Shown: one piece after another, positions 1 through 52,943 of the stretch | Position numbering within the stretch: position 1 is the first letter of the stretch | Layout: every line of letters begins with the position of its first letter | Source: Phycisphaerales bacterium UBA2421 | Lineage (GTDB): Bacteria; Planctomycetota; Phycisphaerae; Tepidisphaerales; Tepidisphaeraceae | Assembly: GCA_002343075.1 (NCBI GenBank) | Contig: DDRH01000014.1 | Location: 48,625 to 101,567 of the forward strand | Direction: 5' to 3' | DNA: 52,943 nucleotides | Made by a program: the position numbers and the translations under genes | Notes under the pieces: generated by a model | Seen by the model: only the letters and a program-made list of their open reading frames with translations | The model's database searches: none | What the model was told of the DNA's origin: nothing

Positions 1-1065
1 CCATGGCAGGCCAGTCGCAAGCCACATAAAGCAGAATCCCACCGCCAGCCTGGCAAAACCGAGGATGTTTCCCCGAAACATCGGAATCAGCGCCAGCGCC
101 GGCATGACCAGCAATATCTGGCCCTTCAATCCCAGCGACGCGCCCCACACAATCCCCGCCCAGCCCCACTTCCCGATGGCGGCGAAACCCATGCCCGCGA
201 TCACGAATGGCAAAATCCAAGTATCCCACTGCACAAATGCGTGCGAGTCGATGATCACCGCTGGGTTCAGCCATAAAACCACCGCTGCCAGAAGCGCGAT
301 CATCCACGCGGGGTCGTGCGGCTGGAAGATGGAGCGGGAACGCGTGCGTAATGCCGGCAATTCGATCCCGGCTGCCAGCAGGACGGCATCACATCGTCTA
401 CGCCAGATGAGAACGGCCGTAAACATCGCAATCGCAGAAAGTCCGGCCACCGCTGTATTGAGGTGCATGAGTGGCCAGGCAAACTCATTGCGATATTCAG
501 TGGTGCCAGGGTAAAGATCCAGGGTGTGTTTCACCCAAGCTGACATGATGAGCAACCGCAGCGGGGAGTAGTCAAGGCCGTAAGTTAGCTCGGTAGGCCT
601 CCGTCGCTCGGCTCGTTCGGCAACACTGTCGTAAAATGCGAGATATCCGGCCCAATACTCCGCCCAGGTAATCGACCGCCTAGAGCCGGTTGTGGCGTCG
701 GTTGTCACACGGGAATCTTCCCGGTTCCGGGACGCGAAGAGTTTGGAGATCAATCCATCGAGCTTGCCCGGCATCGGTAGACCGGCATTCTCACGCGCCA
801 GGTTGACCACACTCTTGCCGTGCCCGAAGCCGTTGTGAATGTCCCACCACATTCGCAAGTCTTCCGTAGCAGCAAAGACCGTATTGCGGCCCACAACCCC
901 AACGTAGCCCGCAGCTACTGTCAGCAGCAGCGATGCGAGCACAATCAGACGACGAAATAGCGGCTTTCCGCCCAGTTGTCGTCGCAGGGGCCGAGCCGGC
1001 GGCGCGCGCAGGGCGCTCTCGATGGCGTGATCGGCAGAAGGTGGCGTGGGGGTGGCCTGCTTCAC
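1..1065 (-). CDS. GT-C-type multi-pass membrane glycosyltransferase-like protein, C-terminus cut by window edge
   Basis: The leftward frame stays open from a GTG at 1065 to the window edge (about 355 codons), so the gene is partial. An in-frame TGA lies 18 nt upstream of the GTG, which makes this the earliest possible start. The product has a short basic cytosolic N-terminus, a membrane segment near residues 40-60, then a long non-membrane loop, followed by several hydrophobic segments. A loop motif reading NPAVIIDSHAFVQWDTW resembles the lumenal loops of ALG6/ALG8-like and related polyprenyl-phosphate-sugar-dependent GT-C transferases. The role would be transfer of a lipid-linked sugar on the outer face of the membrane. 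That function is inferred from topology and this motif only; the acceptor is unknown. It is divergent from the TolC-like gene at 1153. Confidence 0.7.
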   Translation of the reverse strand, partial: MKQATPTPPSADHAIESALRAPPARPLRRQLGGKPLFRRLIVLASLLLTVAAGYVGVVGRNTVFAATEDLRMWWDIHNGFGHGKSVVNLARENAGLPMPGKLDGLISKLFASRNREDSRVTTDATTGSRRSITWAEYWAGYLAFYDSVAERAERRRPTELTYGLDYSPLRLLIMSAWVKHTLDLYPGTTEYRNEFAWPLMHLNTAVAGLSAIAMFTAVLIWRRRCDAVLLAAGIELPALRTRSRSIFQPHDPAWMIALLAAVVLWLNPAVIIDSHAFVQWDTWILPFVIAGMGFAAIGKWGWAGIVWGASLGLKGQILLVMPALALIPMFRGNILGFARLAVGFCFMWLATGLPW

Positions 1066-1152
1066 AGTGAAAGGATACCTTCACGACTATCAGACGCGGT
1101 TTCAACTCATGATTCAACGGTGCCCGTTCCGGGGTTCGCAAAACGCTAACTG

Positions 1153-3033
1153 TTGGTTACACTCGCGTATTCCTTGAGATACACCAAGTATTGCATTCTG
1201 CTGGCGGTGCTTTCAGGCTGCTCCCCCGACCATTATCGTCGGGACGCCGACGCGCAGGTAGGTCGATTGCTAAAGGATCGAACCGAAAAGTCACTTGGCT
1301 ACACTCCAGAAACTAAGGTGGAAGCGGCTCCGACGTCACAGCCATCGCGCGCTGCGTATTCCAAGCTCCCGGCAACCCCACTAACGCCGGCGGGCGTGCC
1401 ACCGCTTGAACCCATCACCCGCGGGCTGACCGCCGGGGGAAAGCTCGGGCCGGAACTGCTCTTTGATCCCGAACAGGTGTTGCTCAATACCGAAGACCTT
1501 GGTGCCGACACGGCAATCAGCCTGGCCAATGACAGGTTCCGCCTCGGCCCTTCAGTCGATCTGATGGCTGCCGATCAGGCGTTTGGACTTTTTGACTCGC
1601 TGCAATACGCCATCCAGCACAGCCGTAACTACCGTGCCCGTACGGAGGATCTATACCTCGCGGCGCTGAGCGTCACCCTGCAGCGCCATTTGTTCACGCC
1701 GCGCCCGTTCGCCCAGTCAACCGTCAACTACGACGGCGGGCAGCTTGACGCCGACTACCGGTCCGCCTTCAACGTCACCCAGTCTGCAGGTGTTCGCCAG
1801 CAGCTTCCCTACGGTGGCGAAGTGGTTGCCGAGGGGCTGGTCCGGTTTGTGCAGGCGATCAATGACAATAGCGAATCGGGTGAAGATGCGTCGCTCGCCC
1901 TTCGCGCGAGCATCCCGCTGCTCCGCGGCGCCGGCATGGTCAACCTCGAGCCTTTGATCAACTCGGAGCGCCGGCTGGTCTATCAGGTGCGCACGTTCGA
2001 GGAGTTTCGGCGCAGTTTTGTGGTGGACATCGCTTCAGCCTATTTTTCGATCGTCAACGCGCAAAGCCGAATCAATAACAACCTGATTCGTTATACAAAC
2101 GCAGTCAACCTGGTATTGCGACTCGAGGATCTTTACGCCGCCGGACGACAAAACTTTCTGCAGGTGCAACAGGCGCGCCAGCAGCGGCTCGACGCTCAAA
2201 ACCAGCTCATCACGTCGCAGCAGGATTATCAGAATCAGTTGGACGACTTTAAGATTCTCCTCGGCATGCCGGTGGAAACCCGGCTCGATGTGGTCGGCGT
2301 CGCGCTGCTGGTACCTGTGCCGGATTTGCAGAATGTTGACTACATCGCCCTCGCCGAAAAGCATCGACTGTTGCTGCAAACCGCGCGCGATCAGGTGGAC
2401 GACGCGCAGCGCGGTATCGCAGTTGCCCGGAACGGACTGCTTCCGGATCTCGACCTAAGTGCATCCGGCCGAATCACCAACCGCGACAATGAACCCGCAG
2501 CCCGGATTGATAGCCGTACAGCGACCTACTCCGCGGGCGCAACGCTCGACTGGCCGCTCGACCGGCTTCGTGAGCGAAATGACTATCGGGCAGCCCTGAT
2601 CGATTTTGAGCGGGCGCAGCGCAACCTGATTTCCACCCGCGACAACATCGCCGCCGACGTCCGAACCGCCGCCCGGGCGGTCGAATCGGCCCTTTTCACG
2701 CTCGACATCCAGCGGCGCAGCATCGATCTCGCCCAGCGGCGCGTGGAATACTCCAACGAGTTGCTGATTCAGGGAAAAGCCCAGGCGCGCGACGTCACCG
2801 ACTCTCAAAACGCGCTTCTCAACGCCCAGAACAGTTTCGACCGGGCCAAGGCAGACCTTCAGATTCAGATTCTCCGGCTCCTGCGTGACACCGGAACCCT
2901 GCGCGTCGACCCGACCGCGGGCACCCTGGGCACGATCATGAAAGGCCCGATTTTTAGCACGGAAACCACGATTTCTGATGAAACCTGGGTGCCCGGGGAC
3001 GAAGCGAGAAACATTTTGACTCCAACGGGATAG
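1153..3033 (+). CDS. TolC-family outer-membrane efflux lipoprotein
   Basis: 626 aa. The N-terminus has a hydrophobic stretch ending in a lipobox, LSGC at residues 20-23, so the mature protein should be lipidated at Cys23. A Pro/Thr-rich linker runs to about residue 140, then come two outer-membrane-efflux-protein repeats (about 145-600) rich in long amphipathic helices, for example the segments around ARQQRLDAQNQ and YRAALIDFERAQRNL. Family members are usually 400-500 aa; the extra length is the N-terminal linker and a 40-residue tail. The start is uncertain: TTG at 1153 or TTG at 1174, the latter giving a more typical signal peptide. It lies 16 nt upstream of a HlyD-type adaptor, so the two probably form the outer-membrane and periplasmic parts of one export machine. 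Function as an efflux or secretion channel follows from the family. Confidence 0.88.
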   Translation: MVTLAYSLRYTKYCILLAVLSGCSPDHYRRDADAQVGRLLKDRTEKSLGYTPETKVEAAPTSQPSRAAYSKLPATPLTPAGVPPLEPITRGLTAGGKLGPELLFDPEQVLLNTEDLGADTAISLANDRFRLGPSVDLMAADQAFGLFDSLQYAIQHSRNYRARTEDLYLAALSVTLQRHLFTPRPFAQSTVNYDGGQLDADYRSAFNVTQSAGVRQQLPYGGEVVAEGLVRFVQAINDNSESGEDASLALRASIPLLRGAGMVNLEPLINSERRLVYQVRTFEEFRRSFVVDIASAYFSIVNAQSRINNNLIRYTNAVNLVLRLEDLYAAGRQNFLQVQQARQQRLDAQNQLITSQQDYQNQLDDFKILLGMPVETRLDVVGVALLVPVPDLQNVDYIALAEKHRLLLQTARDQVDDAQRGIAVARNGLLPDLDLSASGRITNRDNEPAARIDSRTATYSAGATLDWPLDRLRERNDYRAALIDFERAQRNLISTRDNIAADVRTAARAVESALFTLDIQRRSIDLAQRRVEYSNELLIQGKAQARDVTDSQNALLNAQNSFDRAKADLQIQILRLLRDTGTLRVDPTAGTLGTIMKGPIFSTETTISDETWVPGDEARNILTPTG

Positions 3034-3049
3034 AATACGCACAGGCTCT

Positions 3050-4906
3050 ATGACTCAAATTGCGATCTCCACCCATTCTCGCCTTCAGAGGCGGCTCATG
3101 CCTTGGGGCATTACCGCTGCGATTATCGTCGTTTTGCTGATCGCCGCGGCGCTTTTGGCGCGCGGGCGTGGCTCGTCAGGGGGGCCGGTTTCGGCGCAGT
3201 ATCATCGGGTCGCCCCGATGGACCTGGAAGTGAAGTTCATCAAAGATGGTGAGTTACAGGCCGTCAACAATCTGGAGATTGCCAGCGAGGTGGAAGGCCA
3301 GACGGTTGTGCAGACGATCGTGAAAGAAGGGGCCACCGTCAAGCGCGGCGATGTCCTGGTCACACTCGATTCGGCCAGCATCCGGCAGAAGATTGAAGAC
3401 ACGACCATCGAGATCCAAAAAGCCGACGCCGATCTGACCAACGCGCGTGAGTTGAAGGACATTCAGGAGAGCAAGAACGCCGCCGATTTTGAAGCAGCGG
3501 AGGTCTCGCTCGCTCTAGCCGAGCTTGATTTGCGCGATTACGAAGAGGCCGCCTATCCGCAGCAGCTTGCCAACACGCGCACCGATCTAGAAATGGCGGA
3601 GATCGATCTTAAGAACCGCCGGGAAGACCTCGGGCAGACCAGAAATTTGTTTGCCAAGGGTTTTGTCACCGCGGCCGACGTGAAGAAGGCTGAACTTGAG
3701 GTGACCAAGGCGGAAAACGCCGTTTCCAAGGCGCAGACAGCTTTGCGTCGGCTGATGGATTACACACACGCTTCCGACCTCGCCGCCAAGCGCAATGCGC
3801 TGAGCCAGGCCGAGCAAAAGCTTCAGCGGGTGAAGCGAGAGAATGCCGCGCAAATGTCGCAGCGAAATGCCGACGTTAATGCCAAACAGACCAATCTCGC
3901 GATCATCAACCGCAGAATGGACCGGCTGCAGGAACAGCTCGATGCCTGCACAATCAACGCGCCGACCGACGGCATGGTGGTCTACGCCACCAGCAACGAC
4001 CGCAACGCACAGAACCCGATTCAGGAAGGCGCGACCGTCCGCGAGCGCCAGGCAATTCTTCGATTGCCTGACACGACTTCGATGAAGGCGGTCGTCCGCG
4101 CGCAAGAAGCCCAAGTGCCCCGCCTCCGGGAAGGCCAGCGGGCACTTGTGCGGGTAGTGGGCATCGCCGAGCCGATCCCGGCGACACTCAGCAAGATCAG
4201 CATCCTCGCCGACTCCGGCGGGCGCTGGTGGAATCCCGATACCAAGGAGTTTCCGGTTGATCTGGTGCTCGACCGGACAATCGATGGCCTCAAGCCCGGC
4301 ATGGGCGCGATGGTCGAAGTTTTAATCAGTCGCGCAGAGCAGGTGTTGGCGGTGCCGCTGGGTACGATCTACTCTGTGGGAAATCGCACGTTTGTGTTCG
4401 CGCGCCAGGGGAATGAGCACAAACCGATCGAAATCAAAGTGGGCATGACAAGCGAGACGCACGCACAAATCGCCTCCGGGCTGACAGGCGGAGAGGATGT
4501 GCTGCTGCTGGAGAGAGGCCAAGGCCAGCAATTGCTTGAACGCGCCGGTATCAAGATCGAACCCGCAACCCGGCCGTCAGGGTCATTCGATCGCCCGGGG
4601 GCTCTCAATGGCGAGCGGCAAGGCGAGCGAGGCGGCGATCGCGGCGCGCCCGGCGGGGCAAACGGTGATCGACCCCGCCGAAACCGTGGCGAAGGCACCG
4701 GCGGACCCCAGGGTCCCGGCAGCGACCCACAGAACCGCGGTGACACCAACGGCGGCGCCAGCAACGGCTCCGCTAGCGGTACTGAAACTAAGGCAACCGG
4801 GGAAGCAAGCCGCGACCCCGCTGCCACTGGTGATCGCACCGAGCGCCCCCGTCGCCCGCGCCCCGAACCGACAAATGGCGAAGCGCCATCGCCGGCCGGT
4901 AAGTAG
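3050..4906 (+). CDS. HlyD/RND-type periplasmic adaptor (membrane-fusion) protein with long disordered tail
   Basis: 618 aa, ATG at 3050. One N-terminal membrane anchor (about residues 19-38) precedes a biotinyl-lipoyl-like half motif (about 73-115, with EGATVKRGDVLVTLDS), a long coiled-coil hairpin (about 115-290), the second lipoyl half (around NAPTDGMVVYA) and beta-barrel domains to about 500. These parts define the adaptor that bridges an inner-membrane pump and a TolC channel. The last 110 residues are an unusual Gly/Arg/Asn/Pro-rich, probably unstructured tail. The TolC-like gene is immediately upstream, but no ABC or RND pump is adjacent; a methyltransferase follows. The pump is therefore encoded elsewhere. 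Adaptor role is well supported by the domain order; the substrate is unknown. Confidence 0.88.
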   Translation: MTQIAISTHSRLQRRLMPWGITAAIIVVLLIAAALLARGRGSSGGPVSAQYHRVAPMDLEVKFIKDGELQAVNNLEIASEVEGQTVVQTIVKEGATVKRGDVLVTLDSASIRQKIEDTTIEIQKADADLTNARELKDIQESKNAADFEAAEVSLALAELDLRDYEEAAYPQQLANTRTDLEMAEIDLKNRREDLGQTRNLFAKGFVTAADVKKAELEVTKAENAVSKAQTALRRLMDYTHASDLAAKRNALSQAEQKLQRVKRENAAQMSQRNADVNAKQTNLAIINRRMDRLQEQLDACTINAPTDGMVVYATSNDRNAQNPIQEGATVRERQAILRLPDTTSMKAVVRAQEAQVPRLREGQRALVRVVGIAEPIPATLSKISILADSGGRWWNPDTKEFPVDLVLDRTIDGLKPGMGAMVEVLISRAEQVLAVPLGTIYSVGNRTFVFARQGNEHKPIEIKVGMTSETHAQIASGLTGGEDVLLLERGQGQQLLERAGIKIEPATRPSGSFDRPGALNGERQGERGGDRGAPGGANGDRPRRNRGEGTGGPQGPGSDPQNRGDTNGGASNGSASGTETKATGEASRDPAATGDRTERPRRPRPEPTNGEAPSPAGK

Positions 4907-5021
4907 AACGCCGTACAGCGCAGTGCTTTTCGGCTGTGTTGCCTCCGTAGGTACCAGAATTCGCCGAAATTCTAACGCCCCCGCCGTTTCCTTTTTTGGG
5001 TTGCACACTATCGTTACACAT

Positions 5022-5951
5022 GTGAGTAAACCACAACTCGGACGGTTCGTCAGGCCAGTAATCAAGCGAGCCATCAACCCCTTCACTCTCGCTACCGCTG
5101 CGCGACTGCAATGGCAGCGGCAACCTTCCAAGAATCGCCTGGATGATGCCCAGCTCGAGCTTTATTCCAAGGTTCTCCCGGGCGAGTTTCTCCATTACGG
5201 CTATTTTGATGACGTCGATCGACAGCCGGGCGATATCTCGCTGAATGAGATTGTCGAAGCCCAGAAGCGATACACAGAGTTGCTGGTCAATCTAGCCAAC
5301 CCTGACAAGAGCCGGCCCGTACTGGATGTGGGCTGCGGCGTGGGTGGCATGATTCGTCTGCTGCACGACCGCGGGTTTTCGCCAGTCGCGCTCAGCCCGG
5401 CGCGCGGCCAGGTGGCCCACGTTGAAAGCAAGTTTCCCGGCACGCCGACCGTCTGCAGCAAGTTTGAAGACCTCGAAATCGAGGCGCACCGTCAGAAGTA
5501 CGCGACGGTGTTCACGTCCGAGTCGCTGCAATACCTGCGGCTGCCGCGCGCGCTTCCGGTGATGCGCGAGATTCTCATGCCCGGCGGCACTTGGGCCGCC
5601 TGCGACTTCTTCAATCGCACCCCTGGCCATCCTTCCCGACGGCTTCCTGCATGGCCCGATTTCTGTCAGCTCATGAAGGAGCAAGGCTGGACCATCACCT
5701 ATCAGCAGGACATCACGAGCAACATCATTCCCACCCTTCGGTACATTTACATGTGGGCCACGCGGCTCGGCCCGCCGGTCATTCAATACATGCAGCTCAA
5801 GCTGCAGCGAAAGCACCCGGGCTTGCACCATTTGCTCGCGGGCGTCGGCCCGGTGATCGATCAGACCGTTGACGAAAATCTGCAAAACATCTGCCCGACA
5901 CATTTCCGCGAGAACAAGCAATACATGCTGTTTACGCTGCAGCGCGCCTAG
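5022..5951 (+). CDS. Class I SAM-dependent methyltransferase
   Basis: 309 aa from the GTG at 5022 (TTG at 5001 is the alternative). Motif I is clear at residues 100-109 (VLDVGCGVGG), followed by an acidic motif region and later YATVFTSESLQYL, which fits motif II/III of Rossmann-fold methyltransferases. The N-terminal FLHYGYFDD segment and the overall length recall the UbiE/cyclopropane-synthase/tocopherol methyltransferase group, which act on lipids or prenylated small molecules. The same frame is open upstream to about 4497, inside the GC-rich tail of the adaptor gene, but that peptide has no conserved features and is rejected as an extension. It ends 9 nt before the peroxiredoxin-like gene, suggesting co-transcription. 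Substrate unknown. Confidence 0.8.
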   Translation: MSKPQLGRFVRPVIKRAINPFTLATAARLQWQRQPSKNRLDDAQLELYSKVLPGEFLHYGYFDDVDRQPGDISLNEIVEAQKRYTELLVNLANPDKSRPVLDVGCGVGGMIRLLHDRGFSPVALSPARGQVAHVESKFPGTPTVCSKFEDLEIEAHRQKYATVFTSESLQYLRLPRALPVMREILMPGGTWAACDFFNRTPGHPSRRLPAWPDFCQLMKEQGWTITYQQDITSNIIPTLRYIYMWATRLGPPVIQYMQLKLQRKHPGLHHLLAGVGPVIDQTVDENLQNICPTHFRENKQYMLFTLQRA

Positions 5952-5960
5952 AATGGGCGA

Positions 5961-6512
5961 ATGTCACTTATCTCGATGCTTGAGCATCCGATCGAGGGAA
6001 TCAACCTCTCAAGTGCAACTCTTCAAGATGAACTCGGCACCGGGCCGACTCTGGTCGTCTTTCTGCGCCATCTCGGGTGCATCTTCTGCCGTGAGATGGT
6101 GCGCGATGTGCGGAGCGCGATCGAAGCTGATTCGGCCTACCCGCCGGTGTTGTTTTTCTATCAGGGCACCGTGGCAGATGGACGCGAGTTCTTCGCAAGA
6201 TACTTTCCGGGTGCGCGGGCAGTGGCTGACCTCGACCGAAAGTTTTATGCCGCGGCTGGGGTGCGGCAGGCCCCGGTCGTTCAACTCCTCTCGCCCCGGC
6301 TGATGATCAGCGCCGTGCGTGCCACGGTGAAGGGAAACACGCAGCGGATTGGCCGCGTAACTGGCGACCCAATGACCATGCCAGCGGTGATGGTTTTTCA
6401 GCACGGACAGATCATCTGGCAACACGAGTTCAAACACGCCGGCGATCATCCCCAGTTTGCAACGATCCCGGAAATCATCCGGCGAGCGGCATCGCCCGAG
6501 ACGCCGCATTGA
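5961..6512 (+). CDS. Peroxiredoxin-like thioredoxin-fold protein (AhpC/TSA_2, SelL/PRXL2-like)
   Basis: 183 aa. The N-terminal part reads VVFLRHLGCIFC, placing a CxxC motif at Cys40-Cys43 at the end of the first core strand. This arrangement (FLRHxGCxFC) is typical of the AhpC/TSA_2 group that includes selenoprotein L and PRXL2-type proteins, where the two positions are Cys or selenocysteine. Here both codons are ordinary Cys (TGC). The role is probably a thiol-based oxidoreductase in the cytosol; no signal peptide is visible. It starts 9 nt after the methyltransferase stop and ends 9 nt from the stop of the convergent giant surface-protein gene. Fold assignment is good; the physiological partner is unknown. 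Confidence 0.75.
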   Translation: MSLISMLEHPIEGINLSSATLQDELGTGPTLVVFLRHLGCIFCREMVRDVRSAIEADSAYPPVLFFYQGTVADGREFFARYFPGARAVADLDRKFYAAAGVRQAPVVQLLSPRLMISAVRATVKGNTQRIGRVTGDPMTMPAVMVFQHGQIIWQHEFKHAGDHPQFATIPEIIRRAASPETPH

Positions 6513-6521
6513 CACGCATCA

Positions 6522-9500
6522 TCAACGATCGCGCCGGCGCACGCGGCCCACAAGACCGGCGGCCAGCATCGCCATCACGCCAGCCATCCCGGGCTCTGGT
6601 ACCGCCGCTCGAGCAACGTCGGAGGGAAGCGTGAATCCGAAATTAGCTGCCAGCGCAGTAAAGTCATCGAGATTGGTCGCGCCATTGTAGTTGAAGTCGC
6701 CGCTGGTCCACGTCGTAGCCGGTGCGCCAAAGCTTGCAGCGAGGGCGGTGAAGTCGTCCAGATTCACCGAGCCATCGAGGTTGGCATCGCCAGCGAAGGT
6801 GTAGCGAATGAGGACCGACGTGTCGTCGACCATCTGCCCGCTAAACAGATGCGATCCCGCACCGAGCGCGACTGCCGTTTCGCCGTAGCCGAGCGCCGTG
6901 CCGGGAGTGCCAAGCACCGCTTCGCTGATGATGCCCGGGCCGGCCCAGGTTCCACCGGCATATCCGCTGGCAATCGCCGCCTGAACGGTTGCCAGGGGTG
7001 ACGCGTCGGTGTAGTCGTAAACTAAGTCATTCTCTCCGAGATCCAACTGAACATTTCCGGTAAGTGGAACCACTAGCGATGTGACATTGCTCGTGCGATC
7101 GTTGCTGCGCGCACCCGCCACAGCCACCTTTCCCGTTGCAATCGCCAGCCCTCCGCCGCGAACGCGTTCGATCGAGAGCACGCCGTTGCCGGTTTTGGTG
7201 AGCAACTGCCCCGCGGCGACATCGACCGGGCCGGTCTTGAGTGAGCTGCCGATCGTCACATTGGCCAGCGCGCTGGCGGGCACGGAAACCGTCGCCACGC
7301 TGTTGGCACCGCCGATGCTGTAAAGCGCACCCTGCGCCGCAACCCCCATTCCCCGGATCGTCACCGGTTCGGCGGTGAGCGCGCCATTGAGTTCGAGCGC
7401 TGCACCGTCGGCAACAAGCGTCGGCGATTGGGGCGTACCCAATGCGTTGGCATGTGCGGCCCGGAGTGTGCCGGCATTGATGGTGCCAGTACCTGAGAAG
7501 ATATTGTTCCCGCTCAGCACAAGAGTGCCCGGCCCCGCCTTGGTAAACCCGCCGGTGTGCACCACCCCGGCGTAAGTCGTGAGGCTGGCATTGTTGATGA
7601 CATGGGTGAAGCTCCCGCTGAGATTGATACTCCCGGTAAAGGTCAGATCCTGTGAACCGGCGATTGTCCAATAGGTAGCACTGAATGCGAGGCTAACGGT
7701 CGGATTGGAAATCGTCCGGGGCGCGCCGACGGCTAGAATTGTTGGCGTACCGCTGGTCTGTACGGTCTTGATCAAGCCACCGTTGCCGAATGCGGTATCC
7801 GACGCCACTTCCCAGGTAGCGGCCGTCATCTCCACGCCGCCCACGAAACTGTTATTGCCAGCGAGGCGAATCGTGCCGGCGCCCGTTGCGGCATCGGTCA
7901 CCGGCCCGCCGTTACCCCCGATATCGCCGGCAAGAACCAGCGTGCTCCCTGCAGTGCCGGTAAGACCCAGCGGCGAACCATCGAGCATGATGTCTCCGTT
8001 CATTGTAAACGTGCTCGCGGTGGCTACGCCGAATCCCGGAATGGTGGCCGAGTTGCCTGTTGCGATGCGTCCGGAGACGACCAGATCTCGCTCGAAGCTT
8101 GCCGGGCCTACGCCGGCGTAGACGATCCGCGCGGTTGTGTTGCCCGTTCCTACGCCTGCTGGCGAAAGCACGACAGCGGAGGTGTCGCTGCCGAAGGGAC
8201 CATTCCCAGTCGCGGGCACGGCGCTGACAAATGCCGCCGTCCCTCCGGCGATGGTCGTGGTGCCAGTGTAGTCATTCGCGGCACTCAGCGTGGCGACGCC
8301 CGATCCCAGCTTGGTCAGTCCGCCGGAGCCGCGGAGCGCGCCGGCAAATGTGACCGACGCCGGTGCCTGAATGACGAACTCACTCGTTCCCGAATCTAGC
8401 GGCGCGGCGATGCTCGCGCCGTTGACGAGACTGAGAATCGCCCCGCTGTTCACCTTCAATTCACTGGCACCGCCGACGGTCGTGGCGGCGGCAATGGTCA
8501 GCGAGTTAATGGCGGTGTCTGCGTTGATCGTTTGTGTGGTGGTGAGACGCACGTTGTCATCAGTACTGGTGCCGCTGATGATGGCGGTGGCGTGCTCCGT
8601 CGCGATGTCCAGCGGTCGAACGCCGTTCGCGCCGTAGGTGAGCAATGAGTTGGTGGCGGTGTTGAAAGATGCCGTGGCCACGGTGTTTCCGTATGCCCAC
8701 GGAAGAATGCTGACGCTGGTGGTGCCATCCGCCCCGCCGCCGCCGACGAGAGACTGGGGGTTGGCGAAAGTCACGCGCGCCCCCGAAGCACTGCCGAGGC
8801 CCGTACCGCGAACAAACGCCCCGGCACCGACTGCGCGGGCGGTTTCACTGAAGGCGAGCGTGGCGTTTTGGCCGGTTCCCGGCGTTACTGTCAGCAGGCT
8901 TGTGCCCCGGGCAAAATTGGTCGTTCCAAGTTGTTCGCTGCTTGCAGCGGATGAGCTTCCGAAGAAAGTGACCGCTGCGCCGTCAAGCGAGACCGCCGCC
9001 GCATCGTTCACGCGGTTGGTGAGATTAATCGAACCGCTGTTATCGAGCACCAGCGAATCGCGGACACTCAGCGACGATGTGCCTGTCACCGCGCCATTGC
9101 CGGCAAACCCGATCGAGCCGGCAAGGATGTTGGTGGCGCCATTGAAATCGCTGGCAGAAAGCAGATTCAGCCCGCGCGCGCCAGTCTTGTTGAGATCGCC
9201 GGCACCGGAGACCCCGCCACTGAATGTGGTAGTCCCAGTTGTGGTTGCTTCGAACGTCCCACCGCCGGCCAGAAGCGTTATGGCGCGATTGCTTGTCCAT
9301 GCCGTCGTGGTGACCCGAATAGTGCCGCCGTCCAAAGTCACGCCGCCGGAAGTGTTGCCGAAACCGGCGTCGCCTATCTGCCGTAACACGAGCACACCGT
9401 CGTTGACGGTCGTCCCCCCTGTGTATGTGTTGGTGTTCCGCCACAGCGAGACGGTGCCCGGACCGTTCTTCGTCAGCCCTGATGAGCCGGTAATGGGCAG

Positions 9501-9902
9501 GTCGATCAACTGGCCGAAGGTGGTGATGCTTAGCCCGTTGATGCTTGGAATCGGTGTGTTGATTGCTGCCGGCCCGGCAAGCGTCAACGTGTTGCCACTG
9601 GCGGTTGGAATGCGAAGCTGGTAGGTGATTTGCGTGCCGAAATCGATGCCGTTGAGTGTGACAGTCGGAGAGTCCTGAAAAACGCTGAGCGGCGCGCTTG
9701 TGAATGTGGGAAGCGTGTTAAATGTGGCGGTCCCTCCGTTATCCGGCACCACCCCTCCGACCCAGTTGCCCGGCGTGCTCCACGAACCACCAGCGGTACC
9801 GACGTCGACGGCCCAGGTGGAGCTGGTCTGCGCGAGGAGGCTTGAGGAGTAGCTTGCGGCAAGTACCGACAGCGCGACGATTTTTGCTTGACGACGAGTC
9901 AT
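6522..9902 (-). CDS. Giant surface protein: autotransporter-associated beta-strand repeats, dockerin-like motif, PEP-CTERM anchor
   Basis: 1126 aa from ATG at 9902, which is preceded by GGAG with an 8-nt spacer (9911-9914) and followed by a signal peptide (residues 1 to about 25, cleavage after LLA). At least four copies of the autotransporter-associated beta-strand repeat are visible (patterns such as GLTKNGPGTVSL, GLTKLGSGVATLS, GFTKAGPGTLVLSG), predicting a long beta-solenoid. Residues about 1038-1100 hold two dockerin-like calcium loops, GDANLDGSVNLDDF and GDFNYNGATNLDDF. The C-terminus is a PEP-CTERM signal: VPEP at 1101, a hydrophobic segment, then RVRRRDR, which targets proteins to exosortase sorting. 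No exosortase is in the window. The frame continues upstream to 10418 but that part is not protein-like. Likely a cell-surface or matrix structural protein. Confidence 0.88.
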   Translation of the reverse strand: MTRRQAKIVALSVLAASYSSSLLAQTSSTWAVDVGTAGGSWSTPGNWVGGVVPDNGGTATFNTLPTFTSAPLSVFQDSPTVTLNGIDFGTQITYQLRIPTASGNTLTLAGPAAINTPIPSINGLSITTFGQLIDLPITGSSGLTKNGPGTVSLWRNTNTYTGGTTVNDGVLVLRQIGDAGFGNTSGGVTLDGGTIRVTTTAWTSNRAITLLAGGGTFEATTTGTTTFSGGVSGAGDLNKTGARGLNLLSASDFNGATNILAGSIGFAGNGAVTGTSSLSVRDSLVLDNSGSINLTNRVNDAAAVSLDGAAVTFFGSSSAASSEQLGTTNFARGTSLLTVTPGTGQNATLAFSETARAVGAGAFVRGTGLGSASGARVTFANPQSLVGGGGADGTTSVSILPWAYGNTVATASFNTATNSLLTYGANGVRPLDIATEHATAIISGTSTDDNVRLTTTQTINADTAINSLTIAAATTVGGASELKVNSGAILSLVNGASIAAPLDSGTSEFVIQAPASVTFAGALRGSGGLTKLGSGVATLSAANDYTGTTTIAGGTAAFVSAVPATGNGPFGSDTSAVVLSPAGVGTGNTTARIVYAGVGPASFERDLVVSGRIATGNSATIPGFGVATASTFTMNGDIMLDGSPLGLTGTAGSTLVLAGDIGGNGGPVTDAATGAGTIRLAGNNSFVGGVEMTAATWEVASDTAFGNGGLIKTVQTSGTPTILAVGAPRTISNPTVSLAFSATYWTIAGSQDLTFTGSINLSGSFTHVINNASLTTYAGVVHTGGFTKAGPGTLVLSGNNIFSGTGTINAGTLRAAHANALGTPQSPTLVADGAALELNGALTAEPVTIRGMGVAAQGALYSIGGANSVATVSVPASALANVTIGSSLKTGPVDVAAGQLLTKTGNGVLSIERVRGGGLAIATGKVAVAGARSNDRTSNVTSLVVPLTGNVQLDLGENDLVYDYTDASPLATVQAAIASGYAGGTWAGPGIISEAVLGTPGTALGYGETAVALGAGSHLFSGQMVDDTSVLIRYTFAGDANLDGSVNLDDFTALAASFGAPATTWTSGDFNYNGATNLDDFTALAANFGFTLPSDVARAAVPEPGMAGVMAMLAAGLVGRVRRRDR

Positions 9903-10321
9903 GGATCCAGCTCCAAAAGTAGGTGGCGAAGCAGCCTTTGTTCGGCAACGCGCGAACAATCTCCCAGCCGCTTCGCAGTCTCGAAAGCTTGAAAATAAAC
10001 GAGCAAAACCGGACACCCCCGAACCCGGCTCACTCCCATCCACCTCGAACCATAGCAGAACCTCGCTCAGGGAGGCAAGTAAATTTCCCTCGCCACAATC
10101 TACTCCTGAGAAGTCATCGTCCCTCGTTCCAACCACCGAAATCGTCTTCACCCATCCGCCCTTGTTGCGCAAAGAGTGTGCCACCTGCGCAGCGCGGGCG
10201 GTAGAAGTGGCTATTGGGAGCGATTTCAAGGGAAAAAACTGTTGAAGATTCCCGGAATCCACAAAACGCGCGCTGCGCCCCACGAAGGCTTTGGGAGCGA
10301 CCGATGGGGACTGAGATGCGG
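9903..10321. other. Intergenic leader/promoter region, no gene seen
   Basis: About 420 bp between the start of the giant surface-protein gene and the stop of the next leftward gene. Besides the leader hairpin at 9926-9976, it holds an open but non-protein-like extension of the downstream frame and no convincing small gene. The promoter of the surface-protein gene should lie here; I see no clear -35/-10 pair. Confidence 0.5.
9926..9976 (-). promoter_or_regulatory. Two-tier hairpin in the 5' leader of the giant PEP-CTERM gene
   Basis: On the minus strand, GCGAAGC (9976-9970) pairs perfectly with GCTTCGC (9932-9926). Inside it, TTGTTCG (9959-9953) pairs perfectly with CGAACAA (9944-9938) around an 8-nt loop; the stems are separated by a 10/5-nt internal loop. 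The structure ends 12 nt before the GGAG ribosome binding site. No U-tract follows, so it is not a classical terminator. A role as a leader regulator or mRNA stabiliser is inference. Confidence 0.5.
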
Positions 10322-11107
10322 TTAGAATTCGTCGTCGGCTTTCTGAAGATAGACGAAGAAGCACATGCGTTCTTCCCCACCGAGCATGCCGCGTAGGCTG
10401 AAGAGCTTGAAGAACCACGCGCGATCTCGCTCGGAGGGCGAGTCGCCGGGCGCGGATGCCTCGCCGACGATCTCCGAAGGCTCGACATTCATGATGAAGC
10501 TCAAATGCAGGATATCCATCTCGTCGGCTGCCTGCGTTGAGAGCACGCTGACCGACGATTTCCTTACTAACTCTCGTAGATATCGCTCAGACATGTTGAT
10601 CGTGACCGCATCGAGCGCATCGAGAAAATCGGTGGTGGCGGCATCCTGCTTCCACCCGTGCGACTGGCGCTCTTCCTCACGATACTGCTTGAGCGCGGCA
10701 TCGAAATGCGCCTGCAATCGTTCGTAAAACTGCTCCACCTCTGCCCCGGCGAGCCAACGGACGATCATCACCTCACCCGGGCGGCAGTGAATATGGTAAT
10801 CATTGGTCCCCACTCCTTCCCCGTCGCAACAGGAGAGCATTGCCAGCACCTGTGCGGCCGAGTCGGGCTTGAGCAGCGGGCTTTCGGGCGACTTGGCCTT
10901 CTCCAGCCTGCCGATGGTTCGCTGAATGTTCCGGGCAAGCTCAGCATCCAACCCCGGCCGGAGGGACGCGTCAAACTTACGAACCCCCTCCAGCACCGCA
11001 CACAGTTCGGCATGCATGCGAAATTCATCAGCCTTCTCCGCGGCGCGCTGTTTGGGTGATTGCGCCTTTTCGGTCGGGGCATCCTCTTCGTTGGGTTCAT
11101 CGAACAT
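10322..11107 (-). CDS. Conserved-looking hypothetical protein
   Basis: 261 aa, ATG at 11107. I do not recognise the family. The first 30 residues are acidic and charged, followed by a mixed alpha/beta region. No signal peptide or membrane segment is visible, so the protein should be cytosolic. A central stretch around YHIHCRPGEVMIVRW and the C-terminal WFFKLFSLRGMLGGEE look like ordered core elements. It is divergent from rlmN (97 nt between starts) and lies upstream of, and co-directional with, the giant surface protein, but the 420-bp gap argues against one operon. Codon use matches the neighbours and there is no competing frame, so it is probably a real gene. Confidence 0.65.
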   Translation of the reverse strand: MFDEPNEEDAPTEKAQSPKQRAAEKADEFRMHAELCAVLEGVRKFDASLRPGLDAELARNIQRTIGRLEKAKSPESPLLKPDSAAQVLAMLSCCDGEGVGTNDYHIHCRPGEVMIVRWLAGAEVEQFYERLQAHFDAALKQYREEERQSHGWKQDAATTDFLDALDAVTINMSERYLRELVRKSSVSVLSTQAADEMDILHLSFIMNVEPSEIVGEASAPGDSPSERDRAWFFKLFSLRGMLGGEERMCFFVYLQKADDEF

Positions 11108-11204
11108 AGGAGTGGTGATGGTAGCAAAAGGTGCGGGCGCAAGCGATTTCGCCCGGCGGGCAGTCGATGGCCGCCAAGGGTTCGAGCGAGTAACCTGAAC
11201 AAAA

Positions 11205-12347
11205 ATGCTCGCCGCAACCGTTCAACCATGCCCTTGGACAACCTTCAGCGCCGACTCCCTGACAGCGATTCTTCTTGAAAACGGGCTGTCGGCGGGAAAT
11301 GTGGCGCACATTCTCCGCTCGTGGTATCGCAACGACGGCCAGCTTGATGAGTGGGCGCGCACAAGGGTCGGGCCGCGAGTGGTGTCATTTCTGGAAACGA
11401 GCATTACTTCGGTGCCTTCATCCATTTCCCAGCGGCACATCAGCAGCGACGGAACAACAAAGCTGTTGGTCAACTTCACTGACGCATCCAACTTTCAACC
11501 GACTGGTTCGATCCCTCAATCGGCGGAGTGCGTGCTGATGCCCGCGTACCGCGCCGGGCGCGCGATGGCCTGTGTCTCTTCGCAGATCGGCTGCGCGATG
11601 GGGTGCGAGTTTTGTGCATCGACTGAGAATGGACTCGCCCGCAACCTCACGGCAAGCGAAATCGTTGAACAGTTTGTGCACCTCCAGCGCGAGGCGAGAG
11701 CGCAGCAGCGGCGGATCACGTCGCTGGTGTTCATGGGAATGGGTGAGCCGATGCACAACCTTGATTCGGTCATCACTGCCATCCGATGCATCGCTGATCC
11801 TGACATGGGTGCCGTCGGTTGGCGGCAGGTGACGGTCAGCACGGTCGGCATCGTCCCCGGAATCGATGCGCTGGCCGCGGCGAATCTGAATGTTCACCTC
11901 GCCTTGTCTTTACACGCCGCCGATGATGATACGCGCAGCACGATCGTGCCGATGAACCGGAAGTATGACATCAATGCGATCCTGTCTGCCGCGAGCCGAT
12001 TCTATGACCGGACCGGCCGGATCGTCACCATCGAATGGTGCCTGATCGATGGCGTGAACGACAACAACACACAAGCCGACCTGCTGGCATCCTTGCTCGC
12101 TCGCTTCAACCTCCTCAGGCGCGCCAGGGTGAATGTGATTCCATTCAACCCGATCGGCCCGGGCCGCGACGCTCGCGGTCTTGCTCGCCGGGTGCTCCAA
12201 CGACCTCCTGCGCCGCGAGTAACGGCGTTTATCGAACGGCTGAAACTGCACGGTGTGGTCTGTCACGCGCGCGATACCCGAGGAGATGATGTCGCCGCGG
12301 CCTGCGGGCAATTGCGGCGGACGGTGCTCCGGCAAGTGCGATCCTAA
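11205..12347 (+). CDS. rlmN: Dual-specificity rRNA/tRNA adenine-C2 methyltransferase RlmN
   Basis: 380 aa radical-SAM enzyme that methylates C2 of adenine in 23S rRNA (A2503) and in some tRNAs (A37). The 4Fe-4S cluster motif CxxxCxxC is at Cys130, Cys134 and Cys137 (GCAMGCEFC). The upstream Cys123, seven residues before, matches the conserved RlmN/Cfr cysteine. The methyl-carrier cysteine is Cys367 in the C-terminal RGDDVAAACGQL motif, which is the RlmN form. MGMGEPMHN and LSLHA motifs are also present. The ATG at 11205 gives the usual family length. Its TAA overlaps the stop of the convergent membrane protein by 3 bp. Assignment is strong; RlmN is preferred over Cfr because of the C-terminal motif and the housekeeping setting. 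Confidence 0.93.
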   Translation: MLAATVQPCPWTTFSADSLTAILLENGLSAGNVAHILRSWYRNDGQLDEWARTRVGPRVVSFLETSITSVPSSISQRHISSDGTTKLLVNFTDASNFQPTGSIPQSAECVLMPAYRAGRAMACVSSQIGCAMGCEFCASTENGLARNLTASEIVEQFVHLQREARAQQRRITSLVFMGMGEPMHNLDSVITAIRCIADPDMGAVGWRQVTVSTVGIVPGIDALAAANLNVHLALSLHAADDDTRSTIVPMNRKYDINAILSAASRFYDRTGRIVTIEWCLIDGVNDNNTQADLLASLLARFNLLRRARVNVIPFNPIGPGRDARGLARRVLQRPPAPRVTAFIERLKLHGVVCHARDTRGDDVAAACGQLRRTVLRQVRS

Positions 12348-12781
12348 GCTGCGCGGCGTGAATCGGTGCGATTCTGATCGCCGCCAGTTGGCTTATCAGC
12401 GGCATCGCACCGGATGGGCGTTGATTCCAGGCGCGTGGCCAAGCGGGGAGTTACGACAATCCGGCAAGAAAACGTCGCTATCGCCGCGGCGACCGCCCCC
12501 GCTGCGGGAGCGAGCGAGTACCCGAGCGTGTTGACGAACAGATTCTGCGCTGCCTTGTCGTAGTCGCTTCCCGGCCTCACCTGTTGCTGAGGAATGAACT
12601 GAATCGCAGTCCCCGCAAGCAGCAGCCCCACCGCTGCGCCAGCCACCGCCAGCGGCCACACGTTTGCCCGCGCCTTGCTGTTACGAAGGATGATCAGCAA
12701 CGCGCCAATGCCGCAAGCCACGCTCGCCAGCAATCCCAGCGCGAGGCCTGCCATGATGTATAGAATCAGGATCAATCCCAT
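12344..12781 (-). CDS. Small multi-pass membrane protein of unknown function
   Basis: 145 aa, ATG at 12781. Three hydrophobic segments are visible, about residues 3-33, 40-61 and 84-108, separated by short charged loops; the C-terminal 35 residues are polar and should be cytosolic or periplasmic. I do not recognise the family. It converges on rlmN with a 3-bp stop overlap and is divergent from sdhA, with about 175 bp between the two starts. Nothing in the context gives a function. Confidence 0.55.
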   Translation of the reverse strand: MGLILILYIMAGLALGLLASVACGIGALLIILRNSKARANVWPLAVAGAAVGLLLAGTAIQFIPQQQVRPGSDYDKAAQNLFVNTLGYSLAPAAGAVAAAIATFSCRIVVTPRLATRLESTPIRCDAADKPTGGDQNRTDSRRAA

Positions 12782-12828
12782 ATGGCGAAAATCGGCCGGA
12801 AGCAGACCCCGGTTGACGACGGCGGCGT

Positions 12829-12834
12829 TATAAT
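12829..12834 (+). promoter_or_regulatory. Possible -10 element upstream of sdhA
   Basis: A perfect TATAAT hexamer stands 122 bp before the sdhA ATG in otherwise GC-rich sequence. A TTGACG lies at 12813-12818, but the spacer is only 10 bp, too short for a standard sigma-70 promoter, so no matching -35 box is claimed. Confidence 0.25.
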
Positions 12835-12955
12835 GCCGATTAACCAGAGTACGCTGGCCGATTTACAGACCTCACGGCACCTCCCAACCGCTGCAAACGT
12901 CAAGAATTGTGAAAGGACTTGGCGATATCGTCCCGGCGCATAGGATGACGGGACT

Positions 12956-14863
12956 ATGGCAGTTGGTAAAAAATCTCGCGTGGTAGTGGTCGGCGGGGGT
13001 TTGGCAGGTCTGGCTTGCGCCGTGAAACTAGCCGAGGAAGGCGTCAACGTCGATCTGATCTCAATGGTGCCGGTCAAGCGCTCGCATAGCGTATGCGCGC
13101 AAGGGGGCATCAACGCCTGCAACGAAATCGCGCGGCAGCAAGGTTTTAGCGAGTGGATGCATTTCGACGAAACCTGCCTCGGGGGCGATTTTCTCGCCGA
13201 CCAGCCGCCGGTGCTGGAGATGTGCAACTGGGCACCGAAGATCATCGATCTACTCGACCGGATGGGCGTGCCCTTCAATCGCACCCCCGAAGGCCAGCGC
13301 GATTTGCGTCTCTTCGGCGGGAGCCTCTTTAAGCGAACTTTTTTCGCCGGGGCGACCACCGGGCAGCAATTGCTCTACGCGCTCGATGAACAAGCGCGCC
13401 GCTGGGAAGCCGAGGGGCGAATTGACAAGTATGAGTTCTGGGAATTTCTCTGGCCGGTGATTCATGACGGCCCGAAAGGCGCGCAGTGTGTCGGCATCGT
13501 GGCCCAGGATATGCGTACCATGCAGATCAAAGCCTTCCGCGGCGATGCTGTGGTGATGGCGACCGGAGGCAACGGACTGATCTTCGGGAAGAGCACGATG
13601 TCGGTCATCTGCACCGGCGGTGCCGTCAGCCGATGCATGCAGGCCGGGGCGAAGTATGGCAACCCCGAGATGGTACAGGTGCACCCCACTGCCATTCCCG
13701 GCGAAGACAAATGCCGGCTTATCAGCGAAAGTGCTCGAGGCGAAGGGGGCCGCGTCTGGGTGCCGAGAAAGCCCGGCGACTCGCGCCCGCCGAACACGAT
13801 TCCGGAAAATGAACGATACTATTTTCTTGAAGAAAAGTTTCCCAAGTACGGCAATATCGTCCCGCGGGATATCGCCACGCGCGAAATCTTCCAGGTTTGC
13901 GTCGAAGGCTACGGCGTCGGGGGTGGAAACATGGTCTACCTCGACCTGCGCGACAAGGTAAAGGAAGTGGGCCGGGAGAAGGTGCTGGGCAAGCTTGAGG
14001 GCATTCTCGAGATTTATGAAAAGTTTGTCGGAACCGATCCCCTCGATGAGCCGATGAAAATTTTCCCTGCCGTCCACTACACGATGGGTGGGCTGGCGGT
14101 TGGCTTTAAGAAGAACGAAAAGACCGGCGGGCTGCAGTTTGGCGATCCGGCAAACATGATGACACACATCAAGGGCTTGTATGCGATGGGGGAATGTAAC
14201 TTCGCCTACCACGGAGCCAACCGTCTGGGCGCAAACAGCCTTCTGAGTTGCATATTTGACGGACTCTTCGGCGGCACATGTGTAAAGAACTATTGCGCCG
14301 ACGACGCCACAACATCGTCTGCGGAGTTGCCTGAGTCGGTTTTCCAGGACATCGTCCAGCAGGAGACCGACCGCCAGACATGGCTGACTACCAACAAGGG
14401 TGATGAAAACCCCTACAAGCTCTGGCAGGAGATGGGCAAGACAATGCTCGAAACGTGTACGGTGGTTCGCCACAACGAGAAACTGGCGGAAACCCTCGAG
14501 CGATGCGGCGAGTGGCGCGAGCGTTACAGGCGCGTCAAGCTCAGCGACACGGGGCTTTACACCAATCAGAATCTGTCTTTTGCGAGAGCATTACGCGACA
14601 TGCTCATCGCCGCCGAGGCGGTTGTCCGTGGGGCGCTGCTGCGCAATGAGAGCCGTGGCGCTCATTACAAGCCTGCGTTCCCTGATCGCGATGACAGCGC
14701 GTTCCTGAAAACGACGCTGGCCGGTTTTAATCCCGCCGATCAATCGGTGACGATTGAGTATGGCCCGGTCGATACAAGCCTTATCCCGCCGCGCGCGCGA
14801 ACTTACGGAAAAAAGGAAGCGTCGGCCTCCGGCGCTGCCAAGCCTGCGCCCGTCGGGGTGTAA
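12956..14863 (+). CDS. sdhA: Succinate dehydrogenase/fumarate reductase flavoprotein subunit
   Basis: 635 aa. The FAD-binding Rossmann motif VVVVGGGLAGLACAVKL opens the protein (residues 8-24). SHSVCAQGGINA follows, with His44 at the place of the histidine that covalently holds FAD in SdhA/FrdA. The substrate-site region has QVHPTAIPGE and SARGEGG, and the C-terminal capping part has GANRLGANSLLSCIFDG. The protein oxidises succinate to fumarate (or the reverse) and normally docks on an iron-sulphur subunit and membrane anchor. Neither sdhB nor sdhC lies next to it or anywhere in this window, which is unusual because these genes are generally clustered. The stop codon overlaps the start of the next gene (TAATG at 14861-14865), so translation of a glycosyltransferase-like gene may be coupled to it. 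Confidence 0.92.
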   Translation: MAVGKKSRVVVVGGGLAGLACAVKLAEEGVNVDLISMVPVKRSHSVCAQGGINACNEIARQQGFSEWMHFDETCLGGDFLADQPPVLEMCNWAPKIIDLLDRMGVPFNRTPEGQRDLRLFGGSLFKRTFFAGATTGQQLLYALDEQARRWEAEGRIDKYEFWEFLWPVIHDGPKGAQCVGIVAQDMRTMQIKAFRGDAVVMATGGNGLIFGKSTMSVICTGGAVSRCMQAGAKYGNPEMVQVHPTAIPGEDKCRLISESARGEGGRVWVPRKPGDSRPPNTIPENERYYFLEEKFPKYGNIVPRDIATREIFQVCVEGYGVGGGNMVYLDLRDKVKEVGREKVLGKLEGILEIYEKFVGTDPLDEPMKIFPAVHYTMGGLAVGFKKNEKTGGLQFGDPANMMTHIKGLYAMGECNFAYHGANRLGANSLLSCIFDGLFGGTCVKNYCADDATTSSAELPESVFQDIVQQETDRQTWLTTNKGDENPYKLWQEMGKTMLETCTVVRHNEKLAETLERCGEWRERYRRVKLSDTGLYTNQNLSFARALRDMLIAAEAVVRGALLRNESRGAHYKPAFPDRDDSAFLKTTLAGFNPADQSVTIEYGPVDTSLIPPRARTYGKKEASASGAAKPAPVGV

Positions 14864-16422
14864 TGTCGGAACGAGGCGACACAACTCGACTGACACATTG
14901 GGCAGCGTTAGTTGCAATCCTCCTCGCTGGAATAGTGGTGCGCCACAATCGCATTGGCGCCGATTCCATCTCGCTCGATGAAATGTGGCACCTGGGACTG
15001 TCGACGGGCCGCGGTTCGCCGCAGATGGTATGGCCTGTGAATGAAGTGATTTCGGTCGAGCGATCGTGGACAGAAATCGACAGTGCCCCACCCTGGTATG
15101 CATGCTGGGCGAACATGGAGCGCGTGCTTCATCCGCCGCTATTTGTAACGTCACTCAGGCTCTGGCGGGAGGGATTTGGCAGCAGCGACGTGGCCGCGCA
15201 GTGGTATACCGCGGTCTGGTCGCTGGTGACGATCCTGTTGGTTTTTGAGATCGTCCGCGCGGTTGGCGGGAGCGCCCCGGCCGGGCTTTGGGCGGGCGCG
15301 ACCCTGGCGGTTGCGCCGACGCAAATTCTTCTTTCACAAGAACTTAGAGCATACAGCATGCTCGCCGGGCTGACGTGTGTGGCGATGCTGGCCGCCGCGC
15401 GGATGGATTCACACGGCGTGACGCCCCGCCGGGCAATCGCCCTCGGTGCGGCGATGCTCGCAATGATGCTCACACACTATTTCGCAGTCGGGGTGTGCGC
15501 CCTGATTGCGCTCTGGGCTTGCATGCGATTTCGCGGGCGAAATCTCGGCCTCCTGTGGGTCGTCTTTGCCGGCGCGGGTTTGGCTTTCTGCGTCACATGG
15601 CTACCGATTGCACTTCAGCAGATTCCCGATATCGGTCACACCGCCGACCCGTGGCTGAAAGAGCCAGGCGACCGACCCTACCTGCTGGCGGTCGCACGGT
15701 TCTTCGCGATGCCGATTCGCCTCTTCGTCGATCAGCTTCCCAGCCGACCGCTGACCGACCATGAATACTCGGCATTTCTCTGGCCTGCGATCGGGCTTAC
15801 ATTTCTGATGCTCGTCACTTGGCGCGCGATCAAGCAACCCAACCTGCGTCTGCCGCTGTTGTGGTTTGCAGGGGTCTGCGGGTTTCTGCTGGCACTCGAT
15901 CTGGCGCGCACCACACGGCACCTTGTGTACATTCGGTACAGCCTCGCAGCCGGCCCTGCGGTGGTGGTCATGCTCATTTTGCTCGCAAGACAGAGAAAGG
16001 GCATTGCAGTTCACTTTGTTGGCGCTGCAGTCGTCCTCTTGCTGCTCTTGCTCAATGAGAAGGCGTTTTTTGAAGACGAGCCTGACTATCGCCCGTTGCG
16101 CCGGTTCATGGTGTCGCAGGCGATGCCAACTGAGCCGATGGTTTTCTATTCAGGCCCCGCGGTGAAGGGCTACTTCAACGAAATCCTGATGCTCGCAGCC
16201 AGCCGCGAGCCTTCGTTGTGGCCGCGCCACATCGTAAAACTCGCCGAGCCTGCCACGCCAAGATTGATTCACTCACTCGGCGGTGGCACCGCGTGGGTGT
16301 TTTCCGGGCCGGTGGATGACATGGCAACGTTGATGCCCGGCTGCGAGGTGCTTCGATCGGAGATCATCATCGATTCTAAAGATCGACCGGTGGCGGTATG
16401 CACTCAGTTGAAGCTGCCGTGA
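14863..16422 (+). CDS. GT39/ArnT-like membrane glycosyltransferase (paralogue A)
   Basis: 519 aa, ATG at 14863 overlapping the sdhA stop by 1 nt. After a first membrane segment (about residues 13-26) comes the first outer loop with SISLDEMWH (Asp39-Glu40), the acidic pair found at the catalytic position of GT39-type (PMT/ArnT-like) enzymes. HPPLFVTSLRLWREGFG follows in the first large loop, and about ten further hydrophobic segments. Such proteins transfer a sugar from a polyprenyl phosphate carrier onto lipid or protein on the outer membrane face. The protein is clearly paralogous to the gene at 18038 (shared DE pair, HPPLF and R-W-R motifs). The GT2-methyltransferase fusion between the two could supply the lipid-linked donor. 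Acceptor unknown. Confidence 0.78.
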   Translation: MSERGDTTRLTHWAALVAILLAGIVVRHNRIGADSISLDEMWHLGLSTGRGSPQMVWPVNEVISVERSWTEIDSAPPWYACWANMERVLHPPLFVTSLRLWREGFGSSDVAAQWYTAVWSLVTILLVFEIVRAVGGSAPAGLWAGATLAVAPTQILLSQELRAYSMLAGLTCVAMLAAARMDSHGVTPRRAIALGAAMLAMMLTHYFAVGVCALIALWACMRFRGRNLGLLWVVFAGAGLAFCVTWLPIALQQIPDIGHTADPWLKEPGDRPYLLAVARFFAMPIRLFVDQLPSRPLTDHEYSAFLWPAIGLTFLMLVTWRAIKQPNLRLPLLWFAGVCGFLLALDLARTTRHLVYIRYSLAAGPAVVVMLILLARQRKGIAVHFVGAAVVLLLLLLNEKAFFEDEPDYRPLRRFMVSQAMPTEPMVFYSGPAVKGYFNEILMLAASREPSLWPRHIVKLAEPATPRLIHSLGGGTAWVFSGPVDDMATLMPGCEVLRSEIIIDSKDRPVAVCTQLKLP

Positions 16423-16469
16423 CCATCTCCAACTCAATGCCCAGGCACAAGTCGCGCAACCGGGCCGGA

Positions 16470-18014
16470 TCAAACTCGGTGCTGCTCCGCGGCGATGGCA
16501 CTGCGGAGCCGCTCGTCGGCTTCGTGATGTTTTTCGCTTTGCTGGAGCAACTGCCGAATTCCCGGCAACGGCTTGGCAGTCACGAGAAACTGAAACGCGA
16601 ACATCGTCGGCCAAACCGCGACCAGTGCCGCTGCGATATGCCCGAGCATGCGCCCCATGCTGCCGCCGACCACTACTTCAAATGGAACCGGCACGCCTTC
16701 GATTTTCTCGACCTTGTACCCGCAATCGCGCAACACACGCTTCAGCGATGAGCGCGTGAACAGCCGCTTGTGCGTGATATCCAGAATGCCGCGCTCGGCG
16801 TAGCTGAACCGCCCGAGCAGCAGATTGAGTCGCATTGCCGCGAACGCGATGTTGGGGGTGCTGATCACAACCGTCGGCGGCTTCCGCACGGCTTCGGTGG
16901 CCTGACTCGTGTTGCGCAGGTCAAGCAGAAACTGCTCCGGATCAGCGAGATGTTCGATCACGTCGAGCAGGAGCACCATATCGTAATCAAACGCATCAAC
17001 GGGCAGCCGATGTTCGTCGAAGTTCAGCTTGTGAAAGTGCGACATCGTGTCCGCTTCCGGCGGATGGAAATCAAGCCCCGTCACGCGAACACCGGCCCGC
17101 TCGCACTCGCGCGCGACATGCCCCGGACCGCAGCCGATGTCGAGAAGCCGGGACGGGCTTCGCTTCTTCACAACATTCAGTGCCATGGTGTGGCTGCTGT
17201 AAAGTGCCGATGTTTTATCGCGATATCGCTCGGGCGCGAGATTGCGATATTTTAAGGTACAGAGCATGCCCATCTGGTGCAGCTTGTATTGCAGCGTCGA
17301 TCGAATCACGTCTTTCGCATACTTGAAGCCCTGTACGTGACAGACTTCGTCGCCGTAATGCGTCGGGATGCTAAACTCCTCAAACCGCGCGCCAACATGA
17401 AACGCCTGCAGCAGAATCTCGGTATCAAAATGAAACTCGTTCGTGTTCGTCTCAAAAGGCACAGACTTCAGAAAGCGAGTGCTGTATCCGCGGTAGCCGG
17501 TGTGATACTCGCTTAGCTTTCGGCCGGTCATGCGATTCTGAAAACTGGTGAGCATCTTGTTGCCGACGACTTTGTACCAGGGCATGCCCCCTTTTCTTGC
17601 GTCCTTCACCTGCTGCATGCGCGAGCCGAGCACGACATCGGCGCGCGTATTTCGGAAAGTCTCAATGAACTTCGGAAGCATTTCAGGCGCATATTGCCCG
17701 TCACCGTGAAGGAGAATGACGAAATCAAACCCCGCCTGCGCGGCGATGCGATAGCCGAGCTTCTGGTTGCCGCCGTAACCCTGATTCACCGGGTTACGCA
17801 GCAGTGTAATATTTTTCACCCCGCGCGCGGTCACCCAGTCGCGGGCGACGGAGATGGTCTCATCCCGCGAGGCGTCGTCGATCATGAGAAAATGGACCGA
17901 GGGATCGTCCCATAGGTCCGGCGGCACCCTGTCGAGCAGCCGGGACACATGGCGATGGGCCTGATATGAGACGATGAACACCAATACGCGCGGATTTGCG
18001 GCAGTTTCACTCAC
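16470..18014 (-). CDS. Bifunctional GT2 glycosyltransferase / SAM methyltransferase fusion
   Basis: 514 aa with two complete domains. Residues about 10-240 are a GT2 glycosyltransferase of the dolichyl-phosphate-mannose-synthase type: VFIVSYQAHRHV at the first strand, MIDDASRDET for the nucleotide site, and LLHGDGQYAPEM where DPM-type enzymes have the DxD-like metal site. Residues about 275-470 are a class I methyltransferase: LLDIGCGPGHV at 290-300 and DVIEHL at 351-356. The C-terminus has a hydrophobic stretch (about 445-475) that may contact the membrane. The likely job is to make a polyprenyl-phosphate sugar, with the second domain methylating the sugar or a related molecule. It lies between two GT39-like genes, divergent from the right-hand one (23 nt between starts), which suits donor supply. 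The coupling of the two activities is inference. Confidence 0.82.
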   Translation of the reverse strand: MSETAANPRVLVFIVSYQAHRHVSRLLDRVPPDLWDDPSVHFLMIDDASRDETISVARDWVTARGVKNITLLRNPVNQGYGGNQKLGYRIAAQAGFDFVILLHGDGQYAPEMLPKFIETFRNTRADVVLGSRMQQVKDARKGGMPWYKVVGNKMLTSFQNRMTGRKLSEYHTGYRGYSTRFLKSVPFETNTNEFHFDTEILLQAFHVGARFEEFSIPTHYGDEVCHVQGFKYAKDVIRSTLQYKLHQMGMLCTLKYRNLAPERYRDKTSALYSSHTMALNVVKKRSPSRLLDIGCGPGHVARECERAGVRVTGLDFHPPEADTMSHFHKLNFDEHRLPVDAFDYDMVLLLDVIEHLADPEQFLLDLRNTSQATEAVRKPPTVVISTPNIAFAAMRLNLLLGRFSYAERGILDITHKRLFTRSSLKRVLRDCGYKVEKIEGVPVPFEVVVGGSMGRMLGHIAAALVAVWPTMFAFQFLVTAKPLPGIRQLLQQSEKHHEADERLRSAIAAEQHRV

Positions 18015-18037
18015 GATGATATTGTATCGGCGTCACG

Positions 18038-19651
18038 TTGATTGTGCATGAACCCAACATCCCCCGATCTAAGGACACACCAAGCCCCGCCGCGCAGTGG
18101 TGTTGCCGCTGGGCCACCTCCGTAGCGTTAATCTGTCTCTTGGTGATTGGCTTTGCGGCGCGCGCCAACCAGCTTGACTACTACAGCCTGGAGTTGGACG
18201 AGTTCTGGAATGCCGAGCTTACCACCGGCTGGGGCACCCTGCATGAGACCATGCCCCGAAATGTCATTTTTGTCCCCCCTGCCCCTACAAAGCTGCAGGG
18301 CGCGCCAGGCTGGTGGAATATTCTTTCCCACTACACCAATCTCACACACCCGCCGCTTTTCTCGATCCTGCTCCGCTTCTGGCGCGACGCGTTTGGTGAC
18401 GGTGATGTTCCGATGCGAATGTTTGGTGTGGTGCTCTCGACGCTCACCATCCTGCCGCTCTACGCAACCGTGGCAATGCTGGCCGGACGACGCGCCGGGC
18501 TGTTGACGGCGGCGGTGTTCTCGCTGGCCTCATCGTCGATATTCATTGCTCAACAGGTTCGCCCCTACAACCTGGTAATCGTCCTGCAATACACTGCGGT
18601 ATATCTCATGGTGCGCGCGAGCAATCGTCCGATCGGCTGGCCGGCGGCGATCTTGCTCGCGTCCGTCTGCCTTGCCACGGTCTGCACGCACTACTTCTCC
18701 GTGGTTTTCCTCGCGGCCGCGGCGGGATTTGCCGGGCTGCGGATGGATCGAACCTCGCGCCGCCGCTGCGCCGTGGCCGTCGCGGCGGCGGCGATGGTGT
18801 TCACCCTGGCTTGGCTCCCCGTCATGCTGCAACAGCGAGCGATGATGACCGACGCCGCCACCTCATGGATGAGCGATGTCGATCCCAATCCGAGTCTCGC
18901 AACACTCTACCGGTTGCTCGATGTTCCGTTTCGACTTCTCGCCGCCCCGCCGGCATCGGCGAAGCTTGTCACGCAGCTAAGCATCGTCTGGATCCTGATC
19001 GCAATCGTGGCTGCATGGCGAAGAACCGAACTGCGTCTGTGGCTCTACCTCCTCGCATCCACCGTCGGTTTTGTAGCAGTGCTCGATTTGGTTCAAAGGA
19101 CGTGCCTGCTCGGCTATCTGAGGTATCTCACCCCGGCCGCACCGGCGATGGCGGCGCTGGCGGTACTGCTGGTGCCGACGGGCGCCGCAGGATGGAAACG
19201 CTGGGGCGCGTGGGTCGTGCCGCTGGCTATCTTACTGGCAGAAGTGACGGCTTTGCCCGATGCGAACAAGCGTACCGAGCCGGATTTCCGGCCGATCGCC
19301 AAGTTCCTGGACGAGCAGGTTGGCCCCGACGATATCGTCGTCTACCCCGTCGACCCCAACTGGAAATGGATGGCCGGCTTTCTCTACACCACATGGTCGC
19401 ATTATCGCGGCGAGCCGATGGTGCGCTGTCTATTCCTCGAAGGAACCGCCGACGAGCAACTGGCAATGCAGCTTGCCAACGCTCGGCGCGTATGGATCGT
19501 GGCCAACTGGTTCGACGCTGATGCCCCGCAACACATCCCCAGGTTTCAGCCGCTGGGCGGTACGAGTTTCCCCGAGGTGGTGACTATCAGTGAAGGGCGC
19601 GTCGCGCCGCGCGGGCCGGCTACGGCAACACAACAGGCACGCGACCCGTAA
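18038..19651 (+). CDS. GT39/ArnT-like membrane glycosyltransferase (paralogue B)
   Basis: 537 aa from TTG at 18038; GTG at 18044 is as likely, and there is no in-frame ATG nearby. The first membrane segment spans about residues 28-42, followed by the loop motif LELDEFW (Asp54-Glu55), matching the catalytic acidic pair of GT39-type enzymes, and HPPLFSILLRFWRDAFGDGD. About ten more hydrophobic segments follow. It shares these landmarks with the 14863 gene and is probably its duplicate. The expected role is transfer of a lipid-linked sugar on the outer face of the membrane. Its 3' end overlaps the convergent lipoprotein gene by 32 bp. Function is inferred from family and topology. Confidence 0.76.
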   Translation: MIVHEPNIPRSKDTPSPAAQWCCRWATSVALICLLVIGFAARANQLDYYSLELDEFWNAELTTGWGTLHETMPRNVIFVPPAPTKLQGAPGWWNILSHYTNLTHPPLFSILLRFWRDAFGDGDVPMRMFGVVLSTLTILPLYATVAMLAGRRAGLLTAAVFSLASSSIFIAQQVRPYNLVIVLQYTAVYLMVRASNRPIGWPAAILLASVCLATVCTHYFSVVFLAAAAGFAGLRMDRTSRRRCAVAVAAAAMVFTLAWLPVMLQQRAMMTDAATSWMSDVDPNPSLATLYRLLDVPFRLLAAPPASAKLVTQLSIVWILIAIVAAWRRTELRLWLYLLASTVGFVAVLDLVQRTCLLGYLRYLTPAAPAMAALAVLLVPTGAAGWKRWGAWVVPLAILLAEVTALPDANKRTEPDFRPIAKFLDEQVGPDDIVVYPVDPNWKWMAGFLYTTWSHYRGEPMVRCLFLEGTADEQLAMQLANARRVWIVANWFDADAPQHIPRFQPLGGTSFPEVVTISEGRVAPRGPATATQQARDP

Positions 19652-20237
19652 CCGCGACCACGCGCGGCATCGCCGGGTGCTCACCGGCGCGGTACATTCT
19701 AAAAGTGCCGCTCAGCCAGGCCACATCGGTCCCATCAAGCTGCTGAAACTGCACCTGCACCTGGAACGGCTGTAACTGCCACCGGTTTCCCTGCAAGAAC
19801 AGGCCGCTGGGCGTGTGCTGCTTTTCGGAGTCGGGCGCCTCATACTGCCAAACCTGCCCGCGGACGGTCGGCAGCAGGTCGTCAAACTCCATCTCGAGGT
19901 AATAGCTGTTACCCAGAAAATCGTCATTGATCGCCGCGGGCGGGTCTTCGCTCATCAGCAGCGCGATGGTTTTCCCATTGCGATCGTCGACAATGAGGCG
20001 GGACGACGGAAACTCCTGTGGCTCGCCATCCACCAGAATCACCACCGTCGGCCTTGTGGTGGCCTGATCGGCGGGTGGAACCGGCCCCTCGGGTAATTTA
20101 GTTTCGTGATTCGGCGGTGACGCGTGCGCCTCAGTGAGAACGGGAGGCGCGTCGCCGGCAGTGTTACCATCGCAACCGGAGACCAATCCCGCGCAAAGGC
20201 AACCGCCTAGAATGATTTTCCCAAACCTCATCGCCAA
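19620..20237 (-). CDS. Predicted lipoprotein of unknown function
   Basis: 205 aa, ATG at 20237 (ATG at 20231 is also possible). The signal peptide ends in a good lipobox, LVSGC, with the lipidated Cys at residue 22. A Pro-rich linker (about residues 30-60) leads to a compact beta-rich domain with no motif I recognise; segments such as YYLEMEFDDLLPTVRGQVWQ are probably beta strands. The family is unknown to me. It is divergent from the zinc-ribbon membrane protein with only 21 nt between starts, and it runs 32 bp into the 3' end of the convergent GT39-like gene. Confidence 0.65.
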   Translation of the reverse strand: MAMRFGKIILGGCLCAGLVSGCDGNTAGDAPPVLTEAHASPPNHETKLPEGPVPPADQATTRPTVVILVDGEPQEFPSSRLIVDDRNGKTIALLMSEDPPAAINDDFLGNSYYLEMEFDDLLPTVRGQVWQYEAPDSEKQHTPSGLFLQGNRWQLQPFQVQVQFQQLDGTDVAWLSGTFRMYRAGEHPAMPRVVAVTGRVPVVLP

Positions 20238-20258
20238 AGCCTATTATACCACACAATC

Positions 20259-20996
20259 ATGGCCGGTGCGGTTCCTTCTGAGTCCGATATCCTCTGCGAA
20301 ACGTGTGGGTACACCCTGAATGGCCTACCCGACAGTTCCAACTGCCCGGAGTGCGGTGCTGCCATCTCACAATCAACAACCCAAAGCGGCAGAGGACTCA
20401 CTGGCTTCGAGGAGCGCAGCGGCCTTAGCAGCTTCATCACGACCACGCTGGCCGTTTTGCTGCGACCGACGCTTTTTTACCGCGCCCTCGCCACACGCAC
20501 CGATCACCCCGCCGCCGCCTGGTTTGCGCAACGGCACAGGTTTATCGCCTCGCTCCTCTTCTGCTCGGCGGCCATCGGCTACGGCCTTTGGCTGGAATCA
20601 ATCTCACGACGCCCGCGTGACCTTGAAGCCTCTGACTTCCTCGCGTTATTGCTGCTCTATTTCATCTGTTCGATCGGGTTGTTCTTTTTCATGGGCGTTC
20701 TGACTCGCTTTGCAGGATGGCTCAGCAGCCTGGAGAGCGCGTATTGGGGCATGCGGCTGCCGATCCCGGTCGTCAGGCGATGCCTTCACTACCACACGGC
20801 TAGCTATCTGCCGATTGGCATCGTGGCCAACATCGTAGTCTGGAGCTACCGGTGGATGATTGAAGTCGGCATCATCTCTCGTGGCACCGGCGTAACGTTC
20901 GCCTACACGCTTAGCGGCGTGGTCATTGCGTCGGCTGCGTATCTGTTCCTGATGTATCTGACCGCCATGAGGCAGACTCGATATGCGAACGTCTAA
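20259..20996 (+). CDS. Zinc-ribbon multi-pass membrane protein
   Basis: 245 aa. The N-terminus carries a CxxC-x12-CxxC zinc ribbon: Cys13, Cys16, Cys29 and Cys32, in the form CETCGYTLNGLP...CPECG. This exact style of N-terminal ribbon is common in planctomycete membrane proteins. Five hydrophobic segments follow, near residues 56-75, 90-110, 122-150, 180-200 and 212-235. The overall plan is that of a Yip1-like or unclassified integral membrane protein with a cytosolic zinc-binding head. No enzymatic motif is visible. It converges on the fucosidase gene with a 94-bp gap. Function unknown. Confidence 0.62.
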   Translation: MAGAVPSESDILCETCGYTLNGLPDSSNCPECGAAISQSTTQSGRGLTGFEERSGLSSFITTTLAVLLRPTLFYRALATRTDHPAAAWFAQRHRFIASLLFCSAAIGYGLWLESISRRPRDLEASDFLALLLLYFICSIGLFFFMGVLTRFAGWLSSLESAYWGMRLPIPVVRRCLHYHTASYLPIGIVANIVVWSYRWMIEVGIISRGTGVTFAYTLSGVVIASAAYLFLMYLTAMRQTRYANV

Positions 20997-21090
20997 CACG
21001 CATCACGACCCATTTCGGCATCGAAAGAGAAGGGGCAGACCCGGGAGATCGCTGTGAACGAAACTGCGATGCGGCCGGACCCGTCGCGAG

Positions 21091-22509
21091 TCAGAATCGG
21101 ATTTTGATCACCCGCGCGTCGATGCCACCCGGCCCCGTCGGACATGCCACGCGCAGCCCGGTTTCGTCCTGCTTCCACAACACGCTTTCGTTCGTTCCGA
21201 GCCACTCCACCTGCTTGATGCCACGCTGGGCCAGACGAAGCGTCGTGCCCAGCGATCGAATCACCACTTCCCCGCTAGGCGCGGCGAGACAAATCGCATA
21301 AAGCGCGTTCTGACCGTGCGTAGTAAAACGAATATCGGCTGATGTGTAGGACACGCGTTTTGCGTCAGTAAAATGCCCTTCAGGCACAACGGTCGGTCCT
21401 TCTCCGAAGACCCTCCACGGCCGGGTGCCGTAGATCGCTTCGCCGTTTGTTTTCAGCCATGCACCGATCGCTTCCAGGATCGCCACTTGCTCGTCGGGAA
21501 TCGACCCATCCGCCCGTGGACCGATGTTCAGCAGCAGTGTGCCATTCTTGCTCACGATGTCACATAAATCGCCAATGAGCAAATCTGGTGACTTATACGT
21601 TTCACCCTCAATATGGCACCAACTTTTCATGCCAACGGACGTATCGCTCTGCCAGAAGAAGGGCTGAATATCCCCCAACTGTCCGCGCTCCACATCCGGA
21701 ACTGCCGCACCGGGTGCGAACATGTGATTCTTGTAGTTGATCGCCACCGGCAACCCCCACGAAGCGGCGCGGTTGTAGTAGTGCGCGGCGAAGTAGCGCA
21801 AGTACGGACTTAACGGCGGGCGCTCAGCCCATGTGTCAAAATAAAACAACTGCGGCTGATAGTTGTCAACCAACTCGCACAATCGGGCCAGGTAATCTTC
21901 CTTAAAGTGTTTCGAGGGGGTCTCCGATTGCTGCTTCGCAGGCCCGTAGAACTCTTCGAACGCAGCATCGTTCACATCCGAATCAAACTCGCGCCCCCCA
22001 TTCATAAACCACCAGTGTTCCGCGCGGTGATTCGATACACCAAAAACAACCCCCCGTCGTCGCGCCGCCGCCGCGATCTCCCCGACAACATCGCGCCGCG
22101 GGCCCATGTTGCGGGCGTTCCACGGGTTGAACTCCGTGTCGTACATCGCGAACCCGTCGTGATGCTCGGCTACCGGTACAACATACTTCGCGCCCGCTCG
22201 CACAAACAAATCCATCCATGCGTCGGCGTCGAACTTGTCGGCCTTGAACAACGGAACGAAGTCCTTGTAGCCAAATTTGTTCTGCGGCCCCCAGGTTTTC
22301 ACATGATGCTCGAAAGCCGGGTCGCCCTTGATGTACATCTTGCGCGAATACCACTCGTCCCCGAACGCCGGCACGCTGTAAGGCCCCCAGTGAATGAAGA
22401 TTCCGAACTTGGCATTCTGATACCATTGCGGCACGCGAAAAGCCTCCAGCGAATGCCATTCGGGAATGAAAGGGCCGTCGGCGATTTTGAATTCGGGGGT
22501 TTCGTACAT
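21091..22509 (-). CDS. GH29 alpha-L-fucosidase
   Basis: 472 aa. The GH29 fold is marked by KFGIFIHWGPYSVP (residues 34-47), the fucose-binding HHDGF motif (116-120), WNARNMGPRRD (130-140) and LFYFDTW, whose Asp225 occupies the catalytic nucleophile position. LLLNIGPRADGSIP near residue 330 is the usual end of the barrel, and a C-terminal beta-sandwich follows. The enzyme should remove alpha-L-fucose from glycans by a retaining mechanism. No signal peptide is visible, so it probably works in the cytoplasm on imported oligosaccharides. Its start is 7 nt after the stop of the co-directional alpha/beta hydrolase, giving a two-gene leftward operon behind the LacI-type operator at 23764. Confidence 0.9.
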   Translation of the reverse strand: MYETPEFKIADGPFIPEWHSLEAFRVPQWYQNAKFGIFIHWGPYSVPAFGDEWYSRKMYIKGDPAFEHHVKTWGPQNKFGYKDFVPLFKADKFDADAWMDLFVRAGAKYVVPVAEHHDGFAMYDTEFNPWNARNMGPRRDVVGEIAAAARRRGVVFGVSNHRAEHWWFMNGGREFDSDVNDAAFEEFYGPAKQQSETPSKHFKEDYLARLCELVDNYQPQLFYFDTWAERPPLSPYLRYFAAHYYNRAASWGLPVAINYKNHMFAPGAAVPDVERGQLGDIQPFFWQSDTSVGMKSWCHIEGETYKSPDLLIGDLCDIVSKNGTLLLNIGPRADGSIPDEQVAILEAIGAWLKTNGEAIYGTRPWRVFGEGPTVVPEGHFTDAKRVSYTSADIRFTTHGQNALYAICLAAPSGEVVIRSLGTTLRLAQRGIKQVEWLGTNESVLWKQDETGLRVACPTGPGGIDARVIKIRF

Positions 22510-22516
22510 GGGTGCG

Positions 22517-23725
22517 TCACTTGCTGATCAAATGAGAACGGAGAAACTCATAAATTTCACGAAGCCGGGCCGGATCGAGCGTCACTGTGTGCCCCCTGCC
22601 GTCGCGATCCTCTCTGTAGACATGCTCGATTTCTTTCACGTCGAGCCACTTGGCAAACTTCGCCAGCCCATCGCGGTACTCCGCTGATTCGGTGTCGCTT
22701 GTGTTGAGAAACATCGGGCTAGCGCGATCCGTCAGATATGCCATCGCTCCGTGTTCGCGCCATCGCGAGCCGTTACCATGCAATGGCCCCCAGGCTTTCT
22801 CAAACCGCGGCAACATCGGATCGTCAGGCAGCAGATCGAGGTAATCATATCGATTGCCGTGAATCAACGCCGCATCCACTTCGCCAAGCCCCGCGAGCAT
22901 CGCCGAGAACGGCCCGCCGCGGCTGAAGCCCACGGCAGCGATCTTTCCGGTCAGAGGTAGCTCATCCTTCAATGATCGCAACTTCTCAACGGCATTCACC
23001 GCGCGTAAGAGTGACGCAGGCATCGGATCGTCCAGCCCCTTATACGGCGGCGCAACAGGATGATCGACCATCGCACTTGCAAATCCGGCAAACGCCGCCC
23101 CTTCTATCAGGGTGTCTCGACAAAACAGCAACGAGAAACTACTCATTCGGTTCACGTTGTCGCAAGTAATCTCCATCACCGCAGCGACTGGCCTCAACGG
23201 GTTTGACGGATAAATCACATCCATGCCCAGCACGCGCTCGCCGTCGCGCGCGAACTCGATGTCGCGCCGCAAGGTGAAGCCTTCAGGAATGATGAACAAC
23301 CGGTTGCCATCGATGGGCTGCTCGAGAAAAAGCGTGCGCGCCTTGCTGTCGGCAAGATCGCGACGGAGCTTCAAAAGGTCTTGATTGATCCCCGGCGAGA
23401 TAGCCGCCGGGTCGTGGGCATAATCTACGATAATCAGCAAACACCCCTCGGCACGAAGGCGGCCAAGAATCTGTTCATCCGAATCCCGCCCAACGCGCTC
23501 CATGTTCAGATGTTTCAGGTAAACAACCGTTGGCAATGGGGAAGCATGGTGACCAGGGACATCTGGCAGAATCAGCTCGACACGAAGTGGCTTCTCCGCG
23601 GTGACGCTCTCCCAATTCAGTACCTGCGCGTCCTGCGCTGGGATTTGCGCACGCACACAGCCGTCGTAAGCACCCATTACGACCGCAGCCATGAGAATGA
23701 CCTTGAACTCGACTAGCCGAAGCAT
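22517..23725 (-). CDS. Secreted alpha/beta-hydrolase-fold protein
   Basis: 402 aa from ATG at 23725. The signal peptide (about residues 1-26) has a basic start, a hydrophobic core FKVILMAAVVMGAY and cleavage near VRA-Q. The frame is open further upstream, but that extension lacks sense. The nucleophile elbow is GFSRGG with Ser268; GKIAAVGFSRGG is the standard strand-elbow-helix of the fold, and the late HTVTLDP may supply the His. It could be an esterase that removes acetyl, methyl or other esters from a glycan, or a lactonase; the sequence does not decide. It heads a leftward operon with the GH29 fucosidase and is divergent from the GH106-like gene, with a LacI-type operator between them. 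Confidence 0.72.
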   Translation of the reverse strand: MLRLVEFKVILMAAVVMGAYDGCVRAQIPAQDAQVLNWESVTAEKPLRVELILPDVPGHHASPLPTVVYLKHLNMERVGRDSDEQILGRLRAEGCLLIIVDYAHDPAAISPGINQDLLKLRRDLADSKARTLFLEQPIDGNRLFIIPEGFTLRRDIEFARDGERVLGMDVIYPSNPLRPVAAVMEITCDNVNRMSSFSLLFCRDTLIEGAAFAGFASAMVDHPVAPPYKGLDDPMPASLLRAVNAVEKLRSLKDELPLTGKIAAVGFSRGGPFSAMLAGLGEVDAALIHGNRYDYLDLLPDDPMLPRFEKAWGPLHGNGSRWREHGAMAYLTDRASPMFLNTSDTESAEYRDGLAKFAKWLDVKEIEHVYREDRDGRGHTVTLDPARLREIYEFLRSHLISK

Positions 23726-23763
23726 CCTCAACCATTCTAACGAAACGCATGGTGCGTGAAGCG

Positions 23764-23777
23764 TGTAAACGCTTGCA
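23764..23777. promoter_or_regulatory. LacI/GalR-family operator
   Basis: TGTAAACGCTTGCA is a near-perfect palindrome around a central CG; its halves TGTAAACG and TGCAAGCG differ at two positions. It matches the general LacI/GalR/CcpA operator pattern TGNAANCGNTNNCA at every fixed base. It lies between two divergent sugar-catabolism genes (starts 23725 and about 23819). A second imperfect palindrome, ACGCA-TGG-TGCGT, is at 23745-23757. No LacI-family regulator is in the window. Confidence 0.6.
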
Positions 23778-23818
23778 GAAATGGTTGCCGTATTGTGGCG
23801 TGGAGCATCGCCTCCGAT

Positions 23819-26800
23819 ATGCTTGCGCACATGGCAGCGGCGCGGCGGAAATGGGAGCTATATCCTCGGAGTCATTCAACCCGGCTCGACCGCGGGCTCT
23901 TTCGCTTACCAACCTCCGAATATCGCGGTACGCCGTTCTGGTCGTGGAACACGCGCCTGAACTTTTCGCAACTCAGCCGCCAGATTGACCATCTTCAGAA
24001 AATGGGCTTCGGCGGCGTACACATCCACGCGCGCACCGGGCTGGCAACTGAATACCTCGGTCGAGATTTCATGTCGCTCGTCAAGCAGTGTCACGCCAGG
24101 CTCAAACGGCGCGGAATGCTCACATGGCTCTACGACGAAGACCGGTGGCCGAGTGGGTTTGCCGGCGGGCTTGTCTCTTCCGACGTGCGATTTCGCGAGA
24201 AAACGCTGTTCTGGACGCAGAACCAGGATGCGTCAACAGGCGAACTCCTCGGCCGCTACATTGTCACGCTCCGCGAAGGCCGACTGGTCGCGTTTGAGCG
24301 ACTGGCAATCCGAGACCTGCCCCCCAAAGGCACCTGGTACGCCTACCTGCACACCGCCAAGCCCGAATCGTGGTTTAATCACCAGACCTACATCGACACA
24401 TTCAACCCCGCCGCAGTGGCCCGTTTCATCGAAATCACGCACGAACGCTACCGCGCGTGCCTTGGTAGCTCGTTTGGCACAACTGTGCCAGCAATCTTCA
24501 CCGATGAGCCCCACTTCACCAAGAAGCAAACTCTTGCCGTGGCAAGCGCGCCGCAAGGGGTGGTGTTGCCGTTTAGCGATCTGTTTTGCGCCACATTTGA
24601 GAAGCGGTTCCGGCACGACCTTCTGGACAGTCTGCCCGAGCTATTCTGGGATCGCGCCGATGCCCGCCCGTCTCTCACTCGATACCAATATCACGAGCAC
24701 ACCGCAGAACTTTTTGCATCAAGTTTTGGCGACACCATCGCGCGCTGGTGTGCCAGGAATCGTCTTGCCCTCACCGGTCACATGCTCAGTGAGGCAACGC
24801 TCTTTGGACAAACCCGCGCCGTGGGCGAAGCGATGCGCGGGTTGCGATCGTTCCAGCTTCCTGGCATCGATATGCTGGAAGACAAGATTGAACTGACCAC
24901 CGCTAAGCAGGCGCAGAGCGTGGCGAGACAGAATGGCCGGCCGGGTGTCGTGAGCGAACTCTACGGCGTAACAAACTGGGATTTTGATTTCGCCGGCCAC
25001 AAGCGACAGGGTGATTGGCAGGCGGCGCTCGGGGTGACGGTGCGCGTGCCACACCTTGCGTGGGTCAGCATGGCCGGAGAGAGCAAGCGAGACTACCCCG
25101 CAGCTATCGGATATCAGTCGCCATGGTATCGGGAGTATAAGGTCATCGAAGACCACTTCGCGCGCGTCGCGGTGGCGATGACACGCGGGCGGCCGGTCGT
25201 GCGAGTCGCCGTAATTCACCCCATCGAGAGCTTCTGGCTTCACTGGGGCCCCGCCGACGACAATTGCGATGAGTGGGCGCGCCGGGAAGCTGAGTTCAAA
25301 GACCTGACCCACTGGCTCACCTTCGGCGGAATCGATTTTGACTTCGTAAGTGAATCATCGCTGGCCCCTCGCGGGGGTGTGCATCGCCGTGGAGCGGGGA
25401 AGGACGGGCTTCGAGTGGGCAAGATGGCTTACGACGCAGTGATCGTCCCTGGGTGTCAGACAATTCGCACAGCCACGCTCAATCGCCTGAAGCAGTTTCA
25501 AAGGTTGGGAGGCACCATCATCTTCGCCGGCACTATTCCTTCCCTGGTCGATGCCCGGCCGTCTGCCGAACCCGCTGCCATCGCAGCAAAATGTCGCAGG
25601 GTATCTTTCGATGAATCCTCCATTCTCGCCGCAGTCGCTCCTTTTCGTGAGCTTCGCATTGCGCTCGCCGACGGTGCTCCCACCGATAGCATCGCGCATC
25701 AACTCCGCCATGATGGCACAGCGCGATATCTCTTCCTGTGCAACACCCGTCGGCGGGAGGATGTGGGTGACGTCGCCATTACAGTGAACGGTCGATGGCA
25801 GGTCGAAGAATTCAACACGTTCACCGGGATGATCTCGTCGATGACGGCGGCGATCTCGGGCGAACAGACTGTCATCCCGTGGCGATGCCTTGCGCACGGT
25901 CATCTTTTGCTCAGGCTCACGCCGCGGACGCGTCAGAGCAACGATCAATTGGCGAAGACGGCCGCCGTCACGCGCGCAGAGCCAAACCTCTTTGCCAGAC
26001 CTCTCCCCGCGCGGACCAGAGTCATTCTCAGCGAACCCAATGTCCTGCTGCTCGATCAGGCCGAATGGAAACTCGACGGCGAAAGAAAGTGGCGTCAAAA
26101 AGAAGAAATCCTGCGACTGGACAACCTCGTGCGCCAACACGTGGGCCTCCCCAGCCGCGGCGGGCGAAATGCGCAGCCGTGGGTCGATACCGCGCCCGAT
26201 CCAGTCAAGGGCCTGCTGCACCTTCGATTCGCAATCGATTGCAAGGTTGCCGTCACTGCGCCGCAACTGGCGATGGAAAACCCGGCAGACGCAACCCTCA
26301 CGCTCAATGGACGGCGCGTTGCAACCAAGCCCGTCGGCTGGTGGGTGGATGAGGCGATCCGGACGGTCTCACTACCCAGTCTGAAGCCCGGCGCACACAC
26401 GCTCGAAATCTGCATCCCGATGCGCCGGCGGACCAATGTCGAATGGTGCTATCTGCTGGGCAGCTTCGGGGTGCGGGTCAAGGGTCGGCGCGCTACGATC
26501 ATTGAGGCACCCAAGACGCTTAAGTTCGGCGATTGGACACACCAGGGCCTTCCGTTCTACGCCGGGAATGTGACATACGAGATTCCGATTCGTGGCCAGG
26601 GCCGAGCGATGCGGTTGCGCGCCGCTCGCTTCAGCAATCCGCTTCTGACAGTAGCGATTGATGAGAAACGACTAGGCCCGGTGGCATTTGCGCCACATGA
26701 AATCGAACTCGGCAAGCTCAAGGGGACGCACATGCTCAGTCTGACCGCATTTGGCAACCGCCACAACGCGTTCGGCCCGCTGCACCACACCAAGCGCGAC

Positions 26801-26914
26801 CTCACGTGGGTCGGCCCGGCCGCGTGGCGCAGTTCGGGAGAATGGTGGTCGTATGATTATCATTTCAAGCCGATCGGCATCCTCGAACCGCCGTTGCTGT
26901 TGGAAGCAGCTTGA
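23819..26914 (+). CDS. GH106-like glycoside hydrolase (alpha-L-rhamnosidase-related)
   Basis: About 1031 aa from ATG at 23819; a GTG at 23756 is rejected because it would place the LacI-type operator inside the gene. Counting from 23819, the N-terminal PFWSWN (39-44), GFGGVHIHARTGL and WLYDEDRWPSGFAGG (103-117) form the barrel signature of GH106-related enzymes. IFTDEPHF further on carries a candidate catalytic Glu. A long central TIM-barrel plus beta-sandwich domains follows, and the C-terminal 250 residues look like a jelly-roll carbohydrate domain (WRSSGEWWSYDYHFKPIGI near the end). No signal peptide is visible. Likely substrates are rhamnosides or related glycosides of pectic material; the family is broad, so substrate is inference. 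It is the first gene of the rightward cluster leading to the RuBisCO-like protein. Confidence 0.72.
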   Translation: MLAHMAAARRKWELYPRSHSTRLDRGLFRLPTSEYRGTPFWSWNTRLNFSQLSRQIDHLQKMGFGGVHIHARTGLATEYLGRDFMSLVKQCHARLKRRGMLTWLYDEDRWPSGFAGGLVSSDVRFREKTLFWTQNQDASTGELLGRYIVTLREGRLVAFERLAIRDLPPKGTWYAYLHTAKPESWFNHQTYIDTFNPAAVARFIEITHERYRACLGSSFGTTVPAIFTDEPHFTKKQTLAVASAPQGVVLPFSDLFCATFEKRFRHDLLDSLPELFWDRADARPSLTRYQYHEHTAELFASSFGDTIARWCARNRLALTGHMLSEATLFGQTRAVGEAMRGLRSFQLPGIDMLEDKIELTTAKQAQSVARQNGRPGVVSELYGVTNWDFDFAGHKRQGDWQAALGVTVRVPHLAWVSMAGESKRDYPAAIGYQSPWYREYKVIEDHFARVAVAMTRGRPVVRVAVIHPIESFWLHWGPADDNCDEWARREAEFKDLTHWLTFGGIDFDFVSESSLAPRGGVHRRGAGKDGLRVGKMAYDAVIVPGCQTIRTATLNRLKQFQRLGGTIIFAGTIPSLVDARPSAEPAAIAAKCRRVSFDESSILAAVAPFRELRIALADGAPTDSIAHQLRHDGTARYLFLCNTRRREDVGDVAITVNGRWQVEEFNTFTGMISSMTAAISGEQTVIPWRCLAHGHLLLRLTPRTRQSNDQLAKTAAVTRAEPNLFARPLPARTRVILSEPNVLLLDQAEWKLDGERKWRQKEEILRLDNLVRQHVGLPSRGGRNAQPWVDTAPDPVKGLLHLRFAIDCKVAVTAPQLAMENPADATLTLNGRRVATKPVGWWVDEAIRTVSLPSLKPGAHTLEICIPMRRRTNVEWCYLLGSFGVRVKGRRATIIEAPKTLKFGDWTHQGLPFYAGNVTYEIPIRGQGRAMRLRAARFSNPLLTVAIDEKRLGPVAFAPHEIELGKLKGTHMLSLTAFGNRHNAFGPLHHTKRDLTWVGPAAWRSSGEWWSYDYHFKPIGILEPPLLLEAA

Positions 26915-27035
26915 CGACGAACTTCGCACTTGGCACGGATGCTATCTCTTGAGAGGCAAGGCTCGATTCGTGCAACGTCTTTATCTCAAACGCTAATGAC
27001 TTTACCGACACCTCGGGGCACAATCCTCAACTTCA

Positions 27036-28289
27036 ATGTCCGCAGAACGAATCCAAGCTGTCTATCGAATCGAGACGCCTCTGCCCGTAGAACGCGCCGC
27101 GGCGGTTCTGGCGGGCGAGCAGTCGTCGGGAACTTTCGTCGAAGTGCCTGGCGAAACCGACGATCTCAGGCGCAGATACGGCGCGAGAGTCGAACTCATC
27201 AACCCGCTGGAGCCTGCCGCCGCCGCCAGCCTGCCCGGGTGCCGCGGTGGCGTCCCCGGCGGCCTGTTCAACCGTGCTCAGATCACGGTGAGTTGGCCGG
27301 TCGAAAACATCGGCGTCAACCTCCCCACACTACTCGCGACCGTTCAGGGTAACCTCTACGAATTGTCGCAGCTTTCCGGCATCAAGCTGTTGTCGATTGC
27401 ACTTCCCGACTCGCTCGCGCGCCACTTTCGCGGGCCGGCTTTTGGTGCAGAAGGCTCACGCGCGCTCTGCGGTGTTGTGAAAGGGCCGATGATTGGCACC
27501 ATCATCAAGCCGAGCATCGGTCTATCACCCGATCAGACCGCCGAGTTGGTGCGGACGCTCGTTGAAGCCGGAATTGACTTCATCAAGGATGATGAACTGC
27601 TGGCCAACCCGCCTCACTCACCCTTCAAACAGCGCGTCGATGCGGTGATGCAAGTAATCAACGAGCACGCTCATCGCACCGGGCGGAAGGTGATGGTAGC
27701 GTTCAACCTCACCGATGAGTTCGACGCCATGCAACGCAATTACGATCATCTTCTCGCCGCCGGAGGCACTTGCGCGATGCTGAGTGTCAACCATGTCGGC
27801 CTGTCCGCGACCAAGGCGATCTGTGACCGCGGCCAACTGGCCATTCACGCACACCGCAACGGATTTGGCATGATGAACCGGCATCCGATGCTCGGCATGG
27901 AGTTCCCCGCGTATCAGACCATTTGGCGGCTGGCGGGAGTCGATCAATTGCACGTCAACGGCATCGCCAACAAGTTCTGGGAACCTGATGATCACGTCGT
28001 GCGTTCCATCGAAGCATGCCTCGCCCCAATGAACGGCCTCAAACGCCTGCTGCCCGTCATCAGCAGCGGGCAGACCGGGCTCCAGGCACCCGAAACCTAC
28101 CGCCGCACGCAGACAATCGAAGTACTCTATCAGGCCGGCGGAGGCATCATGGCCCACCCTCTCGGCCCTGCCGCCGGCGTCGCAGCACTCAGACAGGCAT
28201 GGCAGGCAGCGGTCAGCGGCATCACTCTGGACGAGCACGCGCGGGAACACGTCGAGCTGCGCGGGCAGTTGAAGAAGTTTGGAAAGTAG
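27036..28289 (+). CDS. RuBisCO-like protein (form IV), probably a sugar-acid-phosphate decarboxylase
   Basis: 417 aa with the full RuBisCO large-subunit layout. Equivalents of key residues are visible: GN at 105-106 (RuBisCO N123), TIIKPSIGLS with Lys158 (K175), DFIKDDE with Lys184 (the carbamylated K201), Asp186 and Glu187 (metal ligands), HAHR with His273 (H294), loop-6 Lys313 (K334), and AGGGIMAHPLGP for the phosphate loop. The Lys at RuBisCO position 177 is Ser160 here, so true CO2-fixing RuBisCO activity is unlikely. The next gene is a DUF1537 kinase, the pairing known from apiose catabolism, where the kinase makes 3-oxo-isoapionate 4-phosphate and the RuBisCO-like protein decarboxylates it (OiaX) or transcarboxylates/hydrolyses it (OiaT). 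That assignment is inference from context. Confidence 0.85.
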   Translation: MSAERIQAVYRIETPLPVERAAAVLAGEQSSGTFVEVPGETDDLRRRYGARVELINPLEPAAAASLPGCRGGVPGGLFNRAQITVSWPVENIGVNLPTLLATVQGNLYELSQLSGIKLLSIALPDSLARHFRGPAFGAEGSRALCGVVKGPMIGTIIKPSIGLSPDQTAELVRTLVEAGIDFIKDDELLANPPHSPFKQRVDAVMQVINEHAHRTGRKVMVAFNLTDEFDAMQRNYDHLLAAGGTCAMLSVNHVGLSATKAICDRGQLAIHAHRNGFGMMNRHPMLGMEFPAYQTIWRLAGVDQLHVNGIANKFWEPDDHVVRSIEACLAPMNGLKRLLPVISSGQTGLQAPETYRRTQTIEVLYQAGGGIMAHPLGPAAGVAALRQAWQAAVSGITLDEHAREHVELRGQLKKFGK

Positions 28290-28298
28290 CCGGCTCAG

Positions 28299-29618
28299 AT
28301 GAACGACTTGCTCATCAGCTTCTACGGCGACGATTTTACAGGCTCCACCGACGCCGCTGAATCGCTCTGCCTGGCCGGGGTGAAGACCGTGCTGTTCACG
28401 GCCCCGCCCACGCCGTCCCAATTAGGGCGATTTCCCTGCCTGCGCGCGTTTGGCGTGGCGGGAGTCACCCGTGCTCAACCGCCCGCCGTTATGGAGCAAA
28501 CGCTTCGTCCCGCATTTGAGGCCATGAGGCAAGCCGGCGCGCCAATCGTTCACTACAAGGTTTGCTCCACATTCGATTCTTCGCCTGCCGTCGGCAGCAT
28601 CGGGAAGGCAATTGACGTCGGCAGCGACGTGTTTGCACAGCATTGCGTGCCGGTGGTGGTAGGTGCGCCGTCTCTGGGTCGATACTGTGCCTTTGGAAAC
28701 TTGTTTGCACGGTCGGGCACTGGCTCGGAACCGATTCGGCTCGACCGGCACCCCTCGATGAGCCGTCACCCCATTACGCCGATGACCGAAGCAGATCTGC
28801 GGCTGCATCTTGCAAAGCAAACGCAAAAGTCCATCGGACTGATCGATGCGACGCAGCTCTCGCTGGGCGAATGCCAGCTCTTTGATATCTACGATGCACA
28901 ATCCATCGAGAACGAAGTGCTGCTAATCGACCTTATGCAGCGGGAACAGCTCCGGTCAGTGGGAGCGCTTTTGCATCGCGGGGTTGGGAGCGGCGAAGCT
29001 CATTTTGTAGTTGGCTCATCGGGTGTCGGCGAGTCGCTCTGCACCTGCTGGCGTGAGAAAAATCTGGTCCGCGATGACGATGCGCTACAGCCCGCCGGCG
29101 CAGCGCCGGGGCCGATCATCGCGATTTGCGGCAGCTGTTCCCCCATCACCGCGGGGCAGATCGAACATGCTTCGCGTGGTGGCTTTACGGAAGTGAAGGT
29201 TGACGTTGGTTCAAGCATCAGGGCAATGAATGCGATCACACCCGCAACTTCCGCGCTGCGCGACGGGAAAAGCGTCGTACTTCACACCGCCGGGGCGACA
29301 CTGCCCGACCATCGGCTTGCCCCTGCCGCAGCCAGTGGCATCGGGCCGAGGCTGGCGCGCGTGCTTCGAGAACTGCTTCAGGCAACTTCCGTCCGTCGGG
29401 TCGTCATTGCAGGCGGCGATACTTCGGGCCAGATCGCAAATGCACTCGAGATTGAGAGTATGGAGATGATCGCCACCCTCGCCCGCGGCGCGCCGCTGAT
29501 GCGCGTCACCGCTCCCGGCTCGCCGGCCGATGCCGTCGAAATGGTTTTCAAAGGCGGACAGATCGGCCCTCCCGACTTCTTCAGTTCCGTGCGCGACGGA
29601 ATCAGGGAGACGACATGA
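28299..29618 (+). CDS. Four-carbon acid sugar kinase family (DUF1537) kinase
   Basis: 439 aa. The N-terminal domain opens with the family hallmark FYGDDFTGSTDAAES (residues 8-22). The C-terminal nucleotide-binding domain has VVIAGGDTSGQIANAL and RVTAPGSPADAVEMVFKGGQIG, also diagnostic. These cytosolic enzymes phosphorylate sugar acids such as threonate, erythronate or 3-oxo-isoapionate. The gene starts 9 nt after the RuBisCO-like protein stop, so the two are almost certainly co-transcribed. In apiose pathways the same pair acts in sequence (kinase OiaK, then RuBisCO-like protein). I assign kinase with confidence and the 3-oxo-isoapionate substrate as inference; no gene symbol is given for that reason. 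Confidence 0.87.
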   Translation: MNDLLISFYGDDFTGSTDAAESLCLAGVKTVLFTAPPTPSQLGRFPCLRAFGVAGVTRAQPPAVMEQTLRPAFEAMRQAGAPIVHYKVCSTFDSSPAVGSIGKAIDVGSDVFAQHCVPVVVGAPSLGRYCAFGNLFARSGTGSEPIRLDRHPSMSRHPITPMTEADLRLHLAKQTQKSIGLIDATQLSLGECQLFDIYDAQSIENEVLLIDLMQREQLRSVGALLHRGVGSGEAHFVVGSSGVGESLCTCWREKNLVRDDDALQPAGAAPGPIIAICGSCSPITAGQIEHASRGGFTEVKVDVGSSIRAMNAITPATSALRDGKSVVLHTAGATLPDHRLAPAAASGIGPRLARVLRELLQATSVRRVVIAGGDTSGQIANALEIESMEMIATLARGAPLMRVTAPGSPADAVEMVFKGGQIGPPDFFSSVRDGIRETT

Positions 29619-29733
29619 CTCAATCGCCCGAGGAAGCGCGCCTACGGACCGCTGTCACACGATGACGCCGGACTTATCCACACTCCGTCGCACCTGAACC
29701 TGTGCAGGAGAACGCGTACAGAAGAAGGATATC

Positions 29734-30399
29734 ATGATGTCAAAGACCATCGCACTCATTCACACTTCCCCATCGATGATTCCTGTTTTTAAGGCGCTCG
29801 CCGATGAGCATCTCAAGGGTCGCACCATCTTCAACATGGTTGATGAAAGTCTGCTCTGCGACATCATCAGAGACGGAAGGTGCCCGCCGAACACCGCGAA
29901 ACGACTGGTAGGCCATGTTCTCGCCGCCGAGAGCGCGGGGGCAGAAGTGATCCTTGTTTCGTGTTCGAGCATGGGCCGGGCGGTCGAAGCGTCGCGCGCG
30001 CTCTGCGGCGTTCCCGTCATGCGTGTCGATGAGCCGATGGCGGAATGCGCTATTGCAACGGGAAAGCGAATCGGCGTCATCGCGACGCTGCCCAGCACGC
30101 TCGAACCAACGGTGGCCCTGATAGAGTCCAAGGCGGCTGGCGCAGGGCAAAAGGTGACGATCCGCTCGCAGGTGGTCGAAGGCGCGTTCGCGGCGGTCAT
30201 CGGTGGCGACGGCGGCAGGCACGATGCGCTCGTGGCCGCGGCGCTCAAAACGATGGCGAGTGAGGTCGATGTCATCGTGCTGGCCCAGGCGTCCATGGCG
30301 CGAGTAGTTGACGCACTCGCCCCGACGGACAAGCCCGTGCCGATTCTCTCAAGCCCGAAACTGGCGATCGAACACCTGGCTTCAATGACCAATCAGTAG
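29734..30399 (+). CDS. Asp/Glu/hydantoin-racemase-superfamily protein with a single catalytic Cys
   Basis: 221 aa of the aspartate/glutamate/hydantoin racemase superfamily. The first catalytic motif is VSCSSMG with Cys77. At the second position, where two-base racemases have LGCAGM, this protein has LAQASM (Gln185), so the second Cys is absent. One-Cys members of the fold include arylmalonate decarboxylase and other non-racemase enzymes, so classical racemase activity is doubtful. The start at 29734 is preceded by AAGAAGGA, a good ribosome binding site. Within the cluster it lies 115 bp after the kinase and 38 bp before the GH2 gene. A role as isomerase, epimerase or decarboxylase on a sugar-acid intermediate is possible, but this is inference. 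Confidence 0.75.
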   Translation: MMSKTIALIHTSPSMIPVFKALADEHLKGRTIFNMVDESLLCDIIRDGRCPPNTAKRLVGHVLAAESAGAEVILVSCSSMGRAVEASRALCGVPVMRVDEPMAECAIATGKRIGVIATLPSTLEPTVALIESKAAGAGQKVTIRSQVVEGAFAAVIGGDGGRHDALVAAALKTMASEVDVIVLAQASMARVVDALAPTDKPVPILSSPKLAIEHLASMTNQ

Positions 30400-30437
30400 C
30401 CGTCATTCAGCGCACCGCGGAACTCCGCCGACCTTCG

Positions 30438-32933
30438 ATGCAGCGCATCACCACCATTCTCAACAGCAACTGGCGATTCCATCGAGGCGAGTGCCCCACC
30501 GCGGCCGCGGCGGAGTTTGATGACACCCACTGGCAACGCATCGGCCTGCCACATTGCTTTGATGCGCCATACTTCCGCACACCCGAGTTCTATGTCGGCG
30601 AGGGTTGGTACCGGCGGGAGGTCGATCTAGGGCAGAACCTCCCGACGGATCGACGCGTGACAATGGAGTTTGACGGCGTATTTCAACGCTGCGATGTCTT
30701 CGTTGATGGCACGCACGCTGGCTCGCATCAGGGAGGCTACACGGGTTTTTCGATCGACATCACGCCAGCCATTAATCGACCAACACCGATTATCGCGATT
30801 CGCGTTGATAATCGATGGAATCCACAGCTTGCCCCGCGCGCCGGCGAGCACATCTTCTCCGGCGGGATTTACCGTGATGTGCGACTGGTCATCACGCATC
30901 CAATACACATCGCGTGGTGCGGCCACGCCATCGCGACGCCAGAAGTAGCGTTCGACCGGGCGAGCGTCGCGATCGAGACGGCTATCGTCAACTCGACCGA
31001 TACATGCACTGATTGCCTCGTGACAACCGAAATCTTCGATCCGCACGGCCGCTGCGTGGGCTTGGTGCGCGACCGACGCTCAGTTCCGCCGGGCAAAGTG
31101 CGGTGTGTGGTGAGGCAATCGACGGATGTCGCCGATCCGATGCTCTGGTGCCCGGCGCACCCATATCTGTATCGCGCACGAACGACCGTGAGTGTCGATG
31201 AGATCGCCGTCGACATGATCGAAGAAACGTTCGGCATTCGAACCATCCGCTGGACCTCTGACGCGGGCTTCTTTCTCAATGGCGAGCACCTTTACCTGCG
31301 CGGCGCGAATGTGCATCAGGATCACGCCGGCTGGGGCATCGGCATTACGCGCGCCGCTTGCGAGCGCGACGTGCGCCTGATGAAGGAAGCCGGGTTCAAT
31401 TTCATCCGCGGGGCACATTATCCGCATCATCCGGCGTTTGCAGATGCGTGCGATCGGCTCGGCATCCTTTTCTGGAGCGAGGCCACGTTTTGGGGAAAGG
31501 GCGGCTTTGGGCCGGAAGGGTTCTGGAATGCCAGTGCTTACCCGGTCAATCAGCATGATGAAGCCGGATTTGAGCAGTCTTGTGTTGCGCAGCTTGAGGA
31601 GATGATTCGCATCAATCGCAATCACCCGAGCATCATCTGCTGGAGCATGACCAATGAGGCATTCTTTACATACCACCTCGACCGGGCCAAGGCGTTGATG
31701 GAGCAAATGGTGTCGGTCAGCCGAACACTCGACCCCACCCGCCCCGCGGCCATCGGCGGAGCTCAGCGGGGGGGGATCGATCGCATTGGCGACGTTGCGG
31801 GCTACAATGGCGATGGCGCGCGGCTGTTCATGAACCCCGGCGTGCCGAACATGGTCAGCGAGTACGGCGCAATTGGGAAACCTCCAGACGCATTTGATCC
31901 CTTCTTTGGCGACCTCCAACCCGAGAAGTTTCCTTGGCGCGCCGGCGAGGCCATCTGGTGCGGCTGCGACTATGGAACCATTGCAGGCAAGCAGGGGTTG
32001 AAGGGCATCGTCACGCACGCGCGCGTTCCGAAGCGAAGCTGGCACTGGTATCGACAGCAAAACCTCGCAATCGCTCCACCCCCGGTGCCAGCGCAACATC
32101 GGCCGGGCATGCAACTCCGGCTGGATCTGGCGGCCGACAAACGATTCATCGAAGGCACGGAGGCGACGGACGATGCGCAGATCACCGTGACAGTTCAGGA
32201 TGTATCGGGCCACGACATCGACTTCTCTCCGGCGGTCACACTGACGATCGAATCCGGCCCTGGGGAGTTTCCAACCGGTCGGTCGATTACATTCGATCCG
32301 ACAACCGACATTGCAATCTTCCACGGGCAGGCGGCGGTCGCCCTTCGGTCTTACCACGCCGGCCGAACTCTCATCCGAGCCACCGCCGAGGGGTGTAGAG
32401 ATGCGGCCATTGAAATTGAAACGCTCGGCGGGCCGCCATTTGACGAGAGCGTGACGCCCCTGAATGACGACCGGCCATACTTCCCGCCGGTCGAATCGGA
32501 AGCGGCTCGGGCTGCGCTTCGTAACGCGGTCAACATCGCGCTCAATCGTCCGAGCCGGGCCAGCAGCGAGTTACCCGATTCGCCTGCCCGCCTGGCCAAT
32601 GATGGCAACAAAATCAGCGCCTGGCACGCCGCCGGGGATGACTCGCGGCCGGAATGGACGCTTGACCTCGAAGGCTTTTACGATCTGGCGAGCATTCGTC
32701 TGCTCTTTCCTGCCAGTGGAAACTGGCGATTCATCATTGATACGTCGCTCGATCGCACCGACTGGCGGCCGGCAATCAACCGGCGGGAATCGATCAACGA
32801 AGCCGCGGCGCGTACAGATGTGTTCGATCCGGGCTTGTCGGCAAGGTACCTGCGCCTGACATTCACCAAGGTGCCCGTCGATCGTGCGGGTCTGGCCGAG
32901 GTGGAGGTGTACGGGATCCTAACTCGCCAATGA
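30438..32933 (+). CDS. GH2-family glycoside hydrolase with C-terminal discoidin/CBM32-like domain
   Basis: 831 aa. Residues about 1-150 form the sugar-binding jelly roll, about 160-270 the immunoglobulin-like domain, and about 270-560 the TIM barrel. The acid/base is Glu407 in CWSMTNEAFF and the nucleophile is probably Glu475 in MVSEYGA. FNFIRGAHYPHHPAFADACD is the typical GH2 barrel helix-loop. A further beta-sandwich (about 570-680) and an F5/8-type C (discoidin/CBM32-like) domain (about 690-831, ending in LRLTFTKVPVDRAGLAEVEVYG) complete the protein. GH2 includes beta-galactosidases, glucuronidases, mannosidases and arabinosidases, and sequence alone does not choose. No signal peptide is visible, although discoidin domains usually occur on exported enzymes. 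It belongs to the RuBisCO-like-protein cluster. Confidence 0.86.
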   Translation: MQRITTILNSNWRFHRGECPTAAAAEFDDTHWQRIGLPHCFDAPYFRTPEFYVGEGWYRREVDLGQNLPTDRRVTMEFDGVFQRCDVFVDGTHAGSHQGGYTGFSIDITPAINRPTPIIAIRVDNRWNPQLAPRAGEHIFSGGIYRDVRLVITHPIHIAWCGHAIATPEVAFDRASVAIETAIVNSTDTCTDCLVTTEIFDPHGRCVGLVRDRRSVPPGKVRCVVRQSTDVADPMLWCPAHPYLYRARTTVSVDEIAVDMIEETFGIRTIRWTSDAGFFLNGEHLYLRGANVHQDHAGWGIGITRAACERDVRLMKEAGFNFIRGAHYPHHPAFADACDRLGILFWSEATFWGKGGFGPEGFWNASAYPVNQHDEAGFEQSCVAQLEEMIRINRNHPSIICWSMTNEAFFTYHLDRAKALMEQMVSVSRTLDPTRPAAIGGAQRGGIDRIGDVAGYNGDGARLFMNPGVPNMVSEYGAIGKPPDAFDPFFGDLQPEKFPWRAGEAIWCGCDYGTIAGKQGLKGIVTHARVPKRSWHWYRQQNLAIAPPPVPAQHRPGMQLRLDLAADKRFIEGTEATDDAQITVTVQDVSGHDIDFSPAVTLTIESGPGEFPTGRSITFDPTTDIAIFHGQAAVALRSYHAGRTLIRATAEGCRDAAIEIETLGGPPFDESVTPLNDDRPYFPPVESEAARAALRNAVNIALNRPSRASSELPDSPARLANDGNKISAWHAAGDDSRPEWTLDLEGFYDLASIRLLFPASGNWRFIIDTSLDRTDWRPAINRRESINEAAARTDVFDPGLSARYLRLTFTKVPVDRAGLAEVEVYGILTRQ

Positions 32934-33019
32934 CAAAGGCCGATCAGATCAATCTTTTCACTTTTCGTTTTCTTCGTGCCGCGTTACCCATCGTGTACGC
33001 TTCGGCCGAGAGGTAGCGA

Positions 33020-34105
33020 ATGTCAAAACTGAAACTTGGTGTGCTCGGGCTGGGCGAAGGCCGCTCAATCATCTCTGCGGCGATGAACAGCGACCTTTGG
33101 GAACTGGCGCAACTGTGCGACCTGAATGAAACACTTTGCCAGCAGCGGTGCGACGAGTTTAAGTTCCCGCGTTACACCACTTCGCTCGATGAAATGCTCA
33201 CCGATCGCTCGATCGACGCAATCGGCATCTACACCCCCGACCCCCTCCACGCCGAGCATATCATTTCCTGCCTGCGTGCGGGCAAACATGTGATCTGCAC
33301 CAAGCCCCTGATCGACAACCTCGCAGACGCACCGCGCGTCATCGAAGCACAACGCGAGGCGGGAAAATGCGTTTTCGTCGGCCAGAGCACGCGATTTTTT
33401 GAATCCATGCAGCGGCAGCGCGCCGACTACGATGCGGGCAAGCACGGCGAGGTCTACTCCGTCGAGGCCTACTACAATGCCGACAACAGGTGGTTTCTTC
33501 AACGAGGATGGGCCCGCACGGGCGGACTGAAGTGGCTGTACGGCGGGCTTTCGCATCCGGTGGATCTGGTGCGCTGGTATCTACCCGACATCACCGAAGT
33601 CATGGGTTACGGCATGCTCACGACCAATGGTCAGGAACTTGGGTTGACCCATCCCGACAGCATGCATTTCATTGCCACGTCGCGGGGGGGCAAGATTGCG
33701 CGCATCAGCGGGCACTATTCCGGGCCGTACGGCAACAGTGATCGCGACAGCGGGATGAGCTGTGTGCTGCGCGGAACCCTTGGAACAAGTCAGGCGGACT
33801 ACTCCGACTTGCGTTACAGCACACACTTCGCCGGACAGGGACATGTGCAGTACCGGATGGACCACCGCAGCAGCTATTACTTCCGCTTCGGTGGCAAGAG
33901 TCACCACGCGGGGGAGTATCAGAATTACATCGAGCATTTCGCCCGCTGCATCATCGACGGCTCGACACCGAAACCCGACATCAGCGAAGGCATCGTGACG
34001 GTCGCGGTGATGGCGGCGATGGAAAGAAGTCTCGAAACCGCGAAGCCCGTCAAAATCCGAACCATTCTCGACGAACACGGCTTGTCCGACTTCGCCGCAA
34101 ACTGA
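33020..34105 (+). CDS. Gfo/Idh/MocA-family NAD(P)-dependent sugar dehydrogenase
   Basis: 361 aa. The N-terminal Rossmann dinucleotide-binding segment is LGVLGLGEGRSIISAAM (residues 6-22). The conserved EKP-type motif appears as HVICTKPLIDN, with the catalytic Lys retained. The C-terminal alpha/beta domain has GGLSHPVDLVRWYLPD with the conserved Gly-His region that shapes the active site. These cytosolic enzymes oxidise or reduce sugars and sugar acids. One known member of the family is a D-apiose dehydrogenase, which would fit the neighbouring RuBisCO-like protein and DUF1537 kinase, but the family is very broad. It is the last gene of the rightward cluster, 86 bp after the GH2 gene, and converges on a GNAT gene. 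Confidence 0.85.
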   Translation: MSKLKLGVLGLGEGRSIISAAMNSDLWELAQLCDLNETLCQQRCDEFKFPRYTTSLDEMLTDRSIDAIGIYTPDPLHAEHIISCLRAGKHVICTKPLIDNLADAPRVIEAQREAGKCVFVGQSTRFFESMQRQRADYDAGKHGEVYSVEAYYNADNRWFLQRGWARTGGLKWLYGGLSHPVDLVRWYLPDITEVMGYGMLTTNGQELGLTHPDSMHFIATSRGGKIARISGHYSGPYGNSDRDSGMSCVLRGTLGTSQADYSDLRYSTHFAGQGHVQYRMDHRSSYYFRFGGKSHHAGEYQNYIEHFARCIIDGSTPKPDISEGIVTVAVMAAMERSLETAKPVKIRTILDEHGLSDFAAN

Positions 34106-34144
34106 TTGAGCGCCGCCTGAACCGGCTCGCGCGCTCGCAGCAAC

Positions 34145-34792
34145 CTACTTGATCATCGGAACCATCGCCCACATGCGCGACAGGTCCACTTCATCACGGG
34201 TGATATCCATCCAGATATCATCGTAGCGCTTCCCCGCGAGCAGAATCGTCCCACGAAAGCGCCCCACTTCCTTAAATCCCGCCTTCTCATACGCGCGTCG
34301 GGCTCGCGCGTTGTAGCCAAAGTAACCGAGCCTGACGTTGTGCAGGTTTAGGAAAAACATCCCAAACTCGACCATCAGCCGTACCGCCTCGGTGCCGTAG
34401 CCTTTGTTCCAGCACTTGGGATCGGCGATCGCGACTCCGAGCGTGGCGTGATTGTTGGGCTGAATATCCCGAAGACTTACCCCGCCGATCCAGCGGTCGC
34501 TCTTTAACTCAAAAATGCCAAACTGCAGTTCCCCTTCCTCCTGTTTCAGCGCGCGTTCAAAGAAAGCCGCTTCCGATTCCACCGTCTCCGGCCGCCGGCG
34601 CGTGCTGAGATAGGTGATGAGCTCCATGTTCTGAAACAACGGCGTGGCGACGGTAGCATCGTCCTTGTGCAGCGTCTTCAGGCCCACAAGCTTTCCCTTG
34701 ATCACATAAGGACGATGTTCGGCGCTGCTTGCACGTTTATATTTTCTTGCAGAGTTGCCCACAAAACCTCGCAGATCAATCAAGAACGCCAA
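34145..34792 (-). CDS. GNAT N-acetyltransferase, RimJ/RimL type
   Basis: 215 aa. The GNAT core is visible: LVGLKTLHKDDATV at the first strand, FGIFELKSDRWIGGVSLRDI for strands 2-4, and CWNKGYGTEAVRLMVEFG carrying the acetyl-CoA pyrophosphate-binding motif Q/R-x-x-G-x-G/A (here N-K-G-Y-G). NVRLGYFGYNARARRAYEKAGF is the usual strand 5-helix 4 end. RimJ/RimL-type enzymes acetylate protein N-termini or small amines; the substrate here is unknown. The true start may lie internally, since the first 30 residues precede the conserved core; ATG at 34792 is the longest form. It follows deoC on the same strand after 58 bp. Confidence 0.8.
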   Translation of the reverse strand: MAFLIDLRGFVGNSARKYKRASSAEHRPYVIKGKLVGLKTLHKDDATVATPLFQNMELITYLSTRRRPETVESEAAFFERALKQEEGELQFGIFELKSDRWIGGVSLRDIQPNNHATLGVAIADPKCWNKGYGTEAVRLMVEFGMFFLNLHNVRLGYFGYNARARRAYEKAGFKEVGRFRGTILLAGKRYDDIWMDITRDEVDLSRMWAMVPMIK

Positions 34793-34850
34793 GTAACACG
34801 CCGAGAGAAATCCGCGGGAGCCTCTCGCACCGATTCGTCGGAAACACAGT

Positions 34851-35780
34851 TCAGTCTTTCGAGAAATAATCCAACGACTGATACGCCCCAGTCTTTTCCT
34901 TGACCAGTTGCATCAGAATGTCATTCGCCAACCGAGACGCGCCCAGGCGGAAGAGGTCGGGGGTCATCCAGTCTTCGCCGAGTGTTTCGCGCAGGACTAC
35001 CAGGTACTGAATTGCGATCTTTGCTGTCGCAATTCCCCCCGCGGGCTTCATACCGATCTTGCGGCCTGTGGCGTAGTAAAAGTCGCGAATCGCCTCCAGC
35101 ATGACCAGCGTCACTGGCAGCGTGGCCGCGGGCTGAACTTTTCCGGTACTGGTCTTGATAAAATCGGCACCGGCGTGCATTGCCAGATCACTGGCTCTGC
35201 GCACTTCATCGTAGCTTCCCAGTTCGCCGGTTTCGAGAATCACCTTCAGATGTGCCGCGCCGCACGCTTCCTTGCACGCGGCGATTTCGTCGAACACATA
35301 ACTGTAATCGCCCGCCAGAAACCGCCCGCGGGAGATAACCATGTCTATCTCATCAGCCCCCTGCTCGACGGCGTAACGCGTGTCATTCATCCGGTCGGCG
35401 ATGTCGTACTGCCCGGAAGGAAACCCCGTCGCCACCGCGGCGACGTGAATGCCTGTGCCCTTGAGCGCCTCTTTCGCAACCGCGGCAAGGGTTGGATAGA
35501 CGCAAATGGCTGCGACGTGCGGAACGCCTTCCATCGCATCATGCAGGTGGGCGGCTTTGTAGCAAAGCTGCCGAACCTTGCCGGGTGTGTCGGCACCTTC
35601 GAGCGTTGTGAGATCAATCATGCTCAACGCAAGTTTGAGCGCATGGACCTTGCTGGCTTTCTTGATGCTGCGCTTGGTCAGCCGGTCAATGCGCTCTTCC
35701 ACACCCACCTTATCGATCGTGGGACAGCGAGACAGATCCGGATGCGTTCGGGTGACGGAGTTCATGTCAAACAGCATCAT
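34851..35780 (-). CDS. deoC: Deoxyribose-phosphate aldolase
   Basis: 309 aa class I aldolase that splits 2-deoxyribose 5-phosphate into glyceraldehyde 3-phosphate and acetaldehyde in nucleoside breakdown. The Schiff-base Lys lies in DFIKTSTGK. AAICVYPTLAAVAKEAL, VATGFPSGQYD and EIDMVISRGRFLAGDY are all standard DeoC signatures, and GMKPAGGIATAKIA supplies the second active-site Lys and phosphate loop. The N-terminus is about 50 residues longer than in short bacterial forms, as in the longer DeoC subgroup. It sits beside the sugar-catabolism cluster but on the opposite strand, so it is probably not part of that operon. Confidence 0.93.
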   Translation of the reverse strand: MMLFDMNSVTRTHPDLSRCPTIDKVGVEERIDRLTKRSIKKASKVHALKLALSMIDLTTLEGADTPGKVRQLCYKAAHLHDAMEGVPHVAAICVYPTLAAVAKEALKGTGIHVAAVATGFPSGQYDIADRMNDTRYAVEQGADEIDMVISRGRFLAGDYSYVFDEIAACKEACGAAHLKVILETGELGSYDEVRRASDLAMHAGADFIKTSTGKVQPAATLPVTLVMLEAIRDFYYATGRKIGMKPAGGIATAKIAIQYLVVLRETLGEDWMTPDLFRLGASRLANDILMQLVKEKTGAYQSLDYFSKD

Positions 35781-35872
35781 ACAGCGATAACGGGCCGGCG
35801 CGAACCGACAAATTCTCTCATGATTCGCCGCAGAATGACCCCCGAAGCACGGAACACCGAAACCGTGACCAG

Positions 35873-36943
35873 CTAACTCGCCTGCCGCGGAGGCGATGGC
35901 TGATCTCCCGCCGTCGCGTCGGCAAGCAGTTCGTTCATCACATCGCGCATCGTCACGATCCCCTCGGTTGAACCATACTCCGTTACGAGAAACACCATCT
36001 CAGTCTTGTACTCGTGAAATGACTTCAACAACTGATCGAGCGTGACCATCTGCGGCACGAACGCCGGCGCATCGGCCAGCAGGCGCAACATCGCAGTTTC
36101 CCCCCCGGCATCGGCGGCGGTGAGGAACTCCTTTACCTTCACAACGCCGATGCAGTGATCAAAGTCGCCGTCGCAGAGCGGAAAGCGCGTGTGCAGCATC
36201 TGCTCGACAATTGCCCGGTTCTCCTGCATCGACTTGTTTACATCGATCCACTGCACGCGCGAGCGGTGAACCATCAGCTCTTCGGCCTTGCGCCGCCCGA
36301 GGGTCAGGCCGGTGAGAATGACCGACCGCTCACGATCAGAAAGCACGCCGGATGCTGCCGCGCGGTCGGCGAGCATCCTAAGCTCATCGACGCTGACCTG
36401 ATCGGCCTCCAACTGATCCACGTCCCCAATTCCCAGCGGCCTGATGACCAGATTGGCCAGCGCCTTCATCACCCAGACCAGCGGGCGAAGGCACGACTGT
36501 ATCAGGATGATCGGCCGAGCAGTGAACTGCGCCGCCGCCGTCGCGAAACGCAGGGTTAGTGCCTTGGGCAGAAGTTCGCTCAGTACAACCGTGAGCAGCG
36601 TCACAATGACAAATCCCAGCGCGGTGCTCACGACTGTCATGATCGTGGGCGAAAGCGCGACAAGCGGTGAGAACAGCTTCTGCAGCACCGCGGTCATCGC
36701 CGGTTCACCGATCCAGCCGAGCATCAGGTTGGTCATGGTGATGCAAATCTGGATCGTGCCGATCGAGCTCGCCGGGTTGGATTTCAGTCGTTCGATCGCT
36801 GTAACCGTACTGAACTTTCGGCGGGCGCGCAGCGATTCGATTTGAGATGGGCGAATGGCAATCAGAGCATACTCGGCGGCGACGAAGAACGCGTTCATCG
36901 CAATCAGCAAGGGCACAAGCAGAAGTTGTTGGAACAAGGTCAT
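35873..36943 (-). CDS. CNNM/CorC-type membrane protein with CBS domains (hemolysin-like), lacking C-terminal CorC/HlyC domain
   Basis: 356 aa. The N-terminal CNNM (DUF21) membrane domain has about four hydrophobic segments (residues 5-24, 60-80, 88-112, 120-145), with SSIGTIQICITMTNLMLGW as a hallmark. A CBS pair follows (about 200-335, with VHRSRVQWIDVNKSM and FLVTEYGSTEGIVTMRDVM). Family members act in magnesium/cobalt efflux or metal homeostasis in the inner membrane. Most are 420-450 aa and end in a CorC/HlyC transporter-associated domain; here the protein stops about 20 residues after the second CBS. The stop does not interrupt an evident continuing frame, so this looks like a natural short form. 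It lies 33 nt downstream of the exo/endonuclease-fold gene, same strand. Confidence 0.82.
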   Translation of the reverse strand: MTLFQQLLLVPLLIAMNAFFVAAEYALIAIRPSQIESLRARRKFSTVTAIERLKSNPASSIGTIQICITMTNLMLGWIGEPAMTAVLQKLFSPLVALSPTIMTVVSTALGFVIVTLLTVVLSELLPKALTLRFATAAAQFTARPIILIQSCLRPLVWVMKALANLVIRPLGIGDVDQLEADQVSVDELRMLADRAAASGVLSDRERSVILTGLTLGRRKAEELMVHRSRVQWIDVNKSMQENRAIVEQMLHTRFPLCDGDFDHCIGVVKVKEFLTAADAGGETAMLRLLADAPAFVPQMVTLDQLLKSFHEYKTEMVFLVTEYGSTEGIVTMRDVMNELLADATAGDQPSPPRQAS

Positions 36944-36976
36944 CGCAATAAACGTTGCCGGGAAAGGCGCCGACAG

Positions 36977-38074
36977 TCAAGGCTCGCGTTTTGGCAGGCG
37001 CAGCTGACAAACCTGCCCCCGGTGGTCGACGACGTCGGTCGTGAAGATCGATGCGCTGGCGACGTCCAGACCCGAACGCACCCAGATGTGGTCGATGTCA
37101 AAAGTGCTCAGCCGCCAGGTATGACGGATCTCGCGCATCGACCCTCGAAACGGAACGACCAGCCGCGCCGGCCAAGTGGCCCGCCATTGCCCGCTCCAGA
37201 GCGACGCCCGCTCGTAGCGCTCGCCGGCGTTTGCGAGTGTTTTGAAGCCGAGAAACCTGGCCGGGGTGTTAAAGTCGCCCGCCACGATATCGATCGGCGT
37301 GCCCGCGACGGCGTGCGCTTCGACAATTCGCGCCGCCTGCTCAATGCTCGGTGAGCGGGGAAGACTTGGCTCACTCTCAATATCCACCATCAAGATTCGG
37401 AATGGCTTCGCGGGCGCATCGTCGATCGCAACCTCGAACAGCGCCGCTTCACCGTGGTCCAGCAACCACTGCCCCACCCTCTGCACGGGCGATTTGCTCA
37501 GCACGCCCATTCGTGACATGTATTGCTCGCTGCCCGCAGAGTAGCCCGCGTGCCAACCCGGGCCGGCTTGCTCTTTCCAATAGTGACCAAAATAGCTCTG
37601 GGGAGGAACCTCAGTCAGGCACACAATTTGCGGATCGTGCGCCAGGACCGTTGACACCACTTTCTCAAGCGATGCCGGCCCCGCCAACCCACCCCACTGC
37701 ATGTTCCATTGAACCAGCGTCACACCGGATTGCGACGAATCACCTTCCGGTGCCCGAGCCGGTGCCCACATCATGCCGATCGACATCACCCCCAGGCCCA
37801 AACCCAACATGCTAAGCAAAAATCGCAACGGAAGGGCCTTGCCAAGATTGAGCAAGTCCCAGCCGATCGCAGTCAGCGCTACCGCCCACAAAGGCGTGTA
37901 GAGGCAAAACTGCAACCACATAGCGCGATCACCAACCACATGCGCCACGACCAGGATGAGGATCGCGGCGACCAGACTGCCGCTCGCCGCAGCGCGGCCC
38001 GCGCGCCAGGCACGCCGCCACCACGACGTCCGCGGGGGTGGGTGACTTGCGTATTGTGATTCGCCTGGCTGCAT
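36977..38074 (-). CDS. Membrane-anchored endonuclease/exonuclease/phosphatase-fold protein
   Basis: 365 aa from ATG at 38074; the frame is open upstream to 38263 but that part has no conserved features. Three hydrophobic segments (about residues 28-47, 53-73 and 80-105) anchor the protein. The catalytic domain follows: LVQWNMQWGG (Asn), CLTEVPPQSYF (metal-binding Glu), IVAGDFNTPARF (Asp and Asn) and DIDHIWVR (Asp-His), the full set of EEP residues. It should cleave phosphodiester bonds in DNA, RNA, phosphoinositides or lipids on the periplasmic side; the exact substrate is unknown. It is divergent from mscS (123 bp between starts) and upstream of the CNNM gene on the same strand. Confidence 0.83.
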   Translation of the reverse strand: MQPGESQYASHPPPRTSWWRRAWRAGRAAASGSLVAAILILVVAHVVGDRAMWLQFCLYTPLWAVALTAIGWDLLNLGKALPLRFLLSMLGLGLGVMSIGMMWAPARAPEGDSSQSGVTLVQWNMQWGGLAGPASLEKVVSTVLAHDPQIVCLTEVPPQSYFGHYWKEQAGPGWHAGYSAGSEQYMSRMGVLSKSPVQRVGQWLLDHGEAALFEVAIDDAPAKPFRILMVDIESEPSLPRSPSIEQAARIVEAHAVAGTPIDIVAGDFNTPARFLGFKTLANAGERYERASLWSGQWRATWPARLVVPFRGSMREIRHTWRLSTFDIDHIWVRSGLDVASASIFTTDVVDHRGQVCQLRLPKREP

Positions 38075-38197
38075 CGGTTGAAATCGAGCGGCGCATTCTA
38101 CGTCTGCGGCCTGTCGATGCGAGCGGATGCCCCTCGGCCAATCCCCGTCGGCATCAGCCGCTCGCATCCTCATGACATTTGTGGCAAAACTACTGGT

Positions 38198-39403
38198 ATG
38201 AATGTGCCCTCGCTTCTGGCTGCGGTCGATGTGAATCAACTTTGGGAAAGCGTACGCCTGCAATCAACGTTCCGGCAGACGCCGTGGTGGGGCTGGCTTT
38301 CTTTCGCCGGCATGATCTTTGTCGGACTTGCGTCGGCGAAGGTAATTTCCCTCATCTTTCGCGCCGCGGGGGATCGGTCGTTGAAATCTGGATGGGTGCG
38401 CAGGCAGATCGTCATTCAGTCACTCAGCCGCCCGCTGGGGCTAATCGCTTTCACCATGGCAGCATTGATCGGGATTGGCTTTTTGAAGCTTGACGATCAG
38501 ATGCGCTGGTTTACCTGGCAGATCGGCAAGCTGCTTCTCATCACCGCCGCGGGGTGGGCGCTCTACAATCTTGTCGCGTTGGTCGAACTCATCCTCCTGG
38601 GAATCACCTCGAAAACCAAAAGCCCACTGGATGATCAACTCGTCCCTCTCGTGCGGAAGACCCTCCGCATTATGCTGGTTGTCACGCTTAGCTTATTCGT
38701 GGCCGACAACGTATTTCAGGCCGACATCAAGAGCTTCCTCGCCGGGCTGGGTATCATCGGTCTGGCTATCTCGCTGGCATCGCAGGACACAGTAAAGAAC
38801 TTCTTTGGCAGCGTGACGATCTTCGTTGATCAGCCCTTTAACCTCGGGGATCGGGTTCTTCTTGCTGGACATGAAGGCGTTGTGGAGGAGATCGGATTTC
38901 GATCAACCAAACTTCGCACACCGACCGGAAACGTCGTACAGATTCCCAACAGTAAGATCGTCGACTCGACGGTTGAGAACGTCACGCGGCGAAGGAACAT
39001 CCGCCGCAACATGGCAATCAGTATCACATACGACACGCCTCCCGAGAAGGTCGCGCGGGCGGTGGCGATCTTGAGGGAGGTGCTGAATGACCCGGAGGTG
39101 TGCAAAGCATTCGACATGGAGAAGCTCCCGCCGAGAGTGGCATTCGAGGAGCTCGCCGGATCGAGCCTGAACATTCGCGTGATGTACTGGTTTCATCCCG
39201 GCACCGACTACTGGGCCTACATGGCGCACGCCGAGCAGATCAACCTGACGCTGCTACGGCGGTTTAATGATGAGAAGATCGACTTCGCCTTCCCGACGCA
39301 GACGCTTTACATCGCCGGCGACGCCGGACGCGCGCCGGTCTCGATGCGGTCGATGGCCGACAACGCGACGCGCGAAAGTGACACCTCTGGCCTGCACGAA
39401 TAG
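38198..39403 (+). CDS. Small-conductance mechanosensitive channel, MscS family
   Basis: 401 aa from ATG at 38198; earlier in-frame starts give an unconserved extension that overlaps the divergent gene's promoter. Four hydrophobic segments are visible (about residues 28-47, 68-90, 105-125, 150-180), the last running into the pore helix SFLAGLGIIGLAISLASQ. The beta-domain signature NFFGSVTIFVDQPFNLGDRV follows, then EEIGFRSTKLRTPTGN and IPNSK. MscS channels open under membrane tension and protect against osmotic downshock. It is followed 11 nt later by an MFS gene, then a GT-C-like gene 5 nt further, so the three may be one operon. Confidence 0.9.
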   Translation: MNVPSLLAAVDVNQLWESVRLQSTFRQTPWWGWLSFAGMIFVGLASAKVISLIFRAAGDRSLKSGWVRRQIVIQSLSRPLGLIAFTMAALIGIGFLKLDDQMRWFTWQIGKLLLITAAGWALYNLVALVELILLGITSKTKSPLDDQLVPLVRKTLRIMLVVTLSLFVADNVFQADIKSFLAGLGIIGLAISLASQDTVKNFFGSVTIFVDQPFNLGDRVLLAGHEGVVEEIGFRSTKLRTPTGNVVQIPNSKIVDSTVENVTRRRNIRRNMAISITYDTPPEKVARAVAILREVLNDPEVCKAFDMEKLPPRVAFEELAGSSLNIRVMYWFHPGTDYWAYMAHAEQINLTLLRRFNDEKIDFAFPTQTLYIAGDAGRAPVSMRSMADNATRESDTSGLHE

Positions 39404-39414
39404 ATTTGAGGCCG

Positions 39415-40698
39415 ATGCCTTCAGCAAGTCCCATCGACTACGCCTCCGACCCGCCCCCGCCGCCGAAATCGGCGATGAGCATTCTGTGGCTGGTTGTGTT
39501 TGCCGACATGATGGGCTTCGGGTTGATTGTGCCCTCGCTGCCTCTCTACGCCGATCATTACAACGCATCGCCCATGCAGGTGGCACTGCTCTTCAGCCTT
39601 TACTCGGTGTGCCAGTTTCTTGCTTCGCCGGTTCTGGGCGCGATGAGTGATCGCTACGGCCGAAGGCCGGTACTGGTATTGTCGCAATTCGGCACGGTGG
39701 CAGGTTATCTGCTGCTCGGATGGACCATGCTCGTGCAGTGGGACAATGTCTCAACGGCACTCTGGCTGGTGTATCTCTCGCGCGTGATCGACGGCATTTC
39801 CGGTGGAAACATTTCCACGGCGCACGCATATATTGGCGACATTTCCACTCCGGCGAACCGTGCCGCGCGCATGGGATTGCTGGGCGCAGCATTTGGCCTG
39901 GGCTTCAGCGCCGGGCCTGCGCTGGGCGGGTTGCTCTCTCTATGGCACGCTGCCGGCCCCGCTTTTGCCGCGGCAGCATTTGCCGCCGTCGCGTGCACGA
40001 TGACGATCATCCTGCTTCCCGAATCGCGCCGGCGCGGCAGTAGCCCCATCGAATCAAGCTGGCTGCACCCTTCACGCTTCATGCCCGTCCTGCGCAACCC
40101 CCTGCTGGGCCACCTCCTGTTCGGCGGATGCCTTGCGATGATGGCGTTCGTCATGCTCGAAGTGGTCTTCGCGCTCTATCTGAAGGACGTGTTCCACTAC
40201 GGACAGACCGCGATCAATCTCTTGTTTGCGATGGTTGGGGTCGTGATCATGGTCGTGCAGGCAGGACTGATCGGCCCGCTGGTGCGCCGGTTTGGTGAAT
40301 GGAACATGAACCTGCTGGGAACAGCCATCGCAGTCACGTCCATGGCGCTGTACGCGCTGACCACCTGGCATCCGCTTCTGGCCTTGCTCATTCCCGCGGC
40401 GCTGCTGAACGCGGTGGGAAGGTCCATGTGGTTTCCGACGCTCAATTCGCTCATCAGCCACGCCGCCGGGCGCGACACGCAGGGCGTCACCTTTGGCGTG
40501 TTTCACGCCATGATGTCGCTGGCGCGCGTCATTGGCCCTTTGATCGCGGGCGCGGTTTTCGCCCGACATGTTTCAGGCCCGTTTGTCATCGCAGGAGCGA
40601 TTCTGCTGTACGTGGGCGCGTGGATGGTCGCGCTTCACAGACGATCGCGCACCCCGCTTGCCCATCTCGCGCCCGCGGTCGTGGAGAATGCCACTTGA
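39415..40698 (+). CDS. MFS transporter (multidrug/TetA-like)
   Basis: 427 aa from ATG at 39415; ATG at 39475 is a possible alternative. About twelve hydrophobic segments are visible. The cytosolic loop 2-3 carries the MFS signature GAMSDRYGRRPVLVLS, and loop 1 has FADMMGFGLIVPSLPLY, typical of the TetA/drug:proton antiporter subgroup. The motif GLLGAAFGLGFSAGPALGG is the antiporter motif C of segment 5. The protein probably exports a small molecule at the expense of the proton gradient; the substrate cannot be told from sequence. It lies between mscS and a GT-C-like membrane protein in one tight rightward run. Confidence 0.86.
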   Translation: MPSASPIDYASDPPPPPKSAMSILWLVVFADMMGFGLIVPSLPLYADHYNASPMQVALLFSLYSVCQFLASPVLGAMSDRYGRRPVLVLSQFGTVAGYLLLGWTMLVQWDNVSTALWLVYLSRVIDGISGGNISTAHAYIGDISTPANRAARMGLLGAAFGLGFSAGPALGGLLSLWHAAGPAFAAAAFAAVACTMTIILLPESRRRGSSPIESSWLHPSRFMPVLRNPLLGHLLFGGCLAMMAFVMLEVVFALYLKDVFHYGQTAINLLFAMVGVVIMVVQAGLIGPLVRRFGEWNMNLLGTAIAVTSMALYALTTWHPLLALLIPAALLNAVGRSMWFPTLNSLISHAAGRDTQGVTFGVFHAMMSLARVIGPLIAGAVFARHVSGPFVIAGAILLYVGAWMVALHRRSRTPLAHLAPAVVENAT

Positions 40699-40703
40699 AC
40701 ACG

Positions 40704-42506
40704 ATGAGGGAAATCGTCGCGCCGGAACTCGGCGGCAAGCGTTCGGCTCTGCCTGCTCTCGTTGGGCCTCTGCTTGTAGCCGCGTCGCTCTTCATCATGC
40801 TCCTGTGGACGTGGCTGAAGTGGCCCGACCCGCTCACCGATTTCGGCCGCGAGCTTTATCTCGCCTGGCAAGTTTCGGAAGGAAAGACGCTTTACCGAGA
40901 CGTCGAACACTTCAACGGCCCTCTGTCGGTTCATTTCAACGCCCTGCTCTTTCATTGTTTTAGCCCGACACTTCAAACGCTCGCGTACGCCAACATCATC
41001 ATCGCCATTGCAACAGTGGCGATACTCTATTCGCTGATTCGACAAGTCGGCGGGCCTGCCGCCGCGACGGCCTGCGGCGTGACGTTCACCACGCTGTTTG
41101 TATGCGCGCAGTTTGTCGACACAGGCAACTTCAACTTCATCACCCCCTATTCGCACGAAGTCACGCACGGCCTCTTGCTGGCACTGGTGGCGATCGCGTG
41201 TTGCATCAAGGCCATCGAAACGCGCAAGCTGATCTTCGCAGCCGCGACCGGCGCGCTGCTCGGATTGCTATGGCTGACGAAGCTGGAAATCTTCCTCGCC
41301 GCCGCCGTCGCTGTGGGGGCGGGAATCCTCCTTCGACCATCGACAGACGCACGCCACCCATTGCCCGCTGCGCCGCAGAAGCTTCTTGCTATCACCGCTG
41401 GAGCGATGCTTCTGGTAGTTGCGGTCGCCTTTCTGCTGCTACTGATTCCACTCCCGCCCGGCACCGCCCTGCGCGGCGTGCTCGGCGGTGCATTCTACAT
41501 CTTCGACTCGCAACTGACGTCGCTGCCGTTCTACCGCCGCATCGCCGGCTTCGATTCTCCCGCGATCAACATGGGACACATGACCGCCTCTGCGATCGTC
41601 ATCGCCCTGCTACTGCTCGTGCAACCGGTCTTTCGCCGGAACAACACCGTGAAATCGCCGGTGGCACTCGCCATTCTCGCCGTCGCCATCCCTCCCGCCG
41701 GAGCGTGGGCTGTCGGGCCAGACTTCCCCTGGCACATGGCGTTGCGCGGCCTGCCATTGGTCCTCGCAGGATTGCTGGCGCATCACATCTACTTGCAGCG
41801 GCGCCATCTACAAACTCCCTCGGCAACTGCATGGACGATGCTGCTCGTTTTTTCATTCGTGCTCCTTGCCAAGATTCTCCTGGCGACGCAGTTACAACAT
41901 TACGGCTTCGCGCTGGCTATGCCGGCGGTCATGGTCGTCGCGACTGTGCTCGTCGGCCGGCCCATCTTTCCATCGCCGGTCGCCGCGCGAGACAGCAGTG
42001 CGTGGCGGTGGTTTGGCCTGTCGGTCGTGGCGACGTTCATCGTTGTTCACCTCATCGTCTACAGCCACCATTTCGCCAGCAAACCCGTGCAGGTTGCTTC
42101 TGGCGCGAATGCATTCTTCGCCTCGGCTGGGCTGCCCGGTCAGCCGTCGCGCGGCGATTCGCTCGCGGCGCTGCTCGACCGATTCGCGTCGATCGTTCCC
42201 GCAGACGCCACCCTCGCCGCAGTGCCCGAAGGCGCGATGATCAACTTCCTCACCCGGCGCCCCAACCCCACGCCATTTATCACACTCCAACCTCCGGAAT
42301 ACCTCATGTTCGGCAGCAAGCGCATCACGCAGGCTTACATCGATGCCCCTCCCGATTTTGTGGTCATCAATCTCGCCGTCGATCCCGCCGAGTATGGCTC
42401 GCGCGGGTTTGATGTCGATTACGGCAAAGCACTCGCCGACTGGATCAAACAAAACTACGCCGAGCGGGCGCGATTCGGTCGCCTGATTCTGCTGTCGCGA
42501 AGATGA
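40704..42506 (+). CDS. GT39-like/GT-C multi-pass membrane protein
   Basis: 600 aa from ATG at 40704, 5 nt after the MFS stop. The first membrane segment (about residues 17-35) is followed by a loop with DFGRELYLAWQVSEGKTLYRD, in which Asp and Glu occupy the place of the catalytic acids of GT39-type enzymes, then VEHFNGPLSVHFNALL. Ten or so hydrophobic segments follow to about residue 465. The C-terminal 130 residues form a soluble domain. It resembles glycosyltransferase-39-type proteins but is more divergent than the pair at 14863 and 18038. Function is inferred from topology and the acidic loop; acceptor unknown. Confidence 0.7.
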   Translation: MREIVAPELGGKRSALPALVGPLLVAASLFIMLLWTWLKWPDPLTDFGRELYLAWQVSEGKTLYRDVEHFNGPLSVHFNALLFHCFSPTLQTLAYANIIIAIATVAILYSLIRQVGGPAAATACGVTFTTLFVCAQFVDTGNFNFITPYSHEVTHGLLLALVAIACCIKAIETRKLIFAAATGALLGLLWLTKLEIFLAAAVAVGAGILLRPSTDARHPLPAAPQKLLAITAGAMLLVVAVAFLLLLIPLPPGTALRGVLGGAFYIFDSQLTSLPFYRRIAGFDSPAINMGHMTASAIVIALLLLVQPVFRRNNTVKSPVALAILAVAIPPAGAWAVGPDFPWHMALRGLPLVLAGLLAHHIYLQRRHLQTPSATAWTMLLVFSFVLLAKILLATQLQHYGFALAMPAVMVVATVLVGRPIFPSPVAARDSSAWRWFGLSVVATFIVVHLIVYSHHFASKPVQVASGANAFFASAGLPGQPSRGDSLAALLDRFASIVPADATLAAVPEGAMINFLTRRPNPTPFITLQPPEYLMFGSKRITQAYIDAPPDFVVINLAVDPAEYGSRGFDVDYGKALADWIKQNYAERARFGRLILLSRR

Positions 42507-42599
42507 CTCCGGCAACCGAGCAGCAAGATCAAGGCCGCACGCCCACCGCCCCGCCGGGGCGCGAGCGACCCCAACTAAGTAGAATCTGGTATTTTCAAA

Positions 42600-42629
42600 A
42601 ATCGGGCATTTTCGGGCATTTCCGGGCAT
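42600..42629. repeat. Three tandem 10-bp repeats
   Basis: aatcgggcat, tttcgggcat and ttccgggcat follow directly on one another at 42600-42609, 42610-42619 and 42620-42629, about 95 bp after the end of the GT-C-like gene. Confidence 0.7.
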
Positions 42630-42660
42630 GCACCGACGAACGCTACCCTCATTCCTCATC

Positions 42661-42708
42661 CTCCGTCCCTGCGTGCCTCCGTCCCTGCGTGCCTCCGTCC
42701 CTGTGTTC
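42661..42708. repeat. Three tandem 16-bp repeats
   Basis: ctccgtccctgcgtgc occurs twice exactly (42661-42676, 42677-42692) and once with two changes (ctccgtccctgtgttc, 42693-42708). The reverse strand reads as GAGGCACGCAGGGACG-type units, similar in style to low-complexity gaggcacgga-like repeats. Confidence 0.8.
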
Positions 42709-42719
42709 CTCGATCCTCC

Positions 42720-42785
42720 ATCCTTCATTCTCTCCCCTCTACCCCCCGTGTTGCGCCCGCGGTGCACCGAAAGCGCAGCGCGCCG
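42720..42785. repeat. 66-bp hairpin-bearing repeat, copy 1
   Basis: First of two 66-bp imperfect direct repeats. It begins atccttcatt and holds CGTGTTGCGC (42747-42756) facing GCGCAGCGCG (42773-42782) across a 16-nt loop. The ten positions pair with eight Watson-Crick and two G-T wobble pairs. Confidence 0.7.
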
Positions 42786-42887
42786 AAAGATTTTCGGTCC
42801 ACACAAGTGTTCGCGGGGTGCCCCGATATGGGCGTCCAGCCCATGTCGTGCGAGCGCGCGCACCACGCGCCGTCTCCTCCGAGATTC

Positions 42888-42953
42888 ATCCTTCATCCTT
42901 TCCCCCATACGCCCCCGCGCTGCGCCCGCGGTGCGCCGAAAGCGCAGCGCGCG
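42888..42953. repeat. 66-bp hairpin-bearing repeat, copy 2
   Basis: Second copy, same length and order. CGCGCTGCGC (42916-42925) and GCGCAGCGCG (42942-42951) form a perfect 10-bp inverted repeat across a 16-nt loop. The left arm differs from copy 1 at two positions, both of which keep pairing. Confidence 0.7.
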
Positions 42954-43246
42954 ATGGTACAAAAGTGGATCAGAATATCTCCAGGGAGTCGAAGGGGCTG
43001 CAATCTTGAGATTTTGCGAAGCCCGTGCATGGCTTTCGTGGATCGACGAATGCGGGAAGGCGGGCAGTTGGGCCGGGGCTGCACTGGCGCGGCTGGCGAC
43101 GTACGCGGATTTGTTTTTAGATTTTTCTTGACTTGGTGAAACGGCGCGTTAGCGTCCTGTCTAGCAGCGGGTTTCAGGGCTGCGTTTCGCTCTAAATTGC
43201 GGGTGCGTTTTCAAAGGGGCCAATCCTTTTTGTTGTGAGGTGAGCC

Positions 43247-43834
43247 ATGTTGTTCTCAAAAGCTGTTTTGGCTGGGTTGTTCGCGGTGGTGTTGAGCCTA
43301 GTCGCTGCACCACGCGCGAACGCGGCGCTCCCGATTGAGTTTGAGTTCACCGGGGTTTACACGCAAACATCCGGGACGATCTACTCTCCCGGCGATTCGT
43401 TTGTGACAGTCGTGCGGTTTGATCCTACGTTTCCAGATACCGAGCCGTCCCCAACGAGTGGAGAATATGATTATTTGACTTGGACTGCACCCGCACCGAC
43501 GTCCACAACCCCGCTAGTTTTCACAGGAGGGCTCGGGGGGTTTGGTGGGATTCGCACCTCCCTCAGTGATATCAGCAGCGCGTGGAGCGTCAATAACGGC
43601 TTTTCCTACGGCCTCTTTGTGGTGTTTCCTCCAGGCACATTTACGACAGACGCGCTACCGACAGCCCTTAACCTGGAGCTGGCGACCAGGACGAGTTTTG
43701 AAGCGTTTATACCATCGCAGAATGTAAATCTGCGCGGCGATCTAACGTCGTTGATCGTTCGAACTGTGCCAGAACCAACTGCCGCAAGCGGCGTGATCGC
43801 TTTCGCATTCTTTTTGGGCCGCAGACGTTCATAA
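43247..43834 (+). CDS. Small PEP-CTERM surface protein
   Basis: 195 aa, ATG at 43247 preceded by GAGGTG. A signal peptide (about residues 1-27, cleavage near ANA-A) is followed by a Thr/Pro/Gly-rich beta-type domain of about 140 residues with no recognised motif. The C-terminus is a compact PEP-CTERM signal: VPEPTAAS, a short hydrophobic segment and GRRRS. Such proteins are exported, cleaved by an exosortase and placed on the surface or in the extracellular matrix. A weak hairpin, AAAGG-GGCCAAT-CCTTT followed by a T-run (43213-43231), lies just before the ribosome binding site and could affect expression. It is followed 39 bp later by the broken beta-helix gene. Confidence 0.8.
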   Translation: MLFSKAVLAGLFAVVLSLVAAPRANAALPIEFEFTGVYTQTSGTIYSPGDSFVTVVRFDPTFPDTEPSPTSGEYDYLTWTAPAPTSTTPLVFTGGLGGFGGIRTSLSDISSAWSVNNGFSYGLFVVFPPGTFTTDALPTALNLELATRTSFEAFIPSQNVNLRGDLTSLIVRTVPEPTAASGVIAFAFFLGRRRS

Positions 43835-43873
43835 AACCTGTAAAGTGTTGAATATTTCTTTTGGGAGGAGTCG

Positions 43874-46023
43874 ATGCCAATCAATGTGAAGACCGATTGT
43901 GGTGCCGTGGGTGACGGTACGACTGATGACACGGGAGCGTTTGAAGACGCGCTCGCGAAGGTTTCCCTTGCGGGTGGGCCGGATCACGATTGGATTGAAA
44001 CACCACCCGGTTTTTCCGGATCACGCGGACGCTGGTCTTAGACAAGACAATGGGCGTGCGGATTGTCGGTGCAGGCAACGTTGCAAGTTCCCCGGACTAC
44101 CTCAAAGACTATGGGAAGCGCTTGACAGGCGCGATCCTATTCTGGGATGGACCCCCGGGCGGAACGCTTCTGCAGATCAAAGGCTCGAACACTGGCTCCA
44201 TCGAGAACATGACATTCGTTGGGGCGACCCCACAGAAATATCAGTTCTCCATCAGCAACTCCGCCACCGATCCGGGCGCGAGATTTCTCCGATTCAAGTC
44301 TTCCACGTTCGCGAATGTGTCCGAGATTTACATCAGCGTTGAGAACTTCTTTGGGGTGGAAGTTCCCGATTGGCTGGATAGGATCGACAATGCTGCTACT
44401 GGCAGACTTTCAATCTATAGCGAACTGTTCGATCGATTCGCCATTTTTGACGTGACTGGTGGCGTGAGCGGGTCTGGTTTGTGGCGTACGATTAACGTCA
44501 CCCCGGTGCAAGCCAAGGGCACATTTACGAACAATGAACACCTCATCGTCAGCTTCGTCGCCAGTGGTGGGACGCCGCAAAAATTCCAGATTCTCACCGA
44601 TCCTTATGATCCGGATGACGGGCAGTTGCGCATAGTTACCAATGGGTCTGGCGATGTGACGCAAATTCTTGTCAGCAACCTCAACGCCGCCAACTTCAAC
44701 GTATCCGCTTGGCTCGACAGCCTGCCCGGCCCGGACATGCGCGTCACGCTCACGGGAATGACCAGCGATGCGGTGCAAGTGGTTGCGAAGGTGACGGGGG
44801 TGACAGCGAGCACTAACCTCCGAACAATCTCTGTCACGGAGATTTACAAGACAGGTTCGTTCAGCGCTCTCGATCCCGTGGTGTTGACCTGCAGCCGCCA
44901 GGATCCGATTCGCGATCGCGCCGGCGCGCTGGTTTTGTAGGAAAGCATCGTCGAGCCGTCGTTCAATTCTGGCCAATTCCTGTTCTTGAAATGCACTTTC
45001 CTTGACGCTGAGAACGGCCTGCAGCTCGACCGCCCACCGCCCGATGAAACGCACAACTATGCCGACAACACGATCATGCACTGCAGCTTTACGCAGTGCA
45101 AGGCAGGGATCAAGGCCAACTGGCAGCAGGTGGTTAACAACACGGTCATCAACTGCGATCTCAACGACTGCGACATCGGCATCGACCACGCCAAAGGCGG
45201 CGACTTGCGCGTGTTTGGTGCTTCGATGAATGGCTTTACCGGCGGGACGTTTCTCAGCATTGCCGGGGGAGGGCCCAACGCTTCGGCGTTCGTGCTTTCC
45301 GGCATCCGGCTGGAGATGAAAGCCGGCAAGCCCTCGCTGATCGAAACCAGCGGGCCGGAACCCAAGAACATCCTGATTGACGGGTTTGCATGGACGGGCG
45401 TGGAGTATCCGGCGAGCGAATATGGTTCAGGCACGACCTATTCACTGGGCCAGCAGACGCGCGTCGGCAGCACGATTTATGAGAGTCTGCAGGCCGGTAA
45501 CACGAACCACGCGCCCGCGACATCGCCGAGCTGGTGGCGCTGGCTGGGCGACTGGGTGCGACCGGTGCGGCTGGGCCAGCAGACCAACTGCGCGATTCGC
45601 GGGGCGCTGATTAGAGGGCCTTTTGCGAATGTGGAGGGTGACGGAAGCGCGAAGTCGTCGCTGCACCTTGACAAATGCCGGATTCAGTATGATGAGCCTG
45701 ATACGGTGCTGACCGATGCCGACGCAGTTTGGCGACGCAGCGATTGCACGGACTTCAACTGCGTACCGCTCGCCGACACTGGCAACTGGCCCAACGTGCT
45801 GACGCAGACCTGGAACAGCAGCGGGACGACGTTTACCGCGAGGAAGCTGAACGTGACCGACACGGCATCGGCCAGCGGGTCTCTGCTGATGGATTTGCAG
45901 GTGGGTGGGACGAGCAAGGTGAAGGCGGGGCAGCAACTGGTGCTGGACTGCACCACCCCGAGCAGTCCGGGATCCCTTGTCGATGCGGTGGTCGAGCTGG
46001 ACCTGGAGGTAACGGGGGTGTGA
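43874..46023 (+). pseudogene. Disrupted right-handed beta-helix (pectate-lyase-3/tail-spike-like) gene
   Basis: The gene starts at ATG 43874 behind GGGAGGAG. The first frame reads INVKTDCGAVGDGTTDDTGA, the typical start of Pectate_lyase_3/tail-spike proteins, but ends at TAG 44037-44039. The continuation is in another frame: the expected PPGF-FRITRTLVLDK junction is restored if one T is added to the T-run near 44012-44016, and another shift near 43976-43995 is also likely. From about 44017 the frame runs to an in-frame TAG at 44938-44940 (after ALVL). It then reads on in the same frame without further stops to TGA at 46021-46023. The second part has repeated helix rungs and a Trp-rich motif, SPSWWRWLGDW, like a small carbohydrate-binding module. 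It is probably a decaying secreted glycan-binding or degrading protein; sequencing errors or stop readthrough are alternatives. Confidence 0.75.
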
Positions 46024-46096
46024 GGATGGGAAGAATCTCTCTCGGGGAAGCGGCCGATTCGCCTAAGCGATGAGCCGTCGCTCAAACGGATGGGAT

Positions 46097-46112
46097 TGGC
46101 ACGGTACTTGCT
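46097..46112 (+). promoter_or_regulatory. Sigma-54 (RpoN) promoter upstream of flgJ
   Basis: TGGCACGGTACTTGCT matches the -24/-12 consensus TGGCACG-N4-TTGCW at every fixed base. Transcription would begin near 46123, just ahead of the flgJ-flgN-flgK-flgL run. Sigma-54 control of flagellar genes is well known in several phyla. Confidence 0.72.
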
Positions 46113-46126
46113 CCATCACTGGAGCC

Positions 46127-46546
46127 ATGCGGATTGACCCCAGTATCAGGCTGCCGATGCCGACCGACCAGCAGATTTTGCGCTATGACGCGATTCAGAA
46201 GCAGGCGCAGAAGTTTGTCGCGCAGGCATTTTACATGCCTATGTTCAAGGCAATGCGCTCAAGCCCCTTCAAAAGCGAACTTTTCTCCGGCGGGCAGGGT
46301 GGGCAGGCGTTTCAGGCCATGTTTGACGGCGTGCTCGCCGAACGAATGGGTGGTGCCGCCAGTTCGCCGCTGGTGAGTGCGATGGTCCGCCGGCTCGATC
46401 CTGAGACCGACCAACTTATGAAAAAGCTGCAAGCCCGGGGCTACACGATTCGCCCGGAGCAGGTTGCGCCTGCGTACGCCCGTCAGCGTGAAGGCAAACC
46501 GCGCGCAACGACCCGCGCGCCAGCACCCATTAACCTGCGAGGGTAG
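46127..46546 (+). CDS. flgJ: Flagellar rod-assembly protein FlgJ, N-terminal rod-binding domain only
   Basis: 139 aa from ATG at 46127. The core QKFVAQAFYMPMFKAMRSSP and FSGGQGGQAFQAMFDGVLAE is the FlgJ/rod-binding domain. The muramidase domain present in enterobacterial FlgJ is absent, as in many bacteria where the rod-binding domain stands alone. The protein helps cap and assemble the periplasmic rod. An ATG at 46070 is rejected because it would place the sigma-54 promoter inside the gene. ATG at 46157 is a good alternative: it has AGG six bases upstream and leaves a 34-nt leader from the predicted transcript start, against only 4 nt for 46127. It begins the flagellar run flgJ-flgN-flgK-flgL. 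Confidence 0.82.
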   Translation: MRIDPSIRLPMPTDQQILRYDAIQKQAQKFVAQAFYMPMFKAMRSSPFKSELFSGGQGGQAFQAMFDGVLAERMGGAASSPLVSAMVRRLDPETDQLMKKLQARGYTIRPEQVAPAYARQREGKPRATTRAPAPINLRG

Positions 46547-46548
46547 CG

Positions 46549-47040
46549 ATGTCTCGTCAAGCGCAAGATCTGGAAGTGCTGCTCGATCAGATGGTTGTCG
46601 AGCACCGCAAGCTTCTTCAATACGTTGATCTGCATCATGCGGCCATGAAAGAGATGAACCTCGGCGCAATGGAGCAGGCGCGCGCGCAGCAGGAGGCATG
46701 CCGGCTTCGCATCAAGGGCATTGACAGCCGCCGGAAGAACATTGCCCAGCAACTGATGAAGCTGCATAAGTTTACTGCCGAGCCGACGCTGTCGCAGATT
46801 GCAGTGCTCTATCCGCCGTCGGCGCAGGGCCTGCTATCCAAACGCGACAGCCTGCGACGCATCGCCGGTGAATTGGCGCTTCGGACCAATGTCAGCAGCA
46901 AGCTCGCCGGCGCAGTGCTCGGCCACCTCAACACCGCCGTTAAGTTCATCGCGTCGGCGGTGCAGAATGCGGGTGTGTATACGAAAACGGGTGTTCACCG
47001 GGTCGCGCCACGGATCGGCGCGCTGGAGGCGGTGGGGTAA
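46549..47040 (+). CDS. flgN: Flagellar export chaperone FlgN family
   Basis: 163 aa, ATG at 46549 preceded by GAGG with a 6-nt spacer, 2 nt after the flgJ stop. The protein is almost all helical and charged, with the first 60 residues forming a long amphipathic helix (LEVLLDQMVVEHRKLLQYVD) as in FlgN/FlgN-like chaperones. FlgN binds the hook-associated proteins FlgK and FlgL and delivers them to the export gate. The position between flgJ and flgK is the usual one. The sequence family is loosely conserved, so the call depends on both helix pattern and context. Confidence 0.78.
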   Translation: MSRQAQDLEVLLDQMVVEHRKLLQYVDLHHAAMKEMNLGAMEQARAQQEACRLRIKGIDSRRKNIAQQLMKLHKFTAEPTLSQIAVLYPPSAQGLLSKRDSLRRIAGELALRTNVSSKLAGAVLGHLNTAVKFIASAVQNAGVYTKTGVHRVAPRIGALEAVG

Positions 47041-47043
47041 CTC

Positions 47044-48747
47044 ATGTCACTTTCCGGAGCACTCAATGTCGGACGAAGCGCGCTCTCGACCCATCAGGTC
47101 GCGATTCAGGTAACGTCCAACAACATTGCCAACGTCAACACACCCGGCTACACCCGCCAGACAGCCAAGCTCGCGGCGCTGCGCGATCAGCGCATCGGTC
47201 CGGATTTGTACGTCGGCACAGGCGTGGGGATCGATTCGATCACCCGCGCGATCGACGCATCGCTCAATGGTCGTCTGCGCGCCAGTACCAGCGATGGCGA
47301 GGCCGCCGACGTCATCAAGCAATGGCTTGGGCGGGTTGAAGCGACGTTTAATGAGCTTTCGGATGAAGATCTCAGCACTCGGCTGAGCAATTTCTTCAAT
47401 TCCTGGAGCAATCTCGCCAATAAGCCGCAGGATATTGGCCTGCGCCAGGTGGTGCTGCAGGCGGGCGAATCGGTTGCGACATGGCTTTCTGATGTCAGAG
47501 GGCAGTTGTCGGGCCTGAATGCCGATGTCGATGATCGAATCAAGGCAGTCGCCACCACCGCAGACGGGCTGGCACGGCAAATCGCCGACCTCAACACCCA
47601 AATCACCCAAACCGAGGGCGGCGGCGGGGGACAGGCCAACGGTCTGCGCGACCAACGCGATGTGTTGCTCGGCAAACTCTCTGAACTCATCAATATCCAG
47701 ACCAAAGAACAGCCCAGCGGAGCGATCAACGTGTTTGTGAACTCCGAACCGCTCGTCACCAACGGCGAGAGCACCGGCATCGGCGTCCGCGACCAGATTA
47801 TCGACGGCAAGCAGGTCCGCACGCTCATCTTTCAACGCACCGATAGCGAATTGCCGGCGCGCGAAGGGCAACTCGGCGGTCTTGCCACCGTCAAGACGAC
47901 CATTCAAGGCGCGCTGGACAAGTTTGATTCGCTGGCGAACAATCTCATCTTCGAGCTGAACAAAGTTCATTCCTCCGGGCAGGGTCTTGAAGGCGTGCAC
48001 GCGGTGCAGTCTGGGTTTGCGGTGGCGGATACCACCCTCGCCCTGAGCAACCCCGACGCGGGGCTGAAGTTTGATCCCGGCAACGGCAGCTTTGTCGTTC
48101 ATGTCAAAAACAAGCTCTCCGGCCTGACGACGAGCACGCTGGTTCAGGTCGATCTGGATAACCTCAACGGCGACGATACGACGCTTGATGATCTTGTCGC
48201 GTCGATCAACGGCATCGCCAACATCAGCGCCAATAACACCGCCGGGCGGTTGAACATCGCCACGGACAGCGATGCGGTGGAGCTAAGTTTTTCGCAGGAT
48301 AGCTCCGGCATTCTTGCGGCGCTGGGCGTGAACACGTTTTTTACCGGGAGCGATGCCGGCAACATCGCGGTCAATAAGAACCTCAAATCGCGCCCCTCCC
48401 TGCTCGCCGCGGCGAAGAATGGTGAGCCGGGCGACAATCAGACAGCATTGGCCATCGCGCGGCTGGAGACACTGGCCGTCGCCGGGCTGGAGGGAGTGAG
48501 CATCAAGGACGCCTACGCCGGGCTTGTAAACGACATCGCCGGCAAGGCATCGACCGCCCAAAGCGACGCCGAGGCCGCCGCGAGCATTCGTGAGACCCTC
48601 TCCGCGCAGCGCGAAGCGCTCAGCGGAGTGAGCCTGGATGAGGAAGCCGTGAATCTGATCAAGAGCCAGCGGGCATTTCAGGGCGCGGCGCGCGTGATTT
48701 CCACCGTGGACGAACTTTTGCAGACCGTACTCGCGCTCGTGAGGTGA
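47044..48747 (+). CDS. flgK: Flagellar hook-associated protein 1
   Basis: 567 aa, starting 3 nt after the flgN stop. The N-terminal flagellar rod/hook motif SNNIANVNTPGYTRQ is at residues 25-39. Coiled-coil D0/D1 helices follow, with LGRVEATFNELSDEDLSTRL typical of FlgK. The C-terminal helix contains SLDEEAVNLIKSQRAFQGAARVIS in two parts, the standard hook-protein end. FlgK forms the junction between hook and filament outside the cell, together with FlgL. The length is close to the family norm of about 550. FlgN should be its chaperone. Confidence 0.92.
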   Translation: MSLSGALNVGRSALSTHQVAIQVTSNNIANVNTPGYTRQTAKLAALRDQRIGPDLYVGTGVGIDSITRAIDASLNGRLRASTSDGEAADVIKQWLGRVEATFNELSDEDLSTRLSNFFNSWSNLANKPQDIGLRQVVLQAGESVATWLSDVRGQLSGLNADVDDRIKAVATTADGLARQIADLNTQITQTEGGGGGQANGLRDQRDVLLGKLSELINIQTKEQPSGAINVFVNSEPLVTNGESTGIGVRDQIIDGKQVRTLIFQRTDSELPAREGQLGGLATVKTTIQGALDKFDSLANNLIFELNKVHSSGQGLEGVHAVQSGFAVADTTLALSNPDAGLKFDPGNGSFVVHVKNKLSGLTTSTLVQVDLDNLNGDDTTLDDLVASINGIANISANNTAGRLNIATDSDAVELSFSQDSSGILAALGVNTFFTGSDAGNIAVNKNLKSRPSLLAAAKNGEPGDNQTALAIARLETLAVAGLEGVSIKDAYAGLVNDIAGKASTAQSDAEAAASIRETLSAQREALSGVSLDEEAVNLIKSQRAFQGAARVISTVDELLQTVLALVR

Positions 48748-48750
48748 TTC

Positions 48751-48858
48751 GTGCTGCTTGCTGCAAGCTATTTTCTCATCGTCTCGTTCTGGCTCGTGAG
48801 CTTTACCGGCGAAGAGACGATCGAACCCGTGATTCAGGAACATCGTGCCAATCGCTAA
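48751..48858 (+). CDS. Possible 35-aa membrane micro-protein between flgK and flgL
   Basis: GTG at 48751 lies 3 nt after the flgK stop, with GAGG six bases upstream (overlapping the flgK end). The frame runs 35 codons to TAA at 48856-48858, 19 nt before flgL. The peptide starts with a hydrophobic segment, LLAASYFLIVSFWLV, then turns charged: TGEETIEPVIQEHRANR. It is not CsrA, which often lies near these genes. Translation is plausible from the ribosome binding site and the tight spacing, but length gives no statistical support. Function unknown. Confidence 0.4.
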   Translation: MLLAASYFLIVSFWLVSFTGEETIEPVIQEHRANR

Positions 48859-48877
48859 CTAACCCCGCGGTGCAATC

Positions 48878-50806
48878 ATGGCTGCCATTCCTTCCAATCT
48901 CTCGCGCGTCAGCAACAACCTCCGCACCAGCATCGCCACGGGTAATCTGACGCGCACACAGGTCGGCCTGCTTAAGGTCCAGAACCAGCTTGCAACCGGC
49001 AAACGCCTGAGCAACCCCAGCGACGACCCCGGTGCCGCGGCGGCGATACAGTCGATACGCAAGACCCTCGAACAGCGCGACGGATTCCTCAAAAACCTGC
49101 AAGCCGCCGGCAATCATCTTGGGGCGGTCGATTCGACCCTGGCCGACGTGAGCGACCTGCTCAACGAAGCCCAGCAAATCGCCAGCGCCAATGTCGGATC
49201 CGACGTAACCCCCGAAGCCCGCACGGCGGCGGCAGCGGTGATCGATCGCATCTACTCGCAACTGCTTTCTCTTGGCAACCGTCAGGTCGAGGGCGTGTAT
49301 CTCTTCGCCGGCGACCGTTCCACCGCCCCGCCGTTTGAAGAGGCCGGCGGGGGGGTGAAGTTTGTTGCCACGCGCAATGTCCTGGAAAATGATTTCGACG
49401 AAAATGCCACGCTGCCGTTTACCGTGAATGGCGACTCGGTCTTTGGCGCATTTTCCACCCGCGTCAAAGGCATTACGCTCGCGGCACCCACCGTCGGCGC
49501 CGGCACCCGCCTGGCCGACCTCAAAGGGGCGATCGGCGAAGGCATTCGCAAGGGCCAACTCGCCCTTAGCAACGGTACAACCACGACCACTATCGATCTC
49601 ACAAAGGCCGACACCCTGGGCGACGTGATCGACCGAATCAACGCCGCAGCGGTGGGGGGCATTACCGCGGCGCTCGGCGGCGACGGCGTGAGCATCGCGC
49701 TCACCGGCGGCGGGGGGGATAACATCAGCGTCAACGAAGTCGGCGGGGGGGCGATTGCAGCCGACCTCGGCATTCTACAGCCCACCGGAGGCGGCGCCGG
49801 ATCGCCTGTCGCTGGTGCCAATCTCGCCGCCCAGATCACGCCCCTGACAACCCTCGCAAGCCTGCGCGGCGGAACGGGCATCGACACCTCCGGCTTTACC
49901 ATCACCAACGGCCTGGTCACCAAGACCGTCGATCTCTCAGCGGCGGTCACCGTGCAGGATATGCTTAACGCAATCAATGGCGCCGGTGTGAATGTGCTGG
50001 CCGAGATCAACGAAACCGGCGACGGCATTAACCTGCTCAACCCGACCCAAGGCATCAGCCTTACCATCGCCGAAAATGGCGGACAGACCGCGGCGCAGCT
50101 CGGCCTGCGCAGCTACGCATCGACGTCGCCGCTGAGCCAGCTCAACTTCGGCAAAGGCGTTCGCACAGTGGACGGTGATGATCTGCTCATCACCGATTCC
50201 GCCGGCGTGACTTTCGGCGTCGATGTCGATGGCGCAGCAACGATTCAGGATGTGCTCAACCGAATCACCACGCAGGCCATCGCCGCCGGGGCGGGGGTTA
50301 GCGCCACCTTTGCTACCACCGGCAACGGCATTGTCCTCACCGATACCGCCGCCGGGGGCGGGGTGCTGGCCGTCGGCGATACGCCTTTCAGCAAAGCCGC
50401 CGACGATCTTGGCCTCAACCAGCCTGCCAGCGCCGGCGTGATTACGGGAAGTGATGTCAACGCCGTCCAGAGCCAGGGCCTGTTTGCCAACATGATTGCA
50501 TTACAGAATGCCTTGAGAACCAGCGACCAAAGCGCCATCACCGCCGCCGCTGAGAAGATTAAAGGGGATTATGATCGCACGGTGCAGGTGCGAGGCGAAG
50601 CCGGCGCCCGGCTGCAGGAACTGGAAAGCCGCCGCGACCGCATCGCAGACCAGAACATTGCCACGCGCAAGCTGCTGAGCGAAGTGGAAGATGTCGATTT
50701 CACAGAAGCCATCACCCGCTTTCAAACACTGCAAACCGCCCTGCAGGCCTCCCTTCAAACCGCCGGCTCGACGCTCAACCTGTCTCTGCTTGATTTTCTT
50801 GCTTAG
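48878..50806 (+). CDS. flgL: Flagellar hook-associated protein 3, enlarged
   Basis: 642 aa, about twice the usual 300-odd residues of enterobacterial FlgL. The N-terminal flagellin-like helix has LLKVQNQLATGKRLSNPSDD, the hallmark of FlgL/flagellin D0/D1, and VEGVYLFAGDRS is the FlgL start of the middle domain. The C-terminus has LSEVEDVDFTEAITRFQTLQ and ends LLDFLA, also flagellin-like. The central 300 residues contain three related units, each with a (T/V)(L/I)xDV(I/L)xxIN-type helix and ending AADLGI, AAQLGL and ADDLGL, resembling flagellin IN motifs. FlgL links FlgK to the filament; the enlarged outer domain should project from the surface. It is the last flagellar gene of the run. Confidence 0.9.
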   Translation: MAAIPSNLSRVSNNLRTSIATGNLTRTQVGLLKVQNQLATGKRLSNPSDDPGAAAAIQSIRKTLEQRDGFLKNLQAAGNHLGAVDSTLADVSDLLNEAQQIASANVGSDVTPEARTAAAAVIDRIYSQLLSLGNRQVEGVYLFAGDRSTAPPFEEAGGGVKFVATRNVLENDFDENATLPFTVNGDSVFGAFSTRVKGITLAAPTVGAGTRLADLKGAIGEGIRKGQLALSNGTTTTTIDLTKADTLGDVIDRINAAAVGGITAALGGDGVSIALTGGGGDNISVNEVGGGAIAADLGILQPTGGGAGSPVAGANLAAQITPLTTLASLRGGTGIDTSGFTITNGLVTKTVDLSAAVTVQDMLNAINGAGVNVLAEINETGDGINLLNPTQGISLTIAENGGQTAAQLGLRSYASTSPLSQLNFGKGVRTVDGDDLLITDSAGVTFGVDVDGAATIQDVLNRITTQAIAAGAGVSATFATTGNGIVLTDTAAGGGVLAVGDTPFSKAADDLGLNQPASAGVITGSDVNAVQSQGLFANMIALQNALRTSDQSAITAAAEKIKGDYDRTVQVRGEAGARLQELESRRDRIADQNIATRKLLSEVEDVDFTEAITRFQTLQTALQASLQTAGSTLNLSLLDFLA

Positions 50807-50843
50807 CCGGGTGGGCGGCAGCATGCGAACAGCGAACCATGCG

Positions 50844-50865
50844 CGCGCCATCGGGGCATGGCGCG
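50844..50865. terminator. Hairpin between convergent flgL and leftward gene
   Basis: CGCGCCAT (50844-50851) and ATGGCGCG (50858-50865) form a perfect 8-bp stem with a 6-nt CGGGGC loop, 38 bp after the flgL stop and 29 bp before the stop of the convergent gene. No T-run follows on either side, so it may be a transcript end stabiliser rather than a classical intrinsic terminator. Confidence 0.4.
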
Positions 50866-50894
50866 ATGGGTGGCTCTCCGACACCCGCCGTTCA

Positions 50895-51152
50895 TCAACC
50901 CGCGCGCAGGGTCGGCTGCGGAAGATCTTCTGTTTCAGCAATGTGAAGGAATGAGACCAGCGACTCACGCACGGGAATCTCATCTGGCGAGGGGCGCTGA
51001 TCCCTGTCGTAAATTGCGACCGTCATGCCGGATTTGGAGATAAACAGCATTTCCGGGTGTAGCACATCATACGTTGTGCCACTGCTGAGAATGATCCGAA
51101 ACGGCACGAAGGGCCGGCGGCGTAAACGGGCAAAAACAGCGTCGACGGTCAT
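50895..51152 (-). CDS. Small conserved-looking hypothetical protein
   Basis: 85 aa from ATG at 51152; the frame extends nine codons upstream without features. It reads FARLRRRPFVPFRIILSSGT and YDVLHPEMLFISKSG, the pattern of a small family I recall as common in planctomycete genomes, where short proteins begin with a region like PFKPFRIxxSxG and contain VxHPE. No function is known to me. Predicted secondary structure is beta-rich with no membrane segment or signal peptide. It converges on flgL, with a hairpin between them. Confidence 0.62.
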   Translation of the reverse strand: MTVDAVFARLRRRPFVPFRIILSSGTTYDVLHPEMLFISKSGMTVAIYDRDQRPSPDEIPVRESLVSFLHIAETEDLPQPTLRAG

Positions 51153-51290
51153 GCGACAAGTTGTAGCACGCCAGGCCATTCAGCGACACAAAAAACGCGT
51201 TGCCCCGCCTCCGAATCGGCTACCTCTCGCCTCGGTCCGGGGCTTCGGCTCGCGGTCCTGATAAACAGCAAAACTCCCCCCGCCGCCGGG

Positions 51291-51668
51291 TCATTCGAAT
51301 GGTTGGCCGAGCGTGAGGATGTTCCCCTCCGGATCAAAAACGCGAAACTCGCGAAGGCCCCACGGCCGGCTGACCGGGTCGCCCTCGACATTCGCTCCGC
51401 GGGCCGTCATTTCAGCGTGCAATGCATCCGCGTCGGCAACATACACATAGCACGACGCGATGCCCTTGTGCTGCGCGGTCTTCGCGATCAACAGAATCCG
51501 CGCCCGGTCCCGATCAATCACCGCAAAGCCTTCCATCTGGTAGTTGACCGAAAACCCCAGCACATCCCGATAGTACTCTACACCCGCCGCAACATCGGCA
51601 AGCGGAAACTCCGGCATAATCTTCTCAAACTCCTGCCGCACGTCGGACGTTGGCGAACTCACAGACAT
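51291..51668 (-). CDS. VOC (glyoxalase/bleomycin-resistance-type) superfamily protein; likely integron cassette gene
   Basis: 125 aa. The VOC fold is shown by FPLADVAAGVEYYRDVLGF at the start, FAVIDRDRARILL, and the C-terminal WGLREFRVFDPEGNILTLGQP with the metal-ligand Glu in the last strand. Members include glyoxalases, antibiotic-binding proteins and dioxygenases; this single-module form resembles the small resistance-type binders, but the ligand is unknown. The ATG at 51668 lies 20 bp inside the attC-like site at 51688, as expected for a cassette gene read leftward. No attC of its own was found downstream (51152-51290), so it may be the last, degenerate cassette. Confidence 0.8.
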   Translation of the reverse strand: MSVSSPTSDVRQEFEKIMPEFPLADVAAGVEYYRDVLGFSVNYQMEGFAVIDRDRARILLIAKTAQHKGIASCYVYVADADALHAEMTARGANVEGDPVSRPWGLREFRVFDPEGNILTLGQPFE

Positions 51669-51687
51669 GGAAGGCCCTTCACTGGAT

Positions 51688-51780
51688 AGATAACGTAATA
51701 CCGTTCAGTGGCGGGCCACACGCACGCCTTCGAACTACAGAATACCAAACTGGCCCGTCCACTGCAGCGGGGGGTTATCT
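51688..51780 (-). other. attC-like integron recombination site A
   Basis: Outer arms AGATAAC (51688-51694) and GTTATCT (51774-51780) are perfectly complementary. Next come an unpaired spacer (gtaata / ggg), then CCGTTCAGTGG (51701-51711) against CCACTG-c-AGCGG (51759-51770). These pair with one G-T wobble and one extra unpaired C at 51765, then GGGCCA/TGGCCC and a 32-nt terminal loop. R boxes, central spacer and one extrahelical base in the L box are the structural hallmarks of attC sites. It follows the stop of the gene at 51807 by 26 bp, read leftward. Confidence 0.75.
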
Positions 51781-51806
51781 GCTGCCGCCGAGCCGCGGTG
51801 GCTTCG

Positions 51807-52376
51807 CTAGGACTTGAAGGCCGTCACGTCAGAGGTGTAGCCGATGCCGATGACCCGTTCGCCGTCCGTCAAAACACCGACACCATGTTCATCTTCAAAG
51901 CCTGCATGAAAGCTGACTTCGACAACAAGCCCCTTCGCGCCGTCCACTTTTTTGCGCACGGTGACCCTGGAGACGGACAGGTACTTGAGCAAGTCCTTCG
52001 CGCTTTCAGGGGGCTCATCGACATCAATTGTGTCTGACAACGCTTCAGCGACCTCATCCAGACCTCCGTGCCACCACATGCCCGACTTTGGCCCCTGGCC
52101 ATTGAAGTCGGACCAGAGCGCTTTGGCGATCGTTGCAACCAGCGGCTTCTGGTTCTCGAGTACTTTGTTGGCGAGTGCGATGGCTTCCGTGCTTGGAATG
52201 TCGTGCTCATCCGCTGCCTCGAAAGCTAATTCATGGATACCTTTCGACCGCTTTGCATTGGAATAGCCGGGATCGAATCTGAACGCCTTGAACTCGGGCA
52301 TGGGAACACGCGCAACCCAAGCGATGCCGTCGTATTCGAACGTCCCCAACTGCGGGTGCTTCCAAGTCGTACCCAT
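51807..52376 (-). CDS. Hypothetical integron cassette protein
   Basis: 189 aa from ATG at 52376, chosen because AAGGAG stands six bases upstream; the frame is open to 52553 but that part runs through the attC-like site and is not coding. I do not recognise the family. The N-terminus TTWKHPQLGTFEYDGIAWV and the C-terminus with VTVRKKVDGAKGLVVEVSFH and DGERVIGIGYT look beta-rich, with a helical middle. The layout (Trp-rich strand, DUF-like size) resembles small cytosolic proteins found as cassette or immunity-type genes. It is bounded by attC-like sites on both sides. Confidence 0.65.
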   Translation of the reverse strand: MGTTWKHPQLGTFEYDGIAWVARVPMPEFKAFRFDPGYSNAKRSKGIHELAFEAADEHDIPSTEAIALANKVLENQKPLVATIAKALWSDFNGQGPKSGMWWHGGLDEVAEALSDTIDVDEPPESAKDLLKYLSVSRVTVRKKVDGAKGLVVEVSFHAGFEDEHGVGVLTDGERVIGIGYTSDVTAFKS

Positions 52377-52410
52377 TCCAATCTCCTTCATTCCAGATGT
52401 CTTTCGCAGC

Positions 52411-52512
52411 AGATAACGTAAGGCCGTTGAGCGGCCGCGGCGGCGCACGCGCGACGCTCGACCGCAAGTGAAGTATACGGCCGCCGCGGTCCGCTCCAGC
52501 GGCGGGTTATGC
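52411..52512 (-). other. attC-like integron recombination site B
   Basis: Same layout as site A: AGATAAC (52411-52417) faces GTTATGC (52506-52512) with five paired bases. Next come a short spacer, CCGTTGAGCGG (52424-52434) against CCGCTC-c-AGCGG (52491-52502) with an extrahelical C at 52497, then CGCGGCGGC against GCCGCCGCG and a 35-nt loop. The left boxes of sites A and B are identical. The stop codon TAA of the DUF1493-like gene (52507-52509) is inside the outer box, typical of compact cassettes. Confidence 0.78.
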
Positions 52513-52863
52513 CTCCCGTTCCGACTCGGGATAAGTGATGGGCCAGGCGCCACTACGCGCGGCTTCGATCAAGTCGGCCACTCGGATCGGGATGTGGGTC
52601 TTGCGCATCCACCACGGGCGGAAGAGCAGCCAGAGTGGGTTACACCCCTCCGGCCCATGATGGTGATACCAACGATAGTTCGTCATCTCGACGCCGAACG
52701 TCGTCGCGACCTGTTCGACGAGTTCCACGACGTCGTCGCCATCGAGGTGCAAGTCCTCCACGATCCGCGTGTCGTCCCGGAGTTTGTCCCGCGCAACGCC
52801 TGATTGCTCGGCGACGATCTGGATCACCTTCTCGCGCGGGTCGGGTGGGGCCGAGGGAGGCAT
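52507..52863 (-). CDS. DUF1493-like, acyl-carrier-protein-resembling protein; likely integron cassette gene
   Basis: 118 aa from ATG at 52863. The first half resembles an acyl carrier protein (IVEDLHLDGDDVVELVEQV), but where ACPs have DSL with the phosphopantetheine Ser, this protein has DGDD, so it cannot carry the cofactor in the usual way. The second half, YRWYHHHGPEGCNPLWLLFRPWW and IPIRVADLIEAARSGAWPI, matches the DUF1493 pattern. Proteins of this group occur in enterobacteria and in integron cassettes; function unknown. The TAA stop lies inside attC-like site B. A further cassette may begin beyond the window edge. Confidence 0.72.
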   Translation of the reverse strand: MPPSAPPDPREKVIQIVAEQSGVARDKLRDDTRIVEDLHLDGDDVVELVEQVATTFGVEMTNYRWYHHHGPEGCNPLWLLFRPWWMRKTHIPIRVADLIEAARSGAWPITYPESEREA

Positions 52864-52943
52864 AACTAGTGAATAAACTGACCCGCGAAGCCAATTAGCG
52901 TTCGCCGGGCGCGGTAAGTTTCTCACGCGTAAGTCAGGGCGTC

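Follow-up and report, generated by a model that had tools for sequence, protein, structure and literature searches.

A RuBisCO-like protein, kinase and racemase-fold module conserved in planctomycetes and two other phyla, with L-aceric acid of rhamnogalacturonan II as its candidate substrate

INTRODUCTION

Which sugar is broken down by a bacterial locus in which the gene of a RuBisCO-like protein (RLP) is followed by those of a DUF1537 kinase and an aspartate/glutamate-racemase-fold protein, amid glycosidase genes? Such a locus lies in a stretch of 52,943 nucleotides of Phycisphaerales bacterium UBA2421 (the window), and the original prediction made from this DNA was that it serves the use of D-apiose, with a Gfo/Idh/MocA protein as D-apiose dehydrogenase and the racemase-fold protein as an added step. 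To our knowledge, apiose and aceric acid are the only branched sugars of rhamnogalacturonan II (RG-II). The OiaK/OiaX branch is a known part of D-apiose (apionate) catabolism (PMC6302742, PMC11747546). Aceric acid was first found in RG-II, a pectin domain whose form is highly conserved across plants (PMC12168206), and its enzymatic release has been described (PMC10850190, PMC5698469).

RESULTS

Genes of the locus

The ORF list of the window contained all of the ORFs that had been named before, at or adjoining their predicted positions. The relevant genes are as follows.

21091..22509, minus strand: GH29 alpha-L-fucosidase, 472 aa (PF01120 Alpha_L_fucos, 332 bits, 9e-99)
22517..23830, minus strand: putative hydrolase-like protein, 437 aa (GFSRGG motif by our own reading; no Pfam match)
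23756..26914, plus strand: large ORF, possibly GH106-like, 1052 aa, 121 nt upstream of the RLP gene
27036..28289, plus strand: RLP, 417 aa (Pfam PF00016 RuBisCO_large, 216 bits, 6e-64; NCBIfam OiaX; PDB 3nwr, 419 bits)
28299..29618, plus strand: DUF1537/four-carbon acid sugar kinase, OiaK-like, 439 aa (PF07005 SBD_N, 3e-50; PF17042 NBD_C, 2e-25), 9 nt after the RLP gene
29734..30399, plus strand: Asp/Glu-racemase-fold protein, 221 aa (Pfam Asp_Glu_race, PF01177, 5e-20)
30438..32933, plus strand: GH2 glycosidase with F5/8 C domain, beta-galactosidase/beta-glucuronidase-like, 831 aa (Glyco_hydro_2_C, 1e-32; NCBIfam; PDB)
33020..34105, plus strand: Gfo/Idh/MocA oxidoreductase, 361 aa (Pfam GFO_IDH_MocA, 6e-21)
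34851..35780, minus strand: DeoC

ORF coordinates and Pfam matches thus bear out the predicted inventory of RLP, kinase, racemase-superfamily protein, GH2, Gfo/Idh/MocA and GH29. The ORF called GH106-like is also present, but its label is weak: the NCBIfam alpha-L-rhamnosidase model gave 26 bits (cut-off, 1300), and no match was found in Pfam at 0.001 or in the PDB at 0.01. Over 85 aa it shares 52% identity with a fragment located at one end of a related locus (L006). The GH29 gene is divergent from the RLP operon and belongs to its glycan context, and its product is 51% identical to a homologue in a Croceibacterium RLP locus (L083). The neighboring hydrolase-like protein, 41% identical over 352 aa to a protein of another RLP locus (L022), is likewise assigned to the glycan context, in an uncertain role. 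DeoC, a GNAT ORF and the ORFs at 16470-18014 and 18038-19651 were rejected as module parts, since none had a tblastn match at 1e-15 in 80 related loci. A promoter scan found 0 sites against 2.3 expected, and 9 terminator-like sites were found against 7.8 expected.

A three-gene core is conserved in related loci

In the homologue search, scoring covered the top 8000 candidates for the RLP and the top 7999 for the racemase-fold protein, of which the best 120 each were listed. Proteins of 80 related loci were clustered together with those of window positions 19001-40000, shadow ORFs being included and disregarded by hand. Counts refer to these 80 loci plus the window (81) or to the loci with room, i.e., those whose neighborhood is long enough to show the gene in question. 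The kinase gene was present in 76 of 78 loci with room, and a gene for a BASS-type transporter, usually placed after the core at the operon end, in 71 of 75. The racemase-fold gene was kept in 77 of 78, which argues that it is a real pathway part, as had been proposed. Among the 76 loci holding all three core genes, window included, 72 had them close together, co-directional and in the order RLP-kinase-racemase, an arrangement that is therefore not due to chance. The linkage expected in relatives was thus strongly confirmed, and kinase and racemase-fold partners together with glycosidase neighbors recur across three phyla.

The other genes were less constant. The GH2 gene was left out of the conserved module because the best matches among the GH2 proteins of related loci are only about 30% identical. 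The window Gfo protein is 74% identical to a homologue encoded directly after the racemase gene in one locus (L003), its cluster occurs in 12 of the 81 loci (window included), and a Gfo gene of either cluster found (14 or 20) occurs in only 22 of the 81. No aldolase was found among the clusters annotated as conserved, and no isomerase gene was near universal besides the racemase-fold gene. A BASS gene does not follow the module in the window, nor did a search of two UBA2421 contigs reveal one. These gaps count against the aceric acid route proposed below.

RLP and kinase are kin to OiaX and OiaK, but the RLP forms a separate clade

Against the NCBIfam models, the RLP scored highest with OiaX, the 3-oxo-isoapionate-4-phosphate decarboxylase (NF042437; 492 bits), and the kinase with OiaK, the 3-oxo-isoapionate kinase (NF042436; 421 bits, followed by OtnK with 173 bits). 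Both scores lie below the curated cut-off of 700, and the OiaX cut-off is strict, the RLP of another apionate-type operon (L085) also falling below it with 472 bits. Since both scores are far above those of the next models, the predicted kinship to OiaX and OiaK holds. Some RLPs act in methionine salvage, and two MtnW models did match the window RLP weakly (118 bits, cut-off 514; 167 bits, cut-off 409). That an MtnW-type or other sulfur-metabolism RLP stands beside glycosidase genes by chance is nevertheless highly improbable, given the much higher OiaX score and the partners and neighbors that recur in three phyla, and we rejected methionine salvage on the model scores.

In a quick tree, for which only the last 430 residues of the RLPs from the window and the 80 loci were used, the window RLP fell within a clade of 81 proteins (SH-aLRT 97) that includes the RLPs of the 80 related loci. 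Its members are nearly all planctomycete, verrucomicrobial or from Bacteroidota, and the closest RLPs are from Phycisphaerae, in line with the planctomycete origin proposed for this DNA. Four OiaX sequences of rhizobial apionate operons formed a separate clade (SH-aLRT 100, branch 1.87), with the window RLP outside. The earlier proposal of an OiaX-type step on apiose had been tied to the position of the RLP relative to MtnW-type and other non-apionate clades; grouping with MtnW is disfavored by the scores, but the apiose step is weakened because the RLP falls outside the OiaX clade.

The RLP keeps the motifs KDDE, IIKPS and NKF, which, with residue roles that we take over from RuBisCO, correspond to the metal site (Lys and two acids) and the catalytic lysines. 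It reads KDDEL, KPS, NGIANKF and SSGQ where the four OiaX sequences read KDDEK, KPA, NGIRVKY and GSGQ, and its letters are nearer to those of RLPs from apionate operons without LerI/DerI nearby (a tree label that is our own reading of operon content) than to OiaX. RLP chemistry calls for a substrate of the 2-carboxy-3-keto type. We propose that the window RLP is a candidate decarboxylase or transcarboxylase/hydrolase acting on a phosphorylated 2-carboxy-3-keto sugar acid.

D-Apiose is not supported as the substrate

The reactions of ApnO, ApsD, LerI/DerI and OiaT belong to apionate-type catabolism. D-Apiose could be oxidized by the Gfo protein, opened to apionate, converted to 3-oxo-isoapionate without the known ApnO (for example, by a dehydrogenase and the racemase-fold protein) and passed to kinase and RLP. 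We regard this route as rather unlikely. OiaX and OiaK are the nearest characterized families, and RLPs with similar active-site motifs sit in operons encoding ApnO-like and Gfo proteins, with an ApnL-like protein also in L085 (where tested). The protein that we take to be ApnO (apionate oxidoisomerase) was so labeled from its operon position and its PGDH_C and KARI-like Pfam domains, no model bearing that name. UBA2421 has no credible homologue of it (best E value, 0.004 over 78 residues). Among 47 module-bearing genomes, nothing was found at E 0.001 in 43, the match was marginal in 2, and a real homologue was present in 2, one of which is the Phycisphaerae genome of locus L009, which stands near the window in the tree. 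This search recovered 3 of 3 control records, one being the query's own. The two clear homologues speak for apiose and against aceric acid, but with the presumed oxidoisomerase missing here and in 45 of the 47 relatives (2 of them marginal), the apiose reading breaks down at the point of entry into the route. The ApnL model had no match in UBA2421, nor in any control genome, so that this negative result is weak.

The Gfo protein did not turn out to be close to the proteins at the ApsD position: it is 20 to 26% identical over 116 to 164 aa to four dehydrogenases at that position of apionate operons, so that its assignment as D-apiose dehydrogenase was not upheld, and its rarity among the loci also counts against apiose. 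UBA2421 does have one apiosidase-family gene, on another contig (C15), and a homologue of it occurs in 3 of the 80 loci (tblastn). Near this gene lie an isomerase, an FGGY kinase and a split transketolase, a separate set that would suit non-oxidative use of apiose. Finally, BASS carriers move organic anions and are not known to move neutral sugars.

Aceric acid hydrolase is the commonest glycosidase neighbor

A GH127 cluster was the most frequent glycosidase neighbor of the module. It was found in 38 of the 80 loci, directly upstream of the RLP gene on the same strand in 20, and was not seen in the other 42 as sampled, some of which end at contig ends; alpha-galacturonidase occurred in 9. For all 33 GH127 proteins scanned (32 of the 38 locus genes and the UBA2421 copy), the NCBIfam "aceric acid hydrolase" model, and it alone, matched at 1e-200 or better. 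The GH127 of the Pedobacter locus L015 gave 1209 bits with this model (NF049879; cut-off, 950) and, in the PDB, 885 bits with 5mqo, presumably BT1003, ahead of 4qjy (421 bits) and the HypBA1-type 3wkw (273 bits). BT1003 is described as the aceric acid hydrolase (PMC10850190, PMC5698469), and distant GH127 homologues elsewhere act on other substrates (PMC5698469). The GH127 encoded beside the RLP in Croceibacterium, with 87 bits to the model, is not of the BT1003 type and was rejected as an independent GH127-RLP association.

Aceric acid hydrolase was present at 1e-200 or better in 47 of 47 module-bearing genomes, above the cut-off of 950 in 38 and at 833 to 943 bits in 9. The UBA2421 protein scored 834 bits, short of the cut-off, and its gene lies on a contig other than that of the module, both of which weigh against aceric acid; below it, the next planctomycete group scored 743 bits and the others 533 or lower. 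Within one order, the hydrolase was found in 34 of 35 genomes with the RLP and in 67 of 245 without it (Fisher p, 3e-16). As a specificity control, alpha-galacturonidase was found in 34 of 35 and 76 of 245 genomes of the same order, respectively, and a homologue is also present in UBA2421. Since both enzymes are equally frequent in genomes with the RLP, the co-occurrence shows use of RG-II, not of aceric acid, and we rejected it as proof of the latter. The hydrolase also often occurs without the RLP, as in those 67 genomes and in 4 of the 5 planctomycetes with scores of 743 bits or more. The predicted link to RG-II is thus borne out by the RG-II enzyme homologues in module-bearing genomes.

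As this link is strong for any sugar of RG-II, the module might instead act on a different sugar acid of RG-II or pectin (Dha, Kdo or a 3-keto acid derived from a uronate) that gives a 2-hydroxy-3-oxo acid. The BASS carrier points to an organic anion, and DUF1537 kinases use several oxo acid sugars according to the NCBIfam models. The substrate type of RLPs, the restriction of branching to two RG-II sugars and the predominance of the aceric acid hydrolase among the glycosidase neighbors all make this reading doubtful, somewhat more so than apiose.

The racemase-fold protein lacks the second catalytic cysteine

The racemase-fold protein matched PF01177 with 72.6 bits (gathering cut-off, 31). 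In the alignment, C77 is invariant and the second Cys position of two-base racemases is occupied by an invariant Gln185; we take these positions to be the two catalytic-Cys sites of such enzymes. Racemases of amino acids, hydantoin and allantoin made up most of the structure matches listed, along with one maleate isomerase; arylmalonate decarboxylase was absent among those listed, which is uninformative either way. We propose the protein as a candidate isomerase acting on a sugar acid.

DISCUSSION

A possible route for L-aceric acid

Aceric acid is the more likely substrate of the module than apiose. We consider that the RLP, kinase and racemase core serves the catabolism of a branched RG-II sugar bearing a carboxyl group. 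L-Aceric acid (3-C-carboxy-5-deoxy-L-xylose) is the likeliest such sugar, and we put the chance of this reading at about even. We infer both the substrate and every reaction of the following route, the racemase-fold step included. A BT1003-type GH127 would free aceric acid from RG-II, and in relatives the BASS carrier at the operon end would take it up. Aldose-ketose isomerization, with the racemase-fold protein as candidate isomerase, would give CH2OH-CO-C(OH)(COOH)-CHOH-CH3, which compared with the structure of 3-oxo-isoapionate would have one extra methyl. The OiaK-like kinase would phosphorylate the primary hydroxyl of this keto form, and the RLP would act on the resulting 2-carboxy-3-keto phosphate, which shares its chemotype with the intermediate of the RuBisCO reaction. 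It could decarboxylate it to a 5-deoxypentulose 1-phosphate, aldol cleavage of which would yield dihydroxyacetone phosphate (DHAP) and acetaldehyde. Alternatively, it could give 3-phosphoglycerate and lactate by transcarboxylation/hydrolysis, a reaction that some apionate RLPs (OiaT) are reported to carry out. A new L-aceric acid pathway in this full form, with a one-Cys racemase fold as aldose-ketose isomerase and a new RLP family yielding 3-phosphoglycerate and lactate (or DHAP and acetaldehyde via the aldol step), is a speculative proposal, and one that we hold to be rather improbable.

With a three-gene core conserved in three phyla, aceric acid use becomes a directly testable question. 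If true, the route would extend the RuBisCO superfamily by a substrate or a reaction that is new to it, and the aspartate/glutamate racemase fold would gain a new role.

Comparison with known systems

Carter et al. reportedly described in 2018 both the OiaK/OiaX apionate branch and a non-oxidative apiose route made of isomerase, FGGY kinase and transketolase. The module resembles the OiaK/OiaX system in the RLP gene followed directly by a DUF1537 kinase gene, in full-length homology and in the proposed chemistry, in which a beta-keto acid would pass from kinase to RLP. It differs in its separate RLP clade, its scores below the cut-offs and the ApnO-like protein that is mostly missing; its clade adds a racemase-fold partner, in most cases also a BASS carrier, and has the GH127 aceric acid hydrolase as its commonest neighbor instead of ApsD, ApnL and ABC genes. 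As for the non-oxidative apiose route, 7 of the 80 loci have isomerase and split transketolase genes no more than about 10 kb away from the module, 4 of them with the FGGY kinase as well, and all four genes lie on UBA2421 contig C15. This set is not homologous to the RLP module and would run in parallel on apiose.

The use of RG-II by Bacteroides (BT1003) has a parallel in the aceric acid hydrolase homologues of UBA2421 and all 47 module-bearing genomes searched, and in the alpha-galacturonidase homologues of UBA2421 and 34 of the 35 RLP-bearing genomes of one order. The papers on it, in their available text, cover sugar release and do not describe an intracellular aceric acid pathway, and our literature search, to which most subscription papers were external, found none. 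Within the aspartate/glutamate racemase superfamily (PF01177), the window protein stands apart by the invariant Gln in place of the second Cys and by its gene context of sugar acid catabolism; rhizobial homologues with the same motif adjoin genes for FAD-dependent oxidoreductases.

Genes of the RLP run

In the window, the RuBisCO-like protein (RLP) gene belongs to a co-directional run of five genes, preceded by further ORFs.

27036-28289, RLP
28299-29618, same direction, DUF1537 kinase, 9 nt after the RLP gene
29734-30399, same direction, racemase-superfamily protein, 115 nt after the kinase gene
30438-32933, same direction, GH2 protein, 38 nt after the racemase gene
33020-34105, same direction, Gfo/Idh/MocA protein, 86 nt after the GH2 gene
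Upstream, divergent, GH29 protein
Upstream, divergent, hydrolase-like ORF, unassigned
Preceding the RLP gene, 1052-aa ORF labelled GH106

The families named in the original prediction are firm for all but the 1052-aa ORF, whose GH106 label is weak: it matched neither Pfam nor PDB and had a single match, of 26 bits, in NCBIfam. A single RuBisCO-superfamily match is present in the whole genome (G000), which comprises 67 contigs and 4.47 Mb at 91% completeness. Elsewhere, the window harbors flagellar genes, for a FlgK-like protein and flagellin (47044-50806). At 6522-10418 on the minus strand it encodes a protein of 1298 aa that carries passenger-associated-transport repeats (PATR) and may be secreted in the manner of an autotransporter.

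Affiliation of the RLP and kinase

Judged by NCBIfam scores, the nearest families of both proteins are the apionate enzymes: the RLP scored 492 bits against OiaX, 224 against type III RuBisCO and at most 167 against two MtnW models, and the kinase 421 against OiaK and 173 against OtnK. Both are far below the family cut-offs of 700 bits, as are three RLPs of other operons (453 to 481 bits). A quick maximum-likelihood tree built from 101 RLPs put the window and the 80 best related loci into a single clade (SH-aLRT 97) and four annotated OiaX proteins into a separate one (SH-aLRT 100, branch 1.87), with the RLPs of other apionate-type operons outside both. The order between groups is unsure, since 39 of the 98 inner branches were drawn open.

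A conserved three-gene module

Scanning one genome per species confirmed at least 539 relatives, of which the best 80 loci were used and their ORFs clustered together with those of the window. Of the 78 loci whose sequence continues downstream of the RLP gene for 2.2 kb or more, 76 contain the kinase gene and 77 the racemase-fold gene; a BASS-type carrier was present in 71 of the 75 loci with 3.7 kb. Being near-universal, the racemase-fold gene belongs to the pathway and is no passer-by, as had been predicted. Four loci lacked the carrier: the window, L053 and, from Phycisphaerae, L003 and L009. The Gfo cluster occurred in 12 of all 81 loci, the window protein being 73 to 74% identical to its L003 and L009 homologues.

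In L086, L089 and L106, RLP and DUF1537 kinase share an operon with a permease (TRAP or KDG-type) and an SDR-type protein, and there was no ApnO-like match within the stretch examined; these operons possibly serve yet another substrate.

Apiose, probably not the substrate

The module had originally been assigned to apiose. In known apionate catabolism, 3-oxo-isoapionate is produced by an oxidoisomerase, ApnO. This enzyme is included in the apionate enzyme list in passages of PMC11747546. As a query we used the product of the gene next after those for RLP and kinase in OiaX operons of rhizobia (Rhizobium etli copy; domains PGDH_C and a weak KARI_N); its ApnO label is inferred, as no NCBIfam model names this protein. 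The search recovered all three control records, one being the query itself and the others an archaeal protein (46% identity) and one with 73% identity. In G000 it gave nothing credible (best E 0.004, 33% over 78 residues). Among 47 module-bearing genomes hand-picked from the 80 best loci, 43 had nothing at E 0.001, two had marginal matches (3e-4 and 4.5e-4, 26 to 30% over about 100 residues) and two, G406 and G395, real ones; including the marginal two, we count 45 as apparently devoid of the protein. The ApnL model matched neither here nor in any control genome. When the window Gfo protein was compared with four dehydrogenases that occupy the ApsD position, identity was only 20 to 26%, and that over short stretches. 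Apiose is thus probably not the module substrate.

The non-oxidative apiose route consists of an isomerase, a kinase and a transketolase. Another contig of G000, C15, carries a rhamnogalacturonan II (RG-II)-type locus.

48111-49718, apiosidase-family protein
50592-53342, alpha-galacturonidase homologue (1033 bits, cut-off 1300)
57743-59764, GH127 protein (834 bits)
Same locus, GH28, GH2 and pectic acid lyase
Same stretch, fucose-isomerase-like protein (71% to locus L021)
Same stretch, FGGY kinase (54%)
Same stretch, split transketolase (halves 72% and 64-80%)

The last three fit the non-oxidative route, in which case the RLP module would probably serve another sugar. Seven of the 80 best loci combine the isomerase with both halves of the transketolase, and 4 of them have the FGGY kinase as well. 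The C-terminal transketolase half on C15 (about 36204-37267, inside L096) aligns in two pieces, overlapping in the query and about 110 bases apart, which suggests a frame change or assembly indel.

A predicted aceric acid hydrolase beside the RLP

GH127 was the commonest glycosidase cluster near the RLP (38 of the 80 best loci), and in 20 of these 38 it immediately precedes the RLP gene, co-directional and less than 150 nt away. Further neighbors of RG-II type were rarer: alpha-galacturonidases in 9 of 80 (the four scanned scored 1432 to 1548 bits, cut-off 1300) and homologues of the G000 apiosidase in 3 of 80 (tblastn, 1e-5, which divergent apiosidases may escape). As distant GH127 homologues lie in a carrageenan cluster, according to passages of PMC5698469, GH127 membership by itself would be insufficient. 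All 33 GH127 proteins scanned (32 of the 38 and the G000 copy) matched aceric acid hydrolase at 1e-200 or below, that of L015 with 1209 bits (NCBIfam, cut-off 950). The best PDB match was 5mqo (885 bits), which we take to be BT1003, then 4qjy (421) and the HypBA1-type 3wkw (273). BT1003 is named an aceric acid hydrolase in PMC10850190, and PMC5698469 describes it as such a hydrolase taking part in RG-II depolymerization. In G000, the GH127 and RLP genes fall on separate contigs. The GH127 that adjoins RLP and kinase on a Croceibacterium plasmid (L083, L110) is of another type than the aceric acid one; at other positions this plasmid bears an MFS gene and a racemase-fold homologue (49%).

The hydrolase was present in all 47 module-bearing genomes, in 38 above cut-off. 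Across a sample of 280 genomes from the order to which L015 belongs, it occurred in 34 of 35 with and 67 of 245 without the RLP (Fisher p 3e-16). The RLP of the one genome that breaks the pattern is the most divergent (52%), and the two genes are adjacent in 8 of the 34 (gaps 12-56 nt). However, alpha-galacturonidase, taken as a control, gave the same 34 of 35 (76 of 245 without the RLP), and the co-occurrence therefore shows RG-II use, nothing more. In a sample of 392 planctomycete genomes, five had a hydrolase of at least 743 bits, and G000 alone among them the RLP. In another planctomycete, G200, contig C103 carries an RLP (57% identity) and kinase (43%) pair, L100, that falls outside the clade, and the genome has no hydrolase match at 1e-100.

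Proposed chemistry

Because co-occurrence shows RG-II use only, the argument for L-aceric acid as the likelier substrate is drawn from the adjacency of the genes in operons, from the near-complete lack of the ApnO-like protein and from chemistry. We found no paper linking aceric acid to an RLP or to a catabolic route, subscription literature lying mostly outside the search. Apionate RLPs are of two kinds, according to passages of PMC6302742, one decarboxylating and one transcarboxylating/hydrolyzing 3-oxo-isoapionate-4-phosphate. We lean toward the latter for the module, because the annotated conserved clusters include no aldolase and because of its active-site letters: in these motifs the window RLP is nearer to RLPs of other apionate operons than to OiaX. 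Such a reaction would yield 3-phosphoglycerate and lactate. Converted to its 2-ketose, CH2OH-CO-C(OH)(COOH)-CHOH-CH3, aceric acid would correspond to 3-oxo-isoapionate with one extra methyl, and a kinase related to OiaK and an RLP related to OiaX/OiaT would need no more than a slightly larger pocket to accept it.
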